Shown: positions 1 through 64,000 of the stretch, one piece after another
Layout of the letters: every line of letters begins with the position of its first letter
How positions within the stretch are numbered: position 1 is the stretch's first letter
NCBI RefSeq assembly: GCF_027497355.1
Contig: NZ_CP114909.1
Span: 4,049,001-4,113,000 of the forward strand
Origin: Micromonospora sp. WMMA1947
GTDB lineage: Bacteria; Actinomycetota; Actinomycetes; Mycobacteriales; Micromonosporaceae
Direction: 5' to 3'
Length of the DNA: 64,000 nt
Made by a program: the position numbers and the translations under genes
The notes under the pieces: model-generated
Told to the model about the DNA's origin: nothing
The model's input: the letters and a program-made list of their open reading frames with translations, nothing else
Databases searched by the model: none

Positions 1-1217
1 TCCTCACGCTGCCGTGGGACGGTCCGCTCGCCGCCTCGGCGCCGCTCGTCACCGGCGAGGAGGGCTTCGAGCGCCTGGCCGCCGCCGACGTGGTGGTCCG
101 CTCGCCGGGCGTGCCGAACACCCACCCGTGGATGGTGGAGCTGCGCCGCCGGTCCGTGCCGGTGACGCAGGGCAGCGCGTTGTGGATGGCCGACCATGCG
201 GACCGCACCGTCGGGGTGACCGGCAGCAAGGGCAAGAGCACCACGTCCAGCCTGATCAGTCATCTGCTCACCGCGATGGACCGGCCGAACGTGTTCGGCG
301 GCAACATCGGGGTGCCGCTGCTGGACCTGCCCGAGGCGGAGCTGTACGTGCTGGAGCTGTCCAGCTACCAGTGCTCCGACCTGACCGACTCGCCGCGGGT
401 GGCGGTGGTGACCGCGCTGTTCCCCGAGCACCTGGACGCCCACGGCGGCGAGCGGGAGTACTACCGGGACAAGCTGAACCTGATCGCGCACGGTCCGCAC
501 GCCGTCGTGGTCAACGGCGCCGACCCGCGCCTGGCGGCGGAGCTGGGCGACCGGGCCGCGGTCCGGGCCGGTTCGCCGGACACCACGCACGTGGCCACCG
601 GGCCGGACGGTACGCAGTGGTTCCACCTGCGGGACACGCCGCTGTTCCCGCGCGCGGTGCTGCCGCTGGTCGGCCGGCACAACGAGGGCAACCTCTGTGT
701 CGCCCTCGCGGTGCTGGACGCGCTCGGCGTCGACGTGGTGGCGCGCAAGGACAGCCTCGCGGTGGCGGTCGCGGAGTTCCAGGGCCTGGCGCACCGACTC
801 ACCGAGATCGCCGACCCGTCCGGGCTGACGTTCGTCGACGACACGCTCGCCACCAGCCCGTACGCGGCGATGCACGCGATCGACGCGTACGAGGGTCGGC
901 CGTTGACGGTGATCGTCGGCGGCGCCGACAGAGGGCTGGACTACAGCCCGCTGCGCGCGCACCTGGCCGACCGGGAGATCACCGTGATCGGCGTGCCGGA
1001 CAGCGGCCCCCGCATCGTGGAGGCGCTGTCCGGGCTGCCGTCGGTGCGTACCGAGCTGGCCGACGACCTGGTCGCCGCCGTCGGGCTGTCCCGCAAGCTG
1101 ACCCCGGCGGGCGGGGTGGTGCTGCTGTCCCCGGCGGCGCCGAGCTACGGCCGGTTCCGCAACTTCGAGCACCGCTCCGAGGTGTTCGCGCAGGCGGTGG
1201 CCGACACCGCCCGCTGA
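1..1217 (+). CDS. MurD-type UDP-MurNAc-L-alanine glutamate ligase, MurD2-like (5' truncated)
   Basis: Cytoplasmic ATP-dependent Mur ligase adding glutamate to UDP-MurNAc-L-Ala in peptidoglycan synthesis. The reading frame is open from base 3, so the N-terminal UDP-binding domain is cut by the window edge. Visible motifs are the P-loop GVTGSKGKST (bases about 213-242), GGNIGVPL, ELSSYQCSDL (canonical MurD: ELSSFQL), PEHLDAHG and the AHRLTEI box. The usual NDSKATN segment reads DDTLATSP, so the conserved lysine is a leucine. As I recall, this segment also departs from NDSKATN in MurD2, which adds L-glutamate before epimerisation by MurL. MurD family is certain; the MurD2 sub-assignment is inference, and no MurL gene is visible here. 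Confidence 0.88.
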   Translation, partial: LTLPWDGPLAASAPLVTGEEGFERLAAADVVVRSPGVPNTHPWMVELRRRSVPVTQGSALWMADHADRTVGVTGSKGKSTTSSLISHLLTAMDRPNVFGGNIGVPLLDLPEAELYVLELSSYQCSDLTDSPRVAVVTALFPEHLDAHGGEREYYRDKLNLIAHGPHAVVVNGADPRLAAELGDRAAVRAGSPDTTHVATGPDGTQWFHLRDTPLFPRAVLPLVGRHNEGNLCVALAVLDALGVDVVARKDSLAVAVAEFQGLAHRLTEIADPSGLTFVDDTLATSPYAAMHAIDAYEGRPLTVIVGGADRGLDYSPLRAHLADREITVIGVPDSGPRIVEALSGLPSVRTELADDLVAAVGLSRKLTPAGGVVLLSPAAPSYGRFRNFEHRSEVFAQAVADTAR

Positions 1218-1221
1218 GCGG

Positions 1222-1767
1222 TCAGCCGCGCTCCGCGCGGGCGTTCCCCGGCGGGCCGGGCTCGCCGGAGAGGATCGCGTCGAGCGACTCCGTGGGCGCC
1301 GAACTGTCGACCGGCTCGCGCGGCGCGGGCGCCGTACCGGCGGACGTCGTCCCGGCGGGCGTCGCCTCCGGGCCGGCGTGGGCCGGGCGCCGCTTGACCG
1401 GCGTCCAGGCGAACGCGAGCGCGCCGCCGACGAGCGCCAGCAGCATGCCGATCAGGAACCCGCCCAGGTTCGAGGTGAGCCAGGAGACCAGCCCGAGCAC
1501 GAGGGAGAGCACCGCGTAGAAGACGCGTTGCTGCGGCGTGGTGATCAGCAGCACGCCGCAGATGACCAGGACGGCCGGGACCAGGTACGCGGCCAGCCCT
1601 TGCGGCCCGACGTGCAGCAGCACCCCGAGCGGCGCGCGCAGCGTCACGAGCATCTCCGCGCCGCCGAGCGCGATGAGCAGCCCGGCGGTGAACGGCCGGG
1701 CCCGGCGCCAGCGCCGCCAGCGTGTGCGGACGCCGGCGGCGGGCGCCGAGTGCTGTCCCGCGGTCAC
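1222..1767 (-). CDS. DUF6114 membrane protein
   Basis: A 181-residue protein of unknown function matching what I know as DUF6114. After a short basic N-terminus (RTRWRRWRRARP) come about four hydrophobic segments (around residues 28-45, 57-77, 82-95 and 100-120), then a hydrophilic Pro/Ala/Thr-rich tail. The GTG start at 1767 lies one base after the stop of the DUF6230 gene, so the two are almost certainly co-transcribed and translationally coupled. DUF6230/DUF6114 pairs are common in streptomycetes and relatives; an envelope role is inference. Confidence 0.8.
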   Translation of the reverse strand: MTAGQHSAPAAGVRTRWRRWRRARPFTAGLLIALGGAEMLVTLRAPLGVLLHVGPQGLAAYLVPAVLVICGVLLITTPQQRVFYAVLSLVLGLVSWLTSNLGGFLIGMLLALVGGALAFAWTPVKRRPAHAGPEATPAGTTSAGTAPAPREPVDSSAPTESLDAILSGEPGPPGNARAERG

Positions 1768-1768
1768 G

Positions 1769-2398
1769 TCAGCACCCTTCGGAGCTGAAGCCCATGCGCA
1801 GGTTGGGCAGTGTGAAGACGGCGGCGGTGGTGGCGTAGTTGTTCTGCCGCAGGTTGGTGATGGTCACGGTGTCGGCCTGCTGGGCGAACACGCCCGGGTT
1901 GCCCTTGACGCCGGGGACCTTGTCGACGGTGCTGGCGTCCTGACCGACGTCGATGTTCTTGAAGGAGGCGTTACCGGCGATCTCGTCGCCGTCGACCACG
2001 AGTGTGCGCGCGGTGACGGGCTTTCCGGAATTGCCGGCGGTGATCCGCAGGTTGGTTCCGCCCAGGTTGATGCTCTGGCACAGATTCGTCAGTTCGGCCT
2101 TGTCGATCGCGGAGACGATCACGAGCACCTGCCCGCCGGTGTCGCCCTGGTTGGGGCTGTCCGGGATCATCTGGTCGAGCGTGGCGAACTGCTCGAACCC
2201 GGTGCCCTCCAGCTTGTCGGCGGTGACGGTGAAGGGCATGCCCGAGATGGCGAACTGCGCGCCGAGCACACCCTGCGCGGTCAGCACCACCATGCCGGCC
2301 GCCCCGGCCGTCACGGCGCCGAGCGTGACGGCGAACCGGCGCCAGCGTACGCCGCTTCGTGGTTGATCGGCCTCGATCTGCTCGATCTGCTCCGACAT
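1769..2398 (-). CDS. DUF6230 family exported protein
   Basis: About 209 residues. The ATG at 2398 (MSEQIEQIEADQ) is preferred over 2419 because AAAGGGG lies about seven bases upstream of it. One N-terminal hydrophobic segment follows a basic stretch (VRWRRFAVTLGAVTAGAAGMVVL), then a soluble beta-rich region without catalytic motifs and a C-terminal EGC; two cysteines are present (LCQSINL and the final residue). Members are often mislabelled cholesterol esterase in databases; nothing here supports esterase activity. Promoter TTGACC-17-TAACTT at 2477-2505 drives this gene and the coupled DUF6114 gene. Confidence 0.8.
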   Translation of the reverse strand: MSEQIEQIEADQPRSGVRWRRFAVTLGAVTAGAAGMVVLTAQGVLGAQFAISGMPFTVTADKLEGTGFEQFATLDQMIPDSPNQGDTGGQVLVIVSAIDKAELTNLCQSINLGGTNLRITAGNSGKPVTARTLVVDGDEIAGNASFKNIDVGQDASTVDKVPGVKGNPGVFAQQADTVTITNLRQNNYATTAAVFTLPNLRMGFSSEGC

Positions 2399-2432
2399 GC
2401 CGGCCCCTTTCGAGATCAATTCATCTGCGACG

Positions 2433-2451
2433 ATGCGAATTGGCTTCGCAT
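2433..2451. promoter_or_regulatory. Inverted repeat, candidate operator
   Basis: ATGCGAA-ttggc-TTCGCAT, a perfect 7-bp inverted repeat with a 5-base spacer, lies just downstream of the predicted start point of the DUF6230 promoter. It is a candidate site for the adjacent TetR regulator, or a small 5' UTR hairpin. Confidence 0.4.
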
Positions 2452-2476
2452 GATGCGCGCCGAGGGGCGCAGGCCG

Positions 2477-2505
2477 AAGTTACCGCTGAGTAAAGGGGCG
2501 GTCAA
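2477..2505 (-). promoter_or_regulatory. Sigma-70-type promoter of the DUF6230-DUF6114 operon
   Basis: Read on the minus strand: TTGACC (2505-2500), 17-base spacer, TAACTT (2482-2477). It sits about 80 bases upstream of the DUF6230 ATG and points at it. Confidence 0.6.
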
Positions 2506-2555
2506 CTGCCTGTAGCAGATCATTGGTCGGTATTTGCCAAAAGCGGCCAAAGTGA

Positions 2556-2571
2556 AAAACCGCTGCGGTTT
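2556..2571 (-). terminator. Intrinsic terminator of the TetR gene
   Basis: On the minus strand, just after the TetR stop at 2580, AAACCGCAGCGGTTT folds as a 6-7 bp stem and is followed by further T residues (GGTTTTTCAC), a classical rho-independent arrangement that is unusual in such a GC-rich genome. Confidence 0.6.
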
Positions 2572-2579
2572 CTCACCGC

Positions 2580-3335
2580 TCAGGGCTGGCCGGGCGCGCA
2601 GGGCGCGGTGGCGGCCGGACCGTCGTCCGCCCTCCCCGTGCGGGCGATGCGACCCGCCTCGTGCGGTCCGAGGAACGGCGCGACGGCCGCGTACGTGAGG
2701 GCCGGCAGCAGCAGCGGCAGCTCCTCGGCCCGCCCCTGCGCCACCCGCTCACGGATGGTGGCGTGGATTCCGCCGACCACTGTGGACAACAGTGCCTCGC
2801 GGTCCAGGTCGGCCGGCTCCGGTCCGGCGCCGGCGAAGAACCGGCGGAAGCTGCGCAGGAGCGCGTCGCGCTCCCGGCGGGCATCAGGCCCGGCCGCGTC
2901 CACCTCGACCAGCGCCATCCGGGCGAAGGCGGGCACGCTCGCCAGCACGTCGAGCAGCGTGCGCAGCGCCGCCCGGACGGCCTCCGGCCACTCCGGGCCG
3001 GCGTCGCGGTAGGCGTCCTCCATCAGGTGCGACACCACGGCGATGCCGTGCCGGTACGCGGCCAGGAACGCGTCCTGCTTGCCGCTGAACAGCGTGTAGA
3101 ACGCGGGCCGGGTGACCCCGGCGGCGTGGCAGATGTCGCTGACCCGGGCGTTGTCGTACCCCCGGGTGGCGACCTCCCGGACCAGCCCGTCGAAGAGGCG
3201 GTCCCGCTGGGTCGCCGCCACCTCCTCGGCCGGCACGCGGCGCGGGCCGCGCTTGATGGCGCGGTCCGGGTCGCGGCCGTGGCGGGCGCCCGGCAGGGGT
3301 ACGGGCGCCGGCGACGGCGGGCTCGGGACTGTCAC
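2580..3335 (-). CDS. TetR/AcrR family transcriptional regulator
   Basis: A 251-residue TetR-type repressor. After a Pro/Arg-rich N-terminus the helix-turn-helix spans roughly residues 40-90 (RDRLFDGLVREVATRGYD, then VSDICHAAGVTRPAFYTLF and the GKQDAFLAAY helix). The rest is the variable helical ligand/dimerisation domain. The start is uncertain: GTG at 3335 has AAAGGT upstream, but an out-of-frame ATG lies four bases before it and an internal start nearer the HTH is possible. It is followed by its own terminator and lies directly upstream of the DUF6230/DUF6114 genes, which it probably controls. Ligand unknown. Confidence 0.88.
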   Translation of the reverse strand: MTVPSPPSPAPVPLPGARHGRDPDRAIKRGPRRVPAEEVAATQRDRLFDGLVREVATRGYDNARVSDICHAAGVTRPAFYTLFSGKQDAFLAAYRHGIAVVSHLMEDAYRDAGPEWPEAVRAALRTLLDVLASVPAFARMALVEVDAAGPDARRERDALLRSFRRFFAGAGPEPADLDREALLSTVVGGIHATIRERVAQGRAEELPLLLPALTYAAVAPFLGPHEAGRIARTGRADDGPAATAPCAPGQP

Positions 3336-3356
3336 TCATCGACCTTTCTTGATGCG

Positions 3357-3386
3357 TTGACTTTACGACCCTCCGGGGTTTATAAC
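3357..3386 (+). promoter_or_regulatory. Strong sigma-70-type promoter
   Basis: TTGACT (3357-3362), 18-base spacer, TATAAC (3381-3386) on the plus strand, close to consensus and AT-rich against its surroundings. It would drive the short ORF at 3468 and/or the secreted protein at 3685. An imperfect inverted repeat (ACCC-CGG-AGGGT core, read on the minus strand) lies within the spacer and could be a TetR operator also affecting the divergent regulator. Confidence 0.6.
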
Positions 3387-3467
3387 TTTCGACACGCTCA
3401 GTTCACGCCTCGTCACCGCTGGTGATCTCTCCTGATCGGTCACCCGAACGCGTCGAAGGAGGGCCGG

Positions 3468-3566
3468 ATGGCTGCCATTATCGCCGCGCGGACCCGTCCC
3501 CCCAAGGCCGGAGAGACCCAGGTGACGCGGCGACGCCGCACTGCGCCACGCCGCCCGGCCCGCTGA
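3468..3566 (+). CDS. Possible 32-residue basic small protein or leader peptide
   Basis: A 33-codon ORF starting MAAIIAARTRPP and ending RRPAR, with the strong ribosome binding site GAAGGAGGG six bases before its ATG, about 80 bases downstream of a near-consensus promoter. The product is strongly basic with a short hydrophobic start. No homolog is recognised. It could be a regulatory leader of the secreted gene or chance. Support is the promoter plus ribosome binding site only. Confidence 0.35.
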   Translation: MAAIIAARTRPPKAGETQVTRRRRTAPRRPAR

Positions 3567-3684
3567 GGCCGCCACGGCGCACCACCACCTGCGGCGGACC
3601 GATCCCGGCCGCCGCACCCACCGGCTCCGTCCGCTCCGGACGCCGCCGGCACCGTTTCCTGTCCCACCGCCGGAAGGAACAACC

Positions 3685-4371
3685 ATGCCCAGGTACGGAC
3701 GCATCGGCGCGGGCCTCGCCGCCCTGGCGCTGCTGACCGGTCTGGTCGGCGCCGCCCCCGCCACCGCCGCACCCACCACCTCGCTCGCCAGCGCCGTGCT
3801 GACCTACCCGACCGTCGCCGGCACCGCCGTGTCGGTGGGCGACGTCATCCAGGCCAGCCTGCGCAGCGGCACCAACGCCACGTTCTACTCCTCGACCAGC
3901 GGCACCACCGGCATCAAGTGCGCCGCGTCCAGCTTCAGCGCCAAGGTGCTGACCAACCCGACCGCACCCGGCACCGCGACCGAGAGCCTCACCGCGCAGT
4001 CGTTCACCAGCTGCACGACGAACGTCTTCGGCACCACCGGCGTGCAGAGCGTGACTGTCAACAACCTGCCCTACACCACCTCGGTGACCAGCGCCGGCGT
4101 CGTCAAGATCTCCGGGACGACGGCGGCGCCGATCCAGAGCACCGTCGTGCTCAACTCCCTGCTCGGCACGATCACCTGCGTCTACCGCACCAGCACGAAC
4201 ACGCTGACCGGTACGGCGTCCAACGCCACCAACTCGATCACCTTCACCAATCAGCCCCTGACCAAGTTCTCCGGCCCGTCGCTGTGCTTCGGCACCGCGT
4301 ACTTCACCGCGGCGTACTCGCCGGTGAAGGACACCAGCAAGACCGGTAGCCCGGCCGTCTACGTCAACTGA
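3685..4371 (+). CDS. Secreted protein of unknown function
   Basis: A 228-residue Sec-type exported protein. The signal peptide is residues 1 to about 29 (MPRYGRIGAGLAALALLTGL, cleavage near ATAAPT). The mature part is Thr/Ser/Asn-rich and beta-like with four cysteines (GIKCAAS, FTSCTTN, TITCVYR, PSLCFGT), which could form two disulfides. GGAAGGA precedes the ATG. Similar small secreted proteins sit beside DUF6230/DUF6114 genes in streptomycetes, as far as I recall. It lies divergent to the TetR regulator and is followed by a strong hairpin. I see no enzyme motif. Confidence 0.8.
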   Translation: MPRYGRIGAGLAALALLTGLVGAAPATAAPTTSLASAVLTYPTVAGTAVSVGDVIQASLRSGTNATFYSSTSGTTGIKCAASSFSAKVLTNPTAPGTATESLTAQSFTSCTTNVFGTTGVQSVTVNNLPYTTSVTSAGVVKISGTTAAPIQSTVVLNSLLGTITCVYRTSTNTLTGTASNATNSITFTNQPLTKFSGPSLCFGTAYFTAAYSPVKDTSKTGSPAVYVN

Positions 4372-4383
4372 CACCCGGCTCTC

Positions 4384-4418
4384 GGGCCGGTGGCCGGCGA
4401 TCCGCCGGGCACCGGCCC
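4384..4418 (+). terminator. Hairpin terminator after the secreted protein
   Basis: GGGCCGGTG (4384-4392) pairs with CACCGGCCC (4410-4418), with further partial pairing inside, 13 bases after the stop at 4371. There is no T-tract, as is usual for high-GC actinobacterial terminators. Confidence 0.5.
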
Positions 4419-4499
4419 GTGGTCGCGCCACCGTGGCACTTGTCCCCGCCGCACCGTGGTGGCAGCGTGCGGAGACTACCGCCGCTGAAGGGTGCGCCG

Positions 4500-5795
4500 A
4501 TGACCTCCGACGACCTGCTGGCCCGGCACCGGGCCGTGCTCCCGTCCTGGATGCCGCTCTACTACGCCGAACCGCTGGAACTCGTCGCCGGTTCCGGCCG
4601 CCGGGTCACCGACGCGGCCGGCCGGACCTATCTGGACTTCTTCGGCGGTGTGCTGACCACGATGGTCGGTCACGACATCCCGGAGATCCGGGAGGCGGTC
4701 GAGCGGCAGCTGCGGACCGGCCTCGTGCACACCTCCACGCTCTACCTGATCCGCCGGCAGGTCGAGCTGGCCGAGAAGATCGCCCGGCTCTCCGGCATCC
4801 CGGACGCCCGCGTCTTCTTCACCAACTCCGGCACCGAGGCGAACGAGGCCGCGCTGCTGGTCGCCACCAACCACCGGCGCTCGCACCAGATCCTCGCGGT
4901 GCGCAACAGCTACCACGGCCGGTCGTACGCGACGATGGGCGTCACCGGCAACCGCGGCTGGTCGGCCAGCGCGCTCAACCCGTTGCAGGTGGCCTGGCTG
5001 CACTCCGGTGAACGGCTGCGCGGCCTGCTGGCCCGGCTCGACGCCGCCGACCGGGTCGACGCGGCGGTCGAGGACCTGCGCGAGGTGCTCGCCACCCAGA
5101 CCGCGGGCGACGTGGCTTGCCTGATCGCCGAGCCCGTCCAGGGCGTGGGCGGCTTCGTGCACGGCCCGGACGGGCTCTTCGCCGCCTGGAAGAAGGTGCT
5201 CGACGAGCACGGCATCCTGCTGATCAGCGACGAGGTGCAGACCGGGTGGGGTCGTACCGGTGAGCACTTCTGGGGCTACCAGGCGCACGGCGTGACGCCG
5301 GACCTGCTCACCTTCGCCAAGGGCATCGGCAACGGCTTCGCGCTCGCCGGCGTGGTCGGCCGGGCCGAGGTGCTGGAGTCGGTGCCGGCGATCAGCTTCT
5401 CCACCTTCGGCGGCAACCCGGTCTCCACCGCCGCCGGCAACGCGGTGCTCGACTACCTGCTCGACCACGATCTCCAGGGCAACGCCGCCCGCGTCGGCGC
5501 GATCCTCGGCGATGGCCTGCGCGCGGCCACCGCCGGGCTGGAGCAGGTCGCCGAGGTACGCGGCAAGGGCCTGATGCTCGCCGTCGAGTTCGTCCACCCG
5601 GGAACCGTCGAGCCGGACGCGGCGCTGACCACCCGCGTCTTCGAGGCGTGCCGGGCCGGCGGTCTGCTGGTGGGCAAGGGCGGCCTGTACGGCAACGTGA
5701 TCCGGATGGGCCCGCCGCTGACGCTCACCGAGGAGGAGGCGCGGGAGGGCCTGGCGATCCTGGTCGACGCGATCCGCGCCTCGATCGAGGCGTGA
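4500..5795 (+). CDS. Class III PLP-dependent aminotransferase
   Basis: A 431-residue cytosolic fold-type I aminotransferase (AGXT2/4-aminobutyrate/acetylornithine group). Motifs: FFGGVLTTMVGHD near the N-terminus, FFTNSGTEANEAAL (cofactor phosphate region), ISDEVQTGWGRTG with the ring-nitrogen Asp near residue 244, and the Schiff-base lysine in LTFAKGIGNG near residue 274; C-terminal IRMGPPLTLTEEE. The ATG at 4500 has AAGGG upstream and is preferred over the GTG at 4419. The substrate cannot be fixed from sequence; database names would be aspartate aminotransferase family or alanine-glyoxylate aminotransferase. Its stop lies three bases from that of the convergent acyltransferase. Confidence 0.9.
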   Translation: MTSDDLLARHRAVLPSWMPLYYAEPLELVAGSGRRVTDAAGRTYLDFFGGVLTTMVGHDIPEIREAVERQLRTGLVHTSTLYLIRRQVELAEKIARLSGIPDARVFFTNSGTEANEAALLVATNHRRSHQILAVRNSYHGRSYATMGVTGNRGWSASALNPLQVAWLHSGERLRGLLARLDAADRVDAAVEDLREVLATQTAGDVACLIAEPVQGVGGFVHGPDGLFAAWKKVLDEHGILLISDEVQTGWGRTGEHFWGYQAHGVTPDLLTFAKGIGNGFALAGVVGRAEVLESVPAISFSTFGGNPVSTAAGNAVLDYLLDHDLQGNAARVGAILGDGLRAATAGLEQVAEVRGKGLMLAVEFVHPGTVEPDAALTTRVFEACRAGGLLVGKGGLYGNVIRMGPPLTLTEEEAREGLAILVDAIRASIEA

Positions 5796-5798
5796 GCG

Positions 5799-7178
5799 TC
5801 AACCCGGCCGGCGCAGTCCGGACCTGAGCAGTCGCAGCAGACCCGCCCCGGCCAGGTACGCCACGAGCGCCGGGGCGGGCAGGCCCAGCGGTTCCGGTGC
5901 CTCCTCGGGTGCGAGGCTGTTCAGCAGCAGGCCGACGAGCACGCCCGCGTACCCGGCGACGGCCAGAGCGGCGCGCAGCCGCCGGCCGCCCGCCCCGGCC
6001 GGCCCGGTCGCGGCCGGGCGGCGGGTGCGGGCCTCGACCGGGCCGAAGACGGCGACCAGCACGGCCAGCACCGCGGCCAGCGCGAGCAGCCACGGTACGC
6101 GCCACGCCCACCAGGCCGCCGAGCCGGCCGGGGGAGTGGGCAGCACGCCGAGCCGGTCCAGCAGGCCGACGAGCAGGATCGCGGCGGTCAGGTGCCAGAG
6201 GAACAGGGTGAGCACCACGGCGTTCACCGCGAGCACCGCCTGCCAGGGGCCGGACCGGCGCAGCCAGCGCCCGGCCGGGTGCCGCAGCAGCAGGATCAGG
6301 CCGAGCTGGGCGGCGGCCGCGGCGAGGAGCGCCAGGCTCGGCGGCGCCGCGTTGTCCAGCCGCTCGCCGGGGACGTGGAGCATCGCCACCGGGTACGGCC
6401 CGGCCACCGTGAGCAGCACCAGCGCGACCAGGCCACCGCCGAGCAGGACCGCGCCGGCCCGGCGGGACAGCGGCAGCCGGCGGCGGAGCAGGCCCCGCGG
6501 CGCGGCGTGTCCGGCGCGGGTGTCCGCCCGGGCGGCGTCGTACCAGGCGAAACCGAGCTGGTGTACGGCCAGCCAGCCGAACAGGTAGTTGCCGTCGGCG
6601 AGCACGGCCGGGCCGAGGAGCCGGCCGAGGTCGCCGAGCGCGACGAGGACCACGAGCACCACCGGCACGGCGAGTCCGAACCGGCGGTGCAGCGCCTCCA
6701 TCGGCGGGGTCAGCGCCACCACCGCGACGTAGGCCACCAGGAACCACAGCGGGATGGTGGCGAACCAGACCACGGCGCGAACCTGCCCCGGGTCGGCGCC
6801 GCGCAGAGTGGCGATCCCCGCGCCCGCGGCCAGGACCAGCAGCAGCACGGTGGTGGGCCGGATCAGCCGGGCGCTGCGGTCCACCAGCCATCCGGCCGCC
6901 GACCCGCCCCGGCGCCGGCGGGCGGCCAGCGAGGCGGCGTTGGCGTAGCCGCCGACCAGGAAGAACACCGGCATCACCTGGGCCACCCAGGTCAGCGGCC
7001 AGGCCCAGCGCAGGTCCGCCAGCGCCGAGTGGCCGGCGGGACGGCCGTCGTCGTACCCGATCGCGGTGACGCCCCAGTGGCCGAGCACGACCATGGTGAT
7101 GGCGAGCGCCCGGAGCAGGTCGATGTAGCGCTCCCGCCCCGGCGGCGTGCGTTGCGCGAGCTGCCGCAGGCGGCGCAT
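5799..7178 (-). CDS. Membrane acyltransferase family protein (acyltransferase 3-like)
   Basis: A 459-residue polytopic membrane protein with about ten hydrophobic segments. The N-terminal signature RYIDLLRALAITMVVLGHW is typical of acyltransferase-3 proteins that O-acylate sugars, lipids or antibiotics; the conserved His is in VLGHWG. It continues QVMPVFFLVGGYANA, FLVAYVAVVALTPPMEAL and FLWHLTAAIL. The first helices carry the catalytic signature; the C-terminal hydrophobic region is Ala/Leu-rich. The ATG at 7178 lies six bases after TAGCCT on the minus strand, suggesting a leaderless message. Acceptor unknown; no linked biosynthetic genes. Confidence 0.85.
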   Translation of the reverse strand: MRRLRQLAQRTPPGRERYIDLLRALAITMVVLGHWGVTAIGYDDGRPAGHSALADLRWAWPLTWVAQVMPVFFLVGGYANAASLAARRRRGGSAAGWLVDRSARLIRPTTVLLLVLAAGAGIATLRGADPGQVRAVVWFATIPLWFLVAYVAVVALTPPMEALHRRFGLAVPVVLVVLVALGDLGRLLGPAVLADGNYLFGWLAVHQLGFAWYDAARADTRAGHAAPRGLLRRRLPLSRRAGAVLLGGGLVALVLLTVAGPYPVAMLHVPGERLDNAAPPSLALLAAAAAQLGLILLLRHPAGRWLRRSGPWQAVLAVNAVVLTLFLWHLTAAILLVGLLDRLGVLPTPPAGSAAWWAWRVPWLLALAAVLAVLVAVFGPVEARTRRPAATGPAGAGGRRLRAALAVAGYAGVLVGLLLNSLAPEEAPEPLGLPAPALVAYLAGAGLLRLLRSGLRRPG

Positions 7179-7237
7179 GGGCTCAGGCTAGGCCAGCGGA
7201 CGCCGACCGGTACCGATAACGGATCGGTCGAGAGGGC

Positions 7238-7266
7238 TTGTGGTCCCGGTCGCACTGTCGTAGAAA
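7238..7266 (+). promoter_or_regulatory. Candidate promoter and palindromes upstream of the first ngcEFG set
   Basis: TTGTGG (7238-7243), 17-base spacer, TAGAAA (7261-7266). The -10 overlaps the small palindrome AGAA-A-TTCT (7262-7270), and TCTTCA/TGAAGA repeats follow within 30 bases, so a repressor site over the promoter is plausible. No match to the DasR consensus is evident. Confidence 0.35.
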
Positions 7267-7341
7267 TTCTTCATCGGAAATGCTTCTGGTGAAGACAAGC
7301 GACAGGGTGCTCACCGCGCGTACCCGGACCGAGGAGATGCG

Positions 7342-8757
7342 ATGAACAGGCGTGAGATCCTTCGGCGCAGCGCCGCCGCCGGTCTGCTGGCCACCCCCGC
7401 CGCCGGGCTGCTCGCCGGCTGCGCCACGTCGGGTGGGGGCGACGAGGGCGACAAGGACGCGTACAAGGGCACCAAGAGCGAGCAGAACCCGCTCGGCGTG
7501 GCCGAGGACGCCCCGCTGGAAGTGGTGATCTTCAACGGCGGCTTCGGGGAGGAGTACGCCAAGGCCCACGAGGCCATGTACAAGGAGCGGTACCCGAAGG
7601 CGGCGATCAAGCACTCGGCCACCGCGGAGATCAGCAAGACGCTCCAGCCGCGCTTCGTCGACGGCAGCCCGCCGGACGTGGTGAACAACTCCGGCGCCGG
7701 CCAGATCGACTTCAACGGCCTGGTCTCGCAGGACGCGATCGCCGACCTGGGCGAGCTGCTCGCCGCGCCCAGCCTCGACACGCCTGGCAAGACGGTCAAG
7801 GACACGCTGCTGCCCGGCACCGTCGAGGTCGGCTCCTACGACGGCCGGTTCCTGGTGCTCAACTACACCTACACGGTGTACGGCATCTGGCACTCCACCA
7901 AGCTGTTCGCCGACCGCGGCTGGGAGGACGCCAAGACCTGGGACGACCACATCGCGCTCTGCCGCCGGATCAAGGCCGCGGGCATCGCACCCTGGACGTA
8001 CGCCGGTGTGCACCCCCGCTACATGAGCTGGCCGCTGATCTCCACCGCGATCAAGCTCGGCGGCCCCTCGGTCGCGCTGGCGATCGACAACCTGGAGCCG
8101 AACGCCTGGAAGTCGGACGCGATGAAGACCGCCGCCGACGCCTGGCACCAGATCGTCAAGGACAAGTTCATCCTCGACGGCTCCCCGGGCCTGGACCACA
8201 AGCAGTCGCAGACCGCCTGGTGCCAGGGCAAGGCCGCGTTCATCTCCTGCGGCTCCTGGCTGGAGAGCGAGCAGAAGGACGTCACGCCGGCCGGCTTCAA
8301 CATGACCGTCGCGCCGACGCCGAGCCTGGGCAGCGGCGACAAGCTGCCGTACGAGGCGATCCGCGGCACCGCGGGCGAGCCGTTCATGGTGCCGGCCAAG
8401 GCGCGCAACGTCGCCGGCGGCCTGGAGTACTTCCGGACCATGCTGTCCCGCAAGGGCGCCCAGGACTTCACCCGGAAGGTCGCCAGCCTGCCCGTGGTCG
8501 CCGGCGCCACCGAGGGCATCGACCTGCCGTACGGGCTCAGCACCGTGGTCAAGGCGCTCGACGCGTCCGGCTCCAACGGCTTCAACTGGGTCTACAACAA
8601 CTACTACCGCAAGCTGGAGCGCAACCTGGTCGACGCGGCCTGCGGCGAGTTCTTCAGCGGCCGGATCGGCCCGGCCGAGTTCCTCGACCAGTGCCAGAAG
8701 GGCGCCGACTCGATCGCCGGAGACAGCTCGGTCAAGAAGTACAAGCGGTCCGCGTGA
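7342..8757 (+). CDS. ngcE: N-acetylglucosamine/diacetylchitobiose ABC importer, binding lipoprotein (NgcE-like, set 1)
   Basis: A 471-residue solute-binding lipoprotein. The signal has twin arginines (NRREILRRSAAAGLL) and a lipobox LLAGC with Cys27 as the anchor, so Tat export and lipidation are likely. The mature part matches the NgcE type: VVIFNGGFGEEYAKAH, then TYTVYGIWHSTKLFADRGW, the WTYAGVHPRYMSW segment and CQGKAAFISCGSWLESE. In Streptomyces olivaceoviridis NgcE binds GlcNAc and chitobiose. AGGAGATGCG precedes the ATG. The stop overlaps the next start (TGATG at 8755), so ngcEFG is one coupled unit. It is paralogous to the set at 14405-17745. Confidence 0.88.
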   Translation: MNRREILRRSAAAGLLATPAAGLLAGCATSGGGDEGDKDAYKGTKSEQNPLGVAEDAPLEVVIFNGGFGEEYAKAHEAMYKERYPKAAIKHSATAEISKTLQPRFVDGSPPDVVNNSGAGQIDFNGLVSQDAIADLGELLAAPSLDTPGKTVKDTLLPGTVEVGSYDGRFLVLNYTYTVYGIWHSTKLFADRGWEDAKTWDDHIALCRRIKAAGIAPWTYAGVHPRYMSWPLISTAIKLGGPSVALAIDNLEPNAWKSDAMKTAADAWHQIVKDKFILDGSPGLDHKQSQTAWCQGKAAFISCGSWLESEQKDVTPAGFNMTVAPTPSLGSGDKLPYEAIRGTAGEPFMVPAKARNVAGGLEYFRTMLSRKGAQDFTRKVASLPVVAGATEGIDLPYGLSTVVKALDASGSNGFNWVYNNYYRKLERNLVDAACGEFFSGRIGPAEFLDQCQKGADSIAGDSSVKKYKRSA

Positions 8758-9665
8758 TGCGACAGGGCCGCCTCCCCCTGATCCTCACGTTCCTGCTGCC
8801 CCCACTGGCGTTGTACGGCATCTTCGTGCTCTCGCCGTACCTCCAGGCTTTTCAGATCTCCACCACCGACTGGATGGGCTACTCCGCGCAGGCCGACCCG
8901 GTCGGCATGGCGAACTTCCGCACGCTGCTGCACGACGGGTACGTGTGGAACGCGTTGAAGAACAACGCGATCCTGCTCGCCGTGGTGCCGGTGGTGACGA
9001 TCGGGCTGGGCCTGTTCTTCGCCAGCATGCTCACCATGGGCGGCCGCAAGGGCCGGGCCGGTGTGACCGGGGTGCGCGGCACCTCGGTCTACCGGCTCGT
9101 CTACTTCTTCCCCCAGGTGCTCTCGGTGGTGATCATCGCGCTGCTCTGGAAGGAGATCTACAGTCCGACCAGTGGCCTGCTCAACGGCGCCCTGCGCGCC
9201 GTCGGGCTGGCCACCCCGGCCTGGCTCGGCGACCCGCGCTTCGCGTTCTGGTGCGTGCTGGCGGTGATGGTGTGGAGCAACGTCGGCTTCTACGTCGTGC
9301 TCTTCGGCGCCGCCATGCAGGCGATCCCGCGCGACATCTACGAGGCGGTGCTGCTCGACGGCGCGTCCCGCACGACGATGCTGCGGAAGATCACCATTCC
9401 GCTGCTCTGGGACACCATCCAGGTCGCGTGGATCTACCTCGCCATCGCGGCGCTGGACGGCTTCATCCTGGTCCAGCTCATGACCAACGGCGGGCCGAAC
9501 TTCTCCTCCGACGTGATCGGCCTGCGGATGTACGACACGTCGTTCGGCAGCGAGAACAAGTTCGGGTACGCCTCGGCGATCGGCGTGGCGATGTTCTTCC
9601 TGACCCTCTCGGTGGCGGTGCTGGCGCTGCGCACCGCCCGGCGCGATCGGATCGAGTACTCGTGA
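8757..9665 (+). CDS. ngcF: Sugar ABC transporter permease (NgcF-like, set 1)
   Basis: A 302-residue inner-membrane permease of the MalF type with about six membrane segments, beginning MRQGRLPLILTFLLPPLALY. The cytoplasmic EAA loop is IYEAVLLDGASRTTMLRKITIPLL (read in part: EAVLLDGAS), which docks on the ATPase. The ATG shares one base with the binding-protein stop; its own stop overlaps the GTG of the next permease. It should import GlcNAc or chitobiose with its partners. No ATPase is encoded nearby, so it must borrow one. Confidence 0.88.
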   Translation: MRQGRLPLILTFLLPPLALYGIFVLSPYLQAFQISTTDWMGYSAQADPVGMANFRTLLHDGYVWNALKNNAILLAVVPVVTIGLGLFFASMLTMGGRKGRAGVTGVRGTSVYRLVYFFPQVLSVVIIALLWKEIYSPTSGLLNGALRAVGLATPAWLGDPRFAFWCVLAVMVWSNVGFYVVLFGAAMQAIPRDIYEAVLLDGASRTTMLRKITIPLLWDTIQVAWIYLAIAALDGFILVQLMTNGGPNFSSDVIGLRMYDTSFGSENKFGYASAIGVAMFFLTLSVAVLALRTARRDRIEYS

Positions 9666-10576
9666 CCACAGTGGATCCCACCGCGACGACCGCCGGCACC
9701 GCCCTCCCGGTCGACGGCGCGCAACCGGGCGACCGGCCGCCGCGCCGTGAGCTGGGCGTGGCGAACGTCTTCTCGCACGGCTTCCTGCTGCTCTGGGCGG
9801 CCATGACGGTGCTGCCGCTGGCCTGGATGGTGCTCAGCTCGCTCAAGACCAACGGTGAGATCGTCGCCGAGCCGTGGGGGTTGCCGGAGGCGCTGCGGTT
9901 CGACAACTGGACACGCGCCTGGACCACCGCGCACATCGGCCGGTTCTTCTTCAACAGCATCGTCGTGGTGGCCGGCTCGCTGAGCCTGACCATGCTGCTC
10001 GGCGCCACCGCCGCGTACGTCTTCGCGCGCTACGAGTTCCGCGGCCGGCAGGTGGTCTACTACCTGTTCGTCGGCGGCATGATGTTCCCGGTCTTCCTGG
10101 CCCTGGTGCCGCTGTTCTTCGTGGTCCGCAGCGTCGGCCTGCTCGGCACCTGGCCCGGCCTGATCCTGGTCTACACCGCCTACTCGCTGCCGTTCACCGT
10201 GTTCTTCCTGACCGCGTTCTTCCGGACGCTGCCGACGTCGATCGCGGAGGCCGCGCTGATCGACGGCTGCGGGCACTTCCGGCTGTTCTTCCGGGTGATG
10301 CTGCCGATGGCGCGACCGGGACTGATCAGTGTCGGGATCTTCAACTTCCTCAGCCACTGGAACCAGTTCCTGCTGCCCCAGGTGCTTCTGCCGGGCGACG
10401 GGCAGGACCGGATGCTCGCCCAGGGCCTGAGTTCGCTCGCGGTGAGCCAGGGCTACGCCGGTGACTACGCCCAGTTGTTCGCCGGCCTGACCATCGCGGT
10501 GCTGCCGGTGCTCGTGGTGTACGTGGCGTTCCAGCGTCAGGTCCAGTCCGGACTGACTGCCGGGCAGCTCAAGTGA
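9662..10576 (+). CDS. ngcG: Sugar ABC transporter permease (NgcG-like, set 1)
   Basis: A 304-residue MalG-type permease. The GTG start at 9662 overlaps the upstream stop by four bases (GTGA). A hydrophilic tail of about 35 residues precedes six membrane segments (FLLLWAAMTVLPLAWMVLSS is the first). The EAA loop reads AEAALIDGCGHFRLFF, and the C-terminus ends VQSGLTAGQLK as in many carbohydrate permeases. It forms a heterodimer with the upstream permease. There is no ATPase gene downstream; the next gene is an unrelated small membrane protein. Confidence 0.88.
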   Translation: MTTVDPTATTAGTALPVDGAQPGDRPPRRELGVANVFSHGFLLLWAAMTVLPLAWMVLSSLKTNGEIVAEPWGLPEALRFDNWTRAWTTAHIGRFFFNSIVVVAGSLSLTMLLGATAAYVFARYEFRGRQVVYYLFVGGMMFPVFLALVPLFFVVRSVGLLGTWPGLILVYTAYSLPFTVFFLTAFFRTLPTSIAEAALIDGCGHFRLFFRVMLPMARPGLISVGIFNFLSHWNQFLLPQVLLPGDGQDRMLAQGLSSLAVSQGYAGDYAQLFAGLTIAVLPVLVVYVAFQRQVQSGLTAGQLK

Positions 10577-10661
10577 GGTCGTTGCCACAGGTGACGGGGC
10601 AGTGGAGACGTTCGAGCTGACCTAGGGTGAGCCGGCACGCTCATCTATCGACAGGAATCTC

Positions 10662-11372
10662 ATGTTCTTCCTTCTCTACACACTGTTGCTGATGCTCGGC
10701 GGCATCGCGATGGTCGTCGTCGGCGCGGTCGTCAAGGAACAGGGCAAGGGCTCCCGGATCCTCAACGTGGTCATCGGCCTGGCCTTCTTCGGGTACGGCT
10801 TCTACCTGCTGTTCCTGTTCGATGGCGACAGCTACCGGATCTTCTTCTACGTCTTCGTGCTGCCGATCCTGCTGATCGTGCGGGCGGTGAAGGCCCGCAA
10901 GGAGGCCCGCGAGCAGGCCGAGGCGCAGCAGTTCGCCGGCGGACCGCAGTTCGCGGGCGGCCAGCAGTACGGGGGCGGCCAGCAGTACCCGGGCGGGCCG
11001 TCGTTCCCGGGTGGTCAGCAGTACCCGGGCGGGCAGCAGCAGTTCGCGGGTGGGCAGCAGTACCCGGGCGGACAGCAGCAGCACGGCATGTACCCGGGGG
11101 CGGGGCACGGCCAGCCCGGCCAGGGGTTCCCGCCCGCTCCGGGGCAGCACGCCCCGGGTCAGCCCGCACCGTACGGCGCCGCGCCGCAGGGGCACCCGGG
11201 CCAGCCCGCCCCGCAGGGCTGGCACCCGAATCAGCAGGCACCTCAGGGTGGCGCGCCCCAGGGCCACCCGGGTCAGCCCACGCAGTACGGCCCCCCGCCG
11301 CAGGCCCACCCGGGCCAGCCCGCGCCGCAGGGCTGGCACCAGGCTCAGCCGGGTTCGCAAGACCGATACTGA
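10662..11372 (+). CDS. Small membrane protein with a long Gly/Gln/Pro/Tyr repeat tail
   Basis: A 236-residue protein I do not recognise. Residues 1-70 hold two or three hydrophobic segments (FFLLYTLLLMLGGIAMVVVG, FFGYGFYLLFLF, FYVFVLPILLIV). From about residue 85 the chain is low-complexity: units such as GGQQYPGG and QFAGGQ, then AP/GQ units (GHPGQPAPQG, QAHPGQPAPQ). Such tails are probably disordered and cytoplasmic or wall-exposed. AGGAA precedes the ATG. It lies between ngcG and the kinase but in the opposite direction to the kinase, so a link to amino-sugar uptake is only positional. Confidence 0.7.
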   Translation: MFFLLYTLLLMLGGIAMVVVGAVVKEQGKGSRILNVVIGLAFFGYGFYLLFLFDGDSYRIFFYVFVLPILLIVRAVKARKEAREQAEAQQFAGGPQFAGGQQYGGGQQYPGGPSFPGGQQYPGGQQQFAGGQQYPGGQQQHGMYPGAGHGQPGQGFPPAPGQHAPGQPAPYGAAPQGHPGQPAPQGWHPNQQAPQGGAPQGHPGQPTQYGPPPQAHPGQPAPQGWHQAQPGSQDRY

Positions 11373-11417
11373 TCAGCCGGAGTGCCGGCTCACGCCGACA
11401 ACTGCCGGAGGCGGCGA

Positions 11418-11468
11418 GTGGAACGTCATGGGTGTCAAACGGGCGTTTTGACACCCATGGCGTTCCAC
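11418..11468. terminator. Bidirectional terminator / repeated palindrome, copy 1
   Basis: Arms 11418-11439 and 11447-11468 pair over 22 bp with one G-U wobble, leaving a 7-base loop; core CATGGGTGTCAAA / TTTGACACCCATG. It sits between convergent genes (stops at 11372 and 11541). A close relative with the same arm sequence occurs at 63704-63756, also between convergent genes. Confidence 0.6.
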
Positions 11469-11484
11469 CCAACGGCCGAGCCCC

Positions 11485-11531
11485 GCGGCGGGGCGGGCAG
11501 CGCGGCGGGGCGGGCAGCGCGGCGGGGCGGG
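11485..11531. repeat. 17-bp tandem repeat
   Basis: The unit GCGGCGGGGCGGGCAGC occurs twice in full and a third time in part, immediately before the 3' end of the kinase gene. Pure GC except one base per unit; probably replication slippage. Confidence 0.6.
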
Positions 11532-11540
11532 GCGGGCGGG

Positions 11541-12539
11541 TCAGGCGGGTGGGGGCACCAGGCGGGTGTGCAGTGCGGCCGGGTCGGTCACCTCGGGCAG
11601 GTCGCGGGCGGCGAGCCAGGCCGCGGCGGCCGCACCGTCCCCGGCGGTGTGCAGCGGCGCGTCCGGCCAGCGGCCTGCCAGTTCCGCGCGTACCGCGCCG
11701 GCCAGCGGGGTGTCGCCGGTGAGCAGCCCGCCGCCGAGCACCACCGGATCGGCCGCACCCGGCGGGCGGATCCGGGAGACGCTCTCCGCCAGCAGCGCCG
11801 CGGCCTCGGCGATCAGCGCGACGGCCGTCGGCTGCCCGTCGTGGGCCGACGACACGACGAGCGGCGCGAGCCGGGCCAGTTCCACCGGCGGCCGTCGCGT
11901 CACCGCCTGCACCACGGCTCCGGCGGTCGCCCGCGGCTGATCGTCCACAGCGGTGGTGCCGGTCAGCTCCGCCAGCACCTGGCGTCCCAGGTCGTCGGGG
12001 GCTTCCGCGCGGTCCAGGTCGGCCAGTAGCCGGCGGACCGCCTCGCGGCCGAGCCAGAAGCCGGATCCGGCGTCGCCGAGCAGCCAGCCGTGACCGTCGG
12101 CGGTGCGGTCCAGCCGCAGGTCGCGTACCTGGGCGGCGATCGCGCCGGTGCCGGCGACGAGCACGGTGCCGTCCGGGGCAGCCGTACCGGAGGCGTAGGC
12201 GACCAGGGCGTCGCCGTGCACGGCGTACGGGCACCGTAGCCCTGCCTCGGCCCACGCCCGGTCGAACGCGTCGCGGCCGTGCGGGTCGGCCAGGAGGCGG
12301 CCGGCCCCGGCGAGGCCGATGACGCCGGCGCGTACCCGAAGGGGGTCGATGTCGGCGAGCGCCGCGCGCAGGGCGGCGAGCAGCTCGGCGGCGGCCCGTT
12401 CGGCGCCGTGGCTGGTGGGGTTGCCGCCGCCGGCACGGCCGGTGCCCAGGCGTGTGCCGTCGAGGCTCAGCGCGGCCGCGCGGGTGGACGTACCTCCGAC
12501 GTCGAGGCCGACCACGACGGTGTCCGACATGGTCTTCAT
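11541..12539 (-). CDS. N-acetylglucosamine kinase (BadF/BadG-type ATPase)
   Basis: A 332-residue sugar kinase of the ASKHA fold that should phosphorylate GlcNAc at O6 with ATP. Motifs: phosphate-1 VVVGLDVGGTSTRAAAL at the N-terminus, GVIGLAGAGR, HGDALVAYASG (catalytic Asp), VLVAGTGAIAAQV (phosphate-2), GHGWLLGDAGSGFWLG and the adenosine region VVLGGGLL. The start is probably ATG 12539 (GGCGGA upstream) rather than the first in-frame ATG at 12566; 12530 is also possible. It is divergent from the RpiR regulator and lies between two GlcNAc importers, which fits the assignment. Confidence 0.85.
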   Translation of the reverse strand: MKTMSDTVVVGLDVGGTSTRAAALSLDGTRLGTGRAGGGNPTSHGAERAAAELLAALRAALADIDPLRVRAGVIGLAGAGRLLADPHGRDAFDRAWAEAGLRCPYAVHGDALVAYASGTAAPDGTVLVAGTGAIAAQVRDLRLDRTADGHGWLLGDAGSGFWLGREAVRRLLADLDRAEAPDDLGRQVLAELTGTTAVDDQPRATAGAVVQAVTRRPPVELARLAPLVVSSAHDGQPTAVALIAEAAALLAESVSRIRPPGAADPVVLGGGLLTGDTPLAGAVRAELAGRWPDAPLHTAGDGAAAAAWLAARDLPEVTDPAALHTRLVPPPA

Positions 12540-12586
12540 GCTGGTCCGCCGTGTCGCCGGACGCAAGATCGCGCCGGTGCGCCAGG

Positions 12587-12660
12587 TAACAGTTTGAAAA
12601 CTTCACCCACGCTCTTGACACGGAGGGGCCTTCAGTAAGAACTTTTACCACTAACAGTTA
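12587..12660. promoter_or_regulatory. Divergent regulatory region with repeated TAACAGTT boxes
   Basis: Between the kinase and the RpiR gene the direct repeat TAACAGTT occurs at 12587-12594 and 12652-12659, each within a palindrome: AGTTT-GA-AAACT (12591-12602) and TAAC-A-GTTA (12652-12660). A third imperfect palindrome, GTAAGAACTTTTAC, lies at 12635-12648. A -35-like TTGACA is at 12615-12620 facing the RpiR gene. I infer an operator region for the RpiR protein controlling both directions. Confidence 0.45.
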
Positions 12661-12687
12661 ACACTCTTTTCCGAAAGGCTTCCGCCG

Positions 12688-13635
12688 ATGGTCGAGCACG
12701 AGGTGGAGACTTCCGCGGCGACCGCGGTGGTCGATGCCGGTCCGGCCGACCGGCTGGGCGCCGACGGCGTGCTGGCCAGGGTCCGGGCCGGCACGGGGGA
12801 GCTGACCGGGGCGCTGCGCCGGGTCGCTGAGCACGTGCTCAGCGACCCGGAGGCGGCGGCCCGGGCCACCATCGTCGAGCTGGCCGAGCGCAGCGGCACC
12901 TCGCCGGCGACCATCACCCGGTTCTGCCGGGCGATGGGCTTCGAGGGCTACGCCGACCTGCGGCTCGGCATCGCCGCCGAGACCGGGCGGGCGCGCTCGG
13001 CGGGCTGGACCGTCGACATCGGACGCGAGATCCAGCCCGGCGACCCGCTGTCCCGGGTGCTCGACCAGATCATGGCCGCCGACACGCGGGCGATGCACGA
13101 CACCGCCGCGCTGCTCGACCTGGCCGAGGTGGAACGCGCGGCGGTCGCCATCGCCGGGGCCAGCCGGGTGAACATCTTCGGCGCCAGCGGCAGCGCGCTC
13201 GTCGGCGAGGAGATGCAGTTCAGCCTGCACCGCATCGGCGTCGCCGCGTGGGCCTGGAGCGACGTGCACGAGGGGCTGGCCAGCGCCGCGCTGCTGGGCG
13301 CCGGTGACGTCGCCCTCGGGATCTCGCACACCGGGCAGACCCGGGAGACGATCGAGCTGCTCGCCGAGGCCGGCAGCCGCGGTGCCACCACCGTCGCGCT
13401 CACCGGCTTCCCCCGCTCGCCGCTCGCCGAACTGGCCGACATCGTGCTGGTCACCGCCAGCCAGGCCACCACGTTCCGGCCGGACGCGCTCTCCGCCCGG
13501 CACCCGCAACTCGTCGTGCTCGACCTGCTCTACATCGCGGTGGCGCAGCGCACCCACGACCGCGCCCACGCGGCCTTCCGGCGTACCGCCCAGGCCGTCG
13601 ACGGGCACAAGGCCGCGAAGGGGTCCCCATCATGA
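12688..13635 (+). CDS. MurR/RpiR family transcriptional regulator
   Basis: A 315-residue regulator. N-terminal RpiR HTH (residues about 25-105: LRRVAEHVLSDPEAAARATI, then VELAERSGTSPATITRFCRAMGF) and C-terminal SIS domain (about 145-290: ASRVNIFGASGSALVGEEMQ, GISHTGQTRETIELL) that senses a sugar phosphate. Its 3' end overlaps the start of the SIS protein gene by four bases, and the genes continue into ngcEFG set 2, so it is the first cistron of a five-gene operon. It probably responds to GlcNAc-6-P or a related metabolite and controls this operon and the divergent kinase. Confidence 0.9.
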   Translation: MVEHEVETSAATAVVDAGPADRLGADGVLARVRAGTGELTGALRRVAEHVLSDPEAAARATIVELAERSGTSPATITRFCRAMGFEGYADLRLGIAAETGRARSAGWTVDIGREIQPGDPLSRVLDQIMAADTRAMHDTAALLDLAEVERAAVAIAGASRVNIFGASGSALVGEEMQFSLHRIGVAAWAWSDVHEGLASAALLGAGDVALGISHTGQTRETIELLAEAGSRGATTVALTGFPRSPLAELADIVLVTASQATTFRPDALSARHPQLVVLDLLYIAVAQRTHDRAHAAFRRTAQAVDGHKAAKGSPS

Positions 13636-14381
13636 TCAGTGCCCAGCGGTACGCCGACGCGGTCCGCCCGGTGCTCGACCGGCTGGTGGACAGCCAGGCC
13701 GTGGCGGTGGACCGGGCAGCCGACCTGATCGCCTCCGGGCTGCGCTCCGGTGGCGTGCTCCAGGCGTTCGGCGCCGGCCACTCGGAGGCGTTCGCCGCCG
13801 AACTGGTCGCCCGGGCCGGCGGCCTGGTCCCCGCCAACCGGCTCTCCCTGCACGACCTCGTGCTGCACGGCGACGCGCCCCGCGATGTGCTCGCCGACCC
13901 GAAACTGGAACGCGACCCGGCCGTGGCGCACCAGCTCTACGCGCTGGCGGCGCCGCAGCCGGAGGACGTGTTCGTGGTCGCCTCGCAGTCCGGCATCAAC
14001 GGCTCGGTCGTCGAGCTGGCGACGCTCGTCAAGCGTGGCGGCCATCCGCTGATCGCTGTCACCTCGGTCGAGCACACCGCCCGGGTAGCTCCTCGGCACC
14101 CCTCCGGGCACCGGCTCGCCGACCTCGCCGACGTCGTGCTGGACAACGGCGCGCCGTACGGCGACGCACTGCTGCCGCTCGAGGGCGGCGGCGCGGTCTG
14201 TGCGGTCTCCTCGGTCACCGCGGCGCTGCTGGCGCAGCTGCTGACCGCCGAGGTCGTACGACGGTTCCACCAGGCCGGAGAGGTACCCCCTGTCTACCTC
14301 TCCGCCAACGTCCCCGGTGGGGACGAGCACAACCTCGCCCTCGAGTCGCGGTACGCCGGGCGTCTCCGGCGGACCGCCTGA
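13632..14381 (+). CDS. SIS-domain sugar-phosphate protein, UPF0309 (NagS-like)
   Basis: A 249-residue single-SIS protein of the UPF0309 type. Motifs: QAFGAGHSEAFAAELVARAGG (read in part: FGAGHSEAFA), LHDLVLHGD, VFVVASQSGINGSVVELA and the C-terminal PVYLSANVPGGDEHN. The fold binds phosphosugars; relatives include MurNAc-6-P etherase and phosphosugar isomerases. I recall that the S. coelicolor relative SCO4393 (NagS) acts on GlcNAc-6-P and affects GlcNAc sensitivity; treat that as recollection. The ATG overlaps the RpiR stop, and AAGGAGA for ngcE2 follows directly, so it is co-expressed with GlcNAc uptake. Confidence 0.82.
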   Translation: MISAQRYADAVRPVLDRLVDSQAVAVDRAADLIASGLRSGGVLQAFGAGHSEAFAAELVARAGGLVPANRLSLHDLVLHGDAPRDVLADPKLERDPAVAHQLYALAAPQPEDVFVVASQSGINGSVVELATLVKRGGHPLIAVTSVEHTARVAPRHPSGHRLADLADVVLDNGAPYGDALLPLEGGGAVCAVSSVTAALLAQLLTAEVVRRFHQAGEVPPVYLSANVPGGDEHNLALESRYAGRLRRTA

Positions 14382-14404
14382 CCCGACCCACAAGGAGAGA
14401 CAAG

Positions 14405-15817
14405 ATGTCGGTTACCCCCGAGAAGTTCGGCGACGTCAGCCGTCGGACCCTGCTGCGGCGCGCCGCCGCGGCCGGTCTGCTGGCCGTACCGGCGGCGGGT
14501 CTGCTGAGCGCGTGCGCCGGCAGCGAGCCGAGCAAGTCCGACGGCGGCGGCGCGGCCAAGAGCAAGGACAACCCGTTCGGCGTCAAGGACGGCAGCGCGG
14601 TCAAGGTGGTCGTCTTCAACGGTGGCCTGGGCGACCAGTGGGCCAAGGAAGACAAGGTCATCTTCAACGCCAAGCACCCGAACATCACGGTCAACATGTC
14701 TTCGACCCAGAAGATCAAGACCGAAGAGCAGCCCAAGATGGCGACGCAGCCGAGCGACCTGGTGATGAACTCGGGCGCCGACATGATGGACCGCAGCACG
14801 CTGATCAACGAGGGCGCGATCGAGCCGCTGGACGACCTGCTCACCGCGCCGGCCTGGGACAGCGAGGGGACGGTGGCCGACAGCCTGCTGCCGGGCACCG
14901 TCGCCGACGGTACGCAGAACGGCAAGTTCTACGTCGTGAACGTGGCGTACACGGTGTGGGGCAACTGGTACAACGCGGCACTGTTCAAGAAGGAGGGCTG
15001 GACGGCGCCGACCACCTGGGACGAGTTCTTCGCGCTCGCGCCGAAGATCAAGGCCAAGGGCATGGCGCCGTACGTGCACGACGCGGTGCACGGCTACTAC
15101 CCGCGCTGGGCGCTGTTCGCCAGCATCTGGAAGGCGGTCGGCAAGCAGGCCGTCGTCGACATCGACAACCTGAAGGACGGCGCCTGGAAGGCCGACGGCA
15201 TCGTCGCGGCGCTGGAGCCGTGGGAGAAGCTGGTCAAGGACAAGCTGCTGCTGCCGGGCAAGCTCGACCACACCCAGTCGCAGCAGGCGTTCCTGGACGG
15301 CAAGGCGGCCTTCATCCAGGTCGGCACCTGGCTGAAGAACGAGATGGCCGCGACCATCCCGCCGGGCTTCGAGATGACCATCTCCGACTACTGGAGCAAG
15401 AGCGGCGACAAGGCCGCCAAGGACGTCTTCGCCTCCTCCGGCGAGGGCTTCGTGGTGCCCAGCAAGGCCCCGAACAAGGAGGCCGCGAAGGAGTTCCTGC
15501 GGGCCATCCTGTCCAAGGCCGGCTCGGCGAAGTTCGCCGAGCTGACCAAGTCGCTGGCCTCCACCAAGGGCTCCGGCGACAACGTCCAGGACACCGCGCT
15601 GGCGTCGGCGAACTCGCTGATGAAGAACGGCAGCTCGGACCTGATCTCGGTGAAGTTCCCGGACTTCTACGCCGACCTGGACAAGGAGAGCCAGAACCTC
15701 TCCGAGGAGCTGATGGCCGGCCGCCTGACCGCGCAGCAGTTCGTCGACAAGATGCAGGCGGCCGCCGACAAGGTCGCCAAGGACTCGTCGATCAAGAAGC
15801 AGACCCGCACCGCCTGA
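14405..15817 (+). CDS. ngcE: N-acetylglucosamine/diacetylchitobiose ABC importer, binding lipoprotein (NgcE-like, set 2)
   Basis: A 470-residue binding lipoprotein paralogous to the protein at 7342. Twin-arginine signal SRRTLLRRAAAAGLL and lipobox LLSAC (Cys37). Shared features are VKVVVFNGGLGDQWAKED, then VAYTVWGNWYNAALFKKEGW, the PYVHDAVHGYYPRWA segment and FLDGKAAFIQVGTWLKNE. The ATG at 14405 has AAGGAGAG seven bases upstream. It is the third gene of the rpiR-SIS-ngcEFG2 operon. Fine specificity may differ from set 1: the ligand-contact region around YVHDAVHG differs from the YAGVHPRY of set 1. Confidence 0.88.
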   Translation: MSVTPEKFGDVSRRTLLRRAAAAGLLAVPAAGLLSACAGSEPSKSDGGGAAKSKDNPFGVKDGSAVKVVVFNGGLGDQWAKEDKVIFNAKHPNITVNMSSTQKIKTEEQPKMATQPSDLVMNSGADMMDRSTLINEGAIEPLDDLLTAPAWDSEGTVADSLLPGTVADGTQNGKFYVVNVAYTVWGNWYNAALFKKEGWTAPTTWDEFFALAPKIKAKGMAPYVHDAVHGYYPRWALFASIWKAVGKQAVVDIDNLKDGAWKADGIVAALEPWEKLVKDKLLLPGKLDHTQSQQAFLDGKAAFIQVGTWLKNEMAATIPPGFEMTISDYWSKSGDKAAKDVFASSGEGFVVPSKAPNKEAAKEFLRAILSKAGSAKFAELTKSLASTKGSGDNVQDTALASANSLMKNGSSDLISVKFPDFYADLDKESQNLSEELMAGRLTAQQFVDKMQAAADKVAKDSSIKKQTRTA

Positions 15818-15839
15818 TCACCGCGAGGAAGTGAGTCCA

Positions 15840-16781
15840 ATGCGGCACGGAGTCGCGCGTTTCGTCACGGGCTTCCTGGCCCTGCCCGTCGCGCTGTACC
15901 TGTTCTACGTGGTGTGGCCGTTCGCCCAGGCGGCGGGATACTCGCTGACCGACTGGGGCGGGTACTCCGATTCCCAGCGCTTCGTCGGGCTGGACAACTA
16001 CGTCCGGCTGTTCTCCGACGAGCTGATCCGGAAGGCGTTCTGGCACAACGTGTTCTTCCTGGTCACCGTGCCGCTGTTCACGATCGCGCTGGCCCTGTTC
16101 CTCGCGTTCCTGCTCAACGTGGGCGGACGCGAGGACAGGGCCGGCATCCGCGGGGTGTTCGGCTCCGGGATCTACAAGGTCATCTTCTTCTTCCCGCAGG
16201 TGCTGTCGCTGGTGGTCATCGCCGTCATGTGGCAGCAGATCTACCGCACCGACGGGCAGGGCCTGATCAACGGCCTGCTCATCAAGATCGGGCTGGTCGA
16301 CGCGGACAACCCGATCGCCTTCACCGCCGACCCGGAGCCGTTCCTCGGCGTGCCGGCGGTGCTCTGGTGGTTGCTGTTCATCGCGGTGTGGAGCGGCGCC
16401 GGCTTCTACATGGTGCTGTTCTCCGCCGCGATGCAGTCGATCCCGAAGGACATCTACGAGGCCGCGATCCTCGACGGCGCGGGCCGGTTCCACACGTTCT
16501 TCAAGGTGACGCTGCCGCTGCTGCGGGACAGCATCTCGGTCGCCTGGGTCTATCTGGGCTTCATCGCGCTGGACATGTACGCGCTGGTCTTCGTCATGAC
16601 GCCGAGCCAGGGCGGGCCGAACCACGCCAGCGAGATCTTCGCCTCGGTGATCCAGTTCAACGCGTTCCAGAAGGGCCAGTTCGGTTACGCCTGCGCGATC
16701 GCCGTCGCGCTGGCCATCTTCACCATTCTGCTGGCCGCGCTCCAGCTGAGGATCACCCGCCGTGAGCGGATCGAGTACTGA
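15840..16781 (+). CDS. ngcF: Sugar ABC transporter permease (NgcF-like, set 2)
   Basis: A 313-residue MalF-type permease, six membrane segments, first FVTGFLALPVALYLFYVVW. EAA loop IYEAAILDGAGRFHTFFKV. ATG 15840 is chosen because GAGGAAG lies seven to ten bases upstream; the in-frame GTG at 15831 abuts the ribosome binding site and is unlikely. It is 22 bases downstream of the binding-protein stop and 13 bases upstream of the next permease. It should pair with the MalG-type permease at 16795 and an unlinked ATPase. Confidence 0.88.
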   Translation: MRHGVARFVTGFLALPVALYLFYVVWPFAQAAGYSLTDWGGYSDSQRFVGLDNYVRLFSDELIRKAFWHNVFFLVTVPLFTIALALFLAFLLNVGGREDRAGIRGVFGSGIYKVIFFFPQVLSLVVIAVMWQQIYRTDGQGLINGLLIKIGLVDADNPIAFTADPEPFLGVPAVLWWLLFIAVWSGAGFYMVLFSAAMQSIPKDIYEAAILDGAGRFHTFFKVTLPLLRDSISVAWVYLGFIALDMYALVFVMTPSQGGPNHASEIFASVIQFNAFQKGQFGYACAIAVALAIFTILLAALQLRITRRERIEY

Positions 16782-16794
16782 GGAGGTCTGGACG

Positions 16795-17745
16795 ATGAGC
16801 ACTGTGACCCACACCTCCGGTCCGGCCCGGTCCGACACGGCACCGCCGGACCGGCCGCCGGCGGACCGGCGGAACGTCGGCAACGGCTTCGGCGGCCGCA
16901 TCTTCAACGGTTTCTCGCACCTGTTCCTCGCGGTCTGGGCGATCATGGTGGTCTACCCGCTGCTGTGGGTGGTGATGTCGGCGCTCAAGACCGACTCGGA
17001 GGTGATCCGCGAACCGCTGTCGCTGATCCCCGACGCGTTGCAGTGGGACAACTTCGCCCGCGCCTGGACCGCCGGGATCGACAGCTTCTTCCTCAACACG
17101 CTGCTCGTGCTGGTGTTCAGCGTGACGCTGACGATGCTGCTCGGCTCGATGGCCGCGTACGCCCTGGCGCGCTACGAGTTCCGCGGCAACCGGCTGATCT
17201 ACTGGATGTTCCTGTCCGGGCTGACGCTGCCGATCTACCTGGCCGCGGTGCCGCTGTTCAAGGGCGTCTACAACACCGGCGTCAGCCTCCCGTTGCTCGG
17301 CCCGAACAAGCACCTCATGCTGATCCTGGTCTACGTGGCGTGGTCGCTGTCGTTCACGATCTTCTTCATGCACTCGTTCTTCCGGACGCTGCCCGACTCG
17401 ATCGCCGAGGCGGCCCAGGTCGACGGGGCGTCGCACACCCGCACGTTCTTCAGCGTGATGCTCCCGATGGCCAAGCCGGGCCTGATCAGCATCGGCATCT
17501 TCAACGTGCTCGGCCAGTGGAACCAGTGGTACCTGCCGACGCTGCTCATGCAGTCGGTGTCCGGCGAGCCGAAGAACCAGGTGATCGCCCAGGGGTTGAT
17601 CGAGCTGTCGGTCAACCAGGGCTACAAGTCGGACTGGTCCGGACTGTTCGCCGGGGTGACCATGGCGATGCTTCCGGTGCTGATCGTGTACATCGTCTTC
17701 CAGCGCCAGGTGCAGTCCGGCCTCACCGCCGGCGTCGGCAAGTAA
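16795..17745 (+). CDS. ngcG: Sugar ABC transporter permease (NgcG-like, set 2)
   Basis: A 316-residue MalG-type permease. ATG 16795 (MSTVTHTSG) is preceded by GAGGAGG at ideal spacing. An N-terminal hydrophilic tail of about 40 residues precedes six membrane segments (FLAVWAIMVVYPLLWVVMSA first). EAA loop AEAAQVDGASHTRTFFSVML; C-terminus VQSGLTAGVGK as in the set 1 protein. It is the last gene of the operon; a perfect palindrome follows 14 bases after the stop. Confidence 0.88.
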   Translation: MSTVTHTSGPARSDTAPPDRPPADRRNVGNGFGGRIFNGFSHLFLAVWAIMVVYPLLWVVMSALKTDSEVIREPLSLIPDALQWDNFARAWTAGIDSFFLNTLLVLVFSVTLTMLLGSMAAYALARYEFRGNRLIYWMFLSGLTLPIYLAAVPLFKGVYNTGVSLPLLGPNKHLMLILVYVAWSLSFTIFFMHSFFRTLPDSIAEAAQVDGASHTRTFFSVMLPMAKPGLISIGIFNVLGQWNQWYLPTLLMQSVSGEPKNQVIAQGLIELSVNQGYKSDWSGLFAGVTMAMLPVLIVYIVFQRQVQSGLTAGVGK

Positions 17746-17759
17746 CCCTCCGGGAGGTA

Positions 17760-17806
17760 AGGAAGGGCCCCTTGTTAACACCGGGTGTTAACAAGGGGCC
17801 CTTCCT
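17760..17806. repeat. Perfect 23-bp-arm palindrome (repeat/terminator)
   Basis: Arms 17760-17782 and 17784-17806 are exact reverse complements around a single G; each arm holds GGAAGGGCCCC next to a GTTAAC site. A degenerate extra arm (GTTAAGAGGGGGCCCTTCC) follows at about 17818-17836. It lies directly behind the ngcG stop. I recall near-identical palindromes as dispersed repeats in Micromonospora and Salinispora. It would form a very stable hairpin ending transcription of the ngc operon. Confidence 0.75.
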
Positions 17807-17879
17807 CTACCGCAGGCGTTAAGAGGGGGCCCTTCCTTCCCCGCGGAGCGTGTCGGGGGGAGGGGGCAGAATCACGTCC

Positions 17880-19553
17880 GTGCTGGTGGCGGTGGAGGCG
17901 GACGAGCGAGGCGGCGGCGTGCTGCAACCGCTGCGCGCCGACGGCACCCCGTCCGGCCCGCCCGAGGAGGTGGCCGACCTGGCCACCGCCGTCGCCGCCC
18001 GGGAGGCCGCCGGCCACCCCCGCTGGCTGTGGGCCGCCTGGGCCGGCGTCTACCCGGCGCTGCTGCGCGCCGGGGTGCGGCTCGACCGCTGCCACGACGT
18101 CGAGCTGACCGAGGCGCTCCTGCTCGGGCACGCCGGCCGGTGGGGCGAGCCCCGCGCGCTACCGGCCGCCTGGGCCCGGGTCACCGGCGCGCCGGTCCCG
18201 CCGGACCCGGCGCCCCGCCCGCCCGAGCCGCCGGGCCACGCCCAGGCCGCGCTGTTCGAGCCGCCGTCCGGCCCGCCCGGTCCGGGCATCACGGCGTTGA
18301 CCCGGGTGTACGCCGACCAGCTCGCCCGGATCGCCACGACCACCCACCCCGGCCGGTTCCGGCTGCTGGTGGCCGCCGAGTCGGCGGGCGCGCTGGTGGC
18401 GGCCGAGATGGGCGCGGCCGGGCTGCCGTGGCGCGCCGACGTGCACGACACGATTCTGGCCGGCCTGCTCGGCGAGCCGTCCCCGGTCGGCGGGCCGCCG
18501 CGCCGGCTGGCCGAGTTGCAGGCCCGGATCGCTGACGCGTTCGGCGTACGCCAGGTGCACGCCGACTCGCCCGCGGAGCTGTTGCGGGCGTTCGCCCGCG
18601 CGGGCGTGGACCTGCCGAACACGCGCGCCTGGGTGCTGCGCGGGGTGGAGCATCCGGCGGCGCCGCTGGTCCTGGAGTACAAGGAGCTGTACCGGATCTG
18701 GACGGCGCACGGCTGGGCCTGGCGCGACGCCTGGGTGTCCGGCGGCCGGTTCCACCCGGAGTACGTGCCGGGCGGCGTGGTCTCCGGCCGCTGGGCGACC
18801 CGGGGCGGCGGGGCGTTGCAGATTCCGAAGGTGATCCGGCGGGCGGTGGTGGCGGACCCGGGCTGGACGTTCGTGGTCGCCGACGCGGGCCAGCTCGAAC
18901 CGCGCGTGCTCGCGGCGGTCTCCGGCGACGAGCGGCTCGCCGCGGCGGGCGGTGCCGGTGACCTGTACGCCGCGCTGGCCCGGGACGCGTTCGCCGGTGA
19001 CCGGGCGAAGGCCAAGGTGGCCCTGCTCGGGGCGATGTACGGGCAGACCGGCGGGGCGGCCGTGCCGGCCCTGGCGGTGCTGCGGAAGAACTATCCGACC
19101 GCGTTCGGCTACGTGGAGGCGGCGGCCCGCACCGGTGAGGCGGGCGGGCTGGTCCGGTCGTGGTTGGGGCGCACCTGTCCGCCCGGGTCGGCGGGGTTCG
19201 CCGAGGGGGAGGAGGCGATGCCGGACGGCGGGGCCGATCCGCACAGCCCGTCGGCGCGGGCGGCCCGTTCACGTGGGCGTTTCACCCGCAACTTCGTCAT
19301 CCAGGCCACCGCCGCCGAGTGGGCCTCCACGCTGCTGGCGACGCTGCGTACCGAGCTGGCCGGCACGGAGGCGGAGCTGGTCTTCTTCCAGCACGACGAG
19401 GTGATGGTGCACTGCCCGGCCGGGCAGGCGGCGGCGGTCGCCGAGGCGGTCACCGCCGCCGGGGCGCGGGCCACAGGGCTGCTGTTCGGCGACACCCCGG
19501 TCCGGTTCCCGCTGGACCTGTCGTCAGTGGACTGCTACGCGGACGCGGCATAG
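17880..19553 (+). CDS. Bifunctional 3'-5' exonuclease/DNA polymerase family protein (family A)
   Basis: A roughly 557-residue PolA-like protein without a 5' nuclease domain. Polymerase motifs: A, VVADAGQLEPRVLAAVSGD; B, RAKAKVALLGAMYGQTGG; C, FFQHDEVMVHC, which keeps the catalytic His-Asp. The N-terminal third aligns with the exonuclease position but shows no clear Asp-x-Glu start, so proofreading may be lost. GTG 17880 lies seven bases after CAGAAT, consistent with a leaderless message; GTG 17850 is an alternative. Such proteins are widespread in actinobacteria and poorly studied; a role in repair synthesis is inference. Confidence 0.85.
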   Translation: MLVAVEADERGGGVLQPLRADGTPSGPPEEVADLATAVAAREAAGHPRWLWAAWAGVYPALLRAGVRLDRCHDVELTEALLLGHAGRWGEPRALPAAWARVTGAPVPPDPAPRPPEPPGHAQAALFEPPSGPPGPGITALTRVYADQLARIATTTHPGRFRLLVAAESAGALVAAEMGAAGLPWRADVHDTILAGLLGEPSPVGGPPRRLAELQARIADAFGVRQVHADSPAELLRAFARAGVDLPNTRAWVLRGVEHPAAPLVLEYKELYRIWTAHGWAWRDAWVSGGRFHPEYVPGGVVSGRWATRGGGALQIPKVIRRAVVADPGWTFVVADAGQLEPRVLAAVSGDERLAAAGGAGDLYAALARDAFAGDRAKAKVALLGAMYGQTGGAAVPALAVLRKNYPTAFGYVEAAARTGEAGGLVRSWLGRTCPPGSAGFAEGEEAMPDGGADPHSPSARAARSRGRFTRNFVIQATAAEWASTLLATLRTELAGTEAELVFFQHDEVMVHCPAGQAAAVAEAVTAAGARATGLLFGDTPVRFPLDLSSVDCYADAA

Positions 19554-19675
19554 TCACGCAAATTTCCGTTTTGCCCCGCTACCCGGTCCCGGCCGTGCTC
19601 GTTGGGCCCGGTGTGCGTACGACGGGACGGACCGGGCGGCTGTGCCCGGTCCGTCCCCTGATCGAGGGGGCACCG

Positions 19676-20287
19676 CTGAACCGGATCGCTGCAATGATCA
19701 TCGCCGCCGGTGGCGGCCGCCGCATCGGCGGACCCGAAGCGCTGCTGCACCAGGGCGAGAAGCCGCTGGTCAGCCAGATGATCGACACGATGGCCGAGGC
19801 GGGCTGCGCGCAGGTCGTGGTCGTCCTGGGCGCGGCGGCCGAGCAGGTGCGGCAGACCACCGACCTGACCGGCGCCACAGTGGTGGTCAACCGCGCGTGG
19901 GGCACCGGGGTGGGCTCCTCGATCCGGGCCGGGCTCGCCGCGCTCACCGACGACGACATCGAGGCGGTGGTCGTGGTGCCGGTGGACATGCCCGGGCTCA
20001 CCGCGACGGCGGTCCGCCGGGTGACCGCCCTGCCGTATCCGGACGTGCTGGTCTGCGCCACCTACGACGGGCTGCGCGGCTACCCGATGCTGTTCGGCCG
20101 CCGGCACTGGTCCGGCATCGCCACGCTCGCCAGCGCCGACGTCGGGGCCCGACCGTACCTGCTGGCGCACAAGGACCAGATCGTCGACATCGCCTGCGAC
20201 TCGGTGGCCGACGGCAGCCGGATCGACAGCCCGGAGCTGATGGCGCTCTACGGCCTGTCCATCCCCGAGCAACGCGTCGGCGCCTGA
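19676..20287 (+). CDS. MobA-like nucleotidyltransferase
   Basis: A roughly 203-residue NTP-transferase (MobA/MocA/GlmU fold) with the nucleotide-binding loop IIAAGGGRRIGGPEALL, the metal-binding VVVPVDMPGLT and the RGYPMLFGRRHW segment. MocA-type members make molybdopterin cytosine dinucleotide; no molybdoenzyme genes are nearby, so the substrate is open. The first ATG (19694) would begin inside the first beta-strand (it removes RIAA). The CTG at 19676 with GAGGGGG five bases upstream gives MNRIAAMIIAAGGG, which fits the family better and is chosen here. Confidence 0.8.
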   Translation: MNRIAAMIIAAGGGRRIGGPEALLHQGEKPLVSQMIDTMAEAGCAQVVVVLGAAAEQVRQTTDLTGATVVVNRAWGTGVGSSIRAGLAALTDDDIEAVVVVPVDMPGLTATAVRRVTALPYPDVLVCATYDGLRGYPMLFGRRHWSGIATLASADVGARPYLLAHKDQIVDIACDSVADGSRIDSPELMALYGLSIPEQRVGA

Positions 20288-20326
20288 GGCGCGCCGCTTG
20301 TCGGACCCGGGTGCCAGGATCGGACC

Positions 20327-20659
20327 GTGGCCTACGACGAGGACCTGGCGAACCGCGTACGCGAACGCCTCGGGGGTGAGCCCGGCATCACCGAGCGGCG
20401 CATGTTCGGCGGCCTGGCGATGATGCTGCGCGGCAACATGGCGGTGGTCGTGCGCGGCGCGGGCGGCCTGATGGTCCGGGTCGACCCGGCCGAGGCCGAA
20501 CGTGCCCTGGGCGAGCCCGGCGCCGAGGCGACAGTCATGCGGGGCCGGGAGATGCGCGGCTGGGTCACCGTGTCGCCGGCCGCCTGCGAGCGCGACGCCG
20601 ACCTGGCCCGCTGGGTCGACCGGGGCGTCCGCTACACGCGCGGCCTCCCGGCGAAGTAG
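20327..20659 (+). CDS. TfoX/Sxy N-terminal domain protein
   Basis: A 110-residue protein with the TfoX N-terminal domain pattern: ERRMFGGLAMMLRGNMAVVV, then the LMVRVDPAEAE and MRGREMRGWVTV strands. The domain occurs alone in many actinobacteria, where a competence role is not shown. GTG start with AGGATCG upstream. It stands alone between a nucleotidyltransferase and a VOC protein. Confidence 0.85.
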   Translation: MAYDEDLANRVRERLGGEPGITERRMFGGLAMMLRGNMAVVVRGAGGLMVRVDPAEAERALGEPGAEATVMRGREMRGWVTVSPAACERDADLARWVDRGVRYTRGLPAK

Positions 20660-20741
20660 CCCGCCCGGATATCCGGGTGCGCGACCCGGCCGCCCGTCCT
20701 ACGCTGCGGCCAGTCGGCAGCGGGGGATCGGAGACGGGCAG

Positions 20742-21458
20742 ATGGCGGTTCACCTCTACGCGGTCAGCCTCGACGCGGCCGACCCGCGCCGGCTCGCGCG
20801 GTTCTGGTCCGGCGTGCTGGGCCGGGAGATCTTTGACGACCCGCGCGAGGGCGTGGCGCTGGGCGGCGACGCACACAGCGACGTCCGCATCCGGTTCCTG
20901 CCCAGCGAGGCGCCCAAGACGGTGCAGAACCGCATCCACTTCGACCTGACGAGCGCGTCGCCGCAGGCCCAGCGGGAGACGGTCGACCGGGCGCTGGCAC
21001 TGGGCGGCCGGCACATCGACATCGGCCAGGGCCCGGACGACGACCAGGTGGTGCTCGCCGACCCCGAGGGCAACGAGCTCTGCGTCATCGGCGCGGGCAA
21101 CACCTTCCTCGCCGGCTGCGGCCCGCTCGGCGCGATCAACTGCGACGGCACCCGGGCGGCCGGCCTCTTCTGGACCGAGGCGCTGGGCTGGCCGCTGGTC
21201 TGGGACCAGGACGAGGAGACCGCGATCCAGTCGCCGCGCGGAGGCGCGAAGGTCACCTGGAGCGGCCCGCCGCTGATGCCCAGCGGCGGGCGGGACCGCG
21301 TACACCTGGACCTGGTCGCGGCCGGTGACCGGGGCGCGGAGGCCGACCGGCTGCTCGCGCTCGGCGCGACCCGGGTCGGCACGGGCCGGCACACCGCCGA
21401 CGACCTGGTGCTGGCCGATCCGGACGGCACCGAGTTCTGCCTGCTGACGGCCCGGTGA
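20742..21458 (+). CDS. VOC (glyoxalase-like) family protein, two domains
   Basis: A 238-residue protein made of two glyoxalase/bleomycin-resistance-like modules (residues about 3-115 and 122-236). Each has the DAADPRRLARFWSGVLG or DGTRAAGLFWTEALGWPL helix and a final beta-strand LADPEGNELCVI or LADPDGTEFCLL. Only some metal-ligand positions are evident (RIHFDL, DRVHLDL, Glu in the last strand). Substrate unknown. ATG 20742 begins exactly at the first strand; GGAG lies about ten bases upstream. Confidence 0.85.
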   Translation: MAVHLYAVSLDAADPRRLARFWSGVLGREIFDDPREGVALGGDAHSDVRIRFLPSEAPKTVQNRIHFDLTSASPQAQRETVDRALALGGRHIDIGQGPDDDQVVLADPEGNELCVIGAGNTFLAGCGPLGAINCDGTRAAGLFWTEALGWPLVWDQDEETAIQSPRGGAKVTWSGPPLMPSGGRDRVHLDLVAAGDRGAEADRLLALGATRVGTGRHTADDLVLADPDGTEFCLLTAR

Positions 21459-21491
21459 CGCGGGTACGGCCCCAGGGACCGCACCCGCGTC
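21457..21491. terminator. Bidirectional hairpin terminator
   Basis: GACGCGGGT (21457-21465) and ACCCGCGTC (21483-21491) form a perfect 9-bp stem between the convergent VOC and DUF4127 genes. The left arm begins inside the VOC stop codon. Confidence 0.55.
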
Positions 21492-21497
21492 GTCCGA

Positions 21498-23141
21498 TCA
21501 GCGCAGCCGCAGGCTCGGCTCCAGCATGACCTCGAACAGCCGGTCCCACGGCAGCTCGACCCGCACCGCGGTGACCCGGTTCAGCGTCGCGGTGAACGTC
21601 TTGCGTCCGCGTACCCCGAGCACCAGCTCGTGCCCGGCGAAGTGGTCGGCGAAGTACCGCTCGGTCAGCGGCACCAGCCGGTCGCGTACCCAGCCGTCGA
21701 AGTAGCGCTTCTGCTCGGCGGTCAGCGCCAGCGGATCCCAGCCCTGCGCGCGGGCGTGCGCGTACGCCTCGACCTGCACCACGTTCTTCCACGGGTCGTC
21801 CTTGACGAACCGGTAGAGCAGGCACTCGGCGTGCGCCTGGGCCGGCCCGCGCAGCTCCGGCACGCCGAAGCCGCTGCCGGACGAACGCAGGTACGCCCAC
21901 CGCGCGGTGCCGTGCGCGAGCGCCAGCCCGAGCGCGTTGCCGCCGGTGTTCCACCCCGAGTACGACAGCAGCGCCGGCAGGTCCAGGCGGGCCTCCATCC
22001 GGGACACCAGGTCGTGGTCGCCCTTGTTGACGATCAGCGGGTCCACCACGATCACCGGGGTGCCGGCGGCCAGCAGCTCACCGATGCGGCCGACGAACGC
22101 GTCCAGGTCGGCGGTCCGCTGCCCGGCCGTGGCCGAGGGGGTGTTCACCGCGAGGACGATGTCCGCGTCGCCGGTCACCACCCGGCCGCCCACCGAGGTG
22201 ACGTGCCGGCGGATGTTCTCCGCGAACGGGATGCCCTCCAGCGCGGCGGTCCAGCCCTCCCCGGACACCCCGGCGTACTCCACCCGGTAGGTGGGCGCGG
22301 CGCCGGCGGCGACGACCCGCGCGACGAGCAGCGCGTTGACCTCGTCGGCGCCGGGGAAGATCTCCACCCGGTCGCCGACGCCGAGCCGCGCCACCAGCGC
22401 CTCCAGCTCGACCCGCTCGGCGCGGGCCAGGCCGACCGGCGCGGTGTCGTCCTCGGAGAGCACCAGGTGGCTGATCGTCCCGTCCGCGACCCACTCCACC
22501 ATCAGCCGGTTGACCTGGTGGTTGCGTGCCCGCGCGGCCAGGTAGTCCTCGACCACGGCGTCCGGGATGCGCGCCCGCACGGCGTCGAGCTGGCCCCGCA
22601 GCGACTCCTGGCCCAGATTGACCACCTGGTCGTACAGCTTGGCCCACTGGACCAGCAGGTCACGGTAGTTGTCCAGATCGGTGCCGGTGCTGGTGATCGC
22701 GAGCCGCTGGATCGTGTCGTGCACCTCGATCACCGCGTCGGACCGGCGTGCGCGCAGCCGCCGGATCGCCTCCAGGTTGCGCAACGCGTCGGCCAGGGCC
22801 GGTGCGGCGGTACGCGAGGCGATCAGGCCCCCGTACGCCAGCATGCTCACCGAGATCACGTACCCGTCGACGCCGTCGACGCCGTCGAGCCAGCGGGCGA
22901 TGCCGGCACCGTCACCGGGGGTGAAGAAGCGGCCCAGCAGGTTCCGCGGCGGCAACAGCACCTCGGCGTCGGCGCTCGCACCGGTCATCTCCGCGCAGTA
23001 CGTGTTGACCGGCCGGTCGTCCAGCGGCACCAGCGCCACGCTCGGTCGCCGGCCGGCGGGCCGGGCGAAGGCGGGGCCGCCGAGGGCGACGGTGGCCAGG
23101 CCGGCCGCGCCGGTGGCCGCAAGAAGGGTTCTTCTCTTCAT
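21498..23141 (-). CDS. DUF4127 family exported protein
   Basis: A 547-residue protein of the DUF4127 family, function unknown. N-terminal signal-like segment MKRRTLLAATGAAGLATVAL with an AFARPA cleavage region. Family features: VALVPLDDRPVNTYCAEM at the start of the mature part, then LPPRNLLGRFFTPGD, the SMLAYGGLIASR segment, HLVLSEDDTAPVGLARAE, VNTPSATAGQ and YSGWNTGGNALGLALA. The many conserved Asp, Glu and Asn residues suggest an enzyme, probably on a carbohydrate. GGGAG precedes the ATG, which overlaps the epimerase stop by four bases. It is the last gene of the LacI-controlled amino-sugar operon; export implies action outside the membrane, before import. Confidence 0.85.
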   Translation of the reverse strand: MKRRTLLAATGAAGLATVALGGPAFARPAGRRPSVALVPLDDRPVNTYCAEMTGASADAEVLLPPRNLLGRFFTPGDGAGIARWLDGVDGVDGYVISVSMLAYGGLIASRTAAPALADALRNLEAIRRLRARRSDAVIEVHDTIQRLAITSTGTDLDNYRDLLVQWAKLYDQVVNLGQESLRGQLDAVRARIPDAVVEDYLAARARNHQVNRLMVEWVADGTISHLVLSEDDTAPVGLARAERVELEALVARLGVGDRVEIFPGADEVNALLVARVVAAGAAPTYRVEYAGVSGEGWTAALEGIPFAENIRRHVTSVGGRVVTGDADIVLAVNTPSATAGQRTADLDAFVGRIGELLAAGTPVIVVDPLIVNKGDHDLVSRMEARLDLPALLSYSGWNTGGNALGLALAHGTARWAYLRSSGSGFGVPELRGPAQAHAECLLYRFVKDDPWKNVVQVEAYAHARAQGWDPLALTAEQKRYFDGWVRDRLVPLTERYFADHFAGHELVLGVRGRKTFTATLNRVTAVRVELPWDRLFEVMLEPSLRLR

Positions 23142-23851
23142 CGATGCTCCCTTTTCTCCGGCACGCTCGCCGCCCGGGGGGTGGCCGGAACCAGCCGGCG
23201 GGTGATCCACAGCGGTGAGGTGACGGCGTTGCCCGTCACCACCGCGTGGGCGCCCGCCTCGAAGGCCCGGCTGATCTGCTCCGTGGTCCGGTAGCGCCCC
23301 TCGGCGATCACCGGTACGGGCAGCAGCGCGGCGAGTCGCGCCACGAGCCCGAGGTCGGGCCCGTCGATCGGTGGGCTGGCCGGCGTGTAGCCGGACAGCG
23401 TGGTGGCGACCGCGTCCGCGCCGGCCTCGACGGCGGCGACGCCTTCGGCCACAGTGGCGACGTCGGCCAGGACCAGCGCGTCGCTCTGCTCGTGTACGGC
23501 GCGGACGGTGTCGGCGAAGGTCCGGCCGTCGGGCCGGGGACGGTCGGTGGCGTCCACCGCCACGACGTGCGACCCGGCCCGCGCCGCCTCCAGCGCGTGC
23601 CCGGCGGTCGGGGTGATGAAGACGCCTCCCGTGCCGTGCTTGTACAACCCGATCACCGGAACGTCGACGGCGGCGCGTACCGCCCGCACGTCGTCGGGGC
23701 CGTTGACCCGGACCGCCACCGCACCGCCACGGACCACGGCGGCCGCCACGCGGGCCTGGACGTACGGGTCGCGCATCGGGTCGCCGGGGTCGTCGGGCAG
23801 GGGCTGGCAGGACACGACCAGCCCGCCGGCCAGATCGTCCAGGACACTCAC
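23138..23851 (-). CDS. nanE: N-acetylmannosamine-6-phosphate 2-epimerase
   Basis: A 237-residue TIM-barrel epimerase converting ManNAc-6-P to GlcNAc-6-P. Family motifs: GLVVSCQPLPDDP with MRDPYVQARVAAA, catalytic Lys71 in VIGLYKHG, AVDATDRPRPDG, LADVATVAEG, TLSGYTP and catalytic Glu184 in VIAEGRYRT; GAHAVVTGNAVTSPLWIT at the end. Length is normal for NanE. The start overlaps the ROK kinase stop and the stop overlaps the DUF4127 start (both ATGA). With the ROK kinase it should feed an N-acetylmannosamine unit into GlcNAc metabolism; no sialate lyase is present. Confidence 0.9.
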   Translation of the reverse strand: MSVLDDLAGGLVVSCQPLPDDPGDPMRDPYVQARVAAAVVRGGAVAVRVNGPDDVRAVRAAVDVPVIGLYKHGTGGVFITPTAGHALEAARAGSHVVAVDATDRPRPDGRTFADTVRAVHEQSDALVLADVATVAEGVAAVEAGADAVATTLSGYTPASPPIDGPDLGLVARLAALLPVPVIAEGRYRTTEQISRAFEAGAHAVVTGNAVTSPLWITRRLVPATPRAASVPEKREHR

Positions 23852-24768
23852 GTGCTTGTTCCTCCGTCGTGGTGGATCGGTGCGGTGGCGAACCGGGCGG
23901 CGCCGACCACCACCGCGTCGGCGCCCAGCGCCGCGGGAAGCAGCGGCACGTGTGCCCAGCCGCCGGGTAGCTCCGCCCGGTAGGCGGCCGTCGCGGCGGG
24001 GAGCACTGTGGCGGCGGCGCCGCCGGCGACCACCACCGCGTCCGGGTCGAGCAGGGCGACCAGCCCGGCCAGGGCCGCGCCGAGCGCGGCGCCGGCCCGG
24101 TCGACGACCTGCCGGGCGGCCGCGTCACCGGCCGCCGCGCGCCGCGCCACCTCCCGCCCGGTGACCGGGTCACCGCCGGTGAGCGCGTACGCGGCGGCGA
24201 GGCCGGTGCCGGAGGCGATCGCCTCCAGGTGCCCGTACCGGCCGCAGCCGCAGCGCAGCCGGTGCGCGCCCGGGACCGGCAGGTGCCCGAGCTGGCCGGC
24301 CGCGCCCCGGGCGCCGCTCACGACCTGCCCGGCGTTGACGATCGCGCCGCCCAGCCCGGTGCCGACGGCGGCCAGCAACACGTGCCCCCGGCCCCGTCCG
24401 GCGCCGGCCCAGCACTCGCCGAGCGCCGCCGCGGCGACGTCGTTGGTGACGCGCACCGACCGGCCCAGCCGCGCGGCCAGCTCGTCGGCGACCGGGGTGC
24501 CGGCCCATCCGGGCAGGCTGCCGGTCGCGTACCGGATGGCGCCGGTCGCCGGGTCGACGGTGCCCGCGGTGCCCACCCCGACCGGTTCGGGGCCGGCGGC
24601 GGCGAGCAGGTCCGTGGCCAGGCCGGCGGCGGTGTCGAGCACCGCGGCCGGCCCGCCGCGCGCGGGGGTGGTCGCCTCGCGGCGGTCGAGCACCCGCGCG
24701 CCGGGACCGACCAGGGCGACGGCGGTCTTGGTGCCGCCGATGTCGATCCCGACGACCGGCGCGGTCAT
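23848..24768 (-). CDS. ROK family sugar kinase (probable N-acetylmannosamine kinase)
   Basis: A 306-residue ROK kinase. ATP site VVGIDIGGTKTAVALVGPG, phosphate-2 LAAVGTGLGGAIV, catalytic-base region RVTNDVAAAALGE, a GQLGHLPV element, and the zinc motif CGCGRYGHLE, where the third cysteine of the usual CxCGxxGCxE is a histidine. Its position directly before nanE argues for ManNAc phosphorylation at O6; glucokinase or another hexose kinase cannot be excluded on motifs alone. ATG 24768 overlaps the permease stop by four bases. Confidence 0.85.
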   Translation of the reverse strand: MTAPVVGIDIGGTKTAVALVGPGARVLDRREATTPARGGPAAVLDTAAGLATDLLAAAGPEPVGVGTAGTVDPATGAIRYATGSLPGWAGTPVADELAARLGRSVRVTNDVAAAALGECWAGAGRGRGHVLLAAVGTGLGGAIVNAGQVVSGARGAAGQLGHLPVPGAHRLRCGCGRYGHLEAIASGTGLAAAYALTGGDPVTGREVARRAAAGDAAARQVVDRAGAALGAALAGLVALLDPDAVVVAGGAAATVLPAATAAYRAELPGGWAHVPLLPAALGADAVVVGAARFATAPIHHDGGTST

Positions 24769-25607
24769 CCCTTCAGACCGGTGTGCGCGAGGCCTTCGAC
24801 GAACTGCTTCTGCGCGATGACGAACACCGCCAGCACCGGCAGCGCGGTCATCGACGCCGCCGCGAGCTGGACATCCCACATCGGACCGCCGTATGCGTCG
24901 ACGAACTGGGTGAGCGCCTGCGGCAGGGTGAACTTCTCCGGCGAGGAGAGGAACACAATCGGTTCCAGGTACAGGTTCCAGCTGTGCAGGAACGTGAAGA
25001 TGGCCACCGCGCCGAGCGCGGGCCGGGACAGCGGAAGCGCGATCTTCCAGAACGTGGCGAAGCGTCCCAGCCCGTCGACCCGCGCCGCCTCCTCCAGTTC
25101 CCCGGGGAGGCTGATGAAGAACTGCCGCATGATGAACGTCGCCAGCACGCTCGGCGCCCCGAAGATCGGTACCAGGATCAGCGGCCAGTGGGTGTCGATC
25201 AGGTCGAGCTTGAAGAACATCTGGAACAGCGGCACGATCGTCACCTCGCTCGGGATGAGCAGGCCCGCGAGGACGACCAGGAACAGCACGTTCTGTCCCC
25301 GGAACCGGATCCGCGCGAACGCGTACCCGGCCAGCGACGCCACGGCCAGCGTGCCGACGGTGACCAGCAGCGCGATGTAGAGGCTGTTGAGGTACTGCTG
25401 CCCGAACGGCTGCAGCTCGAACACCCGCCGGTACGCGTCCAGCCGCGGATCGGTCGGCAGCAGCTGCGGCGGGAAGGAGAAGATGTCCGCCACCGGCTTC
25501 AGCGACGAGGTGACCATCCACCAGGTGGGGAACACGAACGGGACGGCCAGGACCATCAGCACCCCGTAAAGGACCAGCTTGGTCCGCCGGGACAGGTCAC
25601 GATTCAT
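24765..25607 (-). CDS. Carbohydrate ABC transporter permease (MalG type)
   Basis: A 280-residue permease with six membrane segments (LVLYGVLMVLAVPFVFPTWW first), EAA loop LEEAARVDGLGRFATFWKIA, and C-terminus EGLAHTGLKG, as in MsmG/LacG-type carbohydrate permeases. Its start lies 11 bases inside the end of the upstream MalF-type permease, so both are translated together. It should import the sugar handled by the ROK kinase and NanE. Confidence 0.9.
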   Translation of the reverse strand: MNRDLSRRTKLVLYGVLMVLAVPFVFPTWWMVTSSLKPVADIFSFPPQLLPTDPRLDAYRRVFELQPFGQQYLNSLYIALLVTVGTLAVASLAGYAFARIRFRGQNVLFLVVLAGLLIPSEVTIVPLFQMFFKLDLIDTHWPLILVPIFGAPSVLATFIMRQFFISLPGELEEAARVDGLGRFATFWKIALPLSRPALGAVAIFTFLHSWNLYLEPIVFLSSPEKFTLPQALTQFVDAYGGPMWDVQLAAASMTALPVLAVFVIAQKQFVEGLAHTGLKG

Positions 25608-26544
25608 GGAAGACCCACCTCTTGCGCATCTGCCACTGCAGCACTGTCAGCGCGAGCACGATGACGAACAGCAGGATCGACAGCGTGGCGCCGTAGCCGA
25701 AGTGATGGAACTGGAAGGCCTGCTGGTAGAGGTAGTAGACGAGCACCGTGGTCGAGGTGCCGGGCCCACCCTGGGTGAGCACCGCGATCTGCGCGAAGAC
25801 CTGCAGCGAGCCGACCACCGTGATGATCGACGTAAGCATGATCGTCGGGCTGATCAGCGGCACGGTGATCCGCCAGAACTGGCGCAGCCGGCTCGCGCCG
25901 TCGACCTCGGCGGCCTCGTACAGCTCGGCCGGCACACCCTGCAGGGCGGCCAGGAACAGCACCATGTTCAGGCCGACGTTCTTGAACACCTGCACGACGA
26001 TCACCGACAGCATCGCCGTGCCCTCGCCGCGCAGCCAGTTGGGGCCGTCGACGCCGATGGTGTCGAGCAGGCCGTTGATGCCGCCGTTGTCCTGCAGCAG
26101 GAAGCCCCAGACGATGGTCCACGCGACCAGCGAGACCACCACGGGGGAGAAGAACAGGGTGCGGAAGACGATGGTCCCGCGCAGCCTCTGGTTGAGCAGG
26201 ACGGCCAGCAGCAACGCCAGGCCGAGGTTGAACACGACCAGGCCGACCGAGAACAGGCCGGTCGACCGCAGCACCGGGCCCAGGTTGGGGTCGTCGGCCA
26301 GCGCGGCGTAGTTGTCGGTGCCGATGTAGTCGAAGCTGCCGGCCAGCACGTTCCACTCGTGGAGGCTGTACCAGACCACGAGGACCAGCGGCAGGATCAC
26401 GAAGACCACGCTGCCGAGCAGCTGCGGGGTGATGAACAGGTATCCGGTGAGCTGGTCCCGGCGGCGGGTGGTCCAGAACGGCCGGGCCCGGCCCGGGGCG
26501 GGCCCGGCAGCAGCCGGGCCCACCCTGGTGTCCGTCTGGGTCAT
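25597..26544 (-). CDS. Carbohydrate ABC transporter permease (MalF type)
   Basis: A 315-residue permease from ATG 26544 (MTQTDTRV), chosen because GAGG lies close upstream and the longer form would read into the binding-protein gene. Six membrane segments (YLFITPQLLGSVVFVILPLV first) and EAA loop LYEAAEVDGASRLRQFWRIT. The start is 11 bases downstream of the binding-protein stop. No ATPase is encoded in the operon. Confidence 0.9.
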   Translation of the reverse strand: MTQTDTRVGPAAAGPAPGRARPFWTTRRRDQLTGYLFITPQLLGSVVFVILPLVLVVWYSLHEWNVLAGSFDYIGTDNYAALADDPNLGPVLRSTGLFSVGLVVFNLGLALLLAVLLNQRLRGTIVFRTLFFSPVVVSLVAWTIVWGFLLQDNGGINGLLDTIGVDGPNWLRGEGTAMLSVIVVQVFKNVGLNMVLFLAALQGVPAELYEAAEVDGASRLRQFWRITVPLISPTIMLTSIITVVGSLQVFAQIAVLTQGGPGTSTTVLVYYLYQQAFQFHHFGYGATLSILLFVIVLALTVLQWQMRKRWVFHES

Positions 26545-26555
26545 GATCCTCGGCC

Positions 26556-27839
26556 CTACTTCGCCAGCAGCGGCTGGATCTTGGAGCAGACGCCGTCGAG
26601 TACGCCCTTGACGTCCGCGTCCGCCTTCCACAGCGGGTCGAGCGCGGCGCGCACCTGCTGGCTCAGCTCGGCCTGCCCGGAGTGGCTGGGCTTGACGGTG
26701 CCGTTGGTGATGCCGTCGATGACGACCTTCTGCAGCTGCTCCGGCTTGAGCTTCGGGTTCGTCTTCGCAAGCGTCTCGGCGGTCAGCTGGGACTGCCGCG
26801 GCGGCGGGAAGAACTGGGCCAGCTTCGCCGAGTTGGTGGGGTTGGTGAAGAAGGCCAGGAAGTCGGCGGCCTGCTCGGCGTGCGGGCTCTTCTTCATCAC
26901 GCCGATGCCGGCCTGGCCGACCACCGCGTACGGGCCCTTCGGGCCGGCCGGCAGCGGGACCAGGTCCCAGTCGAAGCCGTTCTCCTTCAGCAGCGAGGCA
27001 CGGGAGATCTGGGTGACGGTCATGGCGGCGTCACCGGCGAAGAAGTCGGCGGTCGTGCCCGGACCGGGCAGCGCCTTGCCGGTGAAGATCGCCTTGTGCA
27101 GCGTGGTCATCGCCTCGACCATCTCCGGGCTGTTGAACCCGCAGCTGCGGCCGTCCTCGCTCCACGCCTGGGCACCCCAGCCGGTCCAGAACGTGGCCAG
27201 GTTGTCCCAGCCCTTGTAGTCGAAGTCGCGGACCACGAGCCCGGCCTTGCCCGACTTCGCGGCGGTGGCGCCGGCCGCGGCGAGCGCGGTGTCCCAGGTC
27301 CACTGCCCGGCCGCGATCAGCTCGGCCGGGGTCTTCTGCCCGGCCTTCTTGAGCATGTCGTTGTTCACGAACACGCCGAACGGCGAGGTCGAGAACGGAT
27401 ACGCGAAGAGCTTCCCGTCGTTGCGCCAGAGCTTCAGCGTGGCGGGGGACAGGTCGTCGTACTGGTAGCCGTCGGCCTTCTTCAGCGTGTCGTCGAGCGG
27501 GCTCAGCGCGCCGGAGGCGACGAAGTCCGGTGCCGAGTTCTCGAAGATCCACGCGAGGTCCGGCGCGTTGCCGCCGGCGATCTGCGTGGTCAGCGTCGTG
27601 GTGTAGTTCTCGAACGGCAGCGGATCGAACTTGATCTCCGCGACGTCCGGGTTGTTCTTGCGGTACTCGTCGGCGATCTCGTTGAACAGCTTGAGGTGCG
27701 CCTCGTTCGCCGACCAGACGGTCATCCGCAGGCTCGCCGGACCGTCGTCCTTGGCGTCGCCGCCACCGCCGCAGGCGGTCAGGGCGAGCACACCGGTCAT
27801 GGCCGCCGTGACCAGGCCGGACAGTCTTCCGTATCTCAC
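26556..27839 (-). CDS. Extracellular solute-binding lipoprotein (family 1, carbohydrate)
   Basis: A 427-residue binding protein. Sec signal with lipobox LTAC (Cys23) followed by GGGGDAKDD. Mature part typical of MalE/UgpB-like proteins: LRMTVWSANEAHLKLFNEIA, APDLAWIFENSAPDFV, PFSTSPFGVFVNNDMLKKAG, FFAGDAAMTVTQ. GTG start with GAGGAG upstream, 21 bases after the FAD oxidoreductase stop. The ligand is unknown; the operon suggests an N-acetylated hexosamine or a saccharide or glycoside containing it. Not close to the NgcE proteins in this window. Confidence 0.88.
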   Translation of the reverse strand: MRYGRLSGLVTAAMTGVLALTACGGGGDAKDDGPASLRMTVWSANEAHLKLFNEIADEYRKNNPDVAEIKFDPLPFENYTTTLTTQIAGGNAPDLAWIFENSAPDFVASGALSPLDDTLKKADGYQYDDLSPATLKLWRNDGKLFAYPFSTSPFGVFVNNDMLKKAGQKTPAELIAAGQWTWDTALAAAGATAAKSGKAGLVVRDFDYKGWDNLATFWTGWGAQAWSEDGRSCGFNSPEMVEAMTTLHKAIFTGKALPGPGTTADFFAGDAAMTVTQISRASLLKENGFDWDLVPLPAGPKGPYAVVGQAGIGVMKKSPHAEQAADFLAFFTNPTNSAKLAQFFPPPRQSQLTAETLAKTNPKLKPEQLQKVVIDGITNGTVKPSHSGQAELSQQVRAALDPLWKADADVKGVLDGVCSKIQPLLAK

Positions 27840-27860
27840 TTTCTTCTCCTCACCGGGGGT

Positions 27861-29456
27861 TCAGTAGCCCGCGATCTGCGGCCAGCGGCATTCCACGCCG
27901 GCGGCCGAGATGCGGTCCGTGAATTCGGCCAGCAGGCGGGGGGTGCCGCGGACCGCGCGCGGGGACTCGCCCCGCGCAAGGCAGAAGTCGGCCAGCAGGC
28001 CGGCGACCTCACCGACGTTCCACTCGACCGGGTGCAGTCGGTAGCTGCCGTTGGTGATGTGCGTGGTACCGATGTTCTTGCCGGCCGGCAGCAGGTTCTC
28101 CATCCGCTGCGGGATGAGCGCGCCGAGCGGGATCTCGAACGGGCAGGAGCCGACGTCGATGTAGTTGTCGCCACCGGTCGACGGGTGCAGGTCGATGCGG
28201 TACATGCCGACGCCGATCGAGTCGGGGTAGCTCACCGCGCCGTGCTCGCCGCGTACGGCCAGGGAGAGGTCCTGCTCGACCACCGTGTACTCGGCGCGGA
28301 TGCGACGCGACTCCCGGATGTAGGGCGCCTGCGCCAGCCCGTCGGGGCTGCCGGTCACGTCGCCGCGCAGCCGCAGCCCCGGGTAGCCGGTGCCGCCGTC
28401 GGGGCGGGGCGCCTCGGTCTGCAGCCAGTACAGGACGGAGTACGACAGCTCGCGCGCCTGGGACAGGTGCCAGGACGCGTTCGGCACGTCGATGACCGGG
28501 CCCTCGAAATAGTCGATCATCGGCCAGTTGACGAGCGTGATGTCGCTGCCGTACGCGCCGTCGACGAAGTTGCGCCGCGCGGCGATGCGCCGGAACGTCC
28601 AAAGGTTGCCGTCGCCCGGGTTGAGCCGCTGGTCGGCGTTGACGCCCAGCGGGTCGTCGTCCGGGTTGGGGGTGAAGCTGCGCTCGACGATCTCCAGCGT
28701 GCGCGGGTGCGGCGACCGCCAGGACAGCAGCCGGTCGCCCCAGAAGTCCGGCTTGTAGTCGCGCCAGAAGTCGTAGCCGGCGGGCCGGTCGATGGTGTGG
28801 TCGCCGTCGACGTGGTCGAGTGCGAAGCAGACCGACACCGCCTGCATGTTCAGCGGCTGCGCCTCGGCGGGCGCGCTCGGCTCACCGGTCTGCGCCTGCG
28901 ACTCGAACCCGGTCACGTACTCGGTGCCGGTCAGCGGCAGCAGCTCACCGGTCTCGGTGGCGTCCAGGACGTACGGCGCCTCCACCTCGATCCGCTCGTC
29001 GCGGTCCCGGTGGACGAGCGTCACGCCGGTGACCCGGTCGCCGTCGGTCTCGGCCGCGACGGGCCGGTACGGCTGCAGCACCGTCAGCCGCCCGGACCCC
29101 CGGTACGGCGCGAGCATCTGCTCCAGGACGGCGACCGCGACCCGGGGCTCGTGGCAGAGCCGGCTCACCCAGCCGGCGCCCGGGTTCAGGTCGGTCCACG
29201 CCCGGGACCGCTCGGTCAGCGGGTAGTGGCGGCGGTAGTAGTCGCGGATGCCGTCGCGCAACTCCCGGTAGCTCGCGGTGGCGCCGAACTGCTCGATCCA
29301 GGAGTGCTCGTCCGGCGGGACCGCCTGGCTGGTGAGCTGCCCGCCGAGCCAGTCGAACTCCTCGGTCAGGATGACGGACCGGCCGGCACGGGCCGCGGCC
29401 AGCGCCGCGGCGACACCGCCCAGTCCGCCCCCGACGACGAGGACGTCCGCACGCAT
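27861..29456 (-). CDS. FAD-dependent oxidoreductase (PF12831-like)
   Basis: About 531 residues, cytosolic, no signal peptide. N-terminal dinucleotide site ADVLVVGGGLGGVAAALAAA with the following acidic strand end LTEEFDWLGGQLTSQ; a second flavin contact YVLDATETGELLPLTG; C-terminal NLLPAGKNIGTTHITNGSYR and HPVEWNVGEVAGLLADF, typical of the FAD_oxidored family. ATG 29456 is given; GTG 29465 has the better-spaced GGAAGGAAG and is equally possible. The gene follows the LacI regulator by about 40 bases and starts the catabolic part of the operon. The reaction is unknown; oxidation of a sugar hydroxyl or glycoside is my inference. Confidence 0.87.
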   Translation of the reverse strand: MRADVLVVGGGLGGVAAALAAARAGRSVILTEEFDWLGGQLTSQAVPPDEHSWIEQFGATASYRELRDGIRDYYRRHYPLTERSRAWTDLNPGAGWVSRLCHEPRVAVAVLEQMLAPYRGSGRLTVLQPYRPVAAETDGDRVTGVTLVHRDRDERIEVEAPYVLDATETGELLPLTGTEYVTGFESQAQTGEPSAPAEAQPLNMQAVSVCFALDHVDGDHTIDRPAGYDFWRDYKPDFWGDRLLSWRSPHPRTLEIVERSFTPNPDDDPLGVNADQRLNPGDGNLWTFRRIAARRNFVDGAYGSDITLVNWPMIDYFEGPVIDVPNASWHLSQARELSYSVLYWLQTEAPRPDGGTGYPGLRLRGDVTGSPDGLAQAPYIRESRRIRAEYTVVEQDLSLAVRGEHGAVSYPDSIGVGMYRIDLHPSTGGDNYIDVGSCPFEIPLGALIPQRMENLLPAGKNIGTTHITNGSYRLHPVEWNVGEVAGLLADFCLARGESPRAVRGTPRLLAEFTDRISAAGVECRWPQIAGY

Positions 29457-29459
29457 TAG
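29452..29459 (-). promoter_or_regulatory. Operator-like half-site over the FAD oxidoreductase start
   Basis: On the minus strand CTAATGCG spans the start codon and equals one half of the LacI operators at 30561-30780. The other half is absent, so this may be coincidence. Confidence 0.25.
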
Positions 29460-29496
29460 TACCACTTGCTTCCTTCCAGTTGCGCGGCCGGGCGTG

Positions 29497-30543
29497 TCAG
29501 CGCCGGTCGGCCGCCGATCCAGGGACGCCGAGGGTGTCGCCCTCGACGAGTTCGCAGGGCAGGAGCCGTTGCTGGAGGCCGCCGGCGCTGCCGTCGATGA
29601 CGCCGGTCAGCACCTCGACGGCCTGGCGGCCCATCTCCTCGCGCGGGATGCGGAACCCGGTGAACGTGATGTCGGTGGGCACCGGGACGGTCGGGTCGCC
29701 AAGGGTCACGACGGACAGGTCACTGGGCACCGTGAGCCCCTTGCGGCGGGCGGCCGCCTCGAGTGCCACGGCGGTGGCGAAGTCCTCCACGAAGGCGACG
29801 GTGCTGCCGTCGGCCCGCAGGTCGTCCACTGTGGCGTCGGCCGTCCCCGCCGTCGCGGTGATCTGGCGGGCGCTGTCCGCGCCGGTCGCGCCGGCGTGGA
29901 AACCGCTGCGCCGGTCGTGCGATGACTCGGCCGAGGTGCCCATGCCCACGTACGTCAGGCGCCGGTGTCCCAGCTCCACCGCCCGCTCGGCCAGCCGGTG
30001 GACCGCGCTGGCGTAGTCGGCGCCGACGTAGGGCACCGGGCCGCCGGCGTCGTCGCGGCGTCCGACGGCGACGTAGGGGAACCCGTCGCGATTGAGCCGG
30101 AGCAGCTCCGCGCCGTCGATCTCCCGGCCGAGCAGGATGCAGCCGTCGGCCAGCCGCAGCCGGTTGTCCTGGTGGAAGATGCGCCGCCGGCCGTCCACCA
30201 CCGGGGCGCTGGTGAACAGCAGCAGGTCGCAGCCGACCCGTTCGGCGTACTCCTCGATGCCGAGCAGGAACGGGTGAAAGAAGTCCCGGCTGCCGCTGGG
30301 GAAGGCCGGCTCGTAGGTGAAGACGCCGATGATCCGGTTGAACCCGGAGGCGAGGCGGCGGGCGGCCGGGTCGGCGGCGTATCCCGTCTCGGCGATGACC
30401 TGCAACACCCGGTCCCGTGTCTCCGGCGCGATTCGGACGTCGGCGTCGGTGCGGTTGTTGAGCACCAGCGACACGGTCGCCTGGCTGACGCCGGCCATGC
30501 GCGCGATGTCACGCTGGGTGACACGCCTGGGGGGAGGGGTCAC
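29497..30543 (-). CDS. LacI family transcriptional regulator
   Basis: A 348-residue LacI/GalR repressor. HTH and hinge: VTQRDIARMAGVSQATVSLV, then LNNRTDADVRIAPETRDRVL and AADPAARRLASGFNRIIGVF. The C-terminal periplasmic-binding-like domain (about residues 68-335) has YVGADYASAVHRLAERAVEL, GHRRLTYVGM and the TDITFTGFRIPREEMG signature. It is the first gene of an eight-gene operon running to 21498 and is separated from the next gene by only 31-40 bases, so it is autoregulated through the three palindromes immediately upstream. The effector is probably the imported sugar or its phosphate. Confidence 0.92.
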   Translation of the reverse strand: MTPPPRRVTQRDIARMAGVSQATVSLVLNNRTDADVRIAPETRDRVLQVIAETGYAADPAARRLASGFNRIIGVFTYEPAFPSGSRDFFHPFLLGIEEYAERVGCDLLLFTSAPVVDGRRRIFHQDNRLRLADGCILLGREIDGAELLRLNRDGFPYVAVGRRDDAGGPVPYVGADYASAVHRLAERAVELGHRRLTYVGMGTSAESSHDRRSGFHAGATGADSARQITATAGTADATVDDLRADGSTVAFVEDFATAVALEAAARRKGLTVPSDLSVVTLGDPTVPVPTDITFTGFRIPREEMGRQAVEVLTGVIDGSAGGLQQRLLPCELVEGDTLGVPGSAADRR

Positions 30544-30560
30544 GTCGGTCCTTCCACTTC

Positions 30561-30578
30561 CGCTAATGCGTATTAGCG
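30561..30578. promoter_or_regulatory. LacI-type operator O1
   Basis: CGCTAATGCGTATTAGCG, an 18-bp palindrome with one mismatched base pair, 18 bases upstream of the lacI-type start codon. It matches O3 except at one base. Confidence 0.75.
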
Positions 30579-30660
30579 ATCGGGTCGGGATGGAGCCTCG
30601 CTGCTCTCCCGGCGTCCTGTCAAGTGGTGTCCGGAAGATTTCCGCCCGATGAACTGCCTG

Positions 30661-30678
30661 ATGTAATGCGGATTAGCA
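30661..30678. promoter_or_regulatory. LacI-type operator O2 (degenerate)
   Basis: ATGTAATGCGGATTAGCA keeps the TAATGCG and ATTAGC cores of O1 and O3 but has lost outer symmetry. It lies 100 bp from both other sites, centre to centre. Confidence 0.6.
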
Positions 30679-30762
30679 ACCGTGTCCGTCGCCGCCTGGC
30701 GGCTGTCCGGCCGGGGATCTTGACAAGGGCCGACCGGGCGCGCGACAGTAGGCGGGCCTCGG

Positions 30763-30780
30763 CGCTAATGCGCATTAGCG
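30763..30780. promoter_or_regulatory. LacI-type operator O3
   Basis: CGCTAATGCGCATTAGCG, a perfect 18-bp palindrome, farthest from the operon. The spacing of O1, O2 and O3 (about 100 and 102 bp) suits DNA looping by a tetramer or two dimers. A -35-like TTGACA facing the operon is at 30623-30618. Confidence 0.75.
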
Positions 30781-30926
30781 TGTCGTCGATCGTCCACGCT
30801 GACGATCGACGGACTCCTGCTTCCCTACCCATAGTGATATCGGGTGCGGCCTCTGCCCGCCGCCGCCCGGGCGCTACCGTTCTCATCGGACGGTCGTGGC
30901 GCCGTCCGCACGGGGGAGGGGACAAC

Positions 30927-31412
30927 GTGGGCACCGCTGTCGCTCGTCATCTCGCCGGAGCCGTCGCGGCGTGGCTCGTCGTCGTCGCGGAGGCGGTCGC
31001 CGGCTACCTCGGCCTGCTGGCGTACGCGCTGGTCACCGGCGCCGACCCGGGCGGCCCGCTGGCCGGACCGCTGCTGGTGCTGATCGTCGGGCTGCTCGGC
31101 GTGGCCGCGCTGCCGCTGCTGTTCGCGCCGGCCGTCGCGCTCGGCGAGGTCGTGGGCCGGCGCCGGGCCGCGCCGGCGCTCGCGTACGCCGGGCTCGTCG
31201 CGGTCGTGCTGGCCGCCGGGTACACCGCGGCGGTGGCGGTCGCCACGGACGTGCCCGGCGACCTGGTGCCGCTGGTGGCTGGGATCAGCGCGCTGCTGGC
31301 CCTCGCGCCGACGGCGGCGTACGCGCTCACCGCCCGCGGCGTGGGGTGGACGGCCCGGCTGATCCGGCGCCGGGCGGCCGGCGCCGGGGCGGCGCCCGCC
31401 GAGGCGGGCTGA
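30927..31412 (+). CDS. Four-helix membrane protein of unknown function
   Basis: A 161-residue very hydrophobic protein with about four membrane segments (AWLVVVAEAVAGYLGLLAYA, LLVLIVGLLGVAALPLLF, ALAYAGLVAVVLAAGYTA, LVPLVAGISALLALAPTA) and a basic C-terminus. GTG 30927 has GGAGGGG six bases upstream. Not recognised; no motif. Its stop lies one base from the end of the convergent hydrolase-like gene. Confidence 0.7.
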   Translation: MGTAVARHLAGAVAAWLVVVAEAVAGYLGLLAYALVTGADPGGPLAGPLLVLIVGLLGVAALPLLFAPAVALGEVVGRRRAAPALAYAGLVAVVLAAGYTAAVAVATDVPGDLVPLVAGISALLALAPTAAYALTARGVGWTARLIRRRAAGAGAAPAEAG

Positions 31413-31413
31413 C

Positions 31414-32223
31414 CTACACCTGGATGTCGAAGCGCTGCAGCACCGAGGGCGCGACCAGCCCCACCGCGGCCAGCACGGACAGGATCGTCATCGCGGTGCG
31501 CAGCACCACCGTCTCGGCCTTGCTGCCGGTACGCAGAGCGATCTTGTTGGGCAGGCCGATCATCGTCCACATCCGCCGTTTGATCGGGATGGGCCACAGG
31601 ATCGGCACCCCGGCCCGGGTGATCATGTCGCCGAGGATGTGCACGAAACAACCCACCCCGACCGCGAGCCCGATCATCGGGTAGCCCCGGTCGCCGGGCA
31701 GGTTGGCGAACGTGAACCAGGCCGCGGCGGCGGACACCAGCGTGACCACCACCCAGCCGGCGCGCTCGGCCCACCTGTCGAACAGCCCGCGCAGCGCCAG
31801 GCCGATCATGAAGAAGAGGATGCCGACCACCGCCCACTTGCCGTAGTGGGCGCACAGCGCGGTGGTGCCCCAGCCGACGAGCACGGTGAACGGGATGGTG
31901 TGGGTCAGCGTGCGGTGCCCGTTGTTGCGGCGCGGATCCTTGCTCAGCTTGGTGGCGTAGTAGACGCCGAGCGAGATCTTCTCCATCACCTCGGCGACGA
32001 AGAGGCTGACCACGCCGAAGGTGCGGGCCACGGTGGCGCCGCCCTGGTTGCGGGTTACCTTGCCGGACAGGTCGAGGTCGGGAAAGAGCGCCCCGCCGGC
32101 GCAGACCGCGGTGCCCACCGCCAGGGCCAGCGGTGTCTGGTGGTAGTCCGCGAACTGGGCCATCGCCCAGGAGCCGGTCAGCCACACCGCCGCGCCCGAG
32201 AGCGCGTGGGACGGTCCCATCAT
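31414..32223 (-). CDS. YdjM/LexA-binding-type membrane-bound metal-dependent hydrolase
   Basis: A 269-residue polytopic protein of the DUF457/YdjM type. Conserved His/Asp motifs: MMGPSHALSGAAVW, LFPDLDLSGKVT, NNGHRTLTHTIPFTV and CFVHILGDMITRAGV, followed by PILWPIPIKRRMW. The motifs resemble a zinc-dependent phospholipase fold placed on the membrane; the substrate is unknown. ATG 32223 has AAGGGCGAG upstream and gives the usual M-GPSH start, so the longer GTG/ATG-extended form to 32256 is rejected. Confidence 0.85.
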   Translation of the reverse strand: MMGPSHALSGAAVWLTGSWAMAQFADYHQTPLALAVGTAVCAGGALFPDLDLSGKVTRNQGGATVARTFGVVSLFVAEVMEKISLGVYYATKLSKDPRRNNGHRTLTHTIPFTVLVGWGTTALCAHYGKWAVVGILFFMIGLALRGLFDRWAERAGWVVVTLVSAAAAWFTFANLPGDRGYPMIGLAVGVGCFVHILGDMITRAGVPILWPIPIKRRMWTMIGLPNKIALRTGSKAETVVLRTAMTILSVLAAVGLVAPSVLQRFDIQV

Positions 32224-32421
32224 CTCGGCTCGCCCTTCCCGAAGATCTTGATCCACAAAACTACGCCACTGTAGTCAGCGCGTGCGACAGAGGGGCATCA
32301 GCCGGACGGTCCACTGGGGAAGGGGTTCCGTGGGCGCCGCGGGGCGTACCGCGCCCACCCGGGAGTATGGCGGCCCGCGCGGCGGGAGCCACGCCGACTG
32401 TCGGTGATGGGACGGTCCGGT

Positions 32422-34926
32422 TCAGCCCGCCGTCCGGGTGGGCCGGACCGTCCCCAGGCTCGCGCGGATGACGGCGAACTGCTTCGAGGCGGCCGGCCAG
32501 TCGGCGTCGGACGTGGTCCAGCCGAGCGTCCAGCCGGCCCGCTCGCCGGGCAGGACGCGCAACGCGCGCATCCGCTCTCCGTAGGGTGCGGTCCAGACGC
32601 ACTCCCACGCCGCGCCCGGTCCGTCGGCCTCCAGCCGGATCTTCTCGTACTGCGGAAGCCGGCCCGCGGAGGTCAGGTCCCGCTCGGACGACTTCAGCCG
32701 GCCCACCGGGTCACCGCCCGGGTACGGCTCGACGCCCAGGATGCGCCGCGTGGCCGGATCCTGGAAGCAGGTGGTGTCACCGGAGCGCAGTTGCAGCCAG
32801 CCGGCGGGCAGGGCGATGCGGAAGCCGCCGGTGTCGGCGGGCCAGACCCAGCCGGCGGGAACCGCCACCGGCGGGTTGTCCGGGGGCGGCCCCTTGCGGA
32901 CCGGCGTGCCGGCCACGTCGGGCCGGACGCACGGGAACGGCGGAGGCGGCGCCCCCGGCCCGGGCGGGCGGTCCCAGGGCTGTGCGACGGCCTCGCGGGA
33001 GCGGTCCCCCTGCGGTGGATCGTCGCGACCACCGGTGATCGCCAGCGCGGTGCCCACACCCGTCGCCACGGCGAGCAGCACGGCCCCCAGGACGAGTCCC
33101 CACCGGTGCAGCGGGTTTCCGCCCCCGGCCGGGACCGGAGGCTCGGCGGGGCGGGGGACCCCGGCGGGCCGGGGCGGGGCGGGATGCACCGCGCCGCTGT
33201 CGACCGGCCCGCTGTGTGCGACGGGGGGAGGCGTGGTGACCGGCGCGGCGCCGGGGCCGACGATGTGCACCGGGCTGAGGGCGTCGGCGCGGGGTGCCGA
33301 CTCGGGGCCGGCCGGGCTGCCCGGGTCGACGAAGCTGGTGAGGACCGTCGGACCGAGGCTGATCGGGCCCGGGCGGGCCGGCCCGCCCCGGGGCGGCTCC
33401 ACTGTCGCGCCGGGAGCGGCCTGCCCGGGTTCACCCGCGGTGCCTCGCTCCGGCGCACCCGCTCGGCCCCGTTCCGGTTCACCGTCCCGGCCCCGCTCCG
33501 GCTCGCCGCTCCGGCTCTGCCCGGGTGGCACGGCCCGGCCGACCGCGGCCGCGCGGCCGACAGCGCCCGCGCGGCCGACAGCGCCCGAGCCGGTCCCGGC
33601 CGAGCCGCCGACCGCACCCGAGCCGTTGGCCGCCGGGTCACCGACCACGCTCGCGCCGCTGTTCGCATCCGCACGGCGGTTCGCCTCCCCACGGCCGGTC
33701 GAGGACGAGGGGTCGCCCGTGTCCGCGCGCCGGAGTGCGCCCGAACGACCGCCCGGGGACGACTGACCGACGGCGTCCGCCCGTCCGGTGGGGACCGGCC
33801 GGGACGCCGTACCGGAGGGAGCCGCCGGGCCGGACGTGTCCGCCACGTCGCCCGATGGTGACGCGCGGTCGCCCTCGGTGGGCGGCGCCCATTCGCTGCG
33901 CTTCGCCGCCCGGCTCCACGCCCGGGCGGCGGCGGCCGGTGGCATCAGGTCCGGGTAGATGCCGCCGGGAGCCGCTGCCGGGCTGCCCGGTGGCCCCGGC
34001 TCGTCACCGGCCCCGGCCCGCGCCGCGACGTCGTTCTCGCGTCCGCCGGCGGGCCGGTCGGACGACGCGGCGGTGGCGCGGCCCGCGGACCCGGCGGCCT
34101 CCGCGTCGGCCTCCGACACCGCGGCGACGCCGAGCAGGCGGGCCGTCTCGCGGTGCCCGAGGCGGGTACGCGGATCGCGGCGCAGCAGCCCGGTCAGCAC
34201 CGGTGTCAGCGGGCCGGCGTGCGGGGCCGGATCGGGCGGCCGGGTGGCGAGCGCGGCGAGCGTGGCCATCGCGGTGCTGCGGGCGTACGGCGAGCGGCCC
34301 TCCACCGCGGCGTGCAGCGTGGCGCCGAGCGACCACATGTCCGCCTCGACGCTGGACACGCCCTCGGCGGCCCGTTCCGGTGCCACGTACTGGGGGGAGC
34401 CGAGGACCAGGCCGGGCCGGGTCATCGCGCCGTCGCCGCCCTCGAACACGGCCAGCCCGAAGTCGGTGAGCAGGACCCGGCCGTCCCGGGCCAGCAGCAC
34501 GTTCGCGGGCTTCACGTCCCGGTGCAGCACTCCGGCTTCGTGCGCGGCGCGCAGCGCGGCGAGCACCGACAGGCCGATCTCGGCGGCCCGCCCGGGCGGA
34601 AGCGGGCCGTCGTTCTCGATGATCTCCTGGAGCGAGCGGGACGGGACGTACTCCATGATCAGCCAGGGTTCGCCCTGGACCCGGACCACGTCGTAGACCC
34701 GCACCACGTTGGGGTGGTTGAGGCGCGCCGACGTCCGCGCCTCGCGCAGCGTACGGGCGCGCAGTTCGTCCCGCTCGTTCTCGGCGAGCCAGTTCGGCGG
34801 CACGACCTGCTTCACCGCGACCTCGCGTTGCAGCTCCTCGTCGCGCGCCCGCCAGACCTGGCCCATCCCGCCGCGGCCGACCAGTTCGAGCAGGCGGTAC
34901 CGCCCCGCGATCACTACCTCCCGCAC
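32422..34926 (-). CDS. PASTA-less transmembrane serine/threonine protein kinase
   Basis: About 834 residues. N-terminal Hanks-type kinase (residues about 8-265): glycine loop ELVGRGGMGQVWRARDEELQ, VAVKQV lysine, LHRDVKPANVLL catalytic loop, LLTDFGLAVFEGG, SPQYVAPERAAEG. Then a long Pro/Ala/Gly-rich linker of about 330 residues, a membrane helix (WGLVLGAVLLAVATGVGTAL) and an extracellular domain of about 190 residues with two cysteines and no PASTA repeats. GTG 34926 is chosen because GAGGAG lies four bases upstream; GTG 34938 is the longest option. The outer domain resembles unnamed sensor domains of other actinobacterial kinases; ligand unknown. Confidence 0.9.
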   Translation of the reverse strand: MREVVIAGRYRLLELVGRGGMGQVWRARDEELQREVAVKQVVPPNWLAENERDELRARTLREARTSARLNHPNVVRVYDVVRVQGEPWLIMEYVPSRSLQEIIENDGPLPPGRAAEIGLSVLAALRAAHEAGVLHRDVKPANVLLARDGRVLLTDFGLAVFEGGDGAMTRPGLVLGSPQYVAPERAAEGVSSVEADMWSLGATLHAAVEGRSPYARSTAMATLAALATRPPDPAPHAGPLTPVLTGLLRRDPRTRLGHRETARLLGVAAVSEADAEAAGSAGRATAASSDRPAGGRENDVAARAGAGDEPGPPGSPAAAPGGIYPDLMPPAAAARAWSRAAKRSEWAPPTEGDRASPSGDVADTSGPAAPSGTASRPVPTGRADAVGQSSPGGRSGALRRADTGDPSSSTGRGEANRRADANSGASVVGDPAANGSGAVGGSAGTGSGAVGRAGAVGRAAAVGRAVPPGQSRSGEPERGRDGEPERGRAGAPERGTAGEPGQAAPGATVEPPRGGPARPGPISLGPTVLTSFVDPGSPAGPESAPRADALSPVHIVGPGAAPVTTPPPVAHSGPVDSGAVHPAPPRPAGVPRPAEPPVPAGGGNPLHRWGLVLGAVLLAVATGVGTALAITGGRDDPPQGDRSREAVAQPWDRPPGPGAPPPPFPCVRPDVAGTPVRKGPPPDNPPVAVPAGWVWPADTGGFRIALPAGWLQLRSGDTTCFQDPATRRILGVEPYPGGDPVGRLKSSERDLTSAGRLPQYEKIRLEADGPGAAWECVWTAPYGERMRALRVLPGERAGWTLGWTTSDADWPAASKQFAVIRASLGTVRPTRTAG

Positions 34927-35006
34927 CGCACTCCTCACCGCTGGTCAGTGGTCCACAATAGCCAACGGATCGGACGGTACCTATCGCATGTCAGTGCGTC
35001 ATTCCC

Positions 35007-36332
35007 CTAACTTGCCGCGCCGGCGAGCAGATTCCCCTCCGGGACGGCGATCGACGACCGGTCGCCGGCCAGCAGGGCGGTGGCCCGGCGGGCCTGGAAC
35101 GCGTCGTGGTCGCGGCGGGCGGTGGCGTAGGCGGCGGCGGTCCGGGCGGCGATGGCCGACCAGGTGTACCGACGGCTGACCATGGTCCGGGCCTTGCGCG
35201 CCACCCTCCGGGCGAACACCTCGTCGCCGAGCAGCCGGTCGACGGCACCGGCCAGCGCGTCCGGGTCGCCGTGCGGGAACGTCACCCCGGTCACCCCGGG
35301 CTCGACGATCTCGGCGAGCCCGCCGGTACGCGCGACAGCGAGCGGCGCGCCGGCCGCTGCCGCCTCCAGCGCGATCATGCCGAACGGCTCGTAGAGGCTG
35401 GGGATCACCGTGGCGTCGGTGGCGGCGAGCACCGCGGGAAGCTGGGTGGCGTCCATGAAACCGGCGAACCGGACGGTGTCCCCGAGGTGCAGCCGCCGCG
35501 CCTGGTCGACCAGTTCGTCGCGGTACGGCCCGTCCCCGGCGATCACCACCCGCAGGCCGGGGTGCCGCTTCGCCAGGTGCGGCACGGCGTGCACCAGGTG
35601 CTGCACGCCCTTCTCGTAGACCAGCCGGCCGGCGTACCCGACGAGCGGCCCGCCCGCGGCGAAGCGTGCCCGGGCGGAGGCGACCGCGTGCGGCCGGGCA
35701 CGCCAGGCCCGGTCGTCGACGCCGTTGGCGACCACGTCGATGCGCCCGGCCGGTACGCCGAACAGCCGGGCCACCTGGTCGCGCATGTATCCGGAGCAGG
35801 CGATCACCCGCCCGGAGGCGTTGCTCAGCCAGTGCTCGACGCCGTGGATGGTGCGGTTCATCTCCTCCGGCAGCCAGCCCTGGTGCCGGCCCGCCTCGGT
35901 GGCGTGGATGGTGGTCACCAGCGGCACGTCCAGGTGTTCGGCCAGCGTGACGGCGGTGTGCGCGACGAGCCAGTCGTGGGCGTGGATCACGTCGTAGGAG
36001 GCGGACGAGGCGGCGCGCAGCGCGGCCCGGGTCAGCGTGTGGTTGAACGCCATGGTCCAGGCCAGCAGCGAATCGGTGGCGAGCGGGAACCGGACCGGGT
36101 CCTCGGCGGCGCGGACGACGCGCACGCCGTCGGCGTACTCCTCGAGGGGAGCGCCCGCGGCGTGGCGGGTGACGACGGTGACCTCGTGCCCGGCGGCGGC
36201 CAGCGCCACGGACAGCGCGTGGACGTGGCGGCCGAGGCCACCGACGAGCACCGGCGGGTACTCCCAGGAGAGCAGCAGCACCCGCAGGCGCCGGGCGGGC
36301 TGGATGTCGATCACTTCGGCGTCAGCTGACAC
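35007..36332 (-). CDS. GT4 family glycosyltransferase (glycogen synthase-like)
   Basis: A 441-residue GT-B transferase. N-terminal domain: LLLSWEYPPVLVGGLGRHVH, HAHDWLVAHTAVTLAEHL; C-terminal nucleotide-sugar domain: VGYAGRLVYEKGVQHLVHAV, VVIAGDGPYRDEL, and the Ex7E site in IPSLYEPFGMIALEAAAAG. Closest in character to actinobacterial GlgA-like/GlgM alpha-glucan transferases. It lies next to two glycogen-degrading type glycosidase genes and a protein kinase. ADP-glucose as donor is likely but not proven. Confidence 0.88.
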   Translation of the reverse strand: MSADAEVIDIQPARRLRVLLLSWEYPPVLVGGLGRHVHALSVALAAAGHEVTVVTRHAAGAPLEEYADGVRVVRAAEDPVRFPLATDSLLAWTMAFNHTLTRAALRAASSASYDVIHAHDWLVAHTAVTLAEHLDVPLVTTIHATEAGRHQGWLPEEMNRTIHGVEHWLSNASGRVIACSGYMRDQVARLFGVPAGRIDVVANGVDDRAWRARPHAVASARARFAAGGPLVGYAGRLVYEKGVQHLVHAVPHLAKRHPGLRVVIAGDGPYRDELVDQARRLHLGDTVRFAGFMDATQLPAVLAATDATVIPSLYEPFGMIALEAAAAGAPLAVARTGGLAEIVEPGVTGVTFPHGDPDALAGAVDRLLGDEVFARRVARKARTMVSRRYTWSAIAARTAAAYATARRDHDAFQARRATALLAGDRSSIAVPEGNLLAGAAS

Positions 36333-36420
36333 GCGGCCCCCTTTGAGTTGTGGGCCCCACCCCGGCGGCGGCGTCGCCGCGCTCCGGTGGGGTCGGCACC
36401 CATCCTGCCGAGGGGTCGAT

Positions 36421-36442
36421 AACCGGCGGCGACGCGCCGGTT
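36421..36442 (-). terminator. Hairpin after the amylo-1,6-glucosidase gene
   Basis: AACCGGCG (36421-36428) pairs with CGCCGGTT (36435-36442), 17 bases past the stop. Next to it the perfect palindrome GTAACGCGTTAC (36451-36462) contains the stop codon itself. Confidence 0.45.
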
Positions 36443-36458
36443 GCCGGTCTGTAACGCG

Positions 36459-38402
36459 TTACCGGCGCGTGCGCCGCGCGCGCAGCAGCTCGGCCACCGA
36501 CCACGCCTGGAACGGGCACCCGGTGGCCCTGTGCGGTGCCGCGCCGTCGGCGGTCTCGCTCACCGAGCCCAGGCCGTCCTCGGCCAGGTGACCCACCAGG
36601 CCCACCAGCAGGTCGTCGGTGGGCAGCCCGGCCCGGCGGTACGCGTCGAGCAGCGGCCCGGCCAGCCACGGCCAGACGGTGCCCTGGTGGTACGCGGAGT
36701 CCCGCTCGGCGGGTCCGCCCCGGTGCCGCCCGGTGAAGCCGGGGGAGTCCGGGGCGAGGCTGCGCGGGCCGAGCGGGGTGAACAGCGCCTCGGTGACGCG
36801 GCGTAGCACGGCCTCGTCCGGCTCCAGCGGCGCGTGCGGCAGGGACCAGGCGAGCAGCTGGTTGGGGCGCAGCAGGTCGTCATCGTGGTGCGTGGCCCCG
36901 CCCAGCGGGTACGCGGGCGCCGGGGCGTCCACCACGTCGTACAGCCAGCCGGCCGGGGCGGGGAAGCGCTCCCGGAACGCGGCGGTGGCCCGGCGGTGCA
37001 GGGCGTGCAGCGCGGCGGCGTCGCGCCCGGCCAGCTCGGTCAGCTCGGCGAGCCCGGCCAGCCCGTTGATCCACAGCGCGTTGACCTCGACCGGTTTGCC
37101 GGTACGCGGGGTCACCGGCACCCCGTACACCCGGGCGTCCATCCAGGTGAGCGCCACGTCCGGCGGGCCGCCCTGGGCCAGCAGGCCGTCGGCCGGGTCG
37201 ACGCCGATGCCGTACCGGGTGCCCGCCACGTGCGCCTCGACCACGCCGTGAAGGGCGGGCAGCAGCTCGTCGCCCAGGTCGGTGTCGCCGGTGACGGTGA
37301 CGTGCCGGTGCACCGCGTGCAGGAACCACAGCGTCGCGTCGACGGTGTTGTACTCGACCCGCCCGGTGTCGGCGGTGTTCGCCAGCATGCCCTCGCTCAG
37401 CGTGGCCGCGTACGCCCGCAGCAGGTCCCGGCCCTCGTCGGCCCGGTTCGTGCACAGGAACAGGCCCTCGTAGGAGATCATCGTGTCCCGCGACCAGGCC
37501 CCGAACCAGGGGTAGCCGGCGACCACGTCCGGGCCGGTGGCGGTGCGCACCACGAAGGCGTCGGCGGCGAGCGCGAGCGTCGCCTCGACCGCGTCGCCGG
37601 GTTTCGCCGCGGCGACCACCGCCCGGCTGCGCCGCCGGGTCGCCTCGACCACCGCGGTCGCCGGGGGCGGCTCCTCGGCCAGGTCGTCCGCCCAGGCCAG
37701 CACCGACACTGTCGCGCCGGGCTCGTCGAGCGCGCCGGTGAACCGGCCCGCGTACCAGAGGTCCTCGTCCGGGTGCAGGCCGCGCTCGGCCTCGGTCCGG
37801 TGACGCACCCCGTGCCACCACTGCCCCTCCGGCGTCCAGTCCGGCCCGGCCAGGCGATATGCGCCGTCGACCACCGCGCCGCCGGCCGCCGGCTCCAGCC
37901 GGGGCGCCGGGCCGTCGGCGCGCCGCTCGCCGTGCGCGTCGCGCCAGGTGCAGGCGGCGGCCAGGTCCAGCCGCACCGGGCCGCCGGAGATCAGCCGGTG
38001 CACCACCGCCACGCAGGAGCGGCCGTACGTCATGGCGATCTCCCGCTCGATCACCACGTCGCCGACGCGCCACCGCCAGCGGGGCACCCCGTCGGCCAGG
38101 TCGAAGTGCTCCAGCAGCTCGAAGCCGCGCGGGTCGACCACGCCCGAGGACCACTCGTGCGCGCCGAGGCGGACCTGCCGCCCCGACGGCAGCGTCACCG
38201 CCGGGTCCAGGCTCACCAGTCCCACCTTGCGGGACGCCGGCGTGTCACCGGCCACCACGAGCAGCCCGTGGTAGCGCCGGGTGCGCAGTCCGGCGACGGT
38301 GCCCATGGCGTACCCGCCGCGCCCGTCCGTGACCAGCCATTCCCGCGAGGCGGCGGTGGACAGCTCGCCGCAGACCCGCGGCCCGAAACGGATGTCGATC
38401 AA
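36459..38402 (-). CDS. Amylo-alpha-1,6-glucosidase (glycogen debranching type)
   Basis: About 647 residues. An N-terminal beta-sandwich domain with REWLVTDGRGGYAMGTVAGL, then RTRRYHGLLV, and a C-terminal (alpha/alpha)6 domain with AGYPWFGAWSRDTMISYEGL, ADTGRVEYNTVDATLWFLHA and SAYHQGTVWPWLAGPLLDAY, typical of GDE_C (GH133-like) proteins. It removes alpha-1,6-glucosyl stubs from limit dextrin. The start is probably TTG 38402 (GGAGG with four-base spacing; product begins MIDIRFGP); ATG 38432 gives ten more residues without a ribosome binding site. Divergent from the GH63-like gene. Confidence 0.88.
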   Translation of the reverse strand: MIDIRFGPRVCGELSTAASREWLVTDGRGGYAMGTVAGLRTRRYHGLLVVAGDTPASRKVGLVSLDPAVTLPSGRQVRLGAHEWSSGVVDPRGFELLEHFDLADGVPRWRWRVGDVVIEREIAMTYGRSCVAVVHRLISGGPVRLDLAAACTWRDAHGERRADGPAPRLEPAAGGAVVDGAYRLAGPDWTPEGQWWHGVRHRTEAERGLHPDEDLWYAGRFTGALDEPGATVSVLAWADDLAEEPPPATAVVEATRRRSRAVVAAAKPGDAVEATLALAADAFVVRTATGPDVVAGYPWFGAWSRDTMISYEGLFLCTNRADEGRDLLRAYAATLSEGMLANTADTGRVEYNTVDATLWFLHAVHRHVTVTGDTDLGDELLPALHGVVEAHVAGTRYGIGVDPADGLLAQGGPPDVALTWMDARVYGVPVTPRTGKPVEVNALWINGLAGLAELTELAGRDAAALHALHRRATAAFRERFPAPAGWLYDVVDAPAPAYPLGGATHHDDDLLRPNQLLAWSLPHAPLEPDEAVLRRVTEALFTPLGPRSLAPDSPGFTGRHRGGPAERDSAYHQGTVWPWLAGPLLDAYRRAGLPTDDLLVGLVGHLAEDGLGSVSETADGAAPHRATGCPFQAWSVAELLRARRTRR

Positions 38403-38444
38403 CTTTCCTCCACCGCCAGCGAGGTGTGACATGCCACGGCGACA

Positions 38445-41165
38445 ATGGCCGCTGTGGAGAAGTACCCCGGTGGCGTCGAAGATGTGCCAGTGATCACCGA
38501 CCGGTCGACCTCCGCGTCCCCCGACCCCGAGCGGCACCGGCTCGCCCAGGCCGACGCCGGGGAGCAGGACTGGCGCGCATGGGGCCCCTATCTGTCCGAG
38601 CGGGCGTGGGGGACGGTACGGGAGGACTACAGCGAGCACGGTACGGCGTGGGACTACTTCCCCCACGACCACGCGCGGTCCCGAGCGTACCGGTGGAACG
38701 AGGACGGCATGGCCGGCGTCTGTGACGACCGGCAGACGTTCTGCTTCGCCCTCGCGCTGTGGAACGGGCGCGACCCGATCCTCAAGGAGCGGATGTTCGG
38801 CCTCGGCGGCGACGGCGGCAACCACGGGGAGGACGTCAAGGAGTACTGGTGGTACCTCGACAGCACCCCGACGCACTCCTTCATGCGCTGGCGCTACCAC
38901 TACCCGCAGGCCGCCTTCCCGTACGACGAGTTGGTCGCGGTGAACGCGCTGCGCGGCCGGGACGACACCGAGTACGAGCTGGTGGACACCGGCATCTTCG
39001 ACGACGACAGGTACTGGGCGGTCACCGTCGACTACGCCAAGGCGTCACCGACCGACATGTGCGTGGTGATCACCGTGGCGAACCGGGCCGACACCGACGA
39101 GACCCTGCACGTGCTGCCCACGCTCTGGTTCCGCAACACCTGGGCGTGGGGGCTGCCCGGCACCGACCGGATGCCGAAGCTGGTCGGCGAGGCGGCCGGG
39201 GAGGGGGCCGGCGCCCGGCTCGTGGGTGAGCACTGGGTGCTCGGCCAGCTGCTGCTGGAGGGCGACGGCGACCCGGTGCCGCTGCTGTGCGACAACGAGA
39301 CCAACGCCGAGCGGCTGTGGGGGCTGCCGGGGCGGTCGGCGTACCCCAAGGACGGCATCAACGACCACGTCGTGGCCGGCGCCGCCACCGTCAACCCGGA
39401 CCGCACCGGCACCAAGGGGGCGCTGCACTACGTGCTCGACGTGCCGGCCGGCGAGCAACGCCAGATCCGGCTGCGGCTGACGCGGACCGCGCCGCCCCCG
39501 GCCACCACGCCGCCCGCCCCGGCCGACCTGGGCGACGGGTTCGACGCCGTGCTCTGGGCGCGCCGGGCCGAGGCGAACCGGTTCTTCGACAGCGTCATCC
39601 CGGACGCCGCCACGCCGGACGAGGCGCTGGTGGCGCGCCAGGCCATCGCCGGGCTGATGTGGGGCAAGCAGTTCTACCACTTCGACGTCGAGCGGTGGCT
39701 GACCGGCGACCCCGGGTCGGCGCCGCCGCCGGCCGGCCGCCGGCACGGGCGCAACAGCGCCTGGTGGCACATGAACAGCTTCGACGTGATCTCCATGCCG
39801 GACCCGTGGGAGTACCCCTGGTACGCGGCCTGGGACCTGGCCTTCCACTGCGTCACCATCGCCCGCGTCGACCCGGGTTTCGCCAAGGAGCAGATCCTGC
39901 TGCTGCTGCGGGAGTGGTACCTGCACCCCAACGGGCAGATCCCGGCGTACGAGTGGGCGTTCGGTGACGTGAACCCGCCGGTGCACGCCTGGGCGGCGCT
40001 GAAGGTCTTCGAGATCGACGGCTCCCGCGACCACGAGTTCCTCGCCCGGGTGATGCACAAGCTGCTGCTCAACTTCACCTGGTGGGTCAACCGCAAGGAC
40101 ACCGGCGGCAACAACGTCTTCGAGGGCGGCTTCCTCGGGCTGGACAACGTCGGCCCGTTCGACCGCTCGGCCGCGCTGCCGGTGGCCGGGACGCTGGAGC
40201 AGTCCGACGGCACCGGCTGGATGGCCATGTACGCGCTCAACCTGCTCGACATGGCCATCGTGCTGGCCGAGCATGACCGCGCGTACGTGGACACCGCCAC
40301 CAAGTTCTTCGAGCACTTCGCGTACATCGCCGCCGCCGCGTACCACCAGGGGCTGTGGGACGCCGAGGACGCGTTCTTCTACGACGTGCTGCGCCTGGCC
40401 GACGGCACGAAGGTGCCGCTGAAGGTCCGCTCGGTGGTCGGGCTGCTGCCGCTCGCCGCCGTCACCCGGCTGACCGCCCGGACCATGCGGCGGCTGCCCG
40501 AGCTGGGCGCGCGGCTGCGCTGGTTCCTCACCAACCGGCCCGAGTACGCCGAGGTGATCGGCGCCCGCCGGATCGGGCCCGACGGCCGCCAGCAGCGGCT
40601 GCTGTCGATGGTCGCCCCGGACCAGGTGGTACGGCTGCTGGCCCGGATGCTCGACACCGACGAGTTCCTCTCCGAGTACGGGCTGCGCACGCTGTCCCGG
40701 GCCCACCTGGACAAGCCGTTCACCGTCACGCTCGGCGGGCAGGAGTTCAGCGTCGGTTACGAGCCGGCCGAGTCGACAAGCGGCCTGTTCGGCGGCAACT
40801 CCAACTGGCGCGGCCCGATCTGGATGCCGACGAACTTCCTGCTGATCAGCGCGCTGCGCGACTACGCGGCGTTCTTCGGCGACGACCTCCAGGTCGAGTA
40901 CCCGACCCGGTCCGGGGTGAAGCGCACGCTGGACGAGATCGCCGACGACCTGTCCGCGCGGCTGATCTCGCTGTTCACCCGCGACGGGTGGGGGCGGCGG
41001 CCGATCTACGGCGCCGCGCAGCTGTTCCAGACCCACCCGGACTGGCGCGACCTGATCTGCTTCCCGGAGTACTTCCACGGCGACAACGGCGCCGGCCTGG
41101 GCGCCTGGCACCAGACGGGCTGGACCGCGCTGGTCGCCGACCTGATCCTCACGTTGCGCCGCTGA
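38445..41165 (+). CDS. GH63/MGH1-like glucosidase
   Basis: Up to 906 residues, no signal peptide. Conserved blocks: RNA-polymerase-unlike glucosidase start AWGPYLSERAWGTVREDYSE, then YRWNEDGMAGVCDDRQTFCF and ALWNGRDPILKERMFGL; the (alpha/alpha)6 catalytic part has SFDVISMPDPWEYPWYAAWD, GQIPAYEWAFGDVNPPVHAW, the LFGGNSNWRGPIWMPTNFL block and an FHGDNGAGLGAWHQTGWTAL end. Related to MGH1-like and eukaryotic processing glucosidases; the actinobacterial members probably act on alpha-glucosides such as glycogen fragments or glucosylglycerate. The start is uncertain because ATG 38445 has no ribosome binding site; GTG 38454, 38484 or 38490 are options. Confidence 0.85.
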   Translation: MAAVEKYPGGVEDVPVITDRSTSASPDPERHRLAQADAGEQDWRAWGPYLSERAWGTVREDYSEHGTAWDYFPHDHARSRAYRWNEDGMAGVCDDRQTFCFALALWNGRDPILKERMFGLGGDGGNHGEDVKEYWWYLDSTPTHSFMRWRYHYPQAAFPYDELVAVNALRGRDDTEYELVDTGIFDDDRYWAVTVDYAKASPTDMCVVITVANRADTDETLHVLPTLWFRNTWAWGLPGTDRMPKLVGEAAGEGAGARLVGEHWVLGQLLLEGDGDPVPLLCDNETNAERLWGLPGRSAYPKDGINDHVVAGAATVNPDRTGTKGALHYVLDVPAGEQRQIRLRLTRTAPPPATTPPAPADLGDGFDAVLWARRAEANRFFDSVIPDAATPDEALVARQAIAGLMWGKQFYHFDVERWLTGDPGSAPPPAGRRHGRNSAWWHMNSFDVISMPDPWEYPWYAAWDLAFHCVTIARVDPGFAKEQILLLLREWYLHPNGQIPAYEWAFGDVNPPVHAWAALKVFEIDGSRDHEFLARVMHKLLLNFTWWVNRKDTGGNNVFEGGFLGLDNVGPFDRSAALPVAGTLEQSDGTGWMAMYALNLLDMAIVLAEHDRAYVDTATKFFEHFAYIAAAAYHQGLWDAEDAFFYDVLRLADGTKVPLKVRSVVGLLPLAAVTRLTARTMRRLPELGARLRWFLTNRPEYAEVIGARRIGPDGRQQRLLSMVAPDQVVRLLARMLDTDEFLSEYGLRTLSRAHLDKPFTVTLGGQEFSVGYEPAESTSGLFGGNSNWRGPIWMPTNFLLISALRDYAAFFGDDLQVEYPTRSGVKRTLDEIADDLSARLISLFTRDGWGRRPIYGAAQLFQTHPDWRDLICFPEYFHGDNGAGLGAWHQTGWTALVADLILTLRR

Positions 41166-41201
41166 GGCTCGGGGCGCGACGGTTCCGCCGCGCCCCGAGC
41201 C
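41166..41201. terminator. Strong bidirectional hairpin terminator
   Basis: GGCTCGGGGCGCG (41166-41178) and CGCGCCCCGAGCC (41189-41201) form a perfect 13-bp stem with a 10-base loop, exactly filling the space between two convergent genes. Confidence 0.75.
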
Positions 41202-41208
41202 CCGGGCC

Positions 41209-42531
41209 TCATGACAGCGGCAGGAACGCCAGCCGGGCGTGGTACTCCCCGGCCACCGTCACCGTGTCGCTGCCGATCCACAGGCCGCGGTCGGTGGCGT
41301 ACAGCTCCTGGGTGCCGACGCCCCGGTCCTTCGTCGGGTTCCACGGCAGCGCCTTGCCCGTGGTCGGGTGGATCGCCCCGACGCCCGGCCGCGGCACCGC
41401 GCCCGGACCGGCCGAGTTGCGGCCCTGCGGGTTGTCCAGCCAGCGCTGGTGGCCCCCGACGTAGACCGCCGCGCCGGTCACCGCCACCGACAGCAGCGTG
41501 TCACCGCCGGTGTAGTTGGCCCAGGTCGGCTGCTTGCCGCCGGTGGCGGTGCCGAACTCGAAACGCGCCGCGGTGTCGCAGAGCGTGCCCGGGAACGGGC
41601 CGCCGGTGGTGACCACCGCGAACCAGGTGCCGTCCGGCGAGATGTCGACGCCGCGCATGTAGACGGGCATCGTCCGCGCGCACTGCGGCTGGTAGCGGAC
41701 GGTGGCCCAGCCGGAGAGCGTGGCACCGGCCGCGCTCAGGTCGGCGACGGCGATCTGGTGCCGCGCCACGCCCGCGACGCTGCTGAAGCCGCCCACGAAC
41801 ACCAGCCGCCGGCCGTCGGCGGAGACGTCCAGCGCCTCGACCTTAACCGGCGCGGTGGCACCGGAGGTGGTCGTACGAGGGCCGGCCAGGTTCAGGTTTA
41901 CCGACGCGTCGGCCGCCCCGGTGGTGGCGTTCACCGCCGCCAGGGCGCGCCGGGTCACCCCGCCGACGGTCTGGAATGCGCCGCCGACGATCAGCCGGTT
42001 GCCGACCAGACGCATGTCGTTCACCTGGTTGTTCAGCGCCGGCGTGGTGAACCCGGCAACCCGGGCGCCGGTGGCCGCGTCGATCCGGGCCAGCCGGGAC
42101 GCCGCGGTGCCGTTGACAGTGGTGAACGCGCCGCCGATGTAGAGCGAGCGGCCGTCCGGCGCGGCGGCGAGCGCCTTGACCGCGCCGTTGACCTGCGGCC
42201 GGAACGTGGTGTCGATCCGGCCGGTGGTCGCGTCCAGCGCCACCAGCCGGGGCATCGCCAGCTGAGCCGTCTGGTTGGCGTTGCGCACCTTGGTGAACGT
42301 GCCGGCGACGTACACGCGGTTGCCGATCTGGAGGATGCGGTGGACGGTGCCGTCCAGCGCGTGCGGCGTCCAGTCGACCGGGTTGGTGCCGACCACAGTG
42401 GTGTGTGCGGCGTTGACGGCACGTGCCGGGGCTCCCGGCAGCGCCGCGCCCGCGACGGCGAGCGTCGCGGCCACCGCGACGAAGGCGCGCCGCCGCCGCC
42501 GTCCGGGTGGATGATCGGGTGAGATCGTCAT
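41209..42531 (-). CDS. Secreted beta-propeller protein
   Basis: A 440-residue exported protein. Signal peptide residues 1 to about 38 (RRRRRAFVAVAATLAVAGAA, cleavage near ARAVNA). The mature part is a run of propeller-like blades: VHRILQIGNRVYVAGTFTKV, LAAAPDGRSLYIGGAFTTV, MRLVGNRLIVGGAFQTVGG, LDVSADGRRLVFVGGFSSVA, and a C-terminal WIGSDTVTVAGEYHARLAFL. The GGxF blade signature is that of DUF5122/delta-60-like repeats. One cysteine pair (PQCARTMP, TLCDTAA) is likely. Function unknown; a surface binding protein is plausible. Confidence 0.8.
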   Translation of the reverse strand: MTISPDHPPGRRRRRAFVAVAATLAVAGAALPGAPARAVNAAHTTVVGTNPVDWTPHALDGTVHRILQIGNRVYVAGTFTKVRNANQTAQLAMPRLVALDATTGRIDTTFRPQVNGAVKALAAAPDGRSLYIGGAFTTVNGTAASRLARIDAATGARVAGFTTPALNNQVNDMRLVGNRLIVGGAFQTVGGVTRRALAAVNATTGAADASVNLNLAGPRTTTSGATAPVKVEALDVSADGRRLVFVGGFSSVAGVARHQIAVADLSAAGATLSGWATVRYQPQCARTMPVYMRGVDISPDGTWFAVVTTGGPFPGTLCDTAARFEFGTATGGKQPTWANYTGGDTLLSVAVTGAAVYVGGHQRWLDNPQGRNSAGPGAVPRPGVGAIHPTTGKALPWNPTKDRGVGTQELYATDRGLWIGSDTVTVAGEYHARLAFLPLS

Positions 42532-42573
42532 GGCCGAAGCATGCCGCCCGACCAGGGATTGCGCAGTCGGGTA

Positions 42574-42592
42574 GCCGCCGGTAACCGGCGGC
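42574..42592. promoter_or_regulatory. GC palindrome in a divergent promoter region
   Basis: GCCGCCGGT-A-ACCGGCGGC, a perfect 9-bp-arm palindrome midway between the divergent propeller and HAD genes. It may be an operator or a hairpin; no regulator is adjacent. Confidence 0.35.
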
Positions 42593-42669
42593 CGACCGGA
42601 TAAACCGCGTGGCCCGTCCGGCGAGCGGGCAGTACGGTGTGCGAGGTCCGCGAGGGGGAGGGGGAGACG

Positions 42670-43368
42670 ATGCCGTCGCGCCGGGACGCCGCCGTGCTGG
42701 TCTTCGACGCCGACGACACGCTCTGGGAGAACAACGTCCTGTTCGAGCGCGTCATCGACGACTTCCTCACCTGGCTCGACCATCCCACGCTGGACCGGTC
42801 CCGGATCCGCGCGGTGCTCGACGACATCGAGCGCGCCAACGCCGTGGCGCACGGCTACGGCAGCAAGGTCTTCCTGCGCAACCTCGGCGAGTGCCTGGAG
42901 AAGCTGCGCGAGCGTCCGGCCACCGCGCGGGAGCGCGCCGAGATCGAGCAGCTCGCCGCGGCGCTGGTCGGGCACCAGGTGGAGCTGATGCCGGGCGTGG
43001 CCGAGACGCTCGATGACCTGGCCGGTCGGCACGAGCTGCTGCTGCTGACCAAGGGCGAGCGCGAGGAGCAGCAGCGCAAGCTGGACGCCTGCGGTCTGCT
43101 GCACCACTTCCGCGCCGCGCACATCGTGCCGGAGAAGGACGCGGACACCTACCGGTGGCTGGCCCGTGAGCACGCCTTCGACCCGGCCGCCGCCTGGATG
43201 ATCGGCAACTCGCCGCGCTCGGACATCCTGCCCGCCCGCGCCGCCGGGATGAACGCGGTCTTCATCCCGAACGAGAACACCTGGGTGCTGGAGCACGACG
43301 AGCTGGATCCGTCCGACCAGCGGGTGATCCGGCTGGCCGCGTTCCCCGACCTGGTCCAGCACTTCTGA
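42670..43368 (+). CDS. HAD superfamily hydrolase
   Basis: A 232-residue haloacid-dehalogenase-like phosphatase. Motif I VLVFDADDTLWENN with nucleophile Asp13 and acid/base Asp15; motif II ELLLLTKGERE; motif III/IV region HIVPEKDADTYRWLA and WMIGNSPRSDILPARAAGM. The small cap suggests a small phosphorylated substrate. ATG 42670 has GGGGGAG at good spacing; the in-frame GTG at 42637 is rejected. Stop 22 bases before the DUF4184 gene, possibly co-transcribed. Confidence 0.88.
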   Translation: MPSRRDAAVLVFDADDTLWENNVLFERVIDDFLTWLDHPTLDRSRIRAVLDDIERANAVAHGYGSKVFLRNLGECLEKLRERPATARERAEIEQLAAALVGHQVELMPGVAETLDDLAGRHELLLLTKGEREEQQRKLDACGLLHHFRAAHIVPEKDADTYRWLAREHAFDPAAAWMIGNSPRSDILPARAAGMNAVFIPNENTWVLEHDELDPSDQRVIRLAAFPDLVQHF

Positions 43369-43390
43369 CCGGGCCGGTAACGTCCGGGAC

Positions 43391-44176
43391 GTGCCGCTGA
43401 CCTTCCCGTCGCACCTGGCGCCGGTACTGCCGCTGAAGCGGTGGCGGCCGGACTGGTTCGACGGGGTGGCGCTGTGCACCGGCGCGGTGGCGCCGGACGT
43501 CGGGTATCTGTTCACCGGCACGTCGCTGGCCCTGGACCTGCGGACGCACACGCTCGGCGGGCTGCTCTGGTGGTGCCTGCCGGTGGCCCTCGCGTACGCC
43601 TGGGTGGTGCGTCGCGTGGTCGCCGGCATCGCGGTGCACCTGCCCGCGCAGCGGTTGTTCGGCTGGCCCTGGTACGTGATGCTGGCCCGGGTGCGGCACC
43701 CCTGGCAGGTGACCGTCTGCTCGGCGCTGATCGGCGCGTTCAGCCACGTGGCGTGGGACCGGGCCAGCCACAGCGAACGCCTGCCCCGGCTGCTCGGCGT
43801 CGCCGACTTCCGCGCGCTGACCGGCGTCTACTGGTTCCAGTTCGCGGACGTGGTCGCCGGCCTCGGCGGCGGGCTGCTGGTGGTCGTCCTGGCCGTGCAC
43901 GAGGCCCGTCGCGGCCTGCGGGCGGACGGCGTACCCGCGTCCGCGCCGGCGGCGAACCCGAGCGTGTTCTGGCGGGTGGCGCTGGCGGTAACCGGGCTCG
44001 GCGCGCTGCTGCTGCCCGCCCTGCCGGCCGCGGGCGTCCCCGCCCCGGCGGGCGTACGGGCGCTGCACGTGGCCGCGCTGGCGCTCGTCGCCGGGGCCGC
44101 CGCGGCCCGCACCGTCCCGTCGCGGCCGGGCGGGCGCAGTCCCCGTCTCGAAGTCGAACAGCGCGAAACCGGCTGA
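43391..44176 (+). CDS. DUF4184 family membrane protein
   Basis: A 261-residue membrane protein starting with the family signature MPLTFPSHLAPVLPLKRWRP. Other conserved points: GAVAPDVGYLF, THTLGGLLWWCLPVALAYAW, SALIGAFSHVAWDRASHS; the His/Asp positions resemble the YdjM group. About six membrane segments. The GTG start lies seven bases after TAACGT, so a leaderless message from its own promoter is possible besides read-through from the HAD gene. Function unknown. Confidence 0.85.
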   Translation: MPLTFPSHLAPVLPLKRWRPDWFDGVALCTGAVAPDVGYLFTGTSLALDLRTHTLGGLLWWCLPVALAYAWVVRRVVAGIAVHLPAQRLFGWPWYVMLARVRHPWQVTVCSALIGAFSHVAWDRASHSERLPRLLGVADFRALTGVYWFQFADVVAGLGGGLLVVVLAVHEARRGLRADGVPASAPAANPSVFWRVALAVTGLGALLLPALPAAGVPAPAGVRALHVAALALVAGAAAARTVPSRPGGRSPRLEVEQRETG

Positions 44177-44691
44177 CCCCGTTACGCCGACATGCCGCAA
44201 TTCGGCATAGACATCAATCACAAGCGCAGCCGCCGGTCATCGCTTGTCCGGCCTGCGCGGACGCGCCTAACCTGAGCCGGCGTCCACGCCTCGTCGGGGT
44301 GAGACGGGGGCGCACCGGAGTCCGGTGGTAAGAGCACCGTGGAGCTGAGTGCGGGCATACCGGCTCGCCGTGCGGAGCCCGGCGGAAGGCGTCGTGCCAC
44401 GCCTGCCGGGTTCCCGTGGCGCAGACCGCTACCGAACCGGACGGCCGGGGTCAGGACCGGGGAGTTGCGGACCCGGTCCTGACCCGTCCGGTCCTGCCGC
44501 CGCCCGTCCGCGCCCGGCGCCTGTCGCGATCGATACGCCTCCCGTCGTCGGCGGGACGGTTCCGCCTGCTCGCGGCCCGGTCGCCCGCACTCGCGGCGCC
44601 GCCTGGGAAGTAGCTGACGGATAGCCCGGCGTGTATGTGGTGTTCCTAGCCTTCACCCGTCCTGTCACCGGAGTTGACCGGAGGGTAACGG
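44177..44691. other. Intergenic region upstream of the giant Rhs gene
   Basis: 515 bases without a credible gene. It has hairpins ATGCCG-CAATT-CGGCAT (44192-44208, 15 bases after the DUF4184 stop, probably a terminator), CAAGCG/CGCTTG (44221-44246) and CACCGG-AGT-CCGGTG (around 44315-44329). A possible -10 TAGCCT is at 44647-44652, without a clear -35. The ribosome binding site GGAGGG precedes the Rhs GTG. The long leader could be a structured 5' UTR. Confidence 0.4.
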
Positions 44692-47600
44692 GTGAGACGA
44701 CCATCGAAGGGCGCCCTGATCGGGGGCCTGGCGCTGGCCATGGTGGCCACGCTGGGCGGTGCCGCGGTCCTACCGGACCGCGATCCCGCCGCGACGGAGC
44801 AGGCCGCACCGAGCGGGAAGAACGACGACAGCGGACTGCTGGACCGGCTCGGCGGCGCGGCGCGCGACCTGGTCGCCGGTGGTGGTCACCGTGCGAGACC
44901 CGAGGTGGTCAGCGCCGGACTTCACCGCAGCGACAAGCCCGTCGCCGGCCGGAAGTGGCCGGCGCAGAAGCGGGTCAAGGAGCTGACCGGCCGGCGGACC
45001 GAGAACGCCAAGATCTATCAGCTGTCCGACGGGCGGTTGCAGGCGGAGATCTCCGCCACGCCGCTGCACTACCGGGACGGCCGGGGCAAGTGGCAGCCCA
45101 TCGACACCAGCGTCCGCCCGGTGGGCGAGTCCGGTTACGTGCAGGGCAACCGGACCAACGCCTACACCAGCCTCTTCGGCGACAGCTCGGACGAACTCGT
45201 GCGCTTCGAGCGGGACGGCCGCGCGATCGAACTGGGCCTGGCCGGCGCCGCCAAGGACGTCAGCCCGAAGGTCTCGGGCTCCACCGTGACGTACCCGGGG
45301 CTGGCCGGTGGTGCGGACGTGGTCTACGACGTGACCAGCACCGCGTTGAAGGAGAAGATCGTCCTGCGGCAGCCGCCGGCCGGTCCGGTGTCCTACACCT
45401 TCACGCTGGAGACGGCGGGCCTGACGGCGCAGCAGCGCGACGACGGTTCGATCGCGTTCGTCGGCCGCGACGGCGGCGCTCCGGTGTTCGTCATGCCGCC
45501 GCCGTTCATGTACGACAGCAAGGACGACAAGTCCTCCCCGCACGGCAAGGCGTGGTCGGACAAGGTCACCCAGAAGGTGACCCGCATGGGTGACACGTCG
45601 GCCGTCACGATCACCGCCGACGCGGGCTGGCTGGCCGACCGGTCCCGGGTCTACCCGGTGGTGATCGACCCGACGATCAAGGTGCAGCCGGTGCCCACCG
45701 ACGCGCAGGACGTGCAGATCTACTCCGGCGCCACGACCACCAACTACAACGACACCTACCAGCTGAAGGTCGGCACGGACGCGTCGAACGCGTACCGCAC
45801 GCTGGTGAAGTTCGACGTCGGCTCGATCCCGCGCAACACGCCGATCGACGACGCGCAGCTGCAGATGTACTACTCGCAGACGCACCACGCGTGGGGCTTC
45901 GACGTGGCCATGGAGGCCCGCCGGGTCACCCAGTCCTGGACCGAGAGCACCGCGACCTGGGCGAACATGAACGCCAACATGGCCGCCCAGCCGGCCGGCA
46001 ACATGGTCACGCAGGACGACGGCGACGCCGGCACCTCGGTGAGCGGCACCTGGTCGTACTCGACGAACACGGCGCTGACCGGGCTCGCCGTCAACGGCGA
46101 CTACCGCTTCAACAGCGACACCACCACCGGGCACACCCACACCTGGGTGCCGACCATCACCGAGGCCGGCAACTACCAGGTCGAGGTGCACTACGTGTCG
46201 GAGTCGGACCGGCCGACGAACGCGCCCTACACGGTGCACTACAACGGCGGGTCGAAGACGTACACCGTCGACCAGACCGGCAGCGCCCGCGGCGAGTGGA
46301 AGACCCTGGGCGTGCACCCGTTCGCGGCCGGCACCACCGGCAAGGTCGTCCTCGGCGACGTGTCGGGCAAGTCGGTGATCGCCGACGCGGTGCGCTTCAC
46401 CAAGTGGGGGGCGGCCACCAAGAAGGCCTCGGTCTCCAACGCGTGGAGCTCCTTCCCGGTCCGCAACGTCGTGCAGGACTGGGTCAACGGCACGTACGCC
46501 AACAACGGCTTCATGGTGAAGGCGGTCGACGAGGCGGCCAAGGGTCGCGGCGGCCCGATCTACGAGGCCTCCGAGTACGCGTACAACAACGCCCGCCGGG
46601 ACTACAACCTGCCGAAGCTGGTCATCACGTACGGCCGGCCCGGCGTGGCGGTCAGCCCGCCGACGACGCTCACCTCCACCGGCGCGGTGCTGGACTGGCC
46701 CGCGTACGTCGACCCGTCGTCGTCGACGGCGGACGACGCGGTGGAGTACCAGGTGCACCGCAGCATCTACCAGAACTTCACCCCGTCGGCGGCGACCCTG
46801 ATCGCCCCGGTGTCCACCAGCACCCGCACCTATCAGGACACCACGGCGATCCCGACGGCGGCGGACAACACCGACCCGCTGGCGCGGAAGTTCTACTACT
46901 ACATGGTCGCGGTGAAGACCCGCGACGGGCAGGTCGTGGCCGGGCCGACCCAGTCGGCGATCCTGCCGAAGGCGGGCCAGATCACCCGCATCTACCGCAC
47001 CGGCACCACGGACACCACGCTCTCCCAGGCCCGCCCGACGGAGAACGTGGACGTCTACGACGGTGACCCGTACGTCAGCCCGGGCAACAACTCGTCCTAC
47101 TACGGGGACACCCGGGGCCTGGTGAAGTTCCCGACGCTGACCGGCATCCCGGCCAACGCCAAGGTCGTCGACGCCGACCTGCGGCTGTACAACAGCGGGC
47201 TCTACCCGGGCACCGACACCGACGAGTACGTCGACGTCCACAAGCTGACGCGGAACTTCACCGAGACCGCCGCGACGTGGAACACCTACGACGGCACCAA
47301 CGCGTGGACCACCGCCGGCGGTGACTACGACACGACCTGGAAGGCGAGCTACAACCAGTTCACGAACGACCCCAAGTGGGCCACCTGGGACGTGACCCCG
47401 GCGGCCGACGGCTGGGTCAAGGACCCGACGAAGAACTTCGGCCTGCTGCTGCGGCAGCGCGACGAGGCGAACCAGACCGCGCGGGCGGTGCTGCTGTCGT
47501 CCGAGGCGCCGGAGCCGCTGCTGCGGCCGACGCTGGAGGTCACCTACCTGGAGCAGACCGCGGAGTCGACGTACTACGCGGCCTCGACCCCGGCGCTGGC

Positions 47601-50600
47601 CACCGCCAACTCCACGTACACGGTGCCGGTGACCCTGTCGAACCCGACGCTCACGGCGTGGAACCCGACCGACTGGGAACTCGCATACGACTGGAAGCGG
47701 GCCGACGGCGTCACCGACGGCGCCGACGCCAGTTACGAGTTGAAGACCGCGTTGCCGAAGAGCGTCCCGGCCGGCGGCACCGTCGACGTCTCCGCGCAGG
47801 TGAAGACGCCGCCGTCGTCCACCGAGGGCAACGAGCGCACCGACTACGTCCTGCAGTGGGATCTGCGCAACAAGCTCACCGGCAAGAAGCTCTCGGAGAC
47901 CGCGTCGATCCCGGCGCTGCCGCAGAACATCTCCGTCGAGGAGCCGACCTCCGACCAGCTCGGCCTGGAGAAGTTCTACTCGTACGCGGGGAAGAACACG
48001 GGCGCCGGCGGCACCCTGATGAACAACCTGTACTCCGGCAACACGGTCTGGTCGTACAACGCGTTCAACAACCCGTCCCGGGGCCTGTCGACGTTCGTCC
48101 GGATGTCCTACAACTCGCTGGACACCACCGACACGGTGGCCGGGTACGGCTGGTCGTTGCAGGCGTCGTCGATGATGCGCCTCGGCGCCCCGCTGGACTT
48201 CCACCCCAATCCGAACCCGACGAAGGTCACCCTGACCGACGGTGACGGCACCAGCCACCGGTTCACCTGGGACGCGACCGCCAACGAGTGGAAGAGCCCG
48301 AAGGGCGTACACCTCTACCTGCAGAAGTACAGCAGCGTGGACTGCAAGCCCAACACCGACGAGCCGAAGGCGTGGGTGCTCACCCGGCCGGACCGCACGC
48401 AGTTCTTCTACGACTGCGAGGGCTTCCTGTCGAGCGTCGTCGACAACAACGGCAACGAGATGCTCTTCACCTACGAGGAGCGCAAGTCCAACAACAAGCC
48501 GACGAAGTTCCTGCGGTACATCACCGACCCGACCGGCCGGATCACCCTGACCATCGACTACTACGCCAAGGGTCAGACGTACGACTACATCAACGACACC
48601 ACCTGGACGCGGGTCTCCGGCGCGACGAACCTGACCAACCCGAAGATCATCGACCACATCTCGCAGATCACCGACGTCTCGGGACGCAAGCTCACCTTCA
48701 CCTACACCGACAAGGGCCTGCTCGGTGAGCTGATCGACGGCGCCGGGTCGGCGAACGGCACGCCGAAGACGTTCAAGTTCGCCTACGACATGACTCAGGG
48801 CAACAAGAACGTCAAGCTGGTCAAGGTCACCGACCCGCGGGGCAACGCGACCGGCGTGGTCTACAACTACCCGCAGACCGGGGACGACCCGAAGTTCCAC
48901 TGGACCACCAAGTCCTACACCGACCGGCTCACCCACCTGACCCAGTTCGCCTACGTCGACCCGGACGGCCCGCAGGGCAACAACATCAACACCACGGTCA
49001 CCGACGCGGAGAACCACGCCAGTCAGTACCTGCTGGACGGCTACGGCCGGGCGTACCAGACCACGAACGCCAAGAACGAGGTGACGAAGACCGGCTGGGA
49101 CGACGACCACAACGTCATCCGGCTGGAGGAGGCGAACACCGCCGTCTCGACCTGGGCGTTCGACCCCAAGACCGGCTACCCCACCCAGATCCGCGACGCG
49201 GAGGCGGTCAAGAACAACTGGCCGGGCACCGTGCTGACCTACCAGCGCCAGCTCAACGGCTACGTGGCCGAGGTGGTCAGCAAGACCAGTTCCGAGGGCC
49301 GCAAGTGGACCTTCACGTACACCGCTGAGGGCGACGTCGCGACGGTCACCGACCCGGTGGGCAACACCACGTCGGCCGACGGCGACTACACGAGCGTCAA
49401 CACCTACGACGAGTGGGGTCAGCTGCTCAGCGCCCGGGACGCCAACGGCAACACCACGGCGTACGGCCCGTTCCACCCGAGCGGCTACCCGACGACCATC
49501 ACGGACGCCAGCACCGGCAAGTCGTACTTCACCTACGACGACCGGGGCAACGTCACCGAGGTCAAGAACGGCAAGAACGCCAAGGTGACCCAGGCGTACG
49601 ACACGTTCGGCCGGCCCACCACGAAGGTGGAGCCGATGGACGCGGCCAACAACCGCTTCATCACCACCAAGGCCCCGGTGTACGACCAGAACGACAACAT
49701 CACCACCGCGTACGCCGCGAACGGCGCCGTGTCGACCTCCGTCTACGACAAGGCGGACCAGGTCGTCGAGACGCTCGCCCCGAAGGACGAGTCGGGCGAC
49801 CCGGAGCGGAAGACGACCACGACGTACGACAAGGTCGGCAACGTCCTCACCGTCACCGAGCCGCAGGGCAACCTGACCTCGACGGCGGGCGACTACACGA
49901 CGACCACGAAGTACGACGCGATCTACCAGCCGATCGAGGTCACCAACGGCCTCGGCCAGAAGGTGAAGTCGGAGTACGACAACGTCGGCAACGTCACGGT
50001 GCTGTACGACGCGAAGAAGACCGCCAGCGCGGCGGACGACTTCACCACGAAGTACGAGTACGACCTGAACCGGCGGGTCGTGAAGACCATCGACGCGGCG
50101 GGCAAGTTCACCACCGCCCGCTACGACAAGGACGGCCTGACGGTCGGCACCACCGACGCCGACGGCAACGAGTCGCTGGCGACGTACGACCCCCGCGGCG
50201 CGCTGGTGGAGTCGAAGGTGCCGCACAGCAAGGACGGCTCCGGCACCGTCACCTACCGCACCACCAAGTACGAGTACGACCAGGTCGGCAACCAGACGAA
50301 GCTGATCACCCCGCGCGGGGTGGACACCGCCGACGACGCCGACGACTTCTCCGTGGTGACCGTCTACGACGCGCTCAACCGCAAGAAGGAGGAGTGGTCG
50401 TCCTACGACAAGGACGACAGCCGTTACAAAACGCCCGACAAGACCTTCTACAGCTACGACGAGATCGGCAACCTGACGAAGGTCAGCGCGCCGCCGTCGG
50501 ACGGGCAGACGGTCCGCAACGACACCGAGTACACCTACTACGACAACGGGTGGACCCGGACGTCCAAGGACCCGTGGGACATCGTCAACTCCTACGACTA

Positions 50601-53600
50601 CAACGACCTGGGCCAGCAGACCAAGAACACGCTGAGCTCGGCCGGCGGGTCGACCACGCGGACGATGACCTGGCAGTACTACCAGTCCGGCAACGAGAAG
50701 GGACGGTCGGAGGACGGCCTGCCGGTCGGCAAGGACGTGGTCCTGGTCGACAACACCGACACCAACAACACCGCCTCGCAGGGCACCTGGACCAACGGGG
50801 TCGCCACCGGGCAGTGGGGCTACGACGTCTCCACCGCCCCGGCCGGCAGCGGGTCGGCGCAGTTCAACTGGCAGCTGACCATCCCGCGCGACGGCACGTA
50901 CGAGGTGTTCGTCCGGCACCCGCAGGTCACCGGTGCCGCGACGGACGCGAAGTTCACCATCACCCACGACGGCGGCAGTGTCACCAAGACGGTGAACCAG
51001 ACGCAGAACACCGGCGCCTGGATCAGCCTGGGCAGCTACTCCTTCAAGGAGGAGGGCGTCCAGAAGATCACCGTCACCGACCAGGCGACCGGCAAGGTGC
51101 TGGCCGACGCGGTCAAGCTGGTGCGGGACAACTCCGCCGACGTCGACAACGAGCACAAGGAGTTCACCTACCGGTACAACCCGAACGGGATGATGGTCGA
51201 GGTCAAGGACCTCAGCCCGGGCGCGAAGATCGGCCGGTACGACATCGCGTACGACCAGCTCAACCAGATCTCCACGGTGAAGGAGTTCGCCGGGCTCAGC
51301 GACACGAGCGCGAAGAACACCACGGCGCTGACCTACGACGACAACGGCAACCCGCTCACCTCGACCCACGACCTCACCTGGTCGAAGATCGAGTACGACC
51401 CGCGGGACATGGTCGCCAAGGTCACCAACGCCGACTCGCCGACGGCCGGCAACCAGCAGATCTCGTCGTTCACCTACACCAACCGCGGGCAGCTGCTCAA
51501 GCAGACCAAGCCCAACGGCAACACGGTGGACTTCGAGTACTACCTCGACGGCGCCACCAAGCGTCAGCTGGAGAAGACGTCCGGCGGCGCGACGGTCGCC
51601 GAGCACAACCTCCAGTACCAGGCCAACGGGCACCCGTCGCGGGACGTGCTGAAGCTGATGAACGCCGACAACTCGTCGGACTACATCGACAACACGTACG
51701 TCTTCAGCTACGACCCGCAGGACCGGATCGCCAAGCTGGACAAGACCGGTGACAGCACCTCGACGGAGACCTACACCTACGACGCCAACGGCAACACGGT
51801 GTCGCAGACCGTCGGGGGGACGACAAGCACCAGCAAGTACGACCGCAACCGGCTGCACTCGACCACCACGGCGGGTGTGACCTCGACGTACAACTACGAC
51901 CCGCTGGGGCGCCTCGACACGGTGTCGGTCGGCGGCCAGCGGGCGCAGAAGTACTACTACGACGGCTTCGACCGGACCGCGAAGACCACCGCGGGCATCG
52001 GCGCCAACGCCAAGTCGACCACCTACGTGTACGACCCGTTCGACCGGACGGTGTCGCAGACGACGGCCGGCAAGACCACCCTGTTCACGTACCTGGGGAT
52101 GGACAACCAGGTGCTGCGCGAGGAGGTCGCGGGCAAGGCGACGAAGTCGTACCAGTACGCGCCGTGGGGTCAGCAGCTGACCCAGATCAAGCACAAGGAC
52201 GACGGCGCGCGGGAGTACTCGCAGTTCATCTACCGGCCGCGCGGCGACGTCATCGGCATCACGAAGGAGGACGGCAAGACCCGGGCGACGTACGGGTACA
52301 CGGCCTACGGCAAGGACGACTCTTCGCAGTTCACCGGTGTGGACAAGCCGGGTGCTCAGCCGGAGGGTGAGGAGCCGTACAACGCGTTCCGGTTCAACGC
52401 CTCCCGGTGGGACGCGGGCTCGGGCACGTACGACATGGGGTTCCGCAACTACGACCCGGGCCTGAACCGGTTCCTGACGCGGGACACCTACGGCGGGGCG
52501 ATGGCGGACATGGGTCTGGCCATGGATCCGTTCACCGGTAACAGGTACGCGTTCGCCGGCGGGAACCCGATCAGCTTCATCGAGCTGGACGGGCACCTGT
52601 TCGGGATGTCGTGGTCGGACATCGGCCACGCCACGCTGGACGTGGTCGGCATGGTGCCGGTGGTCGGTGAGGTAGCCGACGTCGCCAACGGCATCTGGTA
52701 CGCGGCCGAGGGCAACTACGTCGACGCGGCGTTGTCGATGGCCTCGGCGATTCCGCTGGCGGGCAACGCGGTGACTGCGGCGAAGCTCGCAAAGACCGGC
52801 AAGAAGATCGCCGACGGCATCGACACCGCCAACGACGTCAAGAAGGGCGTCGAGGCGACCACCGACGCCTCGAAGGCGCTGCCCACCAACACACCGAAGC
52901 CGAAGACCGAGACCCCGGCGAAGCCGACCAAGTGCAACAGCTTCGTCCCGGGCACCAAGGTGCTCCTGGCCGACGGCTCGACCAAGGCGATCGAGGACGT
53001 CAAGGTCGGGGACCGGGTCCTCGCCTCCGACGTCGAGTCGGGCGACCGGCAGGTCCGTCCGGTCACCCAGCTCATCCGGGGTGACGGGGTCAAGAAGCTG
53101 GTCACCATCGTCGTGGACACCGACGGCAACTCGGGTGACGACACCAGCACGATCGTGGCCACTGACGGTCACCGGTTCTACCTGCCGGACTCCGGGGTCT
53201 GGGTGACCGCCGGCCAGCTCAAGGCCGGCGCCTGGCTTCAGACGTCGTCGGGCACCTGGGTCCAGATCGCTGCCATCCGGCACAAGACCCAGGTCCAGCG
53301 AGTACACAACTTCACCGTCGACGGACAGCACACCTACTACGTCCTCGCTGGCGAAACCCCCGTACTCGCCCACAACGACGCCTGCCCGGTCGGCAATGAG
53401 GTTCGCTACAACAGCGACGAGTTGAGTTCCGCGGCGTACAACGCCCGGGTCGATGCGAACTCCGCACACTTCCCGAGTGGACCGCGCACCTCGTCACCAG
53501 GAGGAAACGTTGCCGTAGCCAAGGTTGAGGGACACGACGGGCTCATCGTGGGATTCAGTAAGGGCGACGGATACCACGCCGAAGACCACATCATGGACCA

Positions 53601-53823
53601 GATCGACGCTCTGAAGGCGAACAACAAGGGAATCGGTAGGATTACCGACCTCTACAGTGAGCGTCAGCCGTGTTCGGTGTGCGCCGGGAAGCTGCCCGGC
53701 CATCTGGCGGACAATGCGAGAATTACCTGGTCCGTGCCATGGACCAACAACGGACTGATGAATTCGGTTTCCAATGAGATGCTTGCGAGAATGATCCGGC
53801 TGGCCGGCGGAGGTAGAGGCTAG
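44692..53823 (+). CDS. Secreted Rhs-repeat polymorphic toxin with Hint domain and C-terminal deaminase
   Basis: A 3043-residue exported polymorphic toxin. Order: signal/anchor (residues 1-28, SKGALIGGLALAMVATLGGA); DNRLRE-type region (about 335-440); golvesin-C-like domain (about 462-570); second DNRLRE-type region (about 770-960); Rhs/YD shell (about 1100-2520) interrupted by another golvesin-like domain (about 2020-2145); Rhs core (GFRNYDPGLNRFLTRD, GNPISFIELDGH); a hydrophobic pretoxin segment (VGMVPVVGEVADVANG); Hint domain from Cys2748 (CNSFVPGTKV, TDGHRFY, ends VLAHN); toxin of about 147 residues with His2962-Ala-Glu2964 and Cys2994-Ser-Val-Cys2997, a cytidine-deaminase-like zinc site of the XOO_2897-like kind. 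Self-cleavage after Asn2895 would free the toxin. GTG start with GGAGGG. The tip and next gene are visibly less GC-rich. Confidence 0.9.
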   Translation: MRRPSKGALIGGLALAMVATLGGAAVLPDRDPAATEQAAPSGKNDDSGLLDRLGGAARDLVAGGGHRARPEVVSAGLHRSDKPVAGRKWPAQKRVKELTGRRTENAKIYQLSDGRLQAEISATPLHYRDGRGKWQPIDTSVRPVGESGYVQGNRTNAYTSLFGDSSDELVRFERDGRAIELGLAGAAKDVSPKVSGSTVTYPGLAGGADVVYDVTSTALKEKIVLRQPPAGPVSYTFTLETAGLTAQQRDDGSIAFVGRDGGAPVFVMPPPFMYDSKDDKSSPHGKAWSDKVTQKVTRMGDTSAVTITADAGWLADRSRVYPVVIDPTIKVQPVPTDAQDVQIYSGATTTNYNDTYQLKVGTDASNAYRTLVKFDVGSIPRNTPIDDAQLQMYYSQTHHAWGFDVAMEARRVTQSWTESTATWANMNANMAAQPAGNMVTQDDGDAGTSVSGTWSYSTNTALTGLAVNGDYRFNSDTTTGHTHTWVPTITEAGNYQVEVHYVSESDRPTNAPYTVHYNGGSKTYTVDQTGSARGEWKTLGVHPFAAGTTGKVVLGDVSGKSVIADAVRFTKWGAATKKASVSNAWSSFPVRNVVQDWVNGTYANNGFMVKAVDEAAKGRGGPIYEASEYAYNNARRDYNLPKLVITYGRPGVAVSPPTTLTSTGAVLDWPAYVDPSSSTADDAVEYQVHRSIYQNFTPSAATLIAPVSTSTRTYQDTTAIPTAADNTDPLARKFYYYMVAVKTRDGQVVAGPTQSAILPKAGQITRIYRTGTTDTTLSQARPTENVDVYDGDPYVSPGNNSSYYGDTRGLVKFPTLTGIPANAKVVDADLRLYNSGLYPGTDTDEYVDVHKLTRNFTETAATWNTYDGTNAWTTAGGDYDTTWKASYNQFTNDPKWATWDVTPAADGWVKDPTKNFGLLLRQRDEANQTARAVLLSSEAPEPLLRPTLEVTYLEQTAESTYYAASTPALATANSTYTVPVTLSNPTLTAWNPTDWELAYDWKRADGVTDGADASYELKTALPKSVPAGGTVDVSAQVKTPPSSTEGNERTDYVLQWDLRNKLTGKKLSETASIPALPQNISVEEPTSDQLGLEKFYSYAGKNTGAGGTLMNNLYSGNTVWSYNAFNNPSRGLSTFVRMSYNSLDTTDTVAGYGWSLQASSMMRLGAPLDFHPNPNPTKVTLTDGDGTSHRFTWDATANEWKSPKGVHLYLQKYSSVDCKPNTDEPKAWVLTRPDRTQFFYDCEGFLSSVVDNNGNEMLFTYEERKSNNKPTKFLRYITDPTGRITLTIDYYAKGQTYDYINDTTWTRVSGATNLTNPKIIDHISQITDVSGRKLTFTYTDKGLLGELIDGAGSANGTPKTFKFAYDMTQGNKNVKLVKVTDPRGNATGVVYNYPQTGDDPKFHWTTKSYTDRLTHLTQFAYVDPDGPQGNNINTTVTDAENHASQYLLDGYGRAYQTTNAKNEVTKTGWDDDHNVIRLEEANTAVSTWAFDPKTGYPTQIRDAEAVKNNWPGTVLTYQRQLNGYVAEVVSKTSSEGRKWTFTYTAEGDVATVTDPVGNTTSADGDYTSVNTYDEWGQLLSARDANGNTTAYGPFHPSGYPTTITDASTGKSYFTYDDRGNVTEVKNGKNAKVTQAYDTFGRPTTKVEPMDAANNRFITTKAPVYDQNDNITTAYAANGAVSTSVYDKADQVVETLAPKDESGDPERKTTTTYDKVGNVLTVTEPQGNLTSTAGDYTTTTKYDAIYQPIEVTNGLGQKVKSEYDNVGNVTVLYDAKKTASAADDFTTKYEYDLNRRVVKTIDAAGKFTTARYDKDGLTVGTTDADGNESLATYDPRGALVESKVPHSKDGSGTVTYRTTKYEYDQVGNQTKLITPRGVDTADDADDFSVVTVYDALNRKKEEWSSYDKDDSRYKTPDKTFYSYDEIGNLTKVSAPPSDGQTVRNDTEYTYYDNGWTRTSKDPWDIVNSYDYNDLGQQTKNTLSSAGGSTTRTMTWQYYQSGNEKGRSEDGLPVGKDVVLVDNTDTNNTASQGTWTNGVATGQWGYDVSTAPAGSGSAQFNWQLTIPRDGTYEVFVRHPQVTGAATDAKFTITHDGGSVTKTVNQTQNTGAWISLGSYSFKEEGVQKITVTDQATGKVLADAVKLVRDNSADVDNEHKEFTYRYNPNGMMVEVKDLSPGAKIGRYDIAYDQLNQISTVKEFAGLSDTSAKNTTALTYDDNGNPLTSTHDLTWSKIEYDPRDMVAKVTNADSPTAGNQQISSFTYTNRGQLLKQTKPNGNTVDFEYYLDGATKRQLEKTSGGATVAEHNLQYQANGHPSRDVLKLMNADNSSDYIDNTYVFSYDPQDRIAKLDKTGDSTSTETYTYDANGNTVSQTVGGTTSTSKYDRNRLHSTTTAGVTSTYNYDPLGRLDTVSVGGQRAQKYYYDGFDRTAKTTAGIGANAKSTTYVYDPFDRTVSQTTAGKTTLFTYLGMDNQVLREEVAGKATKSYQYAPWGQQLTQIKHKDDGAREYSQFIYRPRGDVIGITKEDGKTRATYGYTAYGKDDSSQFTGVDKPGAQPEGEEPYNAFRFNASRWDAGSGTYDMGFRNYDPGLNRFLTRDTYGGAMADMGLAMDPFTGNRYAFAGGNPISFIELDGHLFGMSWSDIGHATLDVVGMVPVVGEVADVANGIWYAAEGNYVDAALSMASAIPLAGNAVTAAKLAKTGKKIADGIDTANDVKKGVEATTDASKALPTNTPKPKTETPAKPTKCNSFVPGTKVLLADGSTKAIEDVKVGDRVLASDVESGDRQVRPVTQLIRGDGVKKLVTIVVDTDGNSGDDTSTIVATDGHRFYLPDSGVWVTAGQLKAGAWLQTSSGTWVQIAAIRHKTQVQRVHNFTVDGQHTYYVLAGETPVLAHNDACPVGNEVRYNSDELSSAAYNARVDANSAHFPSGPRTSSPGGNVAVAKVEGHDGLIVGFSKGDGYHAEDHIMDQIDALKANNKGIGRITDLYSERQPCSVCAGKLPGHLADNARITWSVPWTNNGLMNSVSNEMLARMIRLAGGGRG

Positions 53824-53827
53824 CTGA

Positions 53828-53862
53828 CAGGAGGTGGGGCGGTCGCCCCGCCCCACCTCCTG
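53828..53862 (+). terminator. Strong hairpin after the Rhs toxin gene
   Basis: CAGGAGGTGGGGCG (53828-53841) and CGCCCCACCTCCTG (53849-53862) pair over 14 bp. It lies between the toxin stop and the presumed immunity gene, so the two need not share a transcript. Confidence 0.7.
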
Positions 53863-53877
53863 CCTCCGTCTTGCGGC

Positions 53878-53883
53878 TACAAT
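53878..53883 (+). promoter_or_regulatory. -10 box for a leaderless immunity transcript
   Basis: TACAAT lies six bases before the ATG at 53890, the distance expected when transcription starts at the start codon. No ribosome binding site and no clear -35 are present. Confidence 0.5.
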
Positions 53884-53889
53884 AGGGCA

Positions 53890-54243
53890 ATGTCTGGCTT
53901 TGATGAGTTCTCTGAATCGGTGGACCGAGAGCTCCGTGCCGCAGGTTTGCGCTCAGCCGACCTGGAAACAGGGGAAGGCGGCTATGCGATCCAGGCCGGC
54001 GAGGTGAGTAATACGGGTGAGCCTTGTCTGATCGTGATCTGGTCCGCGTCTGCGGAGTTGACAGATCGAGCGTTCGAGGAAATGCGGAGCGGCCAGCAGG
54101 GTGCCGGAACTGTCTTGCACGTGGGTCGAATCAAGCACTCGATGGCGGACGCCGTCTCGGAAATCCTCGTATCGGCCGGGATGGTCGCCCGGATCAGTTC
54201 TGACGACCTGGCCCCGGCAGTTGTCGAGGTCCTGCCCTCCTGA
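53890..54243 (+). CDS. Probable immunity protein for the Rhs deaminase toxin
   Basis: A 117-residue acidic cytosolic protein (MSGFDEFSESVDREL at the start, EVSNTGEPCLIVIWSAS in the middle), not recognised as a named family. Its position 66 bases after the toxin gene, small size, acidity and the same reduced GC content as the toxin tip are the usual marks of a cognate immunity gene. By analogy with other polymorphic systems it should bind and block the deaminase domain. Expression probably comes from its own leaderless promoter (TACAAT at 53878). The assignment rests on context only. Confidence 0.65.
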   Translation: MSGFDEFSESVDRELRAAGLRSADLETGEGGYAIQAGEVSNTGEPCLIVIWSASAELTDRAFEEMRSGQQGAGTVLHVGRIKHSMADAVSEILVSAGMVARISSDDLAPAVVEVLPS

Positions 54244-54338
54244 CCTCACGAACCGCCACCGAGGCGTTTGCCCGGAATGGCTGATGGCTCACTGCGCCAT
54301 GGCCCGCAGAACTCGTCGTGTTGATCTAGGGTGATGCG

Positions 54339-54889
54339 ATGACCGCCGGGCGCGTGACGACGGTACTGTTCGACTTCACCTGGACTCCGTTCGCCAGAGA
54401 ATCGGAACGTTGGGTGGGCAACGCGGAGGCATCGATCGACCAGACATTGACTGCCGGCGAGGCGCACCGTATTGTCGGCGACTTCGCGGGATCGGGCGAT
54501 CCTCACCGTGCTGGAACAGATTCCTGGGGTTGACCAGGCGCTGGCGTCGGTCCTGCACGCGACACGCCGAAGCAATCGAGCCGTACGCCGACACCGTCGC
54601 CACCCTGTCCGCACTGCGTGACAGCGGTGTTCGCATCGGCGTCGTCAGCAACGTCGGCCGGGACATCCGCAAATGCTTTGCCCGGCACGGACTCGACGGT
54701 TATGTCGATGCGTTCGTCCTGTCGTACGAGGTCGGTCTCGTCAAACCGGACCCTCGGATCTGGGGCGTCGCCCTCGAAGCCCTCCATGCCGCACCGGGCC
54801 AGACCCTGATGGCCGATGATCATCCCACCTTCCCGGTGCTCGTCCATGCGGCAGAGCCTCGAAGGCATGCGCGAGACGCGTGTCGGTGA
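54339..54889 (+). pseudogene. Frameshifted HAD hydrolase remnant
   Basis: HAD-like sequence spread over three frames. Frame of 54339: TTVLFDFTWTPFARES, where the expected DFSGTLF motif is altered (Gly to Trp, Leu to Pro). Frame of 54499: a helix ILTVLEQIPGVDQALASVL. Frame of 54410: EAIEPYADTVATLSALRDSG, then VRIGVVSNVGRDIRKCF and FVLSYEVGLVKPDPRIWGVA, with the last motif LMADDHPTF degraded. Two shifts (near 54485-54500 and 54555-54570) and motif loss make it non-functional. Such decayed genes are common downstream of polymorphic toxin loci where cassettes are exchanged. Confidence 0.75.
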
Positions 54890-55215
54890 GGAGCTGTCAG
54901 GGCGGGCTGGGTGACCCGATCCGCGTCGGCGCGACCTGTGCGCGGTGCTGAGGCGTACCAGGCGGGCGGTATGTACGCTGCGGGATGCCGGTACCGCGAC
55001 GGCACCCGGGCCTCCGCAGACCGGAACGGACGGCCTCGGCCTCCCGTCACCCGGCGTGATCAACCCGAAGCGTCCTCAGCGGGATTTCTGTTACCTCGAC
55101 ACACCGCCAACCACATTGACATTCATCACGCTTAGTTGTCCGGTTCGACCCTTGTTGGCCGCGATCCGCACCCCTAGCGTGGGCTGCGCGTCTAGGGTTC
55201 ACGGGGAGCGGCGCG
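54890..55215. other. Gene-free stretch before the AfsR-type regulator
   Basis: 326 bases. An ORF of 74 codons (54911-55135) has no ribosome binding site or recognisable product and is not called. The right part carries the promoter of the regulator (55152-55180); a TTGACA at 55116-55121 has no matching -10. Confidence 0.5.
55152..55180 (+). promoter_or_regulatory. Promoter of the AfsR/SARP-type regulator
   Basis: TTGTTG (55152-55157), 17-base spacer, TAGCGT (55175-55180), 35 bases before the ATG. TAGGGT at 55192-55197 could be a second -10. Confidence 0.5.
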
Positions 55216-57057
55216 ATGGAACTTCAGATTCGGCTTCTGGGCACAGTGGAGCTGTGCGTCGACGGCGAGACCGTCACGCCCGGCGCGGCGAAGAGACGGG
55301 CCGTCCTGGCCGGGCTGGCGATCGAGGCGAACCACTCGGTCTCCCTGCCCCGGCTGGCCCGGATGGTCTGGTCCGACCACCCGCCGACGTCCGCCACCGC
55401 GAACCTCCGTACCCACGCCGCCGGCCTGCGGCGCACGGTTGGTGACCGGCTGGTCGCCCGGCCGCAGGCCTACGAGTTGCGGCTGGCACCGCACGAGCTG
55501 GACGTGACCGAGTTCCAGCGCCTGGCGGCGCAGGGGAGGTCGCTGCTCGCATCGGCCGATCCCGCCGGCGCGATCGAGACGCTGAGTTCCGCCCTGGCCT
55601 GGTGGCGGGGCCCGTCCGGTGACGGCCTGCCCCGGGGCACCGCGCTGGACAACCGGTGGGCCGCCCTCGACGAGCAGCGGCTCCAGGTCTTCGAGGAACT
55701 GGCCGAGGCGCGACTTGCCGCCGGTGAACACGCCCACCTCCTTCCCGACCTGCGCGCGCACCTGGCCGCGCACCCGCTGCGGGAGCGGGCCTGGGGCCAC
55801 CTGATGCTCGCCCTCTACCGCTGTGGGGACGTGCCGGCCGCGCTCACCGTCTACCGGGACGCCCGCGCCGTCCTCGACGAGCAGCTCGGCCTGGAACCCG
55901 GCGCGGAACTGGCCCGGCTGCACCGGTCGATGCTCGACCGCGCGCCGGAGCTGTCGTACGTCGAGCCGGGAAGCGCGATCGTGACCGCCTCGGTGCCGGT
56001 CGCGGACCTTCGTCCCGCCGTCGGCTGGGCGGTGCCGCGGGAACTGCCGGCGGACCCGCTCACCTACGTCGCGCGTACCGGGGAGACCGCCGACGTGGTG
56101 GCGGCGCTGACCGCGGAGACCCCGGCCGCGGTGGTCGTCACCGGCGCCCCGGGCAGCGGCAAGACCACCCTCGCGGTACGCGCCGGGCATGCCGTCTCCG
56201 CCCTGTTCCCCGAGGGGCAGGTCTTCGTGGACCTCGGCTACCGGACCTCGGTGACGGCGGGGGAGGTGCTGGCCCGGGTGCTGCGTGCGCTCGGCGTACC
56301 GGCCGCGGACGTCCCCGAGAAGACCGACGAGCGGGCCGGCTGGTTCCGGTCGCTGGTGGCCGGCCGCCGGCTGCTGCTCGTCGTCGACGGGGTCACCCGG
56401 GCGGCTCAGGTGCGCCCGCTGCTGCCCGCCGGCCCCGGCCCGGCGCTGATCACCGTCGCTCAGCGGCACCTGGGCAGCCTGGACGGCGTACGCCGGGTGG
56501 CGCTGCGCCCGGTCGGGGGCGCGCAGGCCCGCGACCTGCTGGCGACCCTCGCCGGGCCGGAGCGGCTGGCCGCAGAGCCGGCGGCCACCGTCGACCTGCT
56601 GCGGATCTGTGGCGGATCGCTGCTCGCCCTGCGCATCGCCGGCGCCCGGCTGGGGCGGCGGTCCGGCGCGTCGGTGTCCACCCTCGTCGCCGAGCTGGGT
56701 GACGGGCGGGCCCGGCTGGACCTGCTGGCCTACGAGGACCTGTCGGTACGGGCGAGCCTGGCCACCGGCGTGGCGGTGGTCCGCTCCGACGACGAGCTGG
56801 CCGGCCGGATGCTCGAACTGCTCGCCGCGCGGCCGGGCACACCGGTGCACACCGCCGCGGATCAGCTCGGCGTCTCCCCGCAGCGGGTGCACCGTGCCCT
56901 GGACGACCTTGTGGACGCGCACCTGGCGCAGCGGGACCGGCACGGCGCCTACCGGCTGCCGACGCTGGTGAGCGACTACGCCGCCGAACTGGCCGCGGTG
57001 GGCCACGTGTCCGTCCGCGAGGCGGCCGAGCAGCGGTTCGACCCGCGCGCCGCCTGA
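55216..57057 (+). CDS. AfsR/SARP family transcriptional regulator with NB-ARC-like ATPase
   Basis: A 613-residue regulator. Winged-helix OmpR-type DNA-binding domain (residues about 1-95: MELQIRLLGTVELCVDGETV, KRRAVLAGLAIEA, NLRTHAAGLRRTVGDRLV), bacterial transcriptional activation domain (about 100-250: RLQVFEELAEARLAAGEHAH, ALYRCGDVPAALTVYRDA) and an NB-ARC-type NTPase with P-loop VVTGAPGSGKTTLAV near residue 310 and Walker B LLLVVDGV. The TPR sensor region of full AfsR is missing; the chain ends with a small winged-helix-like part (AADQLGVSPQRVHRALDDLV). GGGGAG precedes the ATG. No biosynthetic cluster is adjacent, so targets are unknown. Confidence 0.88.
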   Translation: MELQIRLLGTVELCVDGETVTPGAAKRRAVLAGLAIEANHSVSLPRLARMVWSDHPPTSATANLRTHAAGLRRTVGDRLVARPQAYELRLAPHELDVTEFQRLAAQGRSLLASADPAGAIETLSSALAWWRGPSGDGLPRGTALDNRWAALDEQRLQVFEELAEARLAAGEHAHLLPDLRAHLAAHPLRERAWGHLMLALYRCGDVPAALTVYRDARAVLDEQLGLEPGAELARLHRSMLDRAPELSYVEPGSAIVTASVPVADLRPAVGWAVPRELPADPLTYVARTGETADVVAALTAETPAAVVVTGAPGSGKTTLAVRAGHAVSALFPEGQVFVDLGYRTSVTAGEVLARVLRALGVPAADVPEKTDERAGWFRSLVAGRRLLLVVDGVTRAAQVRPLLPAGPGPALITVAQRHLGSLDGVRRVALRPVGGAQARDLLATLAGPERLAAEPAATVDLLRICGGSLLALRIAGARLGRRSGASVSTLVAELGDGRARLDLLAYEDLSVRASLATGVAVVRSDDELAGRMLELLAARPGTPVHTAADQLGVSPQRVHRALDDLVDAHLAQRDRHGAYRLPTLVSDYAAELAAVGHVSVREAAEQRFDPRAA

Positions 57058-57129
57058 GGACCGGGACCGGCGCGAAATCGGGGTGGGACGCCTCTGGTGC
57101 GCGAGCCGGTCACGGGCTGACACTGAGTC

Positions 57130-57831
57130 ATGACTCCTCAGCGCGTACCGCTGCTCGCCGGCCTGGTCGTGCTGTTCGCGGCGGCCTGCACGGCGACCGG
57201 CCACGACGGTGCGTCCACGGCGCCCACCCCGACGGCCGCGGCGGCGTCCGCGCCGGCCGGGACCGAGGCGCCGCAAGCCACGCCCACCCCACCCGTGCCG
57301 ACGGAAGCCGAGCCGACCGCCGGATCCTGGCGCGTCACCTGGGGCTGGGGAGTGCCCGGCGGCCCGGCCCGGGTGACCCATCGGGTACGGGTGCCGGTCA
57401 CCCCGCCGCCCGGGGAACCACTGCCCGTCCTGGTGGCTGTCGACGTCGGCGACCATCCGGCGGAGGGGTACAGCCGGATCACGTTCGCCTTCCGTGGCCC
57501 CACCCCGTCCTACGAGGTCTCCTACGTGCCGCAGGTGGTGACCGAGGGGCGCGGGGCGCCGGTCGCGCTGCCCGGCACCGCGTACCTGTCGGTGCGGTTC
57601 GATCCGGCCCAGGCGCACGACGCCCGTGGCCGCGGGACGGCGGAGCTGCCGCCCGCGGCCATCCGCTTCCCCACGCTGCGCGGATGGGCGGTGGCCGGCG
57701 ACTTCGAGGGGCACCTGGGCTTCGGGCTGGGCCTGCGGCCGCCCGAGGGCGGCCGGCTGCCCGTACGGCTGGGGGAGGGCGACCGCCCGGACGGCACCCA
57801 CGTCGTCTCGGTCGACGTTCGGCGCAGCTGA
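57130..57831 (+). CDS. AMIN-like domain lipoprotein
   Basis: A 233-residue lipoprotein with lipobox FAAAC (Cys20) and a Thr/Pro/Ala-rich linker to about residue 65. The C-terminal domain reads AEGYSRITFAFRGPTPSYEV, SYVPQVVTEGRGAPVALPGT, WAVAGDFEGHLGFGLGL and THVVSVDV, the pattern I know as the actinobacterial AMIN-like domain, thought to bind cell-wall material. The stop codon is part of a perfect palindrome shared with the convergent gene. Confidence 0.8.
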   Translation: MTPQRVPLLAGLVVLFAAACTATGHDGASTAPTPTAAAASAPAGTEAPQATPTPPVPTEAEPTAGSWRVTWGWGVPGGPARVTHRVRVPVTPPPGEPLPVLVAVDVGDHPAEGYSRITFAFRGPTPSYEVSYVPQVVTEGRGAPVALPGTAYLSVRFDPAQAHDARGRGTAELPPAAIRFPTLRGWAVAGDFEGHLGFGLGLRPPEGGRLPVRLGEGDRPDGTHVVSVDVRRS

Positions 57832-57848
57832 CGCGGGCCCGCGTCAGC
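57827..57848. terminator. 22-bp perfect palindrome containing both stop codons
   Basis: GCTGACGCGGG (57827-57837) is followed directly by its reverse complement (57838-57848). The TGA of the plus-strand gene and the TGA of the minus-strand gene lie symmetrically inside the arms. It probably serves as a bidirectional terminator, though with no loop bases it would fold with an opened centre. Confidence 0.6.
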
Positions 57849-58125
57849 GGTCGATGATGGTGTTGTTCTCGTCGATGCCGTGGGTGCGCCAGTAGACGTC
57901 CCACTCGTCGTCGACGTGCTTCGGCACCTTGCCCTCCGGGTAGCGCACGTACGGCGGCGCCGGTTCCTCCCCGTCCGGTACGCAGGAGCTGCCGCCCTGC
58001 GGGCCGACCGCGATCACTGGGTACTCGTCGCTGCCGCAGATGCTCTGCCGCAGGGAACACCCGGTGGTCGCCATCAGCCCGGTCAGCCCGAGCACGGCAA
58101 GAACGATCATGATTCGAGTTCGCAC
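57844..58125 (-). CDS. SCO0607 family small lipoprotein
   Basis: A 93-residue lipoprotein: signal MRTRIMIVLAVLGLTGLMAT with lipobox TTGC (Cys23), then SLRQSICGSDEYPVIAVG, SCVPDGEEPAPPYVRYPEGK and VPKHVDDEWDVYWRTHGID, which match the conserved SCO0607-type pattern. Two further cysteines (SICG, SSCV) may pair. Surface-anchored; function unknown. Confidence 0.82.
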   Translation of the reverse strand: MRTRIMIVLAVLGLTGLMATTGCSLRQSICGSDEYPVIAVGPQGGSSCVPDGEEPAPPYVRYPEGKVPKHVDDEWDVYWRTHGIDENNTIIDR

Positions 58126-58195
58126 GGGAGAATTCTCGTCGCCGCGGGCGCGCCCGCCATCGGTACGCGTACTCAGTTCCCGTGCCGTCGCCGGC

Positions 58196-58471
58196 TCAGG
58201 TCAGCTCGCCCCGCACGATCGCCACCGCCACCCGGCAGAACTCGTCCATGTCCGGGTTGAACCCGGCGGCGATGTCCGGGTGCAGGCCGGAGCGGGTCTC
58301 GTCGAGCAGCCGACGGCAGACGTCCTCCACCGGCTCGCCCGCGTACCCCGCGCGGACCCGGTCGGCGGCCGCCTGCAGGGCCGAGGTCAGCTGATCCTCC
58401 AGCGGGCCGCGCAGCTTCTGCTGCACCGGGTCGAGCCCGCTCGGATCGAGCGTGACATGTGGCTCCGACAT
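58196..58471 (-). CDS. Small hypothetical protein, 91 residues
   Basis: Soluble helical protein MSEPHVTLDPSGLDPVQQKL, with LTSALQAAADRVRAGYAGEP and a C-terminal FCRVAVAIVRGEL. ATG 58471 has AAGGGAG seven bases upstream. Not recognised. It follows the RusA-like gene by 47 bases on the same strand, so the two are probably one transcript. Confidence 0.65.
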   Translation of the reverse strand: MSEPHVTLDPSGLDPVQQKLRGPLEDQLTSALQAAADRVRAGYAGEPVEDVCRRLLDETRSGLHPDIAAGFNPDMDEFCRVAVAIVRGELT

Positions 58472-58518
58472 CGGCACTCCCTTCCTCGGCGTCCGCGGTA
58501 CCCCACCGCGGACGTCGG

Positions 58519-58950
58519 TCAAACCATCGTCGGTACGGCCGACACCCGGACCAGATACGAGAACTCCTCCGCCGGCTCCTCGGCGTACGACAGCCGGCGG
58601 ATCTGCCGGTCGTCGGACCAGAGCGCGACGTCGACAAGCACCCCGAGGTGGGCGAGACCGATGGAGGAGACCCGCTTCTTGTCCTGGAGCACCGCGCACA
58701 CGCCGCCCAGCAGCGTGCTGGCGTCGGAGGTGCGGTGCCCGGGCGGACAGCGCAGGGTCAGGTCCACCTCGACCGGCCCGGTCAGCGGGGTCCACCCGGT
58801 GCGCTGGGCCGCCGTGCAGGCGGCCTGGAGCAGGGTACGGACCCTCGTGGCCTGCCGGTGCCCGGCGGCGAAGATGGACAGGGCCTCGGTCTTGACCGGG
58901 GGCAGGCCGCTCACCTCGAACGTCAGGGCGAGAGCGCGGGTGTCCTGCAC
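58519..58950 (-). CDS. RusA-fold-like protein
   Basis: A 143-residue protein from GTG 58950 (GAGGAGG seven bases upstream; the longer frame to 59019 is rejected). The pattern resembles the RusA Holliday-junction resolvase fold: FEVSGLPPVKTEAL at the start, GPVEVDLTLRCPPGHRTSDA, a helix STLLGGVCAVLQDK and the late VALWSDDRQIRRLSYAEEP, which mirrors the RusA DD-x-Q-V element. The first catalytic pair (Asp-x-Asp-Asn and Lys in RusA) is not intact: only one Asp is seen in RTSDAS. Possibly an inactive or divergent member; similarity judged by eye. Confidence 0.55.
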   Translation of the reverse strand: MQDTRALALTFEVSGLPPVKTEALSIFAAGHRQATRVRTLLQAACTAAQRTGWTPLTGPVEVDLTLRCPPGHRTSDASTLLGGVCAVLQDKKRVSSIGLAHLGVLVDVALWSDDRQIRRLSYAEEPAEEFSYLVRVSAVPTMV

Positions 58951-59019
58951 GACGGCACCTCCTCGGGGGAATCCTGCCCAACCGGGGAACGCGCGCACGG
59001 CACTTCCCTGCAGAACCAA

Positions 59020-59347
59020 CCGATCGGGCGGGCGATGGGGGACGGCCGGAGGCGCATCGGCGTCGACGGCGACGCGCCGGCTACGGAGCCAGCCCCACGC
59101 TAGTGCAGACCGCTGACGCTGGGTAGCCTCCCCGTTTCACTACGTGGGACGAGCTGTCGGTCGTCCCGGTCGGGTTGGTGCCGTCGCCGTCACATGTCCG
59201 TGATGTTTCGCTCCGTCGCAGGTCGGGCACGTTCAGCCGCACGACACGCCCGGGGCGTCGGGCGATCGGGCCGATGCCCCGGTCGTCTCGCCGTGCGCCG
59301 GGGCGCGGGTCACTCCCCGGTTCTTCGCCGAAGAGAGGGGGAGGGTG
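59020..59347. other. Region upstream of the lpqY-sugABC operon
   Basis: About 330 bases without a credible gene between the RusA-like gene and lpqY. I find no clear promoter hexamers. The end carries the polypurine ribosome binding site GAGAGGGGGAGG. The operon promoter should lie here. Confidence 0.4.
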
Positions 59348-60631
59348 ATGACGACAGTCCCCGACACGGCCGCACGGCGGCCGGCCGGACGCGCGGCGGC
59401 GGCAGCCGCCGCGCTGGCGTTGGTGGCCCCACTGGCCGCCTGCGGATCCGGCGGCGACGGCGGCGTCCCCACGATCAACCTGTACTACCCGCCGGAGCAG
59501 AACCTGCAGAAGGTCGTCGACACCTGCAACACGGCGGCGCAGGGGCGGTACCGGATCGACTACCGGGTGCTGCCGCGCGAGGCCGACGAGCAGCGGGTGC
59601 AGATGGTGCGGCGGCTCGCCGCGCAGGACAGCGGGATGGACGTGCTCGGCCTGGACGTCACGTGGACCCAGGAGTTCGCCAGCGCGAAGTGGATCCGGGA
59701 GTGGACCGGCCAGGACAAGGCCGAGGTCGAGCAGGGCACGCTGACCGGCCCGCTGGACACCGCCCGGTACGAGGACAAGCTCTACGCCGCGCCCAAGAAC
59801 ACCAACGTGCAGCTGCTCTGGTACCGGTCCGACCTGGTGTCGCAGCCGCCGGAGACCTGGGACGAGATGATCTCCGCCGCCCAGCAGCTCAAGGAGCAGG
59901 GCAAGCCGTACCAGGTGCTCACCATGGGCGCCCAGTACGAGGGCCTGGTGGTCCTCTACAACACGCTCGCCGAGAGCGCCGGGGGCAAGATCCTCAGTGA
60001 CGACGGCAAGAAGGCGGAGATGGACGCCGGCGCGGTACGCGCGCTCGACCAGCTCCAGAAGTTCGCCACCTCGGGCGTGACCTCGCCGTCGTTCAGCAAC
60101 GCGCTGGAGGACCCGGTGCGGCTGGAGTTCCAGTCCGGCAAGGGCGCGTTCCAGGTGAACTGGCCGTTCGTGTATCCGGCGCTCCAGGAGGCCAACCCCG
60201 ACCTGGCGAAGAACGTGAAGTGGGCCCGGGTGCCGGGCATCGACCCGGGCACACCCAGCAAGGTCACCATCGGCGGGGTCAACCTGGCGGTCAGCAGCTA
60301 CTCCAAGCACCCGGAGGAGGCGTTCGAGGTGGCGCGCTGCCTGCGCAACGCCGAGAACCAGAAGTTCTCCGCCGTCAACGACGGCGTGCCGCCGACCATC
60401 GAGGCCGTCTACGACGACCCGGAGATGACCGAGGCGTACCCGATGAAGGAGACCATCCTCGAGGAGCTGAAGGAGCCGGCGGTCCGGCCGCTGACCCCGG
60501 CGTACCAGAGCATCTCCACGGTGATGTCGGCGATCCTGTCGCCGCCGTCGGCGATCCGGCCCGAGCAGACCGCTGACGAACTGCGCAAGGCGATCTCCGA
60601 CGCGTTGGAGTCCAAGGGAGTTCTGCCATGA
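59348..60631 (+). CDS. lpqY: Trehalose-type ABC importer, binding lipoprotein (LpqY-like)
   Basis: A 427-residue solute-binding lipoprotein: signal with RRPAGRAAAAAAALALVAPL and lipobox LAAC (Cys32). Mature part: VPTINLYYPPEQNLQKVVDT, MDVLGLDVTWTQEFASAKWI, YAAPKNTNVQLLWYRSDLV and FQVNWPFVYPALQEANPDL, close to mycobacterial LpqY, which binds trehalose. GTG 59345 is an alternative start three bases earlier. It is followed with a four-base overlap by the sugA-type permease; the order lpqY-sugA-sugB-sugC is that of the mycobacterial trehalose recycler. Confidence 0.85.
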   Translation: MTTVPDTAARRPAGRAAAAAAALALVAPLAACGSGGDGGVPTINLYYPPEQNLQKVVDTCNTAAQGRYRIDYRVLPREADEQRVQMVRRLAAQDSGMDVLGLDVTWTQEFASAKWIREWTGQDKAEVEQGTLTGPLDTARYEDKLYAAPKNTNVQLLWYRSDLVSQPPETWDEMISAAQQLKEQGKPYQVLTMGAQYEGLVVLYNTLAESAGGKILSDDGKKAEMDAGAVRALDQLQKFATSGVTSPSFSNALEDPVRLEFQSGKGAFQVNWPFVYPALQEANPDLAKNVKWARVPGIDPGTPSKVTIGGVNLAVSSYSKHPEEAFEVARCLRNAENQKFSAVNDGVPPTIEAVYDDPEMTEAYPMKETILEELKEPAVRPLTPAYQSISTVMSAILSPPSAIRPEQTADELRKAISDALESKGVLP

Positions 60632-61629
60632 GCGTGAACGCCACCCCGGCCGGCGCGCAGGCCGCCGCCGAGGCCGAGGCCGAGCAGCCGGGCGGCCGGC
60701 ACGCCGCCGTGCCGGAACAACGGTCCCGGCGCGGCTCCCGCGCCCCGCTGAGTGAGAACAAGCGCGCCGAGCGGCGCCTCGGCCTGCTGCTGTGCGCACC
60801 GGCCGCGCTGGTCATGGTGCTGGTCACCGCGTACCCGATCCTGTACTCGGTCTGGCTGTCGCTGCAGCGGTTCGACCTGCGCTTCCCCGACGAGCGGGAG
60901 TTCGTCGGGCTGGAGAACTACGTCACCGTGCTGACGAACGACTTCTGGTGGACCGCGTTCGGGGTCACCGCGCTGATCACCGTGGTCACCGTCGCGATCG
61001 AGCTGGTGCTCGGCATGGGACTGGCGCTGATCATGCACCGGACGCTCGTCGGCCGGGGCATCGTGCGGACCGCGGCGCTGATCCCGTACGGCATCGTCAC
61101 CGTCGTCGCGGCGTTCTCCTGGCGGTACGCCTGGACGCCGGGCACCGGCTACCTGGCGAACCTGTTCGACGGCAGCGCCCCGCTGACCGAGCGGGCCAGC
61201 TCGCTGGCGATCATCATGCTGGCGGAGATCTGGAAGACCACCCCGTTCATGGCGCTGCTGCTGATGGCCGGGCTGGCGCTGGTGCCGGAGGACCTGCTCA
61301 AGGCGGCCTCTACCGACGGCGCGACGGCGTGGCAGCGGTTCACCAAGGTGATGCTGCCGGTGATGAAGCCGGCGATCCTCGTCGCGCTGCTGTTCCGCAC
61401 GCTCGACGCGTTCCGGGTCTTCGACAACATCTTCGTGCTCACCAACGGCGGCAACGAGACGTCGTCGGTGTCGATGCTCGCCTACAACAACCTGATCCGG
61501 GGCCTGAACCTCGGCATCGGCTCCACGATGTCGGTGCTGATCTTCATCACCGTGGCGATCATCGCCTTCGTGTTCGTGAAGCTGTTCGGCACCGCTGCCC
61601 CGGGCAGCGACGATGGGGAGAGGCGCTGA
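60628..61629 (+). CDS. sugA: Trehalose-type ABC importer permease (SugA-like)
   Basis: A 333-residue MalF-type permease. A hydrophilic tail of about 45 residues precedes six membrane segments ([20 protein letters not shown] first). EAA loop [20 protein letters not shown]. The ATG overlaps the lpqY stop (ATGA). It forms the pore with the next gene product. Confidence 0.88.
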
Positions 61630-61630
61630 C

Positions 61631-62467
61631 ATGGCAGTGGAAACCACCACGCGGGCGAAGGTGCGCTGGGGCCTGCTGGACGTCGTGGTCGTCGTCTTCG
61701 CGCTGGTCCCCGTGCTCTGGATCGCCTCGCTGTCGTTCAAGACCCCGGCCACGCTCACCGACGGCAAGTTCTGGCCGCGCGAGTGGACCCTGGACAACTA
61801 CCGGACCATCTTCGACACCGACCAGTTCGTGCGCGCCCTGGTCAACTCCATCGGCATCGCGCTGATCGCCACCACCATCGCGGTGGTGCTCGGGGCGATG
61901 GCCGCGTACGCGATCTCCCGGCTGGACTTCCCGGGCAAGAAGCTGCTTGTCGGCGTCTCGCTGCTGATCGCGATGTTCCCGCAGGTGTCGCTGGTGTCGC
62001 CGCTGTTCGAGATCGAACGGCAGCTCGGCCTGTTCGACACCTGGCCCGGTCTGATCCTGCCGTACATCACGTTCGCGCTGCCGCTGGCGATCTACACGCT
62101 GTCGGCCTTCTTCAAGCAGATCCCGTGGGACCTGGAGAAGGCGGCGAAGATGGACGGCGCCACGCAGGCCCAGGCGTTCCGGCGGGTGATCGCGCCGCTG
62201 GCCGCGCCGGGCGTGTTCACCACGGCCATCCTGGTCTTCATCTTCTGCTGGAACGACTTCCTGTTCGCGATCACGCTCACCTCGACCGAGCGGTCCCGCA
62301 CGGTCCCGGTGGCGCTGCAGTTCTTCACCGGCGAGTCGCAGTTCGAGGACCCCACCGGGGCGATCTGCGCCGCCGCCGTGGTGATCACCGTGCCGATCAT
62401 CCTGTTCGTGCTCTTCTTCCAGCGCCGCATCGTCTCCGGTCTGACCTCCGGCGCAGTCAAGGGATAG
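61631..62467 (+). CDS. sugB: Trehalose-type ABC importer permease (SugB-like)
   Basis: A 278-residue MalG-type permease; ATG 61631 has GGGGAGAGG upstream and starts one base after the sugA stop. Six membrane segments ([20 protein letters not shown] first), EAA loop [20 protein letters not shown], and C-terminus [14 protein letters not shown]. Directly followed by the ATPase gene. Confidence 0.88.
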
Positions 62468-62476
62468 GTGGTAGCA

Positions 62477-63685
62477 ATGGCCGACATCGTGCTGGACAAG
62501 GTGAGCAAGCGGTTCCCGGACGGGACCACCGCCGTACAGGACGTCGACCTGGAGATCGCCGACGGCGAGTTCGTCATCCTGGTCGGCCCGTCCGGCTGCG
62601 GGAAGTCCACCACGCTCAACATGATCGCCGGGCTGGAGGACATCAGCTCCGGTGAGCTGCGCATCGGCGGCGAGCGGGTCAACGACAAGGCGCCGCGGGA
62701 CCGCGACATCGCGATGGTCTTCCAGTCGTACGCGCTCTACCCGAACATGACGGTGCGGGAGAACATGGCGTTCCCGCTGCGGCTGGCGAAGCTGGACAAG
62801 GAGACCATCAACCAGAAGGTCGACGAGGCGGCGAAGGTGCTGGAGCTGACCGCGCTGCTGGACCGCAAGCCGGCGAACCTGTCCGGCGGCCAGCGGCAGC
62901 GGGTGGCGATGGGACGGGCGATCGTCCGCCAGCCCAAGGCGTTCCTGATGGACGAGCCGCTGTCGAACCTGGACGCCAAGCTGCGGGTGCAGATGCGCAC
63001 TGTGGTGTCCCGGCTGCAGAAGCAGCTCGGCACCACCACCGTCTACGTCACCCACGACCAGACCGAGGCGATGACGCTCGGCGACCGGGTGGTCATCATG
63101 CGGGGCGGCGCGGTGCAGCAGGTCGGCCCGCCGCAGGAGCTGTACGACCACCCGCGCAACCTGTTCGTCGCCGGGTTCATCGGCTCGCCCTCGATGAACT
63201 TCGTGCACGCCGTCGTGGAGGACGGCCGGCTGCGGACCGCGCTCGGCGACGTGCCGGTCGGCGACCGGATCCGCCGCGAGCTGGAAGGCGGCGACGCGCC
63301 CCGGGAGCTGATCCTCGGCATCCGCCCGGAGCACTTCGAGGACGCGGCCCTGATCGACGACGAGACCCGCCGCCGGGGCATGGAGTTCGAGGCGCCCGTC
63401 GACATCGTCGAGTCGATGGGCTCGGACAAGTACGTCTACTTCACCGTCGAGGGGGAGCGGGCCACCGCCGCCGAGCTGGAGGAACTGGCCGCCGACACCG
63501 GTGCCGCGGACTTCGCCGGCGGCGGGTCGAACCTGGTCACCCGGCTGTCGGCGGAGTCGCCGGTACGCGAGGGCGAGTCGCGCCGGGTGTGGTTCAACCT
63601 GGAGAAGATCCACCTGTTCGACCCGGGCAGCGGCCGCAACCTGACGCTGCACGAGGGCCGGTCGGCCGGAGCGCTCGCCGACTGA
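62477..63685 (+). CDS. sugC: Sugar ABC transporter ATP-binding protein (SugC/MsiK-like)
   Basis: A 402-residue ATPase of the MalK/UgpC class. Walker A GPSGCGKST (residues 37-45), Q-loop MVFQSYALYPNMTVRENM, signature NLSGGQRQRVAMGRAIVRQ, Walker B FLMDEPLSNLD, H-loop YVTHDQTEAM; from about residue 235 a TOBE/MalK-like regulatory domain (FIGSPSMNFVHAVV, LILGIRPEHFEDA). It is the only ATP-binding subunit in the window, although four importer sets are present, so it may serve as a general MsiK-type motor. ATG 62477 preferred; GTG 62468 is an alternative. Confidence 0.9.
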   Translation: MADIVLDKVSKRFPDGTTAVQDVDLEIADGEFVILVGPSGCGKSTTLNMIAGLEDISSGELRIGGERVNDKAPRDRDIAMVFQSYALYPNMTVRENMAFPLRLAKLDKETINQKVDEAAKVLELTALLDRKPANLSGGQRQRVAMGRAIVRQPKAFLMDEPLSNLDAKLRVQMRTVVSRLQKQLGTTTVYVTHDQTEAMTLGDRVVIMRGGAVQQVGPPQELYDHPRNLFVAGFIGSPSMNFVHAVVEDGRLRTALGDVPVGDRIRRELEGGDAPRELILGIRPEHFEDAALIDDETRRRGMEFEAPVDIVESMGSDKYVYFTVEGERATAAELEELAADTGAADFAGGGSNLVTRLSAESPVREGESRRVWFNLEKIHLFDPGSGRNLTLHEGRSAGALAD

Positions 63686-63703
63686 GCGCGCCCTCCGGAG
63701 GGG

Positions 63704-63756
63704 AGTGGAACGCCGTGGGTGCCTCAGTGCGGTTCTGACACCCATGGCGTTCCACT
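63704..63756. terminator. Bidirectional terminator / repeated palindrome, copy 2
   Basis: Arms about 63704-63723 and 63737-63756 pair with a few G-U wobbles; the right arm TGACACCCATGGCGTTCCAC is identical in core to the copy at 11447-11468. It lies between convergent genes, 18 bases after the sugC stop. Confidence 0.6.
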
Positions 63757-63779
63757 CCACGCTCCGCACCCGTCCGGAG

Positions 63780-64000
63780 CTACCAGGAGTGGCGCAACTC
63801 CAGCCCGAGGAAGCGGGCGTAAACCGTCAGCGCGGCGTCCACCCGCTCACGCAACGCGGCGTCGAACGGCACGAGCTGCTGCACCCTGACGGTCACCGCC
63901 CGCGCGCCCGGCGTCCGCGTCCAGGTGCCCACCACCCGGCCACCGCGCACCACCGTGGACCGGAACATCCCGTTGTTGCCGGGGACCACGGCGGCGGCGT
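63780..64000 (-). CDS. Winged-helix DNA-binding domain protein (5' part outside the window)
   Basis: Only the last 73 codons are visible; the frame is open to the window edge. VVPGNNGMFRSTVVRGGRVV, then GTWTRTPGARAVTVRVQQLV and a final FLGLELRHSW match the C-terminal end of the actinobacterial winged-helix DNA-binding domain family related to AlkZ/YcaQ glycosylases. The residues that would decide glycosylase activity are not in the window. Confidence 0.75.
   Translation of the reverse strand, partial: AAAVVPGNNGMFRSTVVRGGRVVGTWTRTPGARAVTVRVQQLVPFDAALRERVDAALTVYARFLGLELRHSW

Follow-up and report, generated by a model that had tools for sequence, protein, structure and literature searches.

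We find a strong association between DUF4127 (PF13552) proteins, FAD-dependent oxidoreductases of family PF12831 (hereafter FADox) and the ManNAc-6-P 2-epimerase NanE, which are encoded together in a single operon in the soil actinobacterium Micromonospora sp. WMMA1947; the chemistry that would join them is proposed here from this context. With a probability of roughly 0.45, the operon specifies a LacI-controlled route that scavenges a ManNAc-yielding glycoside, with steps contributed by DUF4127, FADox, a CUT1-type importer, a ROK kinase and NanE. Since these partners are found together again in several other groups of bacteria, this may be an undescribed mode of feeding on amino-sugar glycans, and a search of the open-licence PMC literature agreed with the first-pass annotation of this DNA in finding no described pathway with this gene set. 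Regulon and operon evidence narrows the candidate substrates and partners of DUF4127 to a few, which makes it an enzyme open to direct testing in both soil and lactic bacteria. If the proposed route is correct, it would tie PF12831 flavoproteins to a physiological setting, the use of amino sugars, and would explain NanE genes that lack a nearby nanA.

The operon and its operators

The window analysed is a stretch of 64,000 nt (NZ_CP114909.1, 4,049,001-4,113,000), and coordinates below are window positions. Open reading frames and domain profiles place all eight genes of the operon claimed by the first-pass annotation on the minus strand within 21498-30543. These encode a LacI-family regulator (29497..30543; Pfam LacI and Peripla_BP_3), the start codon of which is uncertain, a start-choosing script favouring 30498; FADox (27861..29465); a CUT1-type solute-binding protein (26556..27839; SBP_bac_8, 120 bits, with a lipobox LTAC recognised by eye); ABC permeases of MalF/UgpA type (25597..26544) and MalG/UgpE type (24765..25607), both matching BPD_transp_1 and, under the cut-off, UgpA-like and GlcU/UgpE-like NCBIfam models respectively; a ROK sugar kinase (23848..24768; ROK, 180 bits); NanE (23138..23851); and a DUF4127 protein of 547 aa (21498..23141). 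Neighbouring frames share 4 bp at three of the junctions and 11 bp at a further one. The epimerase is secure (PF04131, 150 bits; NF002231, 236 bits against a cut-off of 189): R48, K71, D130 and E184, presumably its catalytic residues, are invariant across 8 NanE sequences aligned with PDB 4utt. ROK is probably a ManNAc kinase, its sugar being left unsettled by NCBIfam scores, all of which fall below their cut-offs (for NanK, PRK05082 128 against 283 and NF047821 109 against 450). FADox matches PF12831 over residues 7-506 and profile positions 1-408 of 416 (357 bits against a gathering score of 27), and is the only full-profile match in the genome, the 24 further matches being short. Given that DUF4127 is also single-copy in this genome, and that the arrangement recurs elsewhere, the operon is beyond chance; context counts across 100 loci likewise ruled out a chance neighbourhood.

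An operator search identified three sites, none assigned to a strand: CTAATRCGYATTAG (30563..30576), approximately 20 bp upstream of lacI, an incompletely palindromic copy, CTAATCCGCATTA (30664..30676), and the palindromic CTAATGCGCATTAG (30765..30778). Allowing at most one mismatch, the operator was found nowhere in the genome other than at the promoter of the DUF4127 operon. In two further Micromonospora species (L013 and L055) a solo, relocated DUF4127 gene has the operator 5' of it, and the remaining operon genes lie at another place under further operators. Judged by these sites, the relocated gene is part of the same regulon as the rest of the operon, and the predicted operators unite FADox, the CUT1 importer, ROK, NanE and DUF4127 in one regulon.

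The sialate lyase, deacetylase, deaminase and ATPase reported as missing are indeed absent from the operon itself. A MalK/MsiK-type ABC ATPase is encoded on the plus strand at 62468..63685 (a 405-aa ORF with a PF17912 match at genome positions 4112182-4112337) and could energise the operon's transporter, and at 2.39 Mb of the same genome nagA has ROK and SIS genes as neighbours. Actinobacterial CUT1-MsiK amino-sugar operons (NgcEFG) comprise a binding lipoprotein and two permeases that work with a shared ATPase; the present system is alike in these components, but differs in its DUF4127, PF12831, ROK and NanE genes.

DUF4127 neighbourhoods in other genomes

From 102 loci supplied to the survey script, 100 loci with 106 domains were counted (a domain of at least 400 residues being required), in a biased, non-random sample that includes the window. 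Two loci fall outside the counts, namely L064, where DUF4127 is in pieces and is accompanied by FADox and a TrpA-like barrel protein (c4), and L129, which is short and has no partner; L054, a partnerless contig of 5 kb, stands within the 100 loci but outside the 26 from Bacillota. Not used as contexts were L087-L099, L107-L110, L115-L123, L136-L151, L155 and L156, together with G129 and the plasmid matches H4, H5 and H6.

Within this biased sample PF12831 was found near DUF4127 in 61/100 loci, NanE in 34/100 and both in 26/100, so that the co-occurrence expected by the first-pass annotation holds, and the rarity that it had named as fatal to its reading was not seen. FADox is coupled to DUF4127 more tightly than NanE is. 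When the comparison was restricted to 68 DUF4127 domains of less than 80% identity, FADox lay no more than 9 kb from 34, NanE from 20 and c4 from 21; NanE or c4 was near 40, and an ABC permease or PTS near 38. Two control genes drawn from this genome, NagA and DapA, each accompanied 0 of the 68 domains. SIS genes could not serve as a further control, since related ones lie near DUF4127 in L046, L103 and L105, and another in L124. None of FADox, NanE, c4, permease, PTS or HyuA accompanied 15 of the 68 domains or 16 of the 100 loci (the latter including L106, L127, L133, L134 and L074-L076).

In 11 of the 33 actinobacterial loci that resemble the window's, no NanE was found close to DUF4127, although both of those 11 whose genomes were searched carry NanE elsewhere, and none was found near DUF4127 in Georgenia, Oceanitalea, Occultella and Ruania (L026-L028, L059, L061-L063, L065). 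NanE is a recurring link but not a fixed part of every set, and Bacillota have c4 in place of NanE and ROK. It is spread over distinct clades of the DUF4127 tree: NanE occurs in the window clade, the f47/f16 class, the PTS clade and, at a distance of 7 kb, one Acidobacterium (L068).

DUF4127 and the proposed route

The window's DUF4127 protein matches its family profile over positions 1-488 of 489 (450 bits against a gathering score of 27), and a cytoplasmic-member query places at least 2371 proteins in this widespread family at E 0.001 among 8000 candidates scored. Its structure model (pLDDT 92.2, but below 50 for residues 1-28) is predicted to contain two Rossmann-like lobes, and D41, R43, R110, R146, R204, D232, D266, D367 and W397 are near-invariant (at least 95% of 68 sequences). 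PF13552 was the sole Pfam match at E 0.001, leaving no catalytic GH domain, and none of the fold matches listed was convincing; hence it is gene context alone that points to a cleavage role. In the open-licence PMC literature we found no paper naming DUF4127, and nothing on acetylmannosaminidase or mannosaminidase. The export signal claimed for this protein is present, as an N-terminal RR-type sequence recognised by eye and by script rather than by a signal predictor. A location outside the membrane therefore stands for the window copy but fails as a general rule, given that copies elsewhere have no signal stretch (L036 copy 2, L102-L105, L111-L114, L124, L125, L128, L132). Two relatives (P0056, P0066) carry PF00746, which we take to be a wall-anchor domain.

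Under the proposed route, exported DUF4127 would cleave the glycoside outside the cell, assisted in relatives by a secreted GH43-like beta-propeller or GH20, and the CUT1 transporter, powered by the shared MsiK-type ATPase, would import the product. FADox would oxidise the sugar, or the substituent it still carries, ahead of phosphorylation; ROK would form ManNAc-6-P and NanE would convert this to GlcNAc-6-P, which NagA and an SIS deaminase encoded elsewhere would pass to glycolysis. DUF4127 probably frees the sugar from an amino-sugar glycoside. The nature of the substrate and a keto intermediate are both presumed here, the sole hint of keto chemistry being a Gfo/Idh gene paired with AP_endonuc_2 next to one copy of DUF4127 (L036). 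GH20 lies downstream of DUF4127 in three Streptomyces, Deinococcus pairs it with NagZ and a GH20-like gene, and GH38 is a partner in f47/f16 and Priestia.

Signal-less DUF4127 proteins are encoded in permease-DUF4127-FADox-NanE-GH38 or PTS-HAD-DUF4127(-NanE) operons. In family f40, PTS IIC, HAD, DUF4127 and SGNH occur together in 5/5 loci, IIA and IIB in 3/5 and an adjacent NanE in 2/5; Carnobacterium and Enterococcus plasmids show the order NanE-HAD-DUF4127-PTS IIC, and FADox was not found in 5/6 non-redundant PTS loci. In these lineages the sugar would be phosphorylated on entry, and a cytoplasmic DUF4127 would act where a 6-phospho-glycosidase is expected. Chitobiose and cellobiose PTS operons combine a Lac/Cel-type PTS with a 6-phospho-glycosidase; the f40 locus L102 resembles them in its Lac/Cel-type IIA, IIB and IIC and PRD regulator, but has DUF4127 and NanE at the place expected for that enzyme, and no phospho-glycosidase was found beside DUF4127 in L102, the one PTS operon scanned gene by gene. 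This argument is weaker than it looks, given that the Priestia PTS is annotated as maltose/glucose-specific and that L114 has a GH1-like gene (by eye) and another PTS IIC approximately 6 kb off, beyond opposite-strand genes. It is conceivable, if on balance doubtful, that DUF4127 founds a new class of enzymes cleaving amino-sugar glycosides, perhaps with an unsolved fold, extracellular in ABC lineages and directed at 6-phosphorylated sugars where a PTS is used, and that with PF12831 it forms a flavin-assisted ManNAc-yielding pathway spread over Actinomycetota, Bacillota and Deinococcota, including gut bacteria.

NanOx, the 2,7-anhydro-Neu5Ac oxidoreductase, is of the Gfo/Idh-type family, whereas FADox matches PF12831 and not the NAD-dependent Gfo/Idh type. 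As outlined in excerpts of PMC7535918, sialate catabolism through NanOx (RgNanOx/NanY) uses an importer, an NAD oxidoreductase acting via a keto intermediate, NanA, NanK and NanE, ending in GlcNAc-6-P. Importer, oxidoreductase, kinase and NanE follow similarly here, but with a PF12831 flavoprotein for the NAD enzyme, no NanA in the operon (there NanA makes ManNAc) and DUF4127 added. Related oxidative deglycosylation is described in excerpts on the levoglucosan pathway (PMC7676230) and an O-glycoside eliminase (PMC10628242), and glycoside 3-oxidases of soil bacteria belong to the GMC superfamily in excerpts of PMC10646112 that do not name PF12831. In these systems, as in the proposed route, oxidation of the sugar enables later bond cleavage, but neither DUF4127 nor NanE is seen in the excerpts of the three papers. 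PF12831 itself surfaced, in open-licence PMC, in one paper, on a Brucella flavoproteome.

Alternative explanations

The best-surviving alternative, although unlikely, is that the target of DUF4127 and FADox is a substituent of the amino sugar (lactam, ether, acyl or lactyl) rather than the glycosidic bond, with c12, GH20 and GH38 cutting the glycan and ROK and NanE taking the stripped ManNAc. A HyuA-type ATP-dependent hydrolase accompanies DUF4127 in 7/100 loci, frequently together with a permease of non-ABC type, an arrangement unexpected for a simple glycosidase; moreover, SGNH or AXE1 esterases and glycosidases share these gene sets, and the near-invariant R43, R110, R146 and R204 could bind an anionic group. 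However, HyuA was not found in the other 93/100 loci, and in L102 no phospho-glycosidase was found beside DUF4127.

Less probable again is C2 chemistry, in which DUF4127 would either split a GlcNAc glycoside through elimination or epimerise it, giving ManNAc as product, hence the need for NanE to lead back to GlcNAc-6-P. Neighbouring GH20, GH3 NagZ, GH89 and GH38 genes point to GlcNAc/Man glycans over ManNAc polymers, and the two Rossmann-like lobes predicted by the model are common to many sugar epimerases. Yet neither program placed a UDP-GlcNAc 2-epimerase among the 50 fold matches listed, an absence that excludes nothing.

It is very improbable that this is simply a sialate pathway whose nanA lies at a distance. 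The operon's ROK and NanE are paralogues (48% and 57% identical, respectively) of those at a DapA/NanA-like locus at 5.61 Mb, but that sialate-type locus comes with a ROK, a NanE and a transporter of its own, and the operator was not found there (at most one mismatch). A second DapA-type gene lies at 0.44 Mb, no gene in the genome exceeds the nanA cut-off, and a DapA-type gene is near DUF4127 in 1/100 loci. With the operator found at the promoter of the DUF4127 operon only, the distant nanA under shared operators that the first-pass annotation had set as a counter-case was not seen and is rejected, and its exit through ManNAc-6-P without nanA in the operon is upheld. ROK and NanE are adjacent, as in a canonical nan operon.

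Equally improbable is synteny by shared descent with DUF4127 as a passenger. Many loci do belong to closely related Micromonospora or Bacillus, and L026 and L062 lie on the same contig and overlap, but across several phyla the order of the genes, the transporters and the PF12831 subfamily vary, and the relocated DUF4127 retains its operator.

The operon and its host genome

Profile scans of the window match exactly the eight genes and the gene order proposed in the first-pass annotation at 21498-30543, all lying on the minus strand (LacI regulator, PF12831 flavoprotein or FADox, binding lipoprotein, two permeases, ROK kinase, the ManNAc-6-P epimerase NanE and DUF4127), and this gene set is directly established, as are the NanE residues and the signal-like N-terminus of the window DUF4127. 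The window occupies 4,049,001-4,113,000 on one contig of 6.31 Mb. The genome holds a single DUF4127 copy, which shares 98% identity with Micromonospora aurantiaca and M. chalcea proteins, and a second NanE; PF12831 matches occur at 25 places, yet only the operon gene covers the whole profile, the others each reaching at most 145 of 416 positions. A MalK-type ATPase lies at 62468-63685 of the window, and nagA is found with ROK and SIS genes at 2.39 Mb of the genome, so that GlcNAc-6-P can probably be used. On the plus strand, 4 kb from the operon (12688-17745), an RpiR regulator, a SIS_2 protein, a binding lipoprotein and two ORFs resembling permeases may form a further amino-sugar import cluster.

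Operator and regulon

Three copies of the operator CTAATNCGCATTA are present (30564-30576, 30664-30676 and 30765-30777), and a whole-genome search allowing one mismatch returned five matches, all at the operon promoter (five rather than three because palindromic sites match on both strands), against 0 and 1 for reversed-pattern controls. The stricter palindrome CTAATNCGYATTAG has 2 sites in this genome, and six further Micromonospora genomes have 2 or 3 apiece; its control matched in 0/7 genomes. In 12 Micromonospora loci (L009-L012, L014-L021) operator sites separate lacI from a divergent gene, c12, for a secreted protein. In two others (L013, L055) a solo DUF4127 gene is preceded by one operator site, and the other sites in these genomes stand at a lacI-FADox-binding protein-permease-permease-ROK-NanE operon which lacks DUF4127 and has c12 divergent. 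No other single observation argues as strongly for DUF4127 as a member of the system, since gene order is unable to account for an operator at a solo gene. Loci L022-L029, which are more distant, gave no operator match. One genome with a relocated DUF4127 has a gene of GH38 type close to the operon (L152, 2620-5382).

We reject the operon as a sialate pathway. A DapA/NanA-like gene, ROK, NanE, an AXE1 esterase and a different ABC importer form a separate locus at 5.61 Mb (L100, C1:5605000-5622000), whose ROK and NanE share 48% and 57% identity with those of the window operon, and no gene in the genome passes the nanA cut-off (382 bits), two DapA-type matches scoring 116 and 82 bits. Nor did a distant nanA under the same operators emerge, which the first-pass annotation had considered, the operator being confined in this genome, with one mismatch allowed, to the operon promoter.

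Recurrence in other genomes

Loci were gathered from a named-genome scan (80 of 229 kept, L026 and L062 overlapping), which is biased to the window type because it was seeded with window-like DUF4127; a phylum draw (DUF4127 in 7 of 396 actinobacterial genomes, our own included; five loci added, G129 left out); family f40, which we guess to be Coriobacteriia (5 of 65 genomes; four added); two class draws (4 of 296 and 9 of 66; six added); and plasmid records (six of nine added). With the window this gives 102 loci, 100 of which hold a 400-residue DUF4127 domain. Neighbours within 9 kb were identified by phmmer searches whose query proteins came from the window and from annotated loci.

The first-pass annotation proposed a neighbourhood search, and its association recurs: in this biased sample of 100 loci, PF12831 is near DUF4127 in 61 and NanE in 34 (both in 26), with c4, a barrel protein, in 36, although L036 has two DUF4127 genes, NanE going with one and c4 with the other. 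The full set of FADox, NanE, ROK and permease occurs in 21 loci, c12 in 17, PTS genes in 8, a HyuA-type hydrolase in 7 and GH38 in 6; the control genes NagA and DapA occur in 0 and 1. None of FADox, NanE, c4, permease, PTS or HyuA was found within 9 kb in 16 loci.

Among 33 window-like actinobacterial loci, FADox is present in 27, NanE in 22 and ROK in 20. Exceptions include L013 and L055, where the remaining genes of the operon stand elsewhere, L008, whose FADox lies on a second contig (L154), L024, truncated at a contig end, L025, left with only a shortened NanE, and L056, which lacks both FADox and NanE. L008 and L154 belong to one Micromonospora genome, the operon being divided within a permease gene by either rearrangement or assembly fault. 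Of the five loci added from the phylum draw, our own genome set aside, L103 and L105 have both NanE and FADox, L102 has NanE alone of the two, L104 stops directly after DUF4127, and L106 lacks both genes.

On a tree of 68 DUF4127 domains, NanE association appears in clades that lie far apart. Five of eight fetched loci from the class of G151 (families f47 and f16) read permease-permease-(ROK)-DUF4127-FADox-NanE-GH38; of the rest, L104 is cut and L133 and L134 lack these partners. DUF4127 lacks a leading signal stretch in L103, L104, L105 and L132; the motif used for this reading had no match in L130 and L131. All five f40 loci carry PTS IIC, HAD, DUF4127 and an SGNH hydrolase, with IIA and IIB in 3/5 and NanE adjoining in 2/5. 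Carnobacterium and Enterococcus plasmids show NanE-HAD-DUF4127-PTS IIC; Priestia has, in a row, ABC, FADox, GH38, ROK, esterase, DUF4127, ROK, manA, PTS IIC and NanE; and Deinococcus sp. KNUC1210 has NagZ, a binding protein, a GH20-like gene, ABC, FADox and DUF4127. None of these partners was found at the Alkaliphilus and D. ficus loci. The DUF4127 partnership is real, regulated and widely recurring.

Among 26 Bacillota loci with exported DUF4127, PF12831 and c4 are each present in 26 and NanE in one. The c4 protein, found there instead of NanE and ROK, has a TrpA-like barrel as its predicted model, a fold within the broad phosphate-binding barrel class that also includes NanE.

A possible pathway

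We infer that DUF4127 would cleave a glycoside and that FADox would then oxidise the sugar before phosphorylation, the substrate being perhaps of ManNAc type. Cleavage is proposed because DUF4127 occupies the phospho-glycosidase place in the lactose/cellobiose-type PTS operons of f40, because the copies encoded in ABC operons are often exported and have other glycosidases beside them, and because some relatives are wall-anchored (P0056, P0066). Two findings speak against cleavage: the PTS of Priestia carries a maltose/glucose-specific annotation, and L114 has a GH1-like gene ~6 kb away from DUF4127.

FADox is absent from five of six non-redundant PTS loci (the sixth is Priestia), and in the 100-locus sample it occurs without an ABC permease only in L043, L047, L051 and L135, all with HyuA; FADox thus seems to accompany non-phosphorylating transporters, as would be expected if it acted on sugar that is still free. 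The sets with HyuA, and those of Georgenia, Occultella and Ruania that lack NanE, argue that DUF4127 and FADox share a job wider than ManNAc.

The predicted DUF4127 model (pLDDT 92.2, pTM 0.90) has two Rossmann-like lobes and a C-terminal part of helix and beta, and fold comparison gave no convincing structural match. Nine residues kept in at least 95% of 68 sequences (D41, R43, R110, R146, R204, D232, D266, D367 and W397) are active-site candidates on conservation.

The closest chemistry already described is that of NanOx in sialate clusters (PMC7535918) and of oxidative deglycosylation (PMC10646112, PMC10628242, PMC7676230). No mention of DUF4127 was found in open-licence PMC literature; the partnership is new in its parts list, and the chemistry at its centre is putative.

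Further DUF4127 loci

A HyuA-type hydrolase and the permease c13 accompany DUF4127 in L043, L047, L051, L068, L079, L085 and L135, four of the seven also with c4 and FADox. DUF4127 is paired with c4 in Zipacnadia and other MAG loci (L067, L069, L070, L077, L078, L081, L083, L084), five of which (L069, L070, L077, L081, L084) hold a PGM-like metalloenzyme. In L064 (9935-11569) DUF4127 lies in several broken frames, and the adjoining c4, permease and FADox genes look whole. The second Neobacillus locus (L036, 12060-21545) has DUF4127 with NanE, AP_endonuc_2, ABC, Antibiotic_NAT, Gfo/Idh and ROK, a set reminiscent of keto-sugar pathways. Finally, c12, whose GH43 match is weak at most, is near DUF4127 in two phyla (L009-L012, L014-L021, L058, L027, L062, L048, L050, L064).
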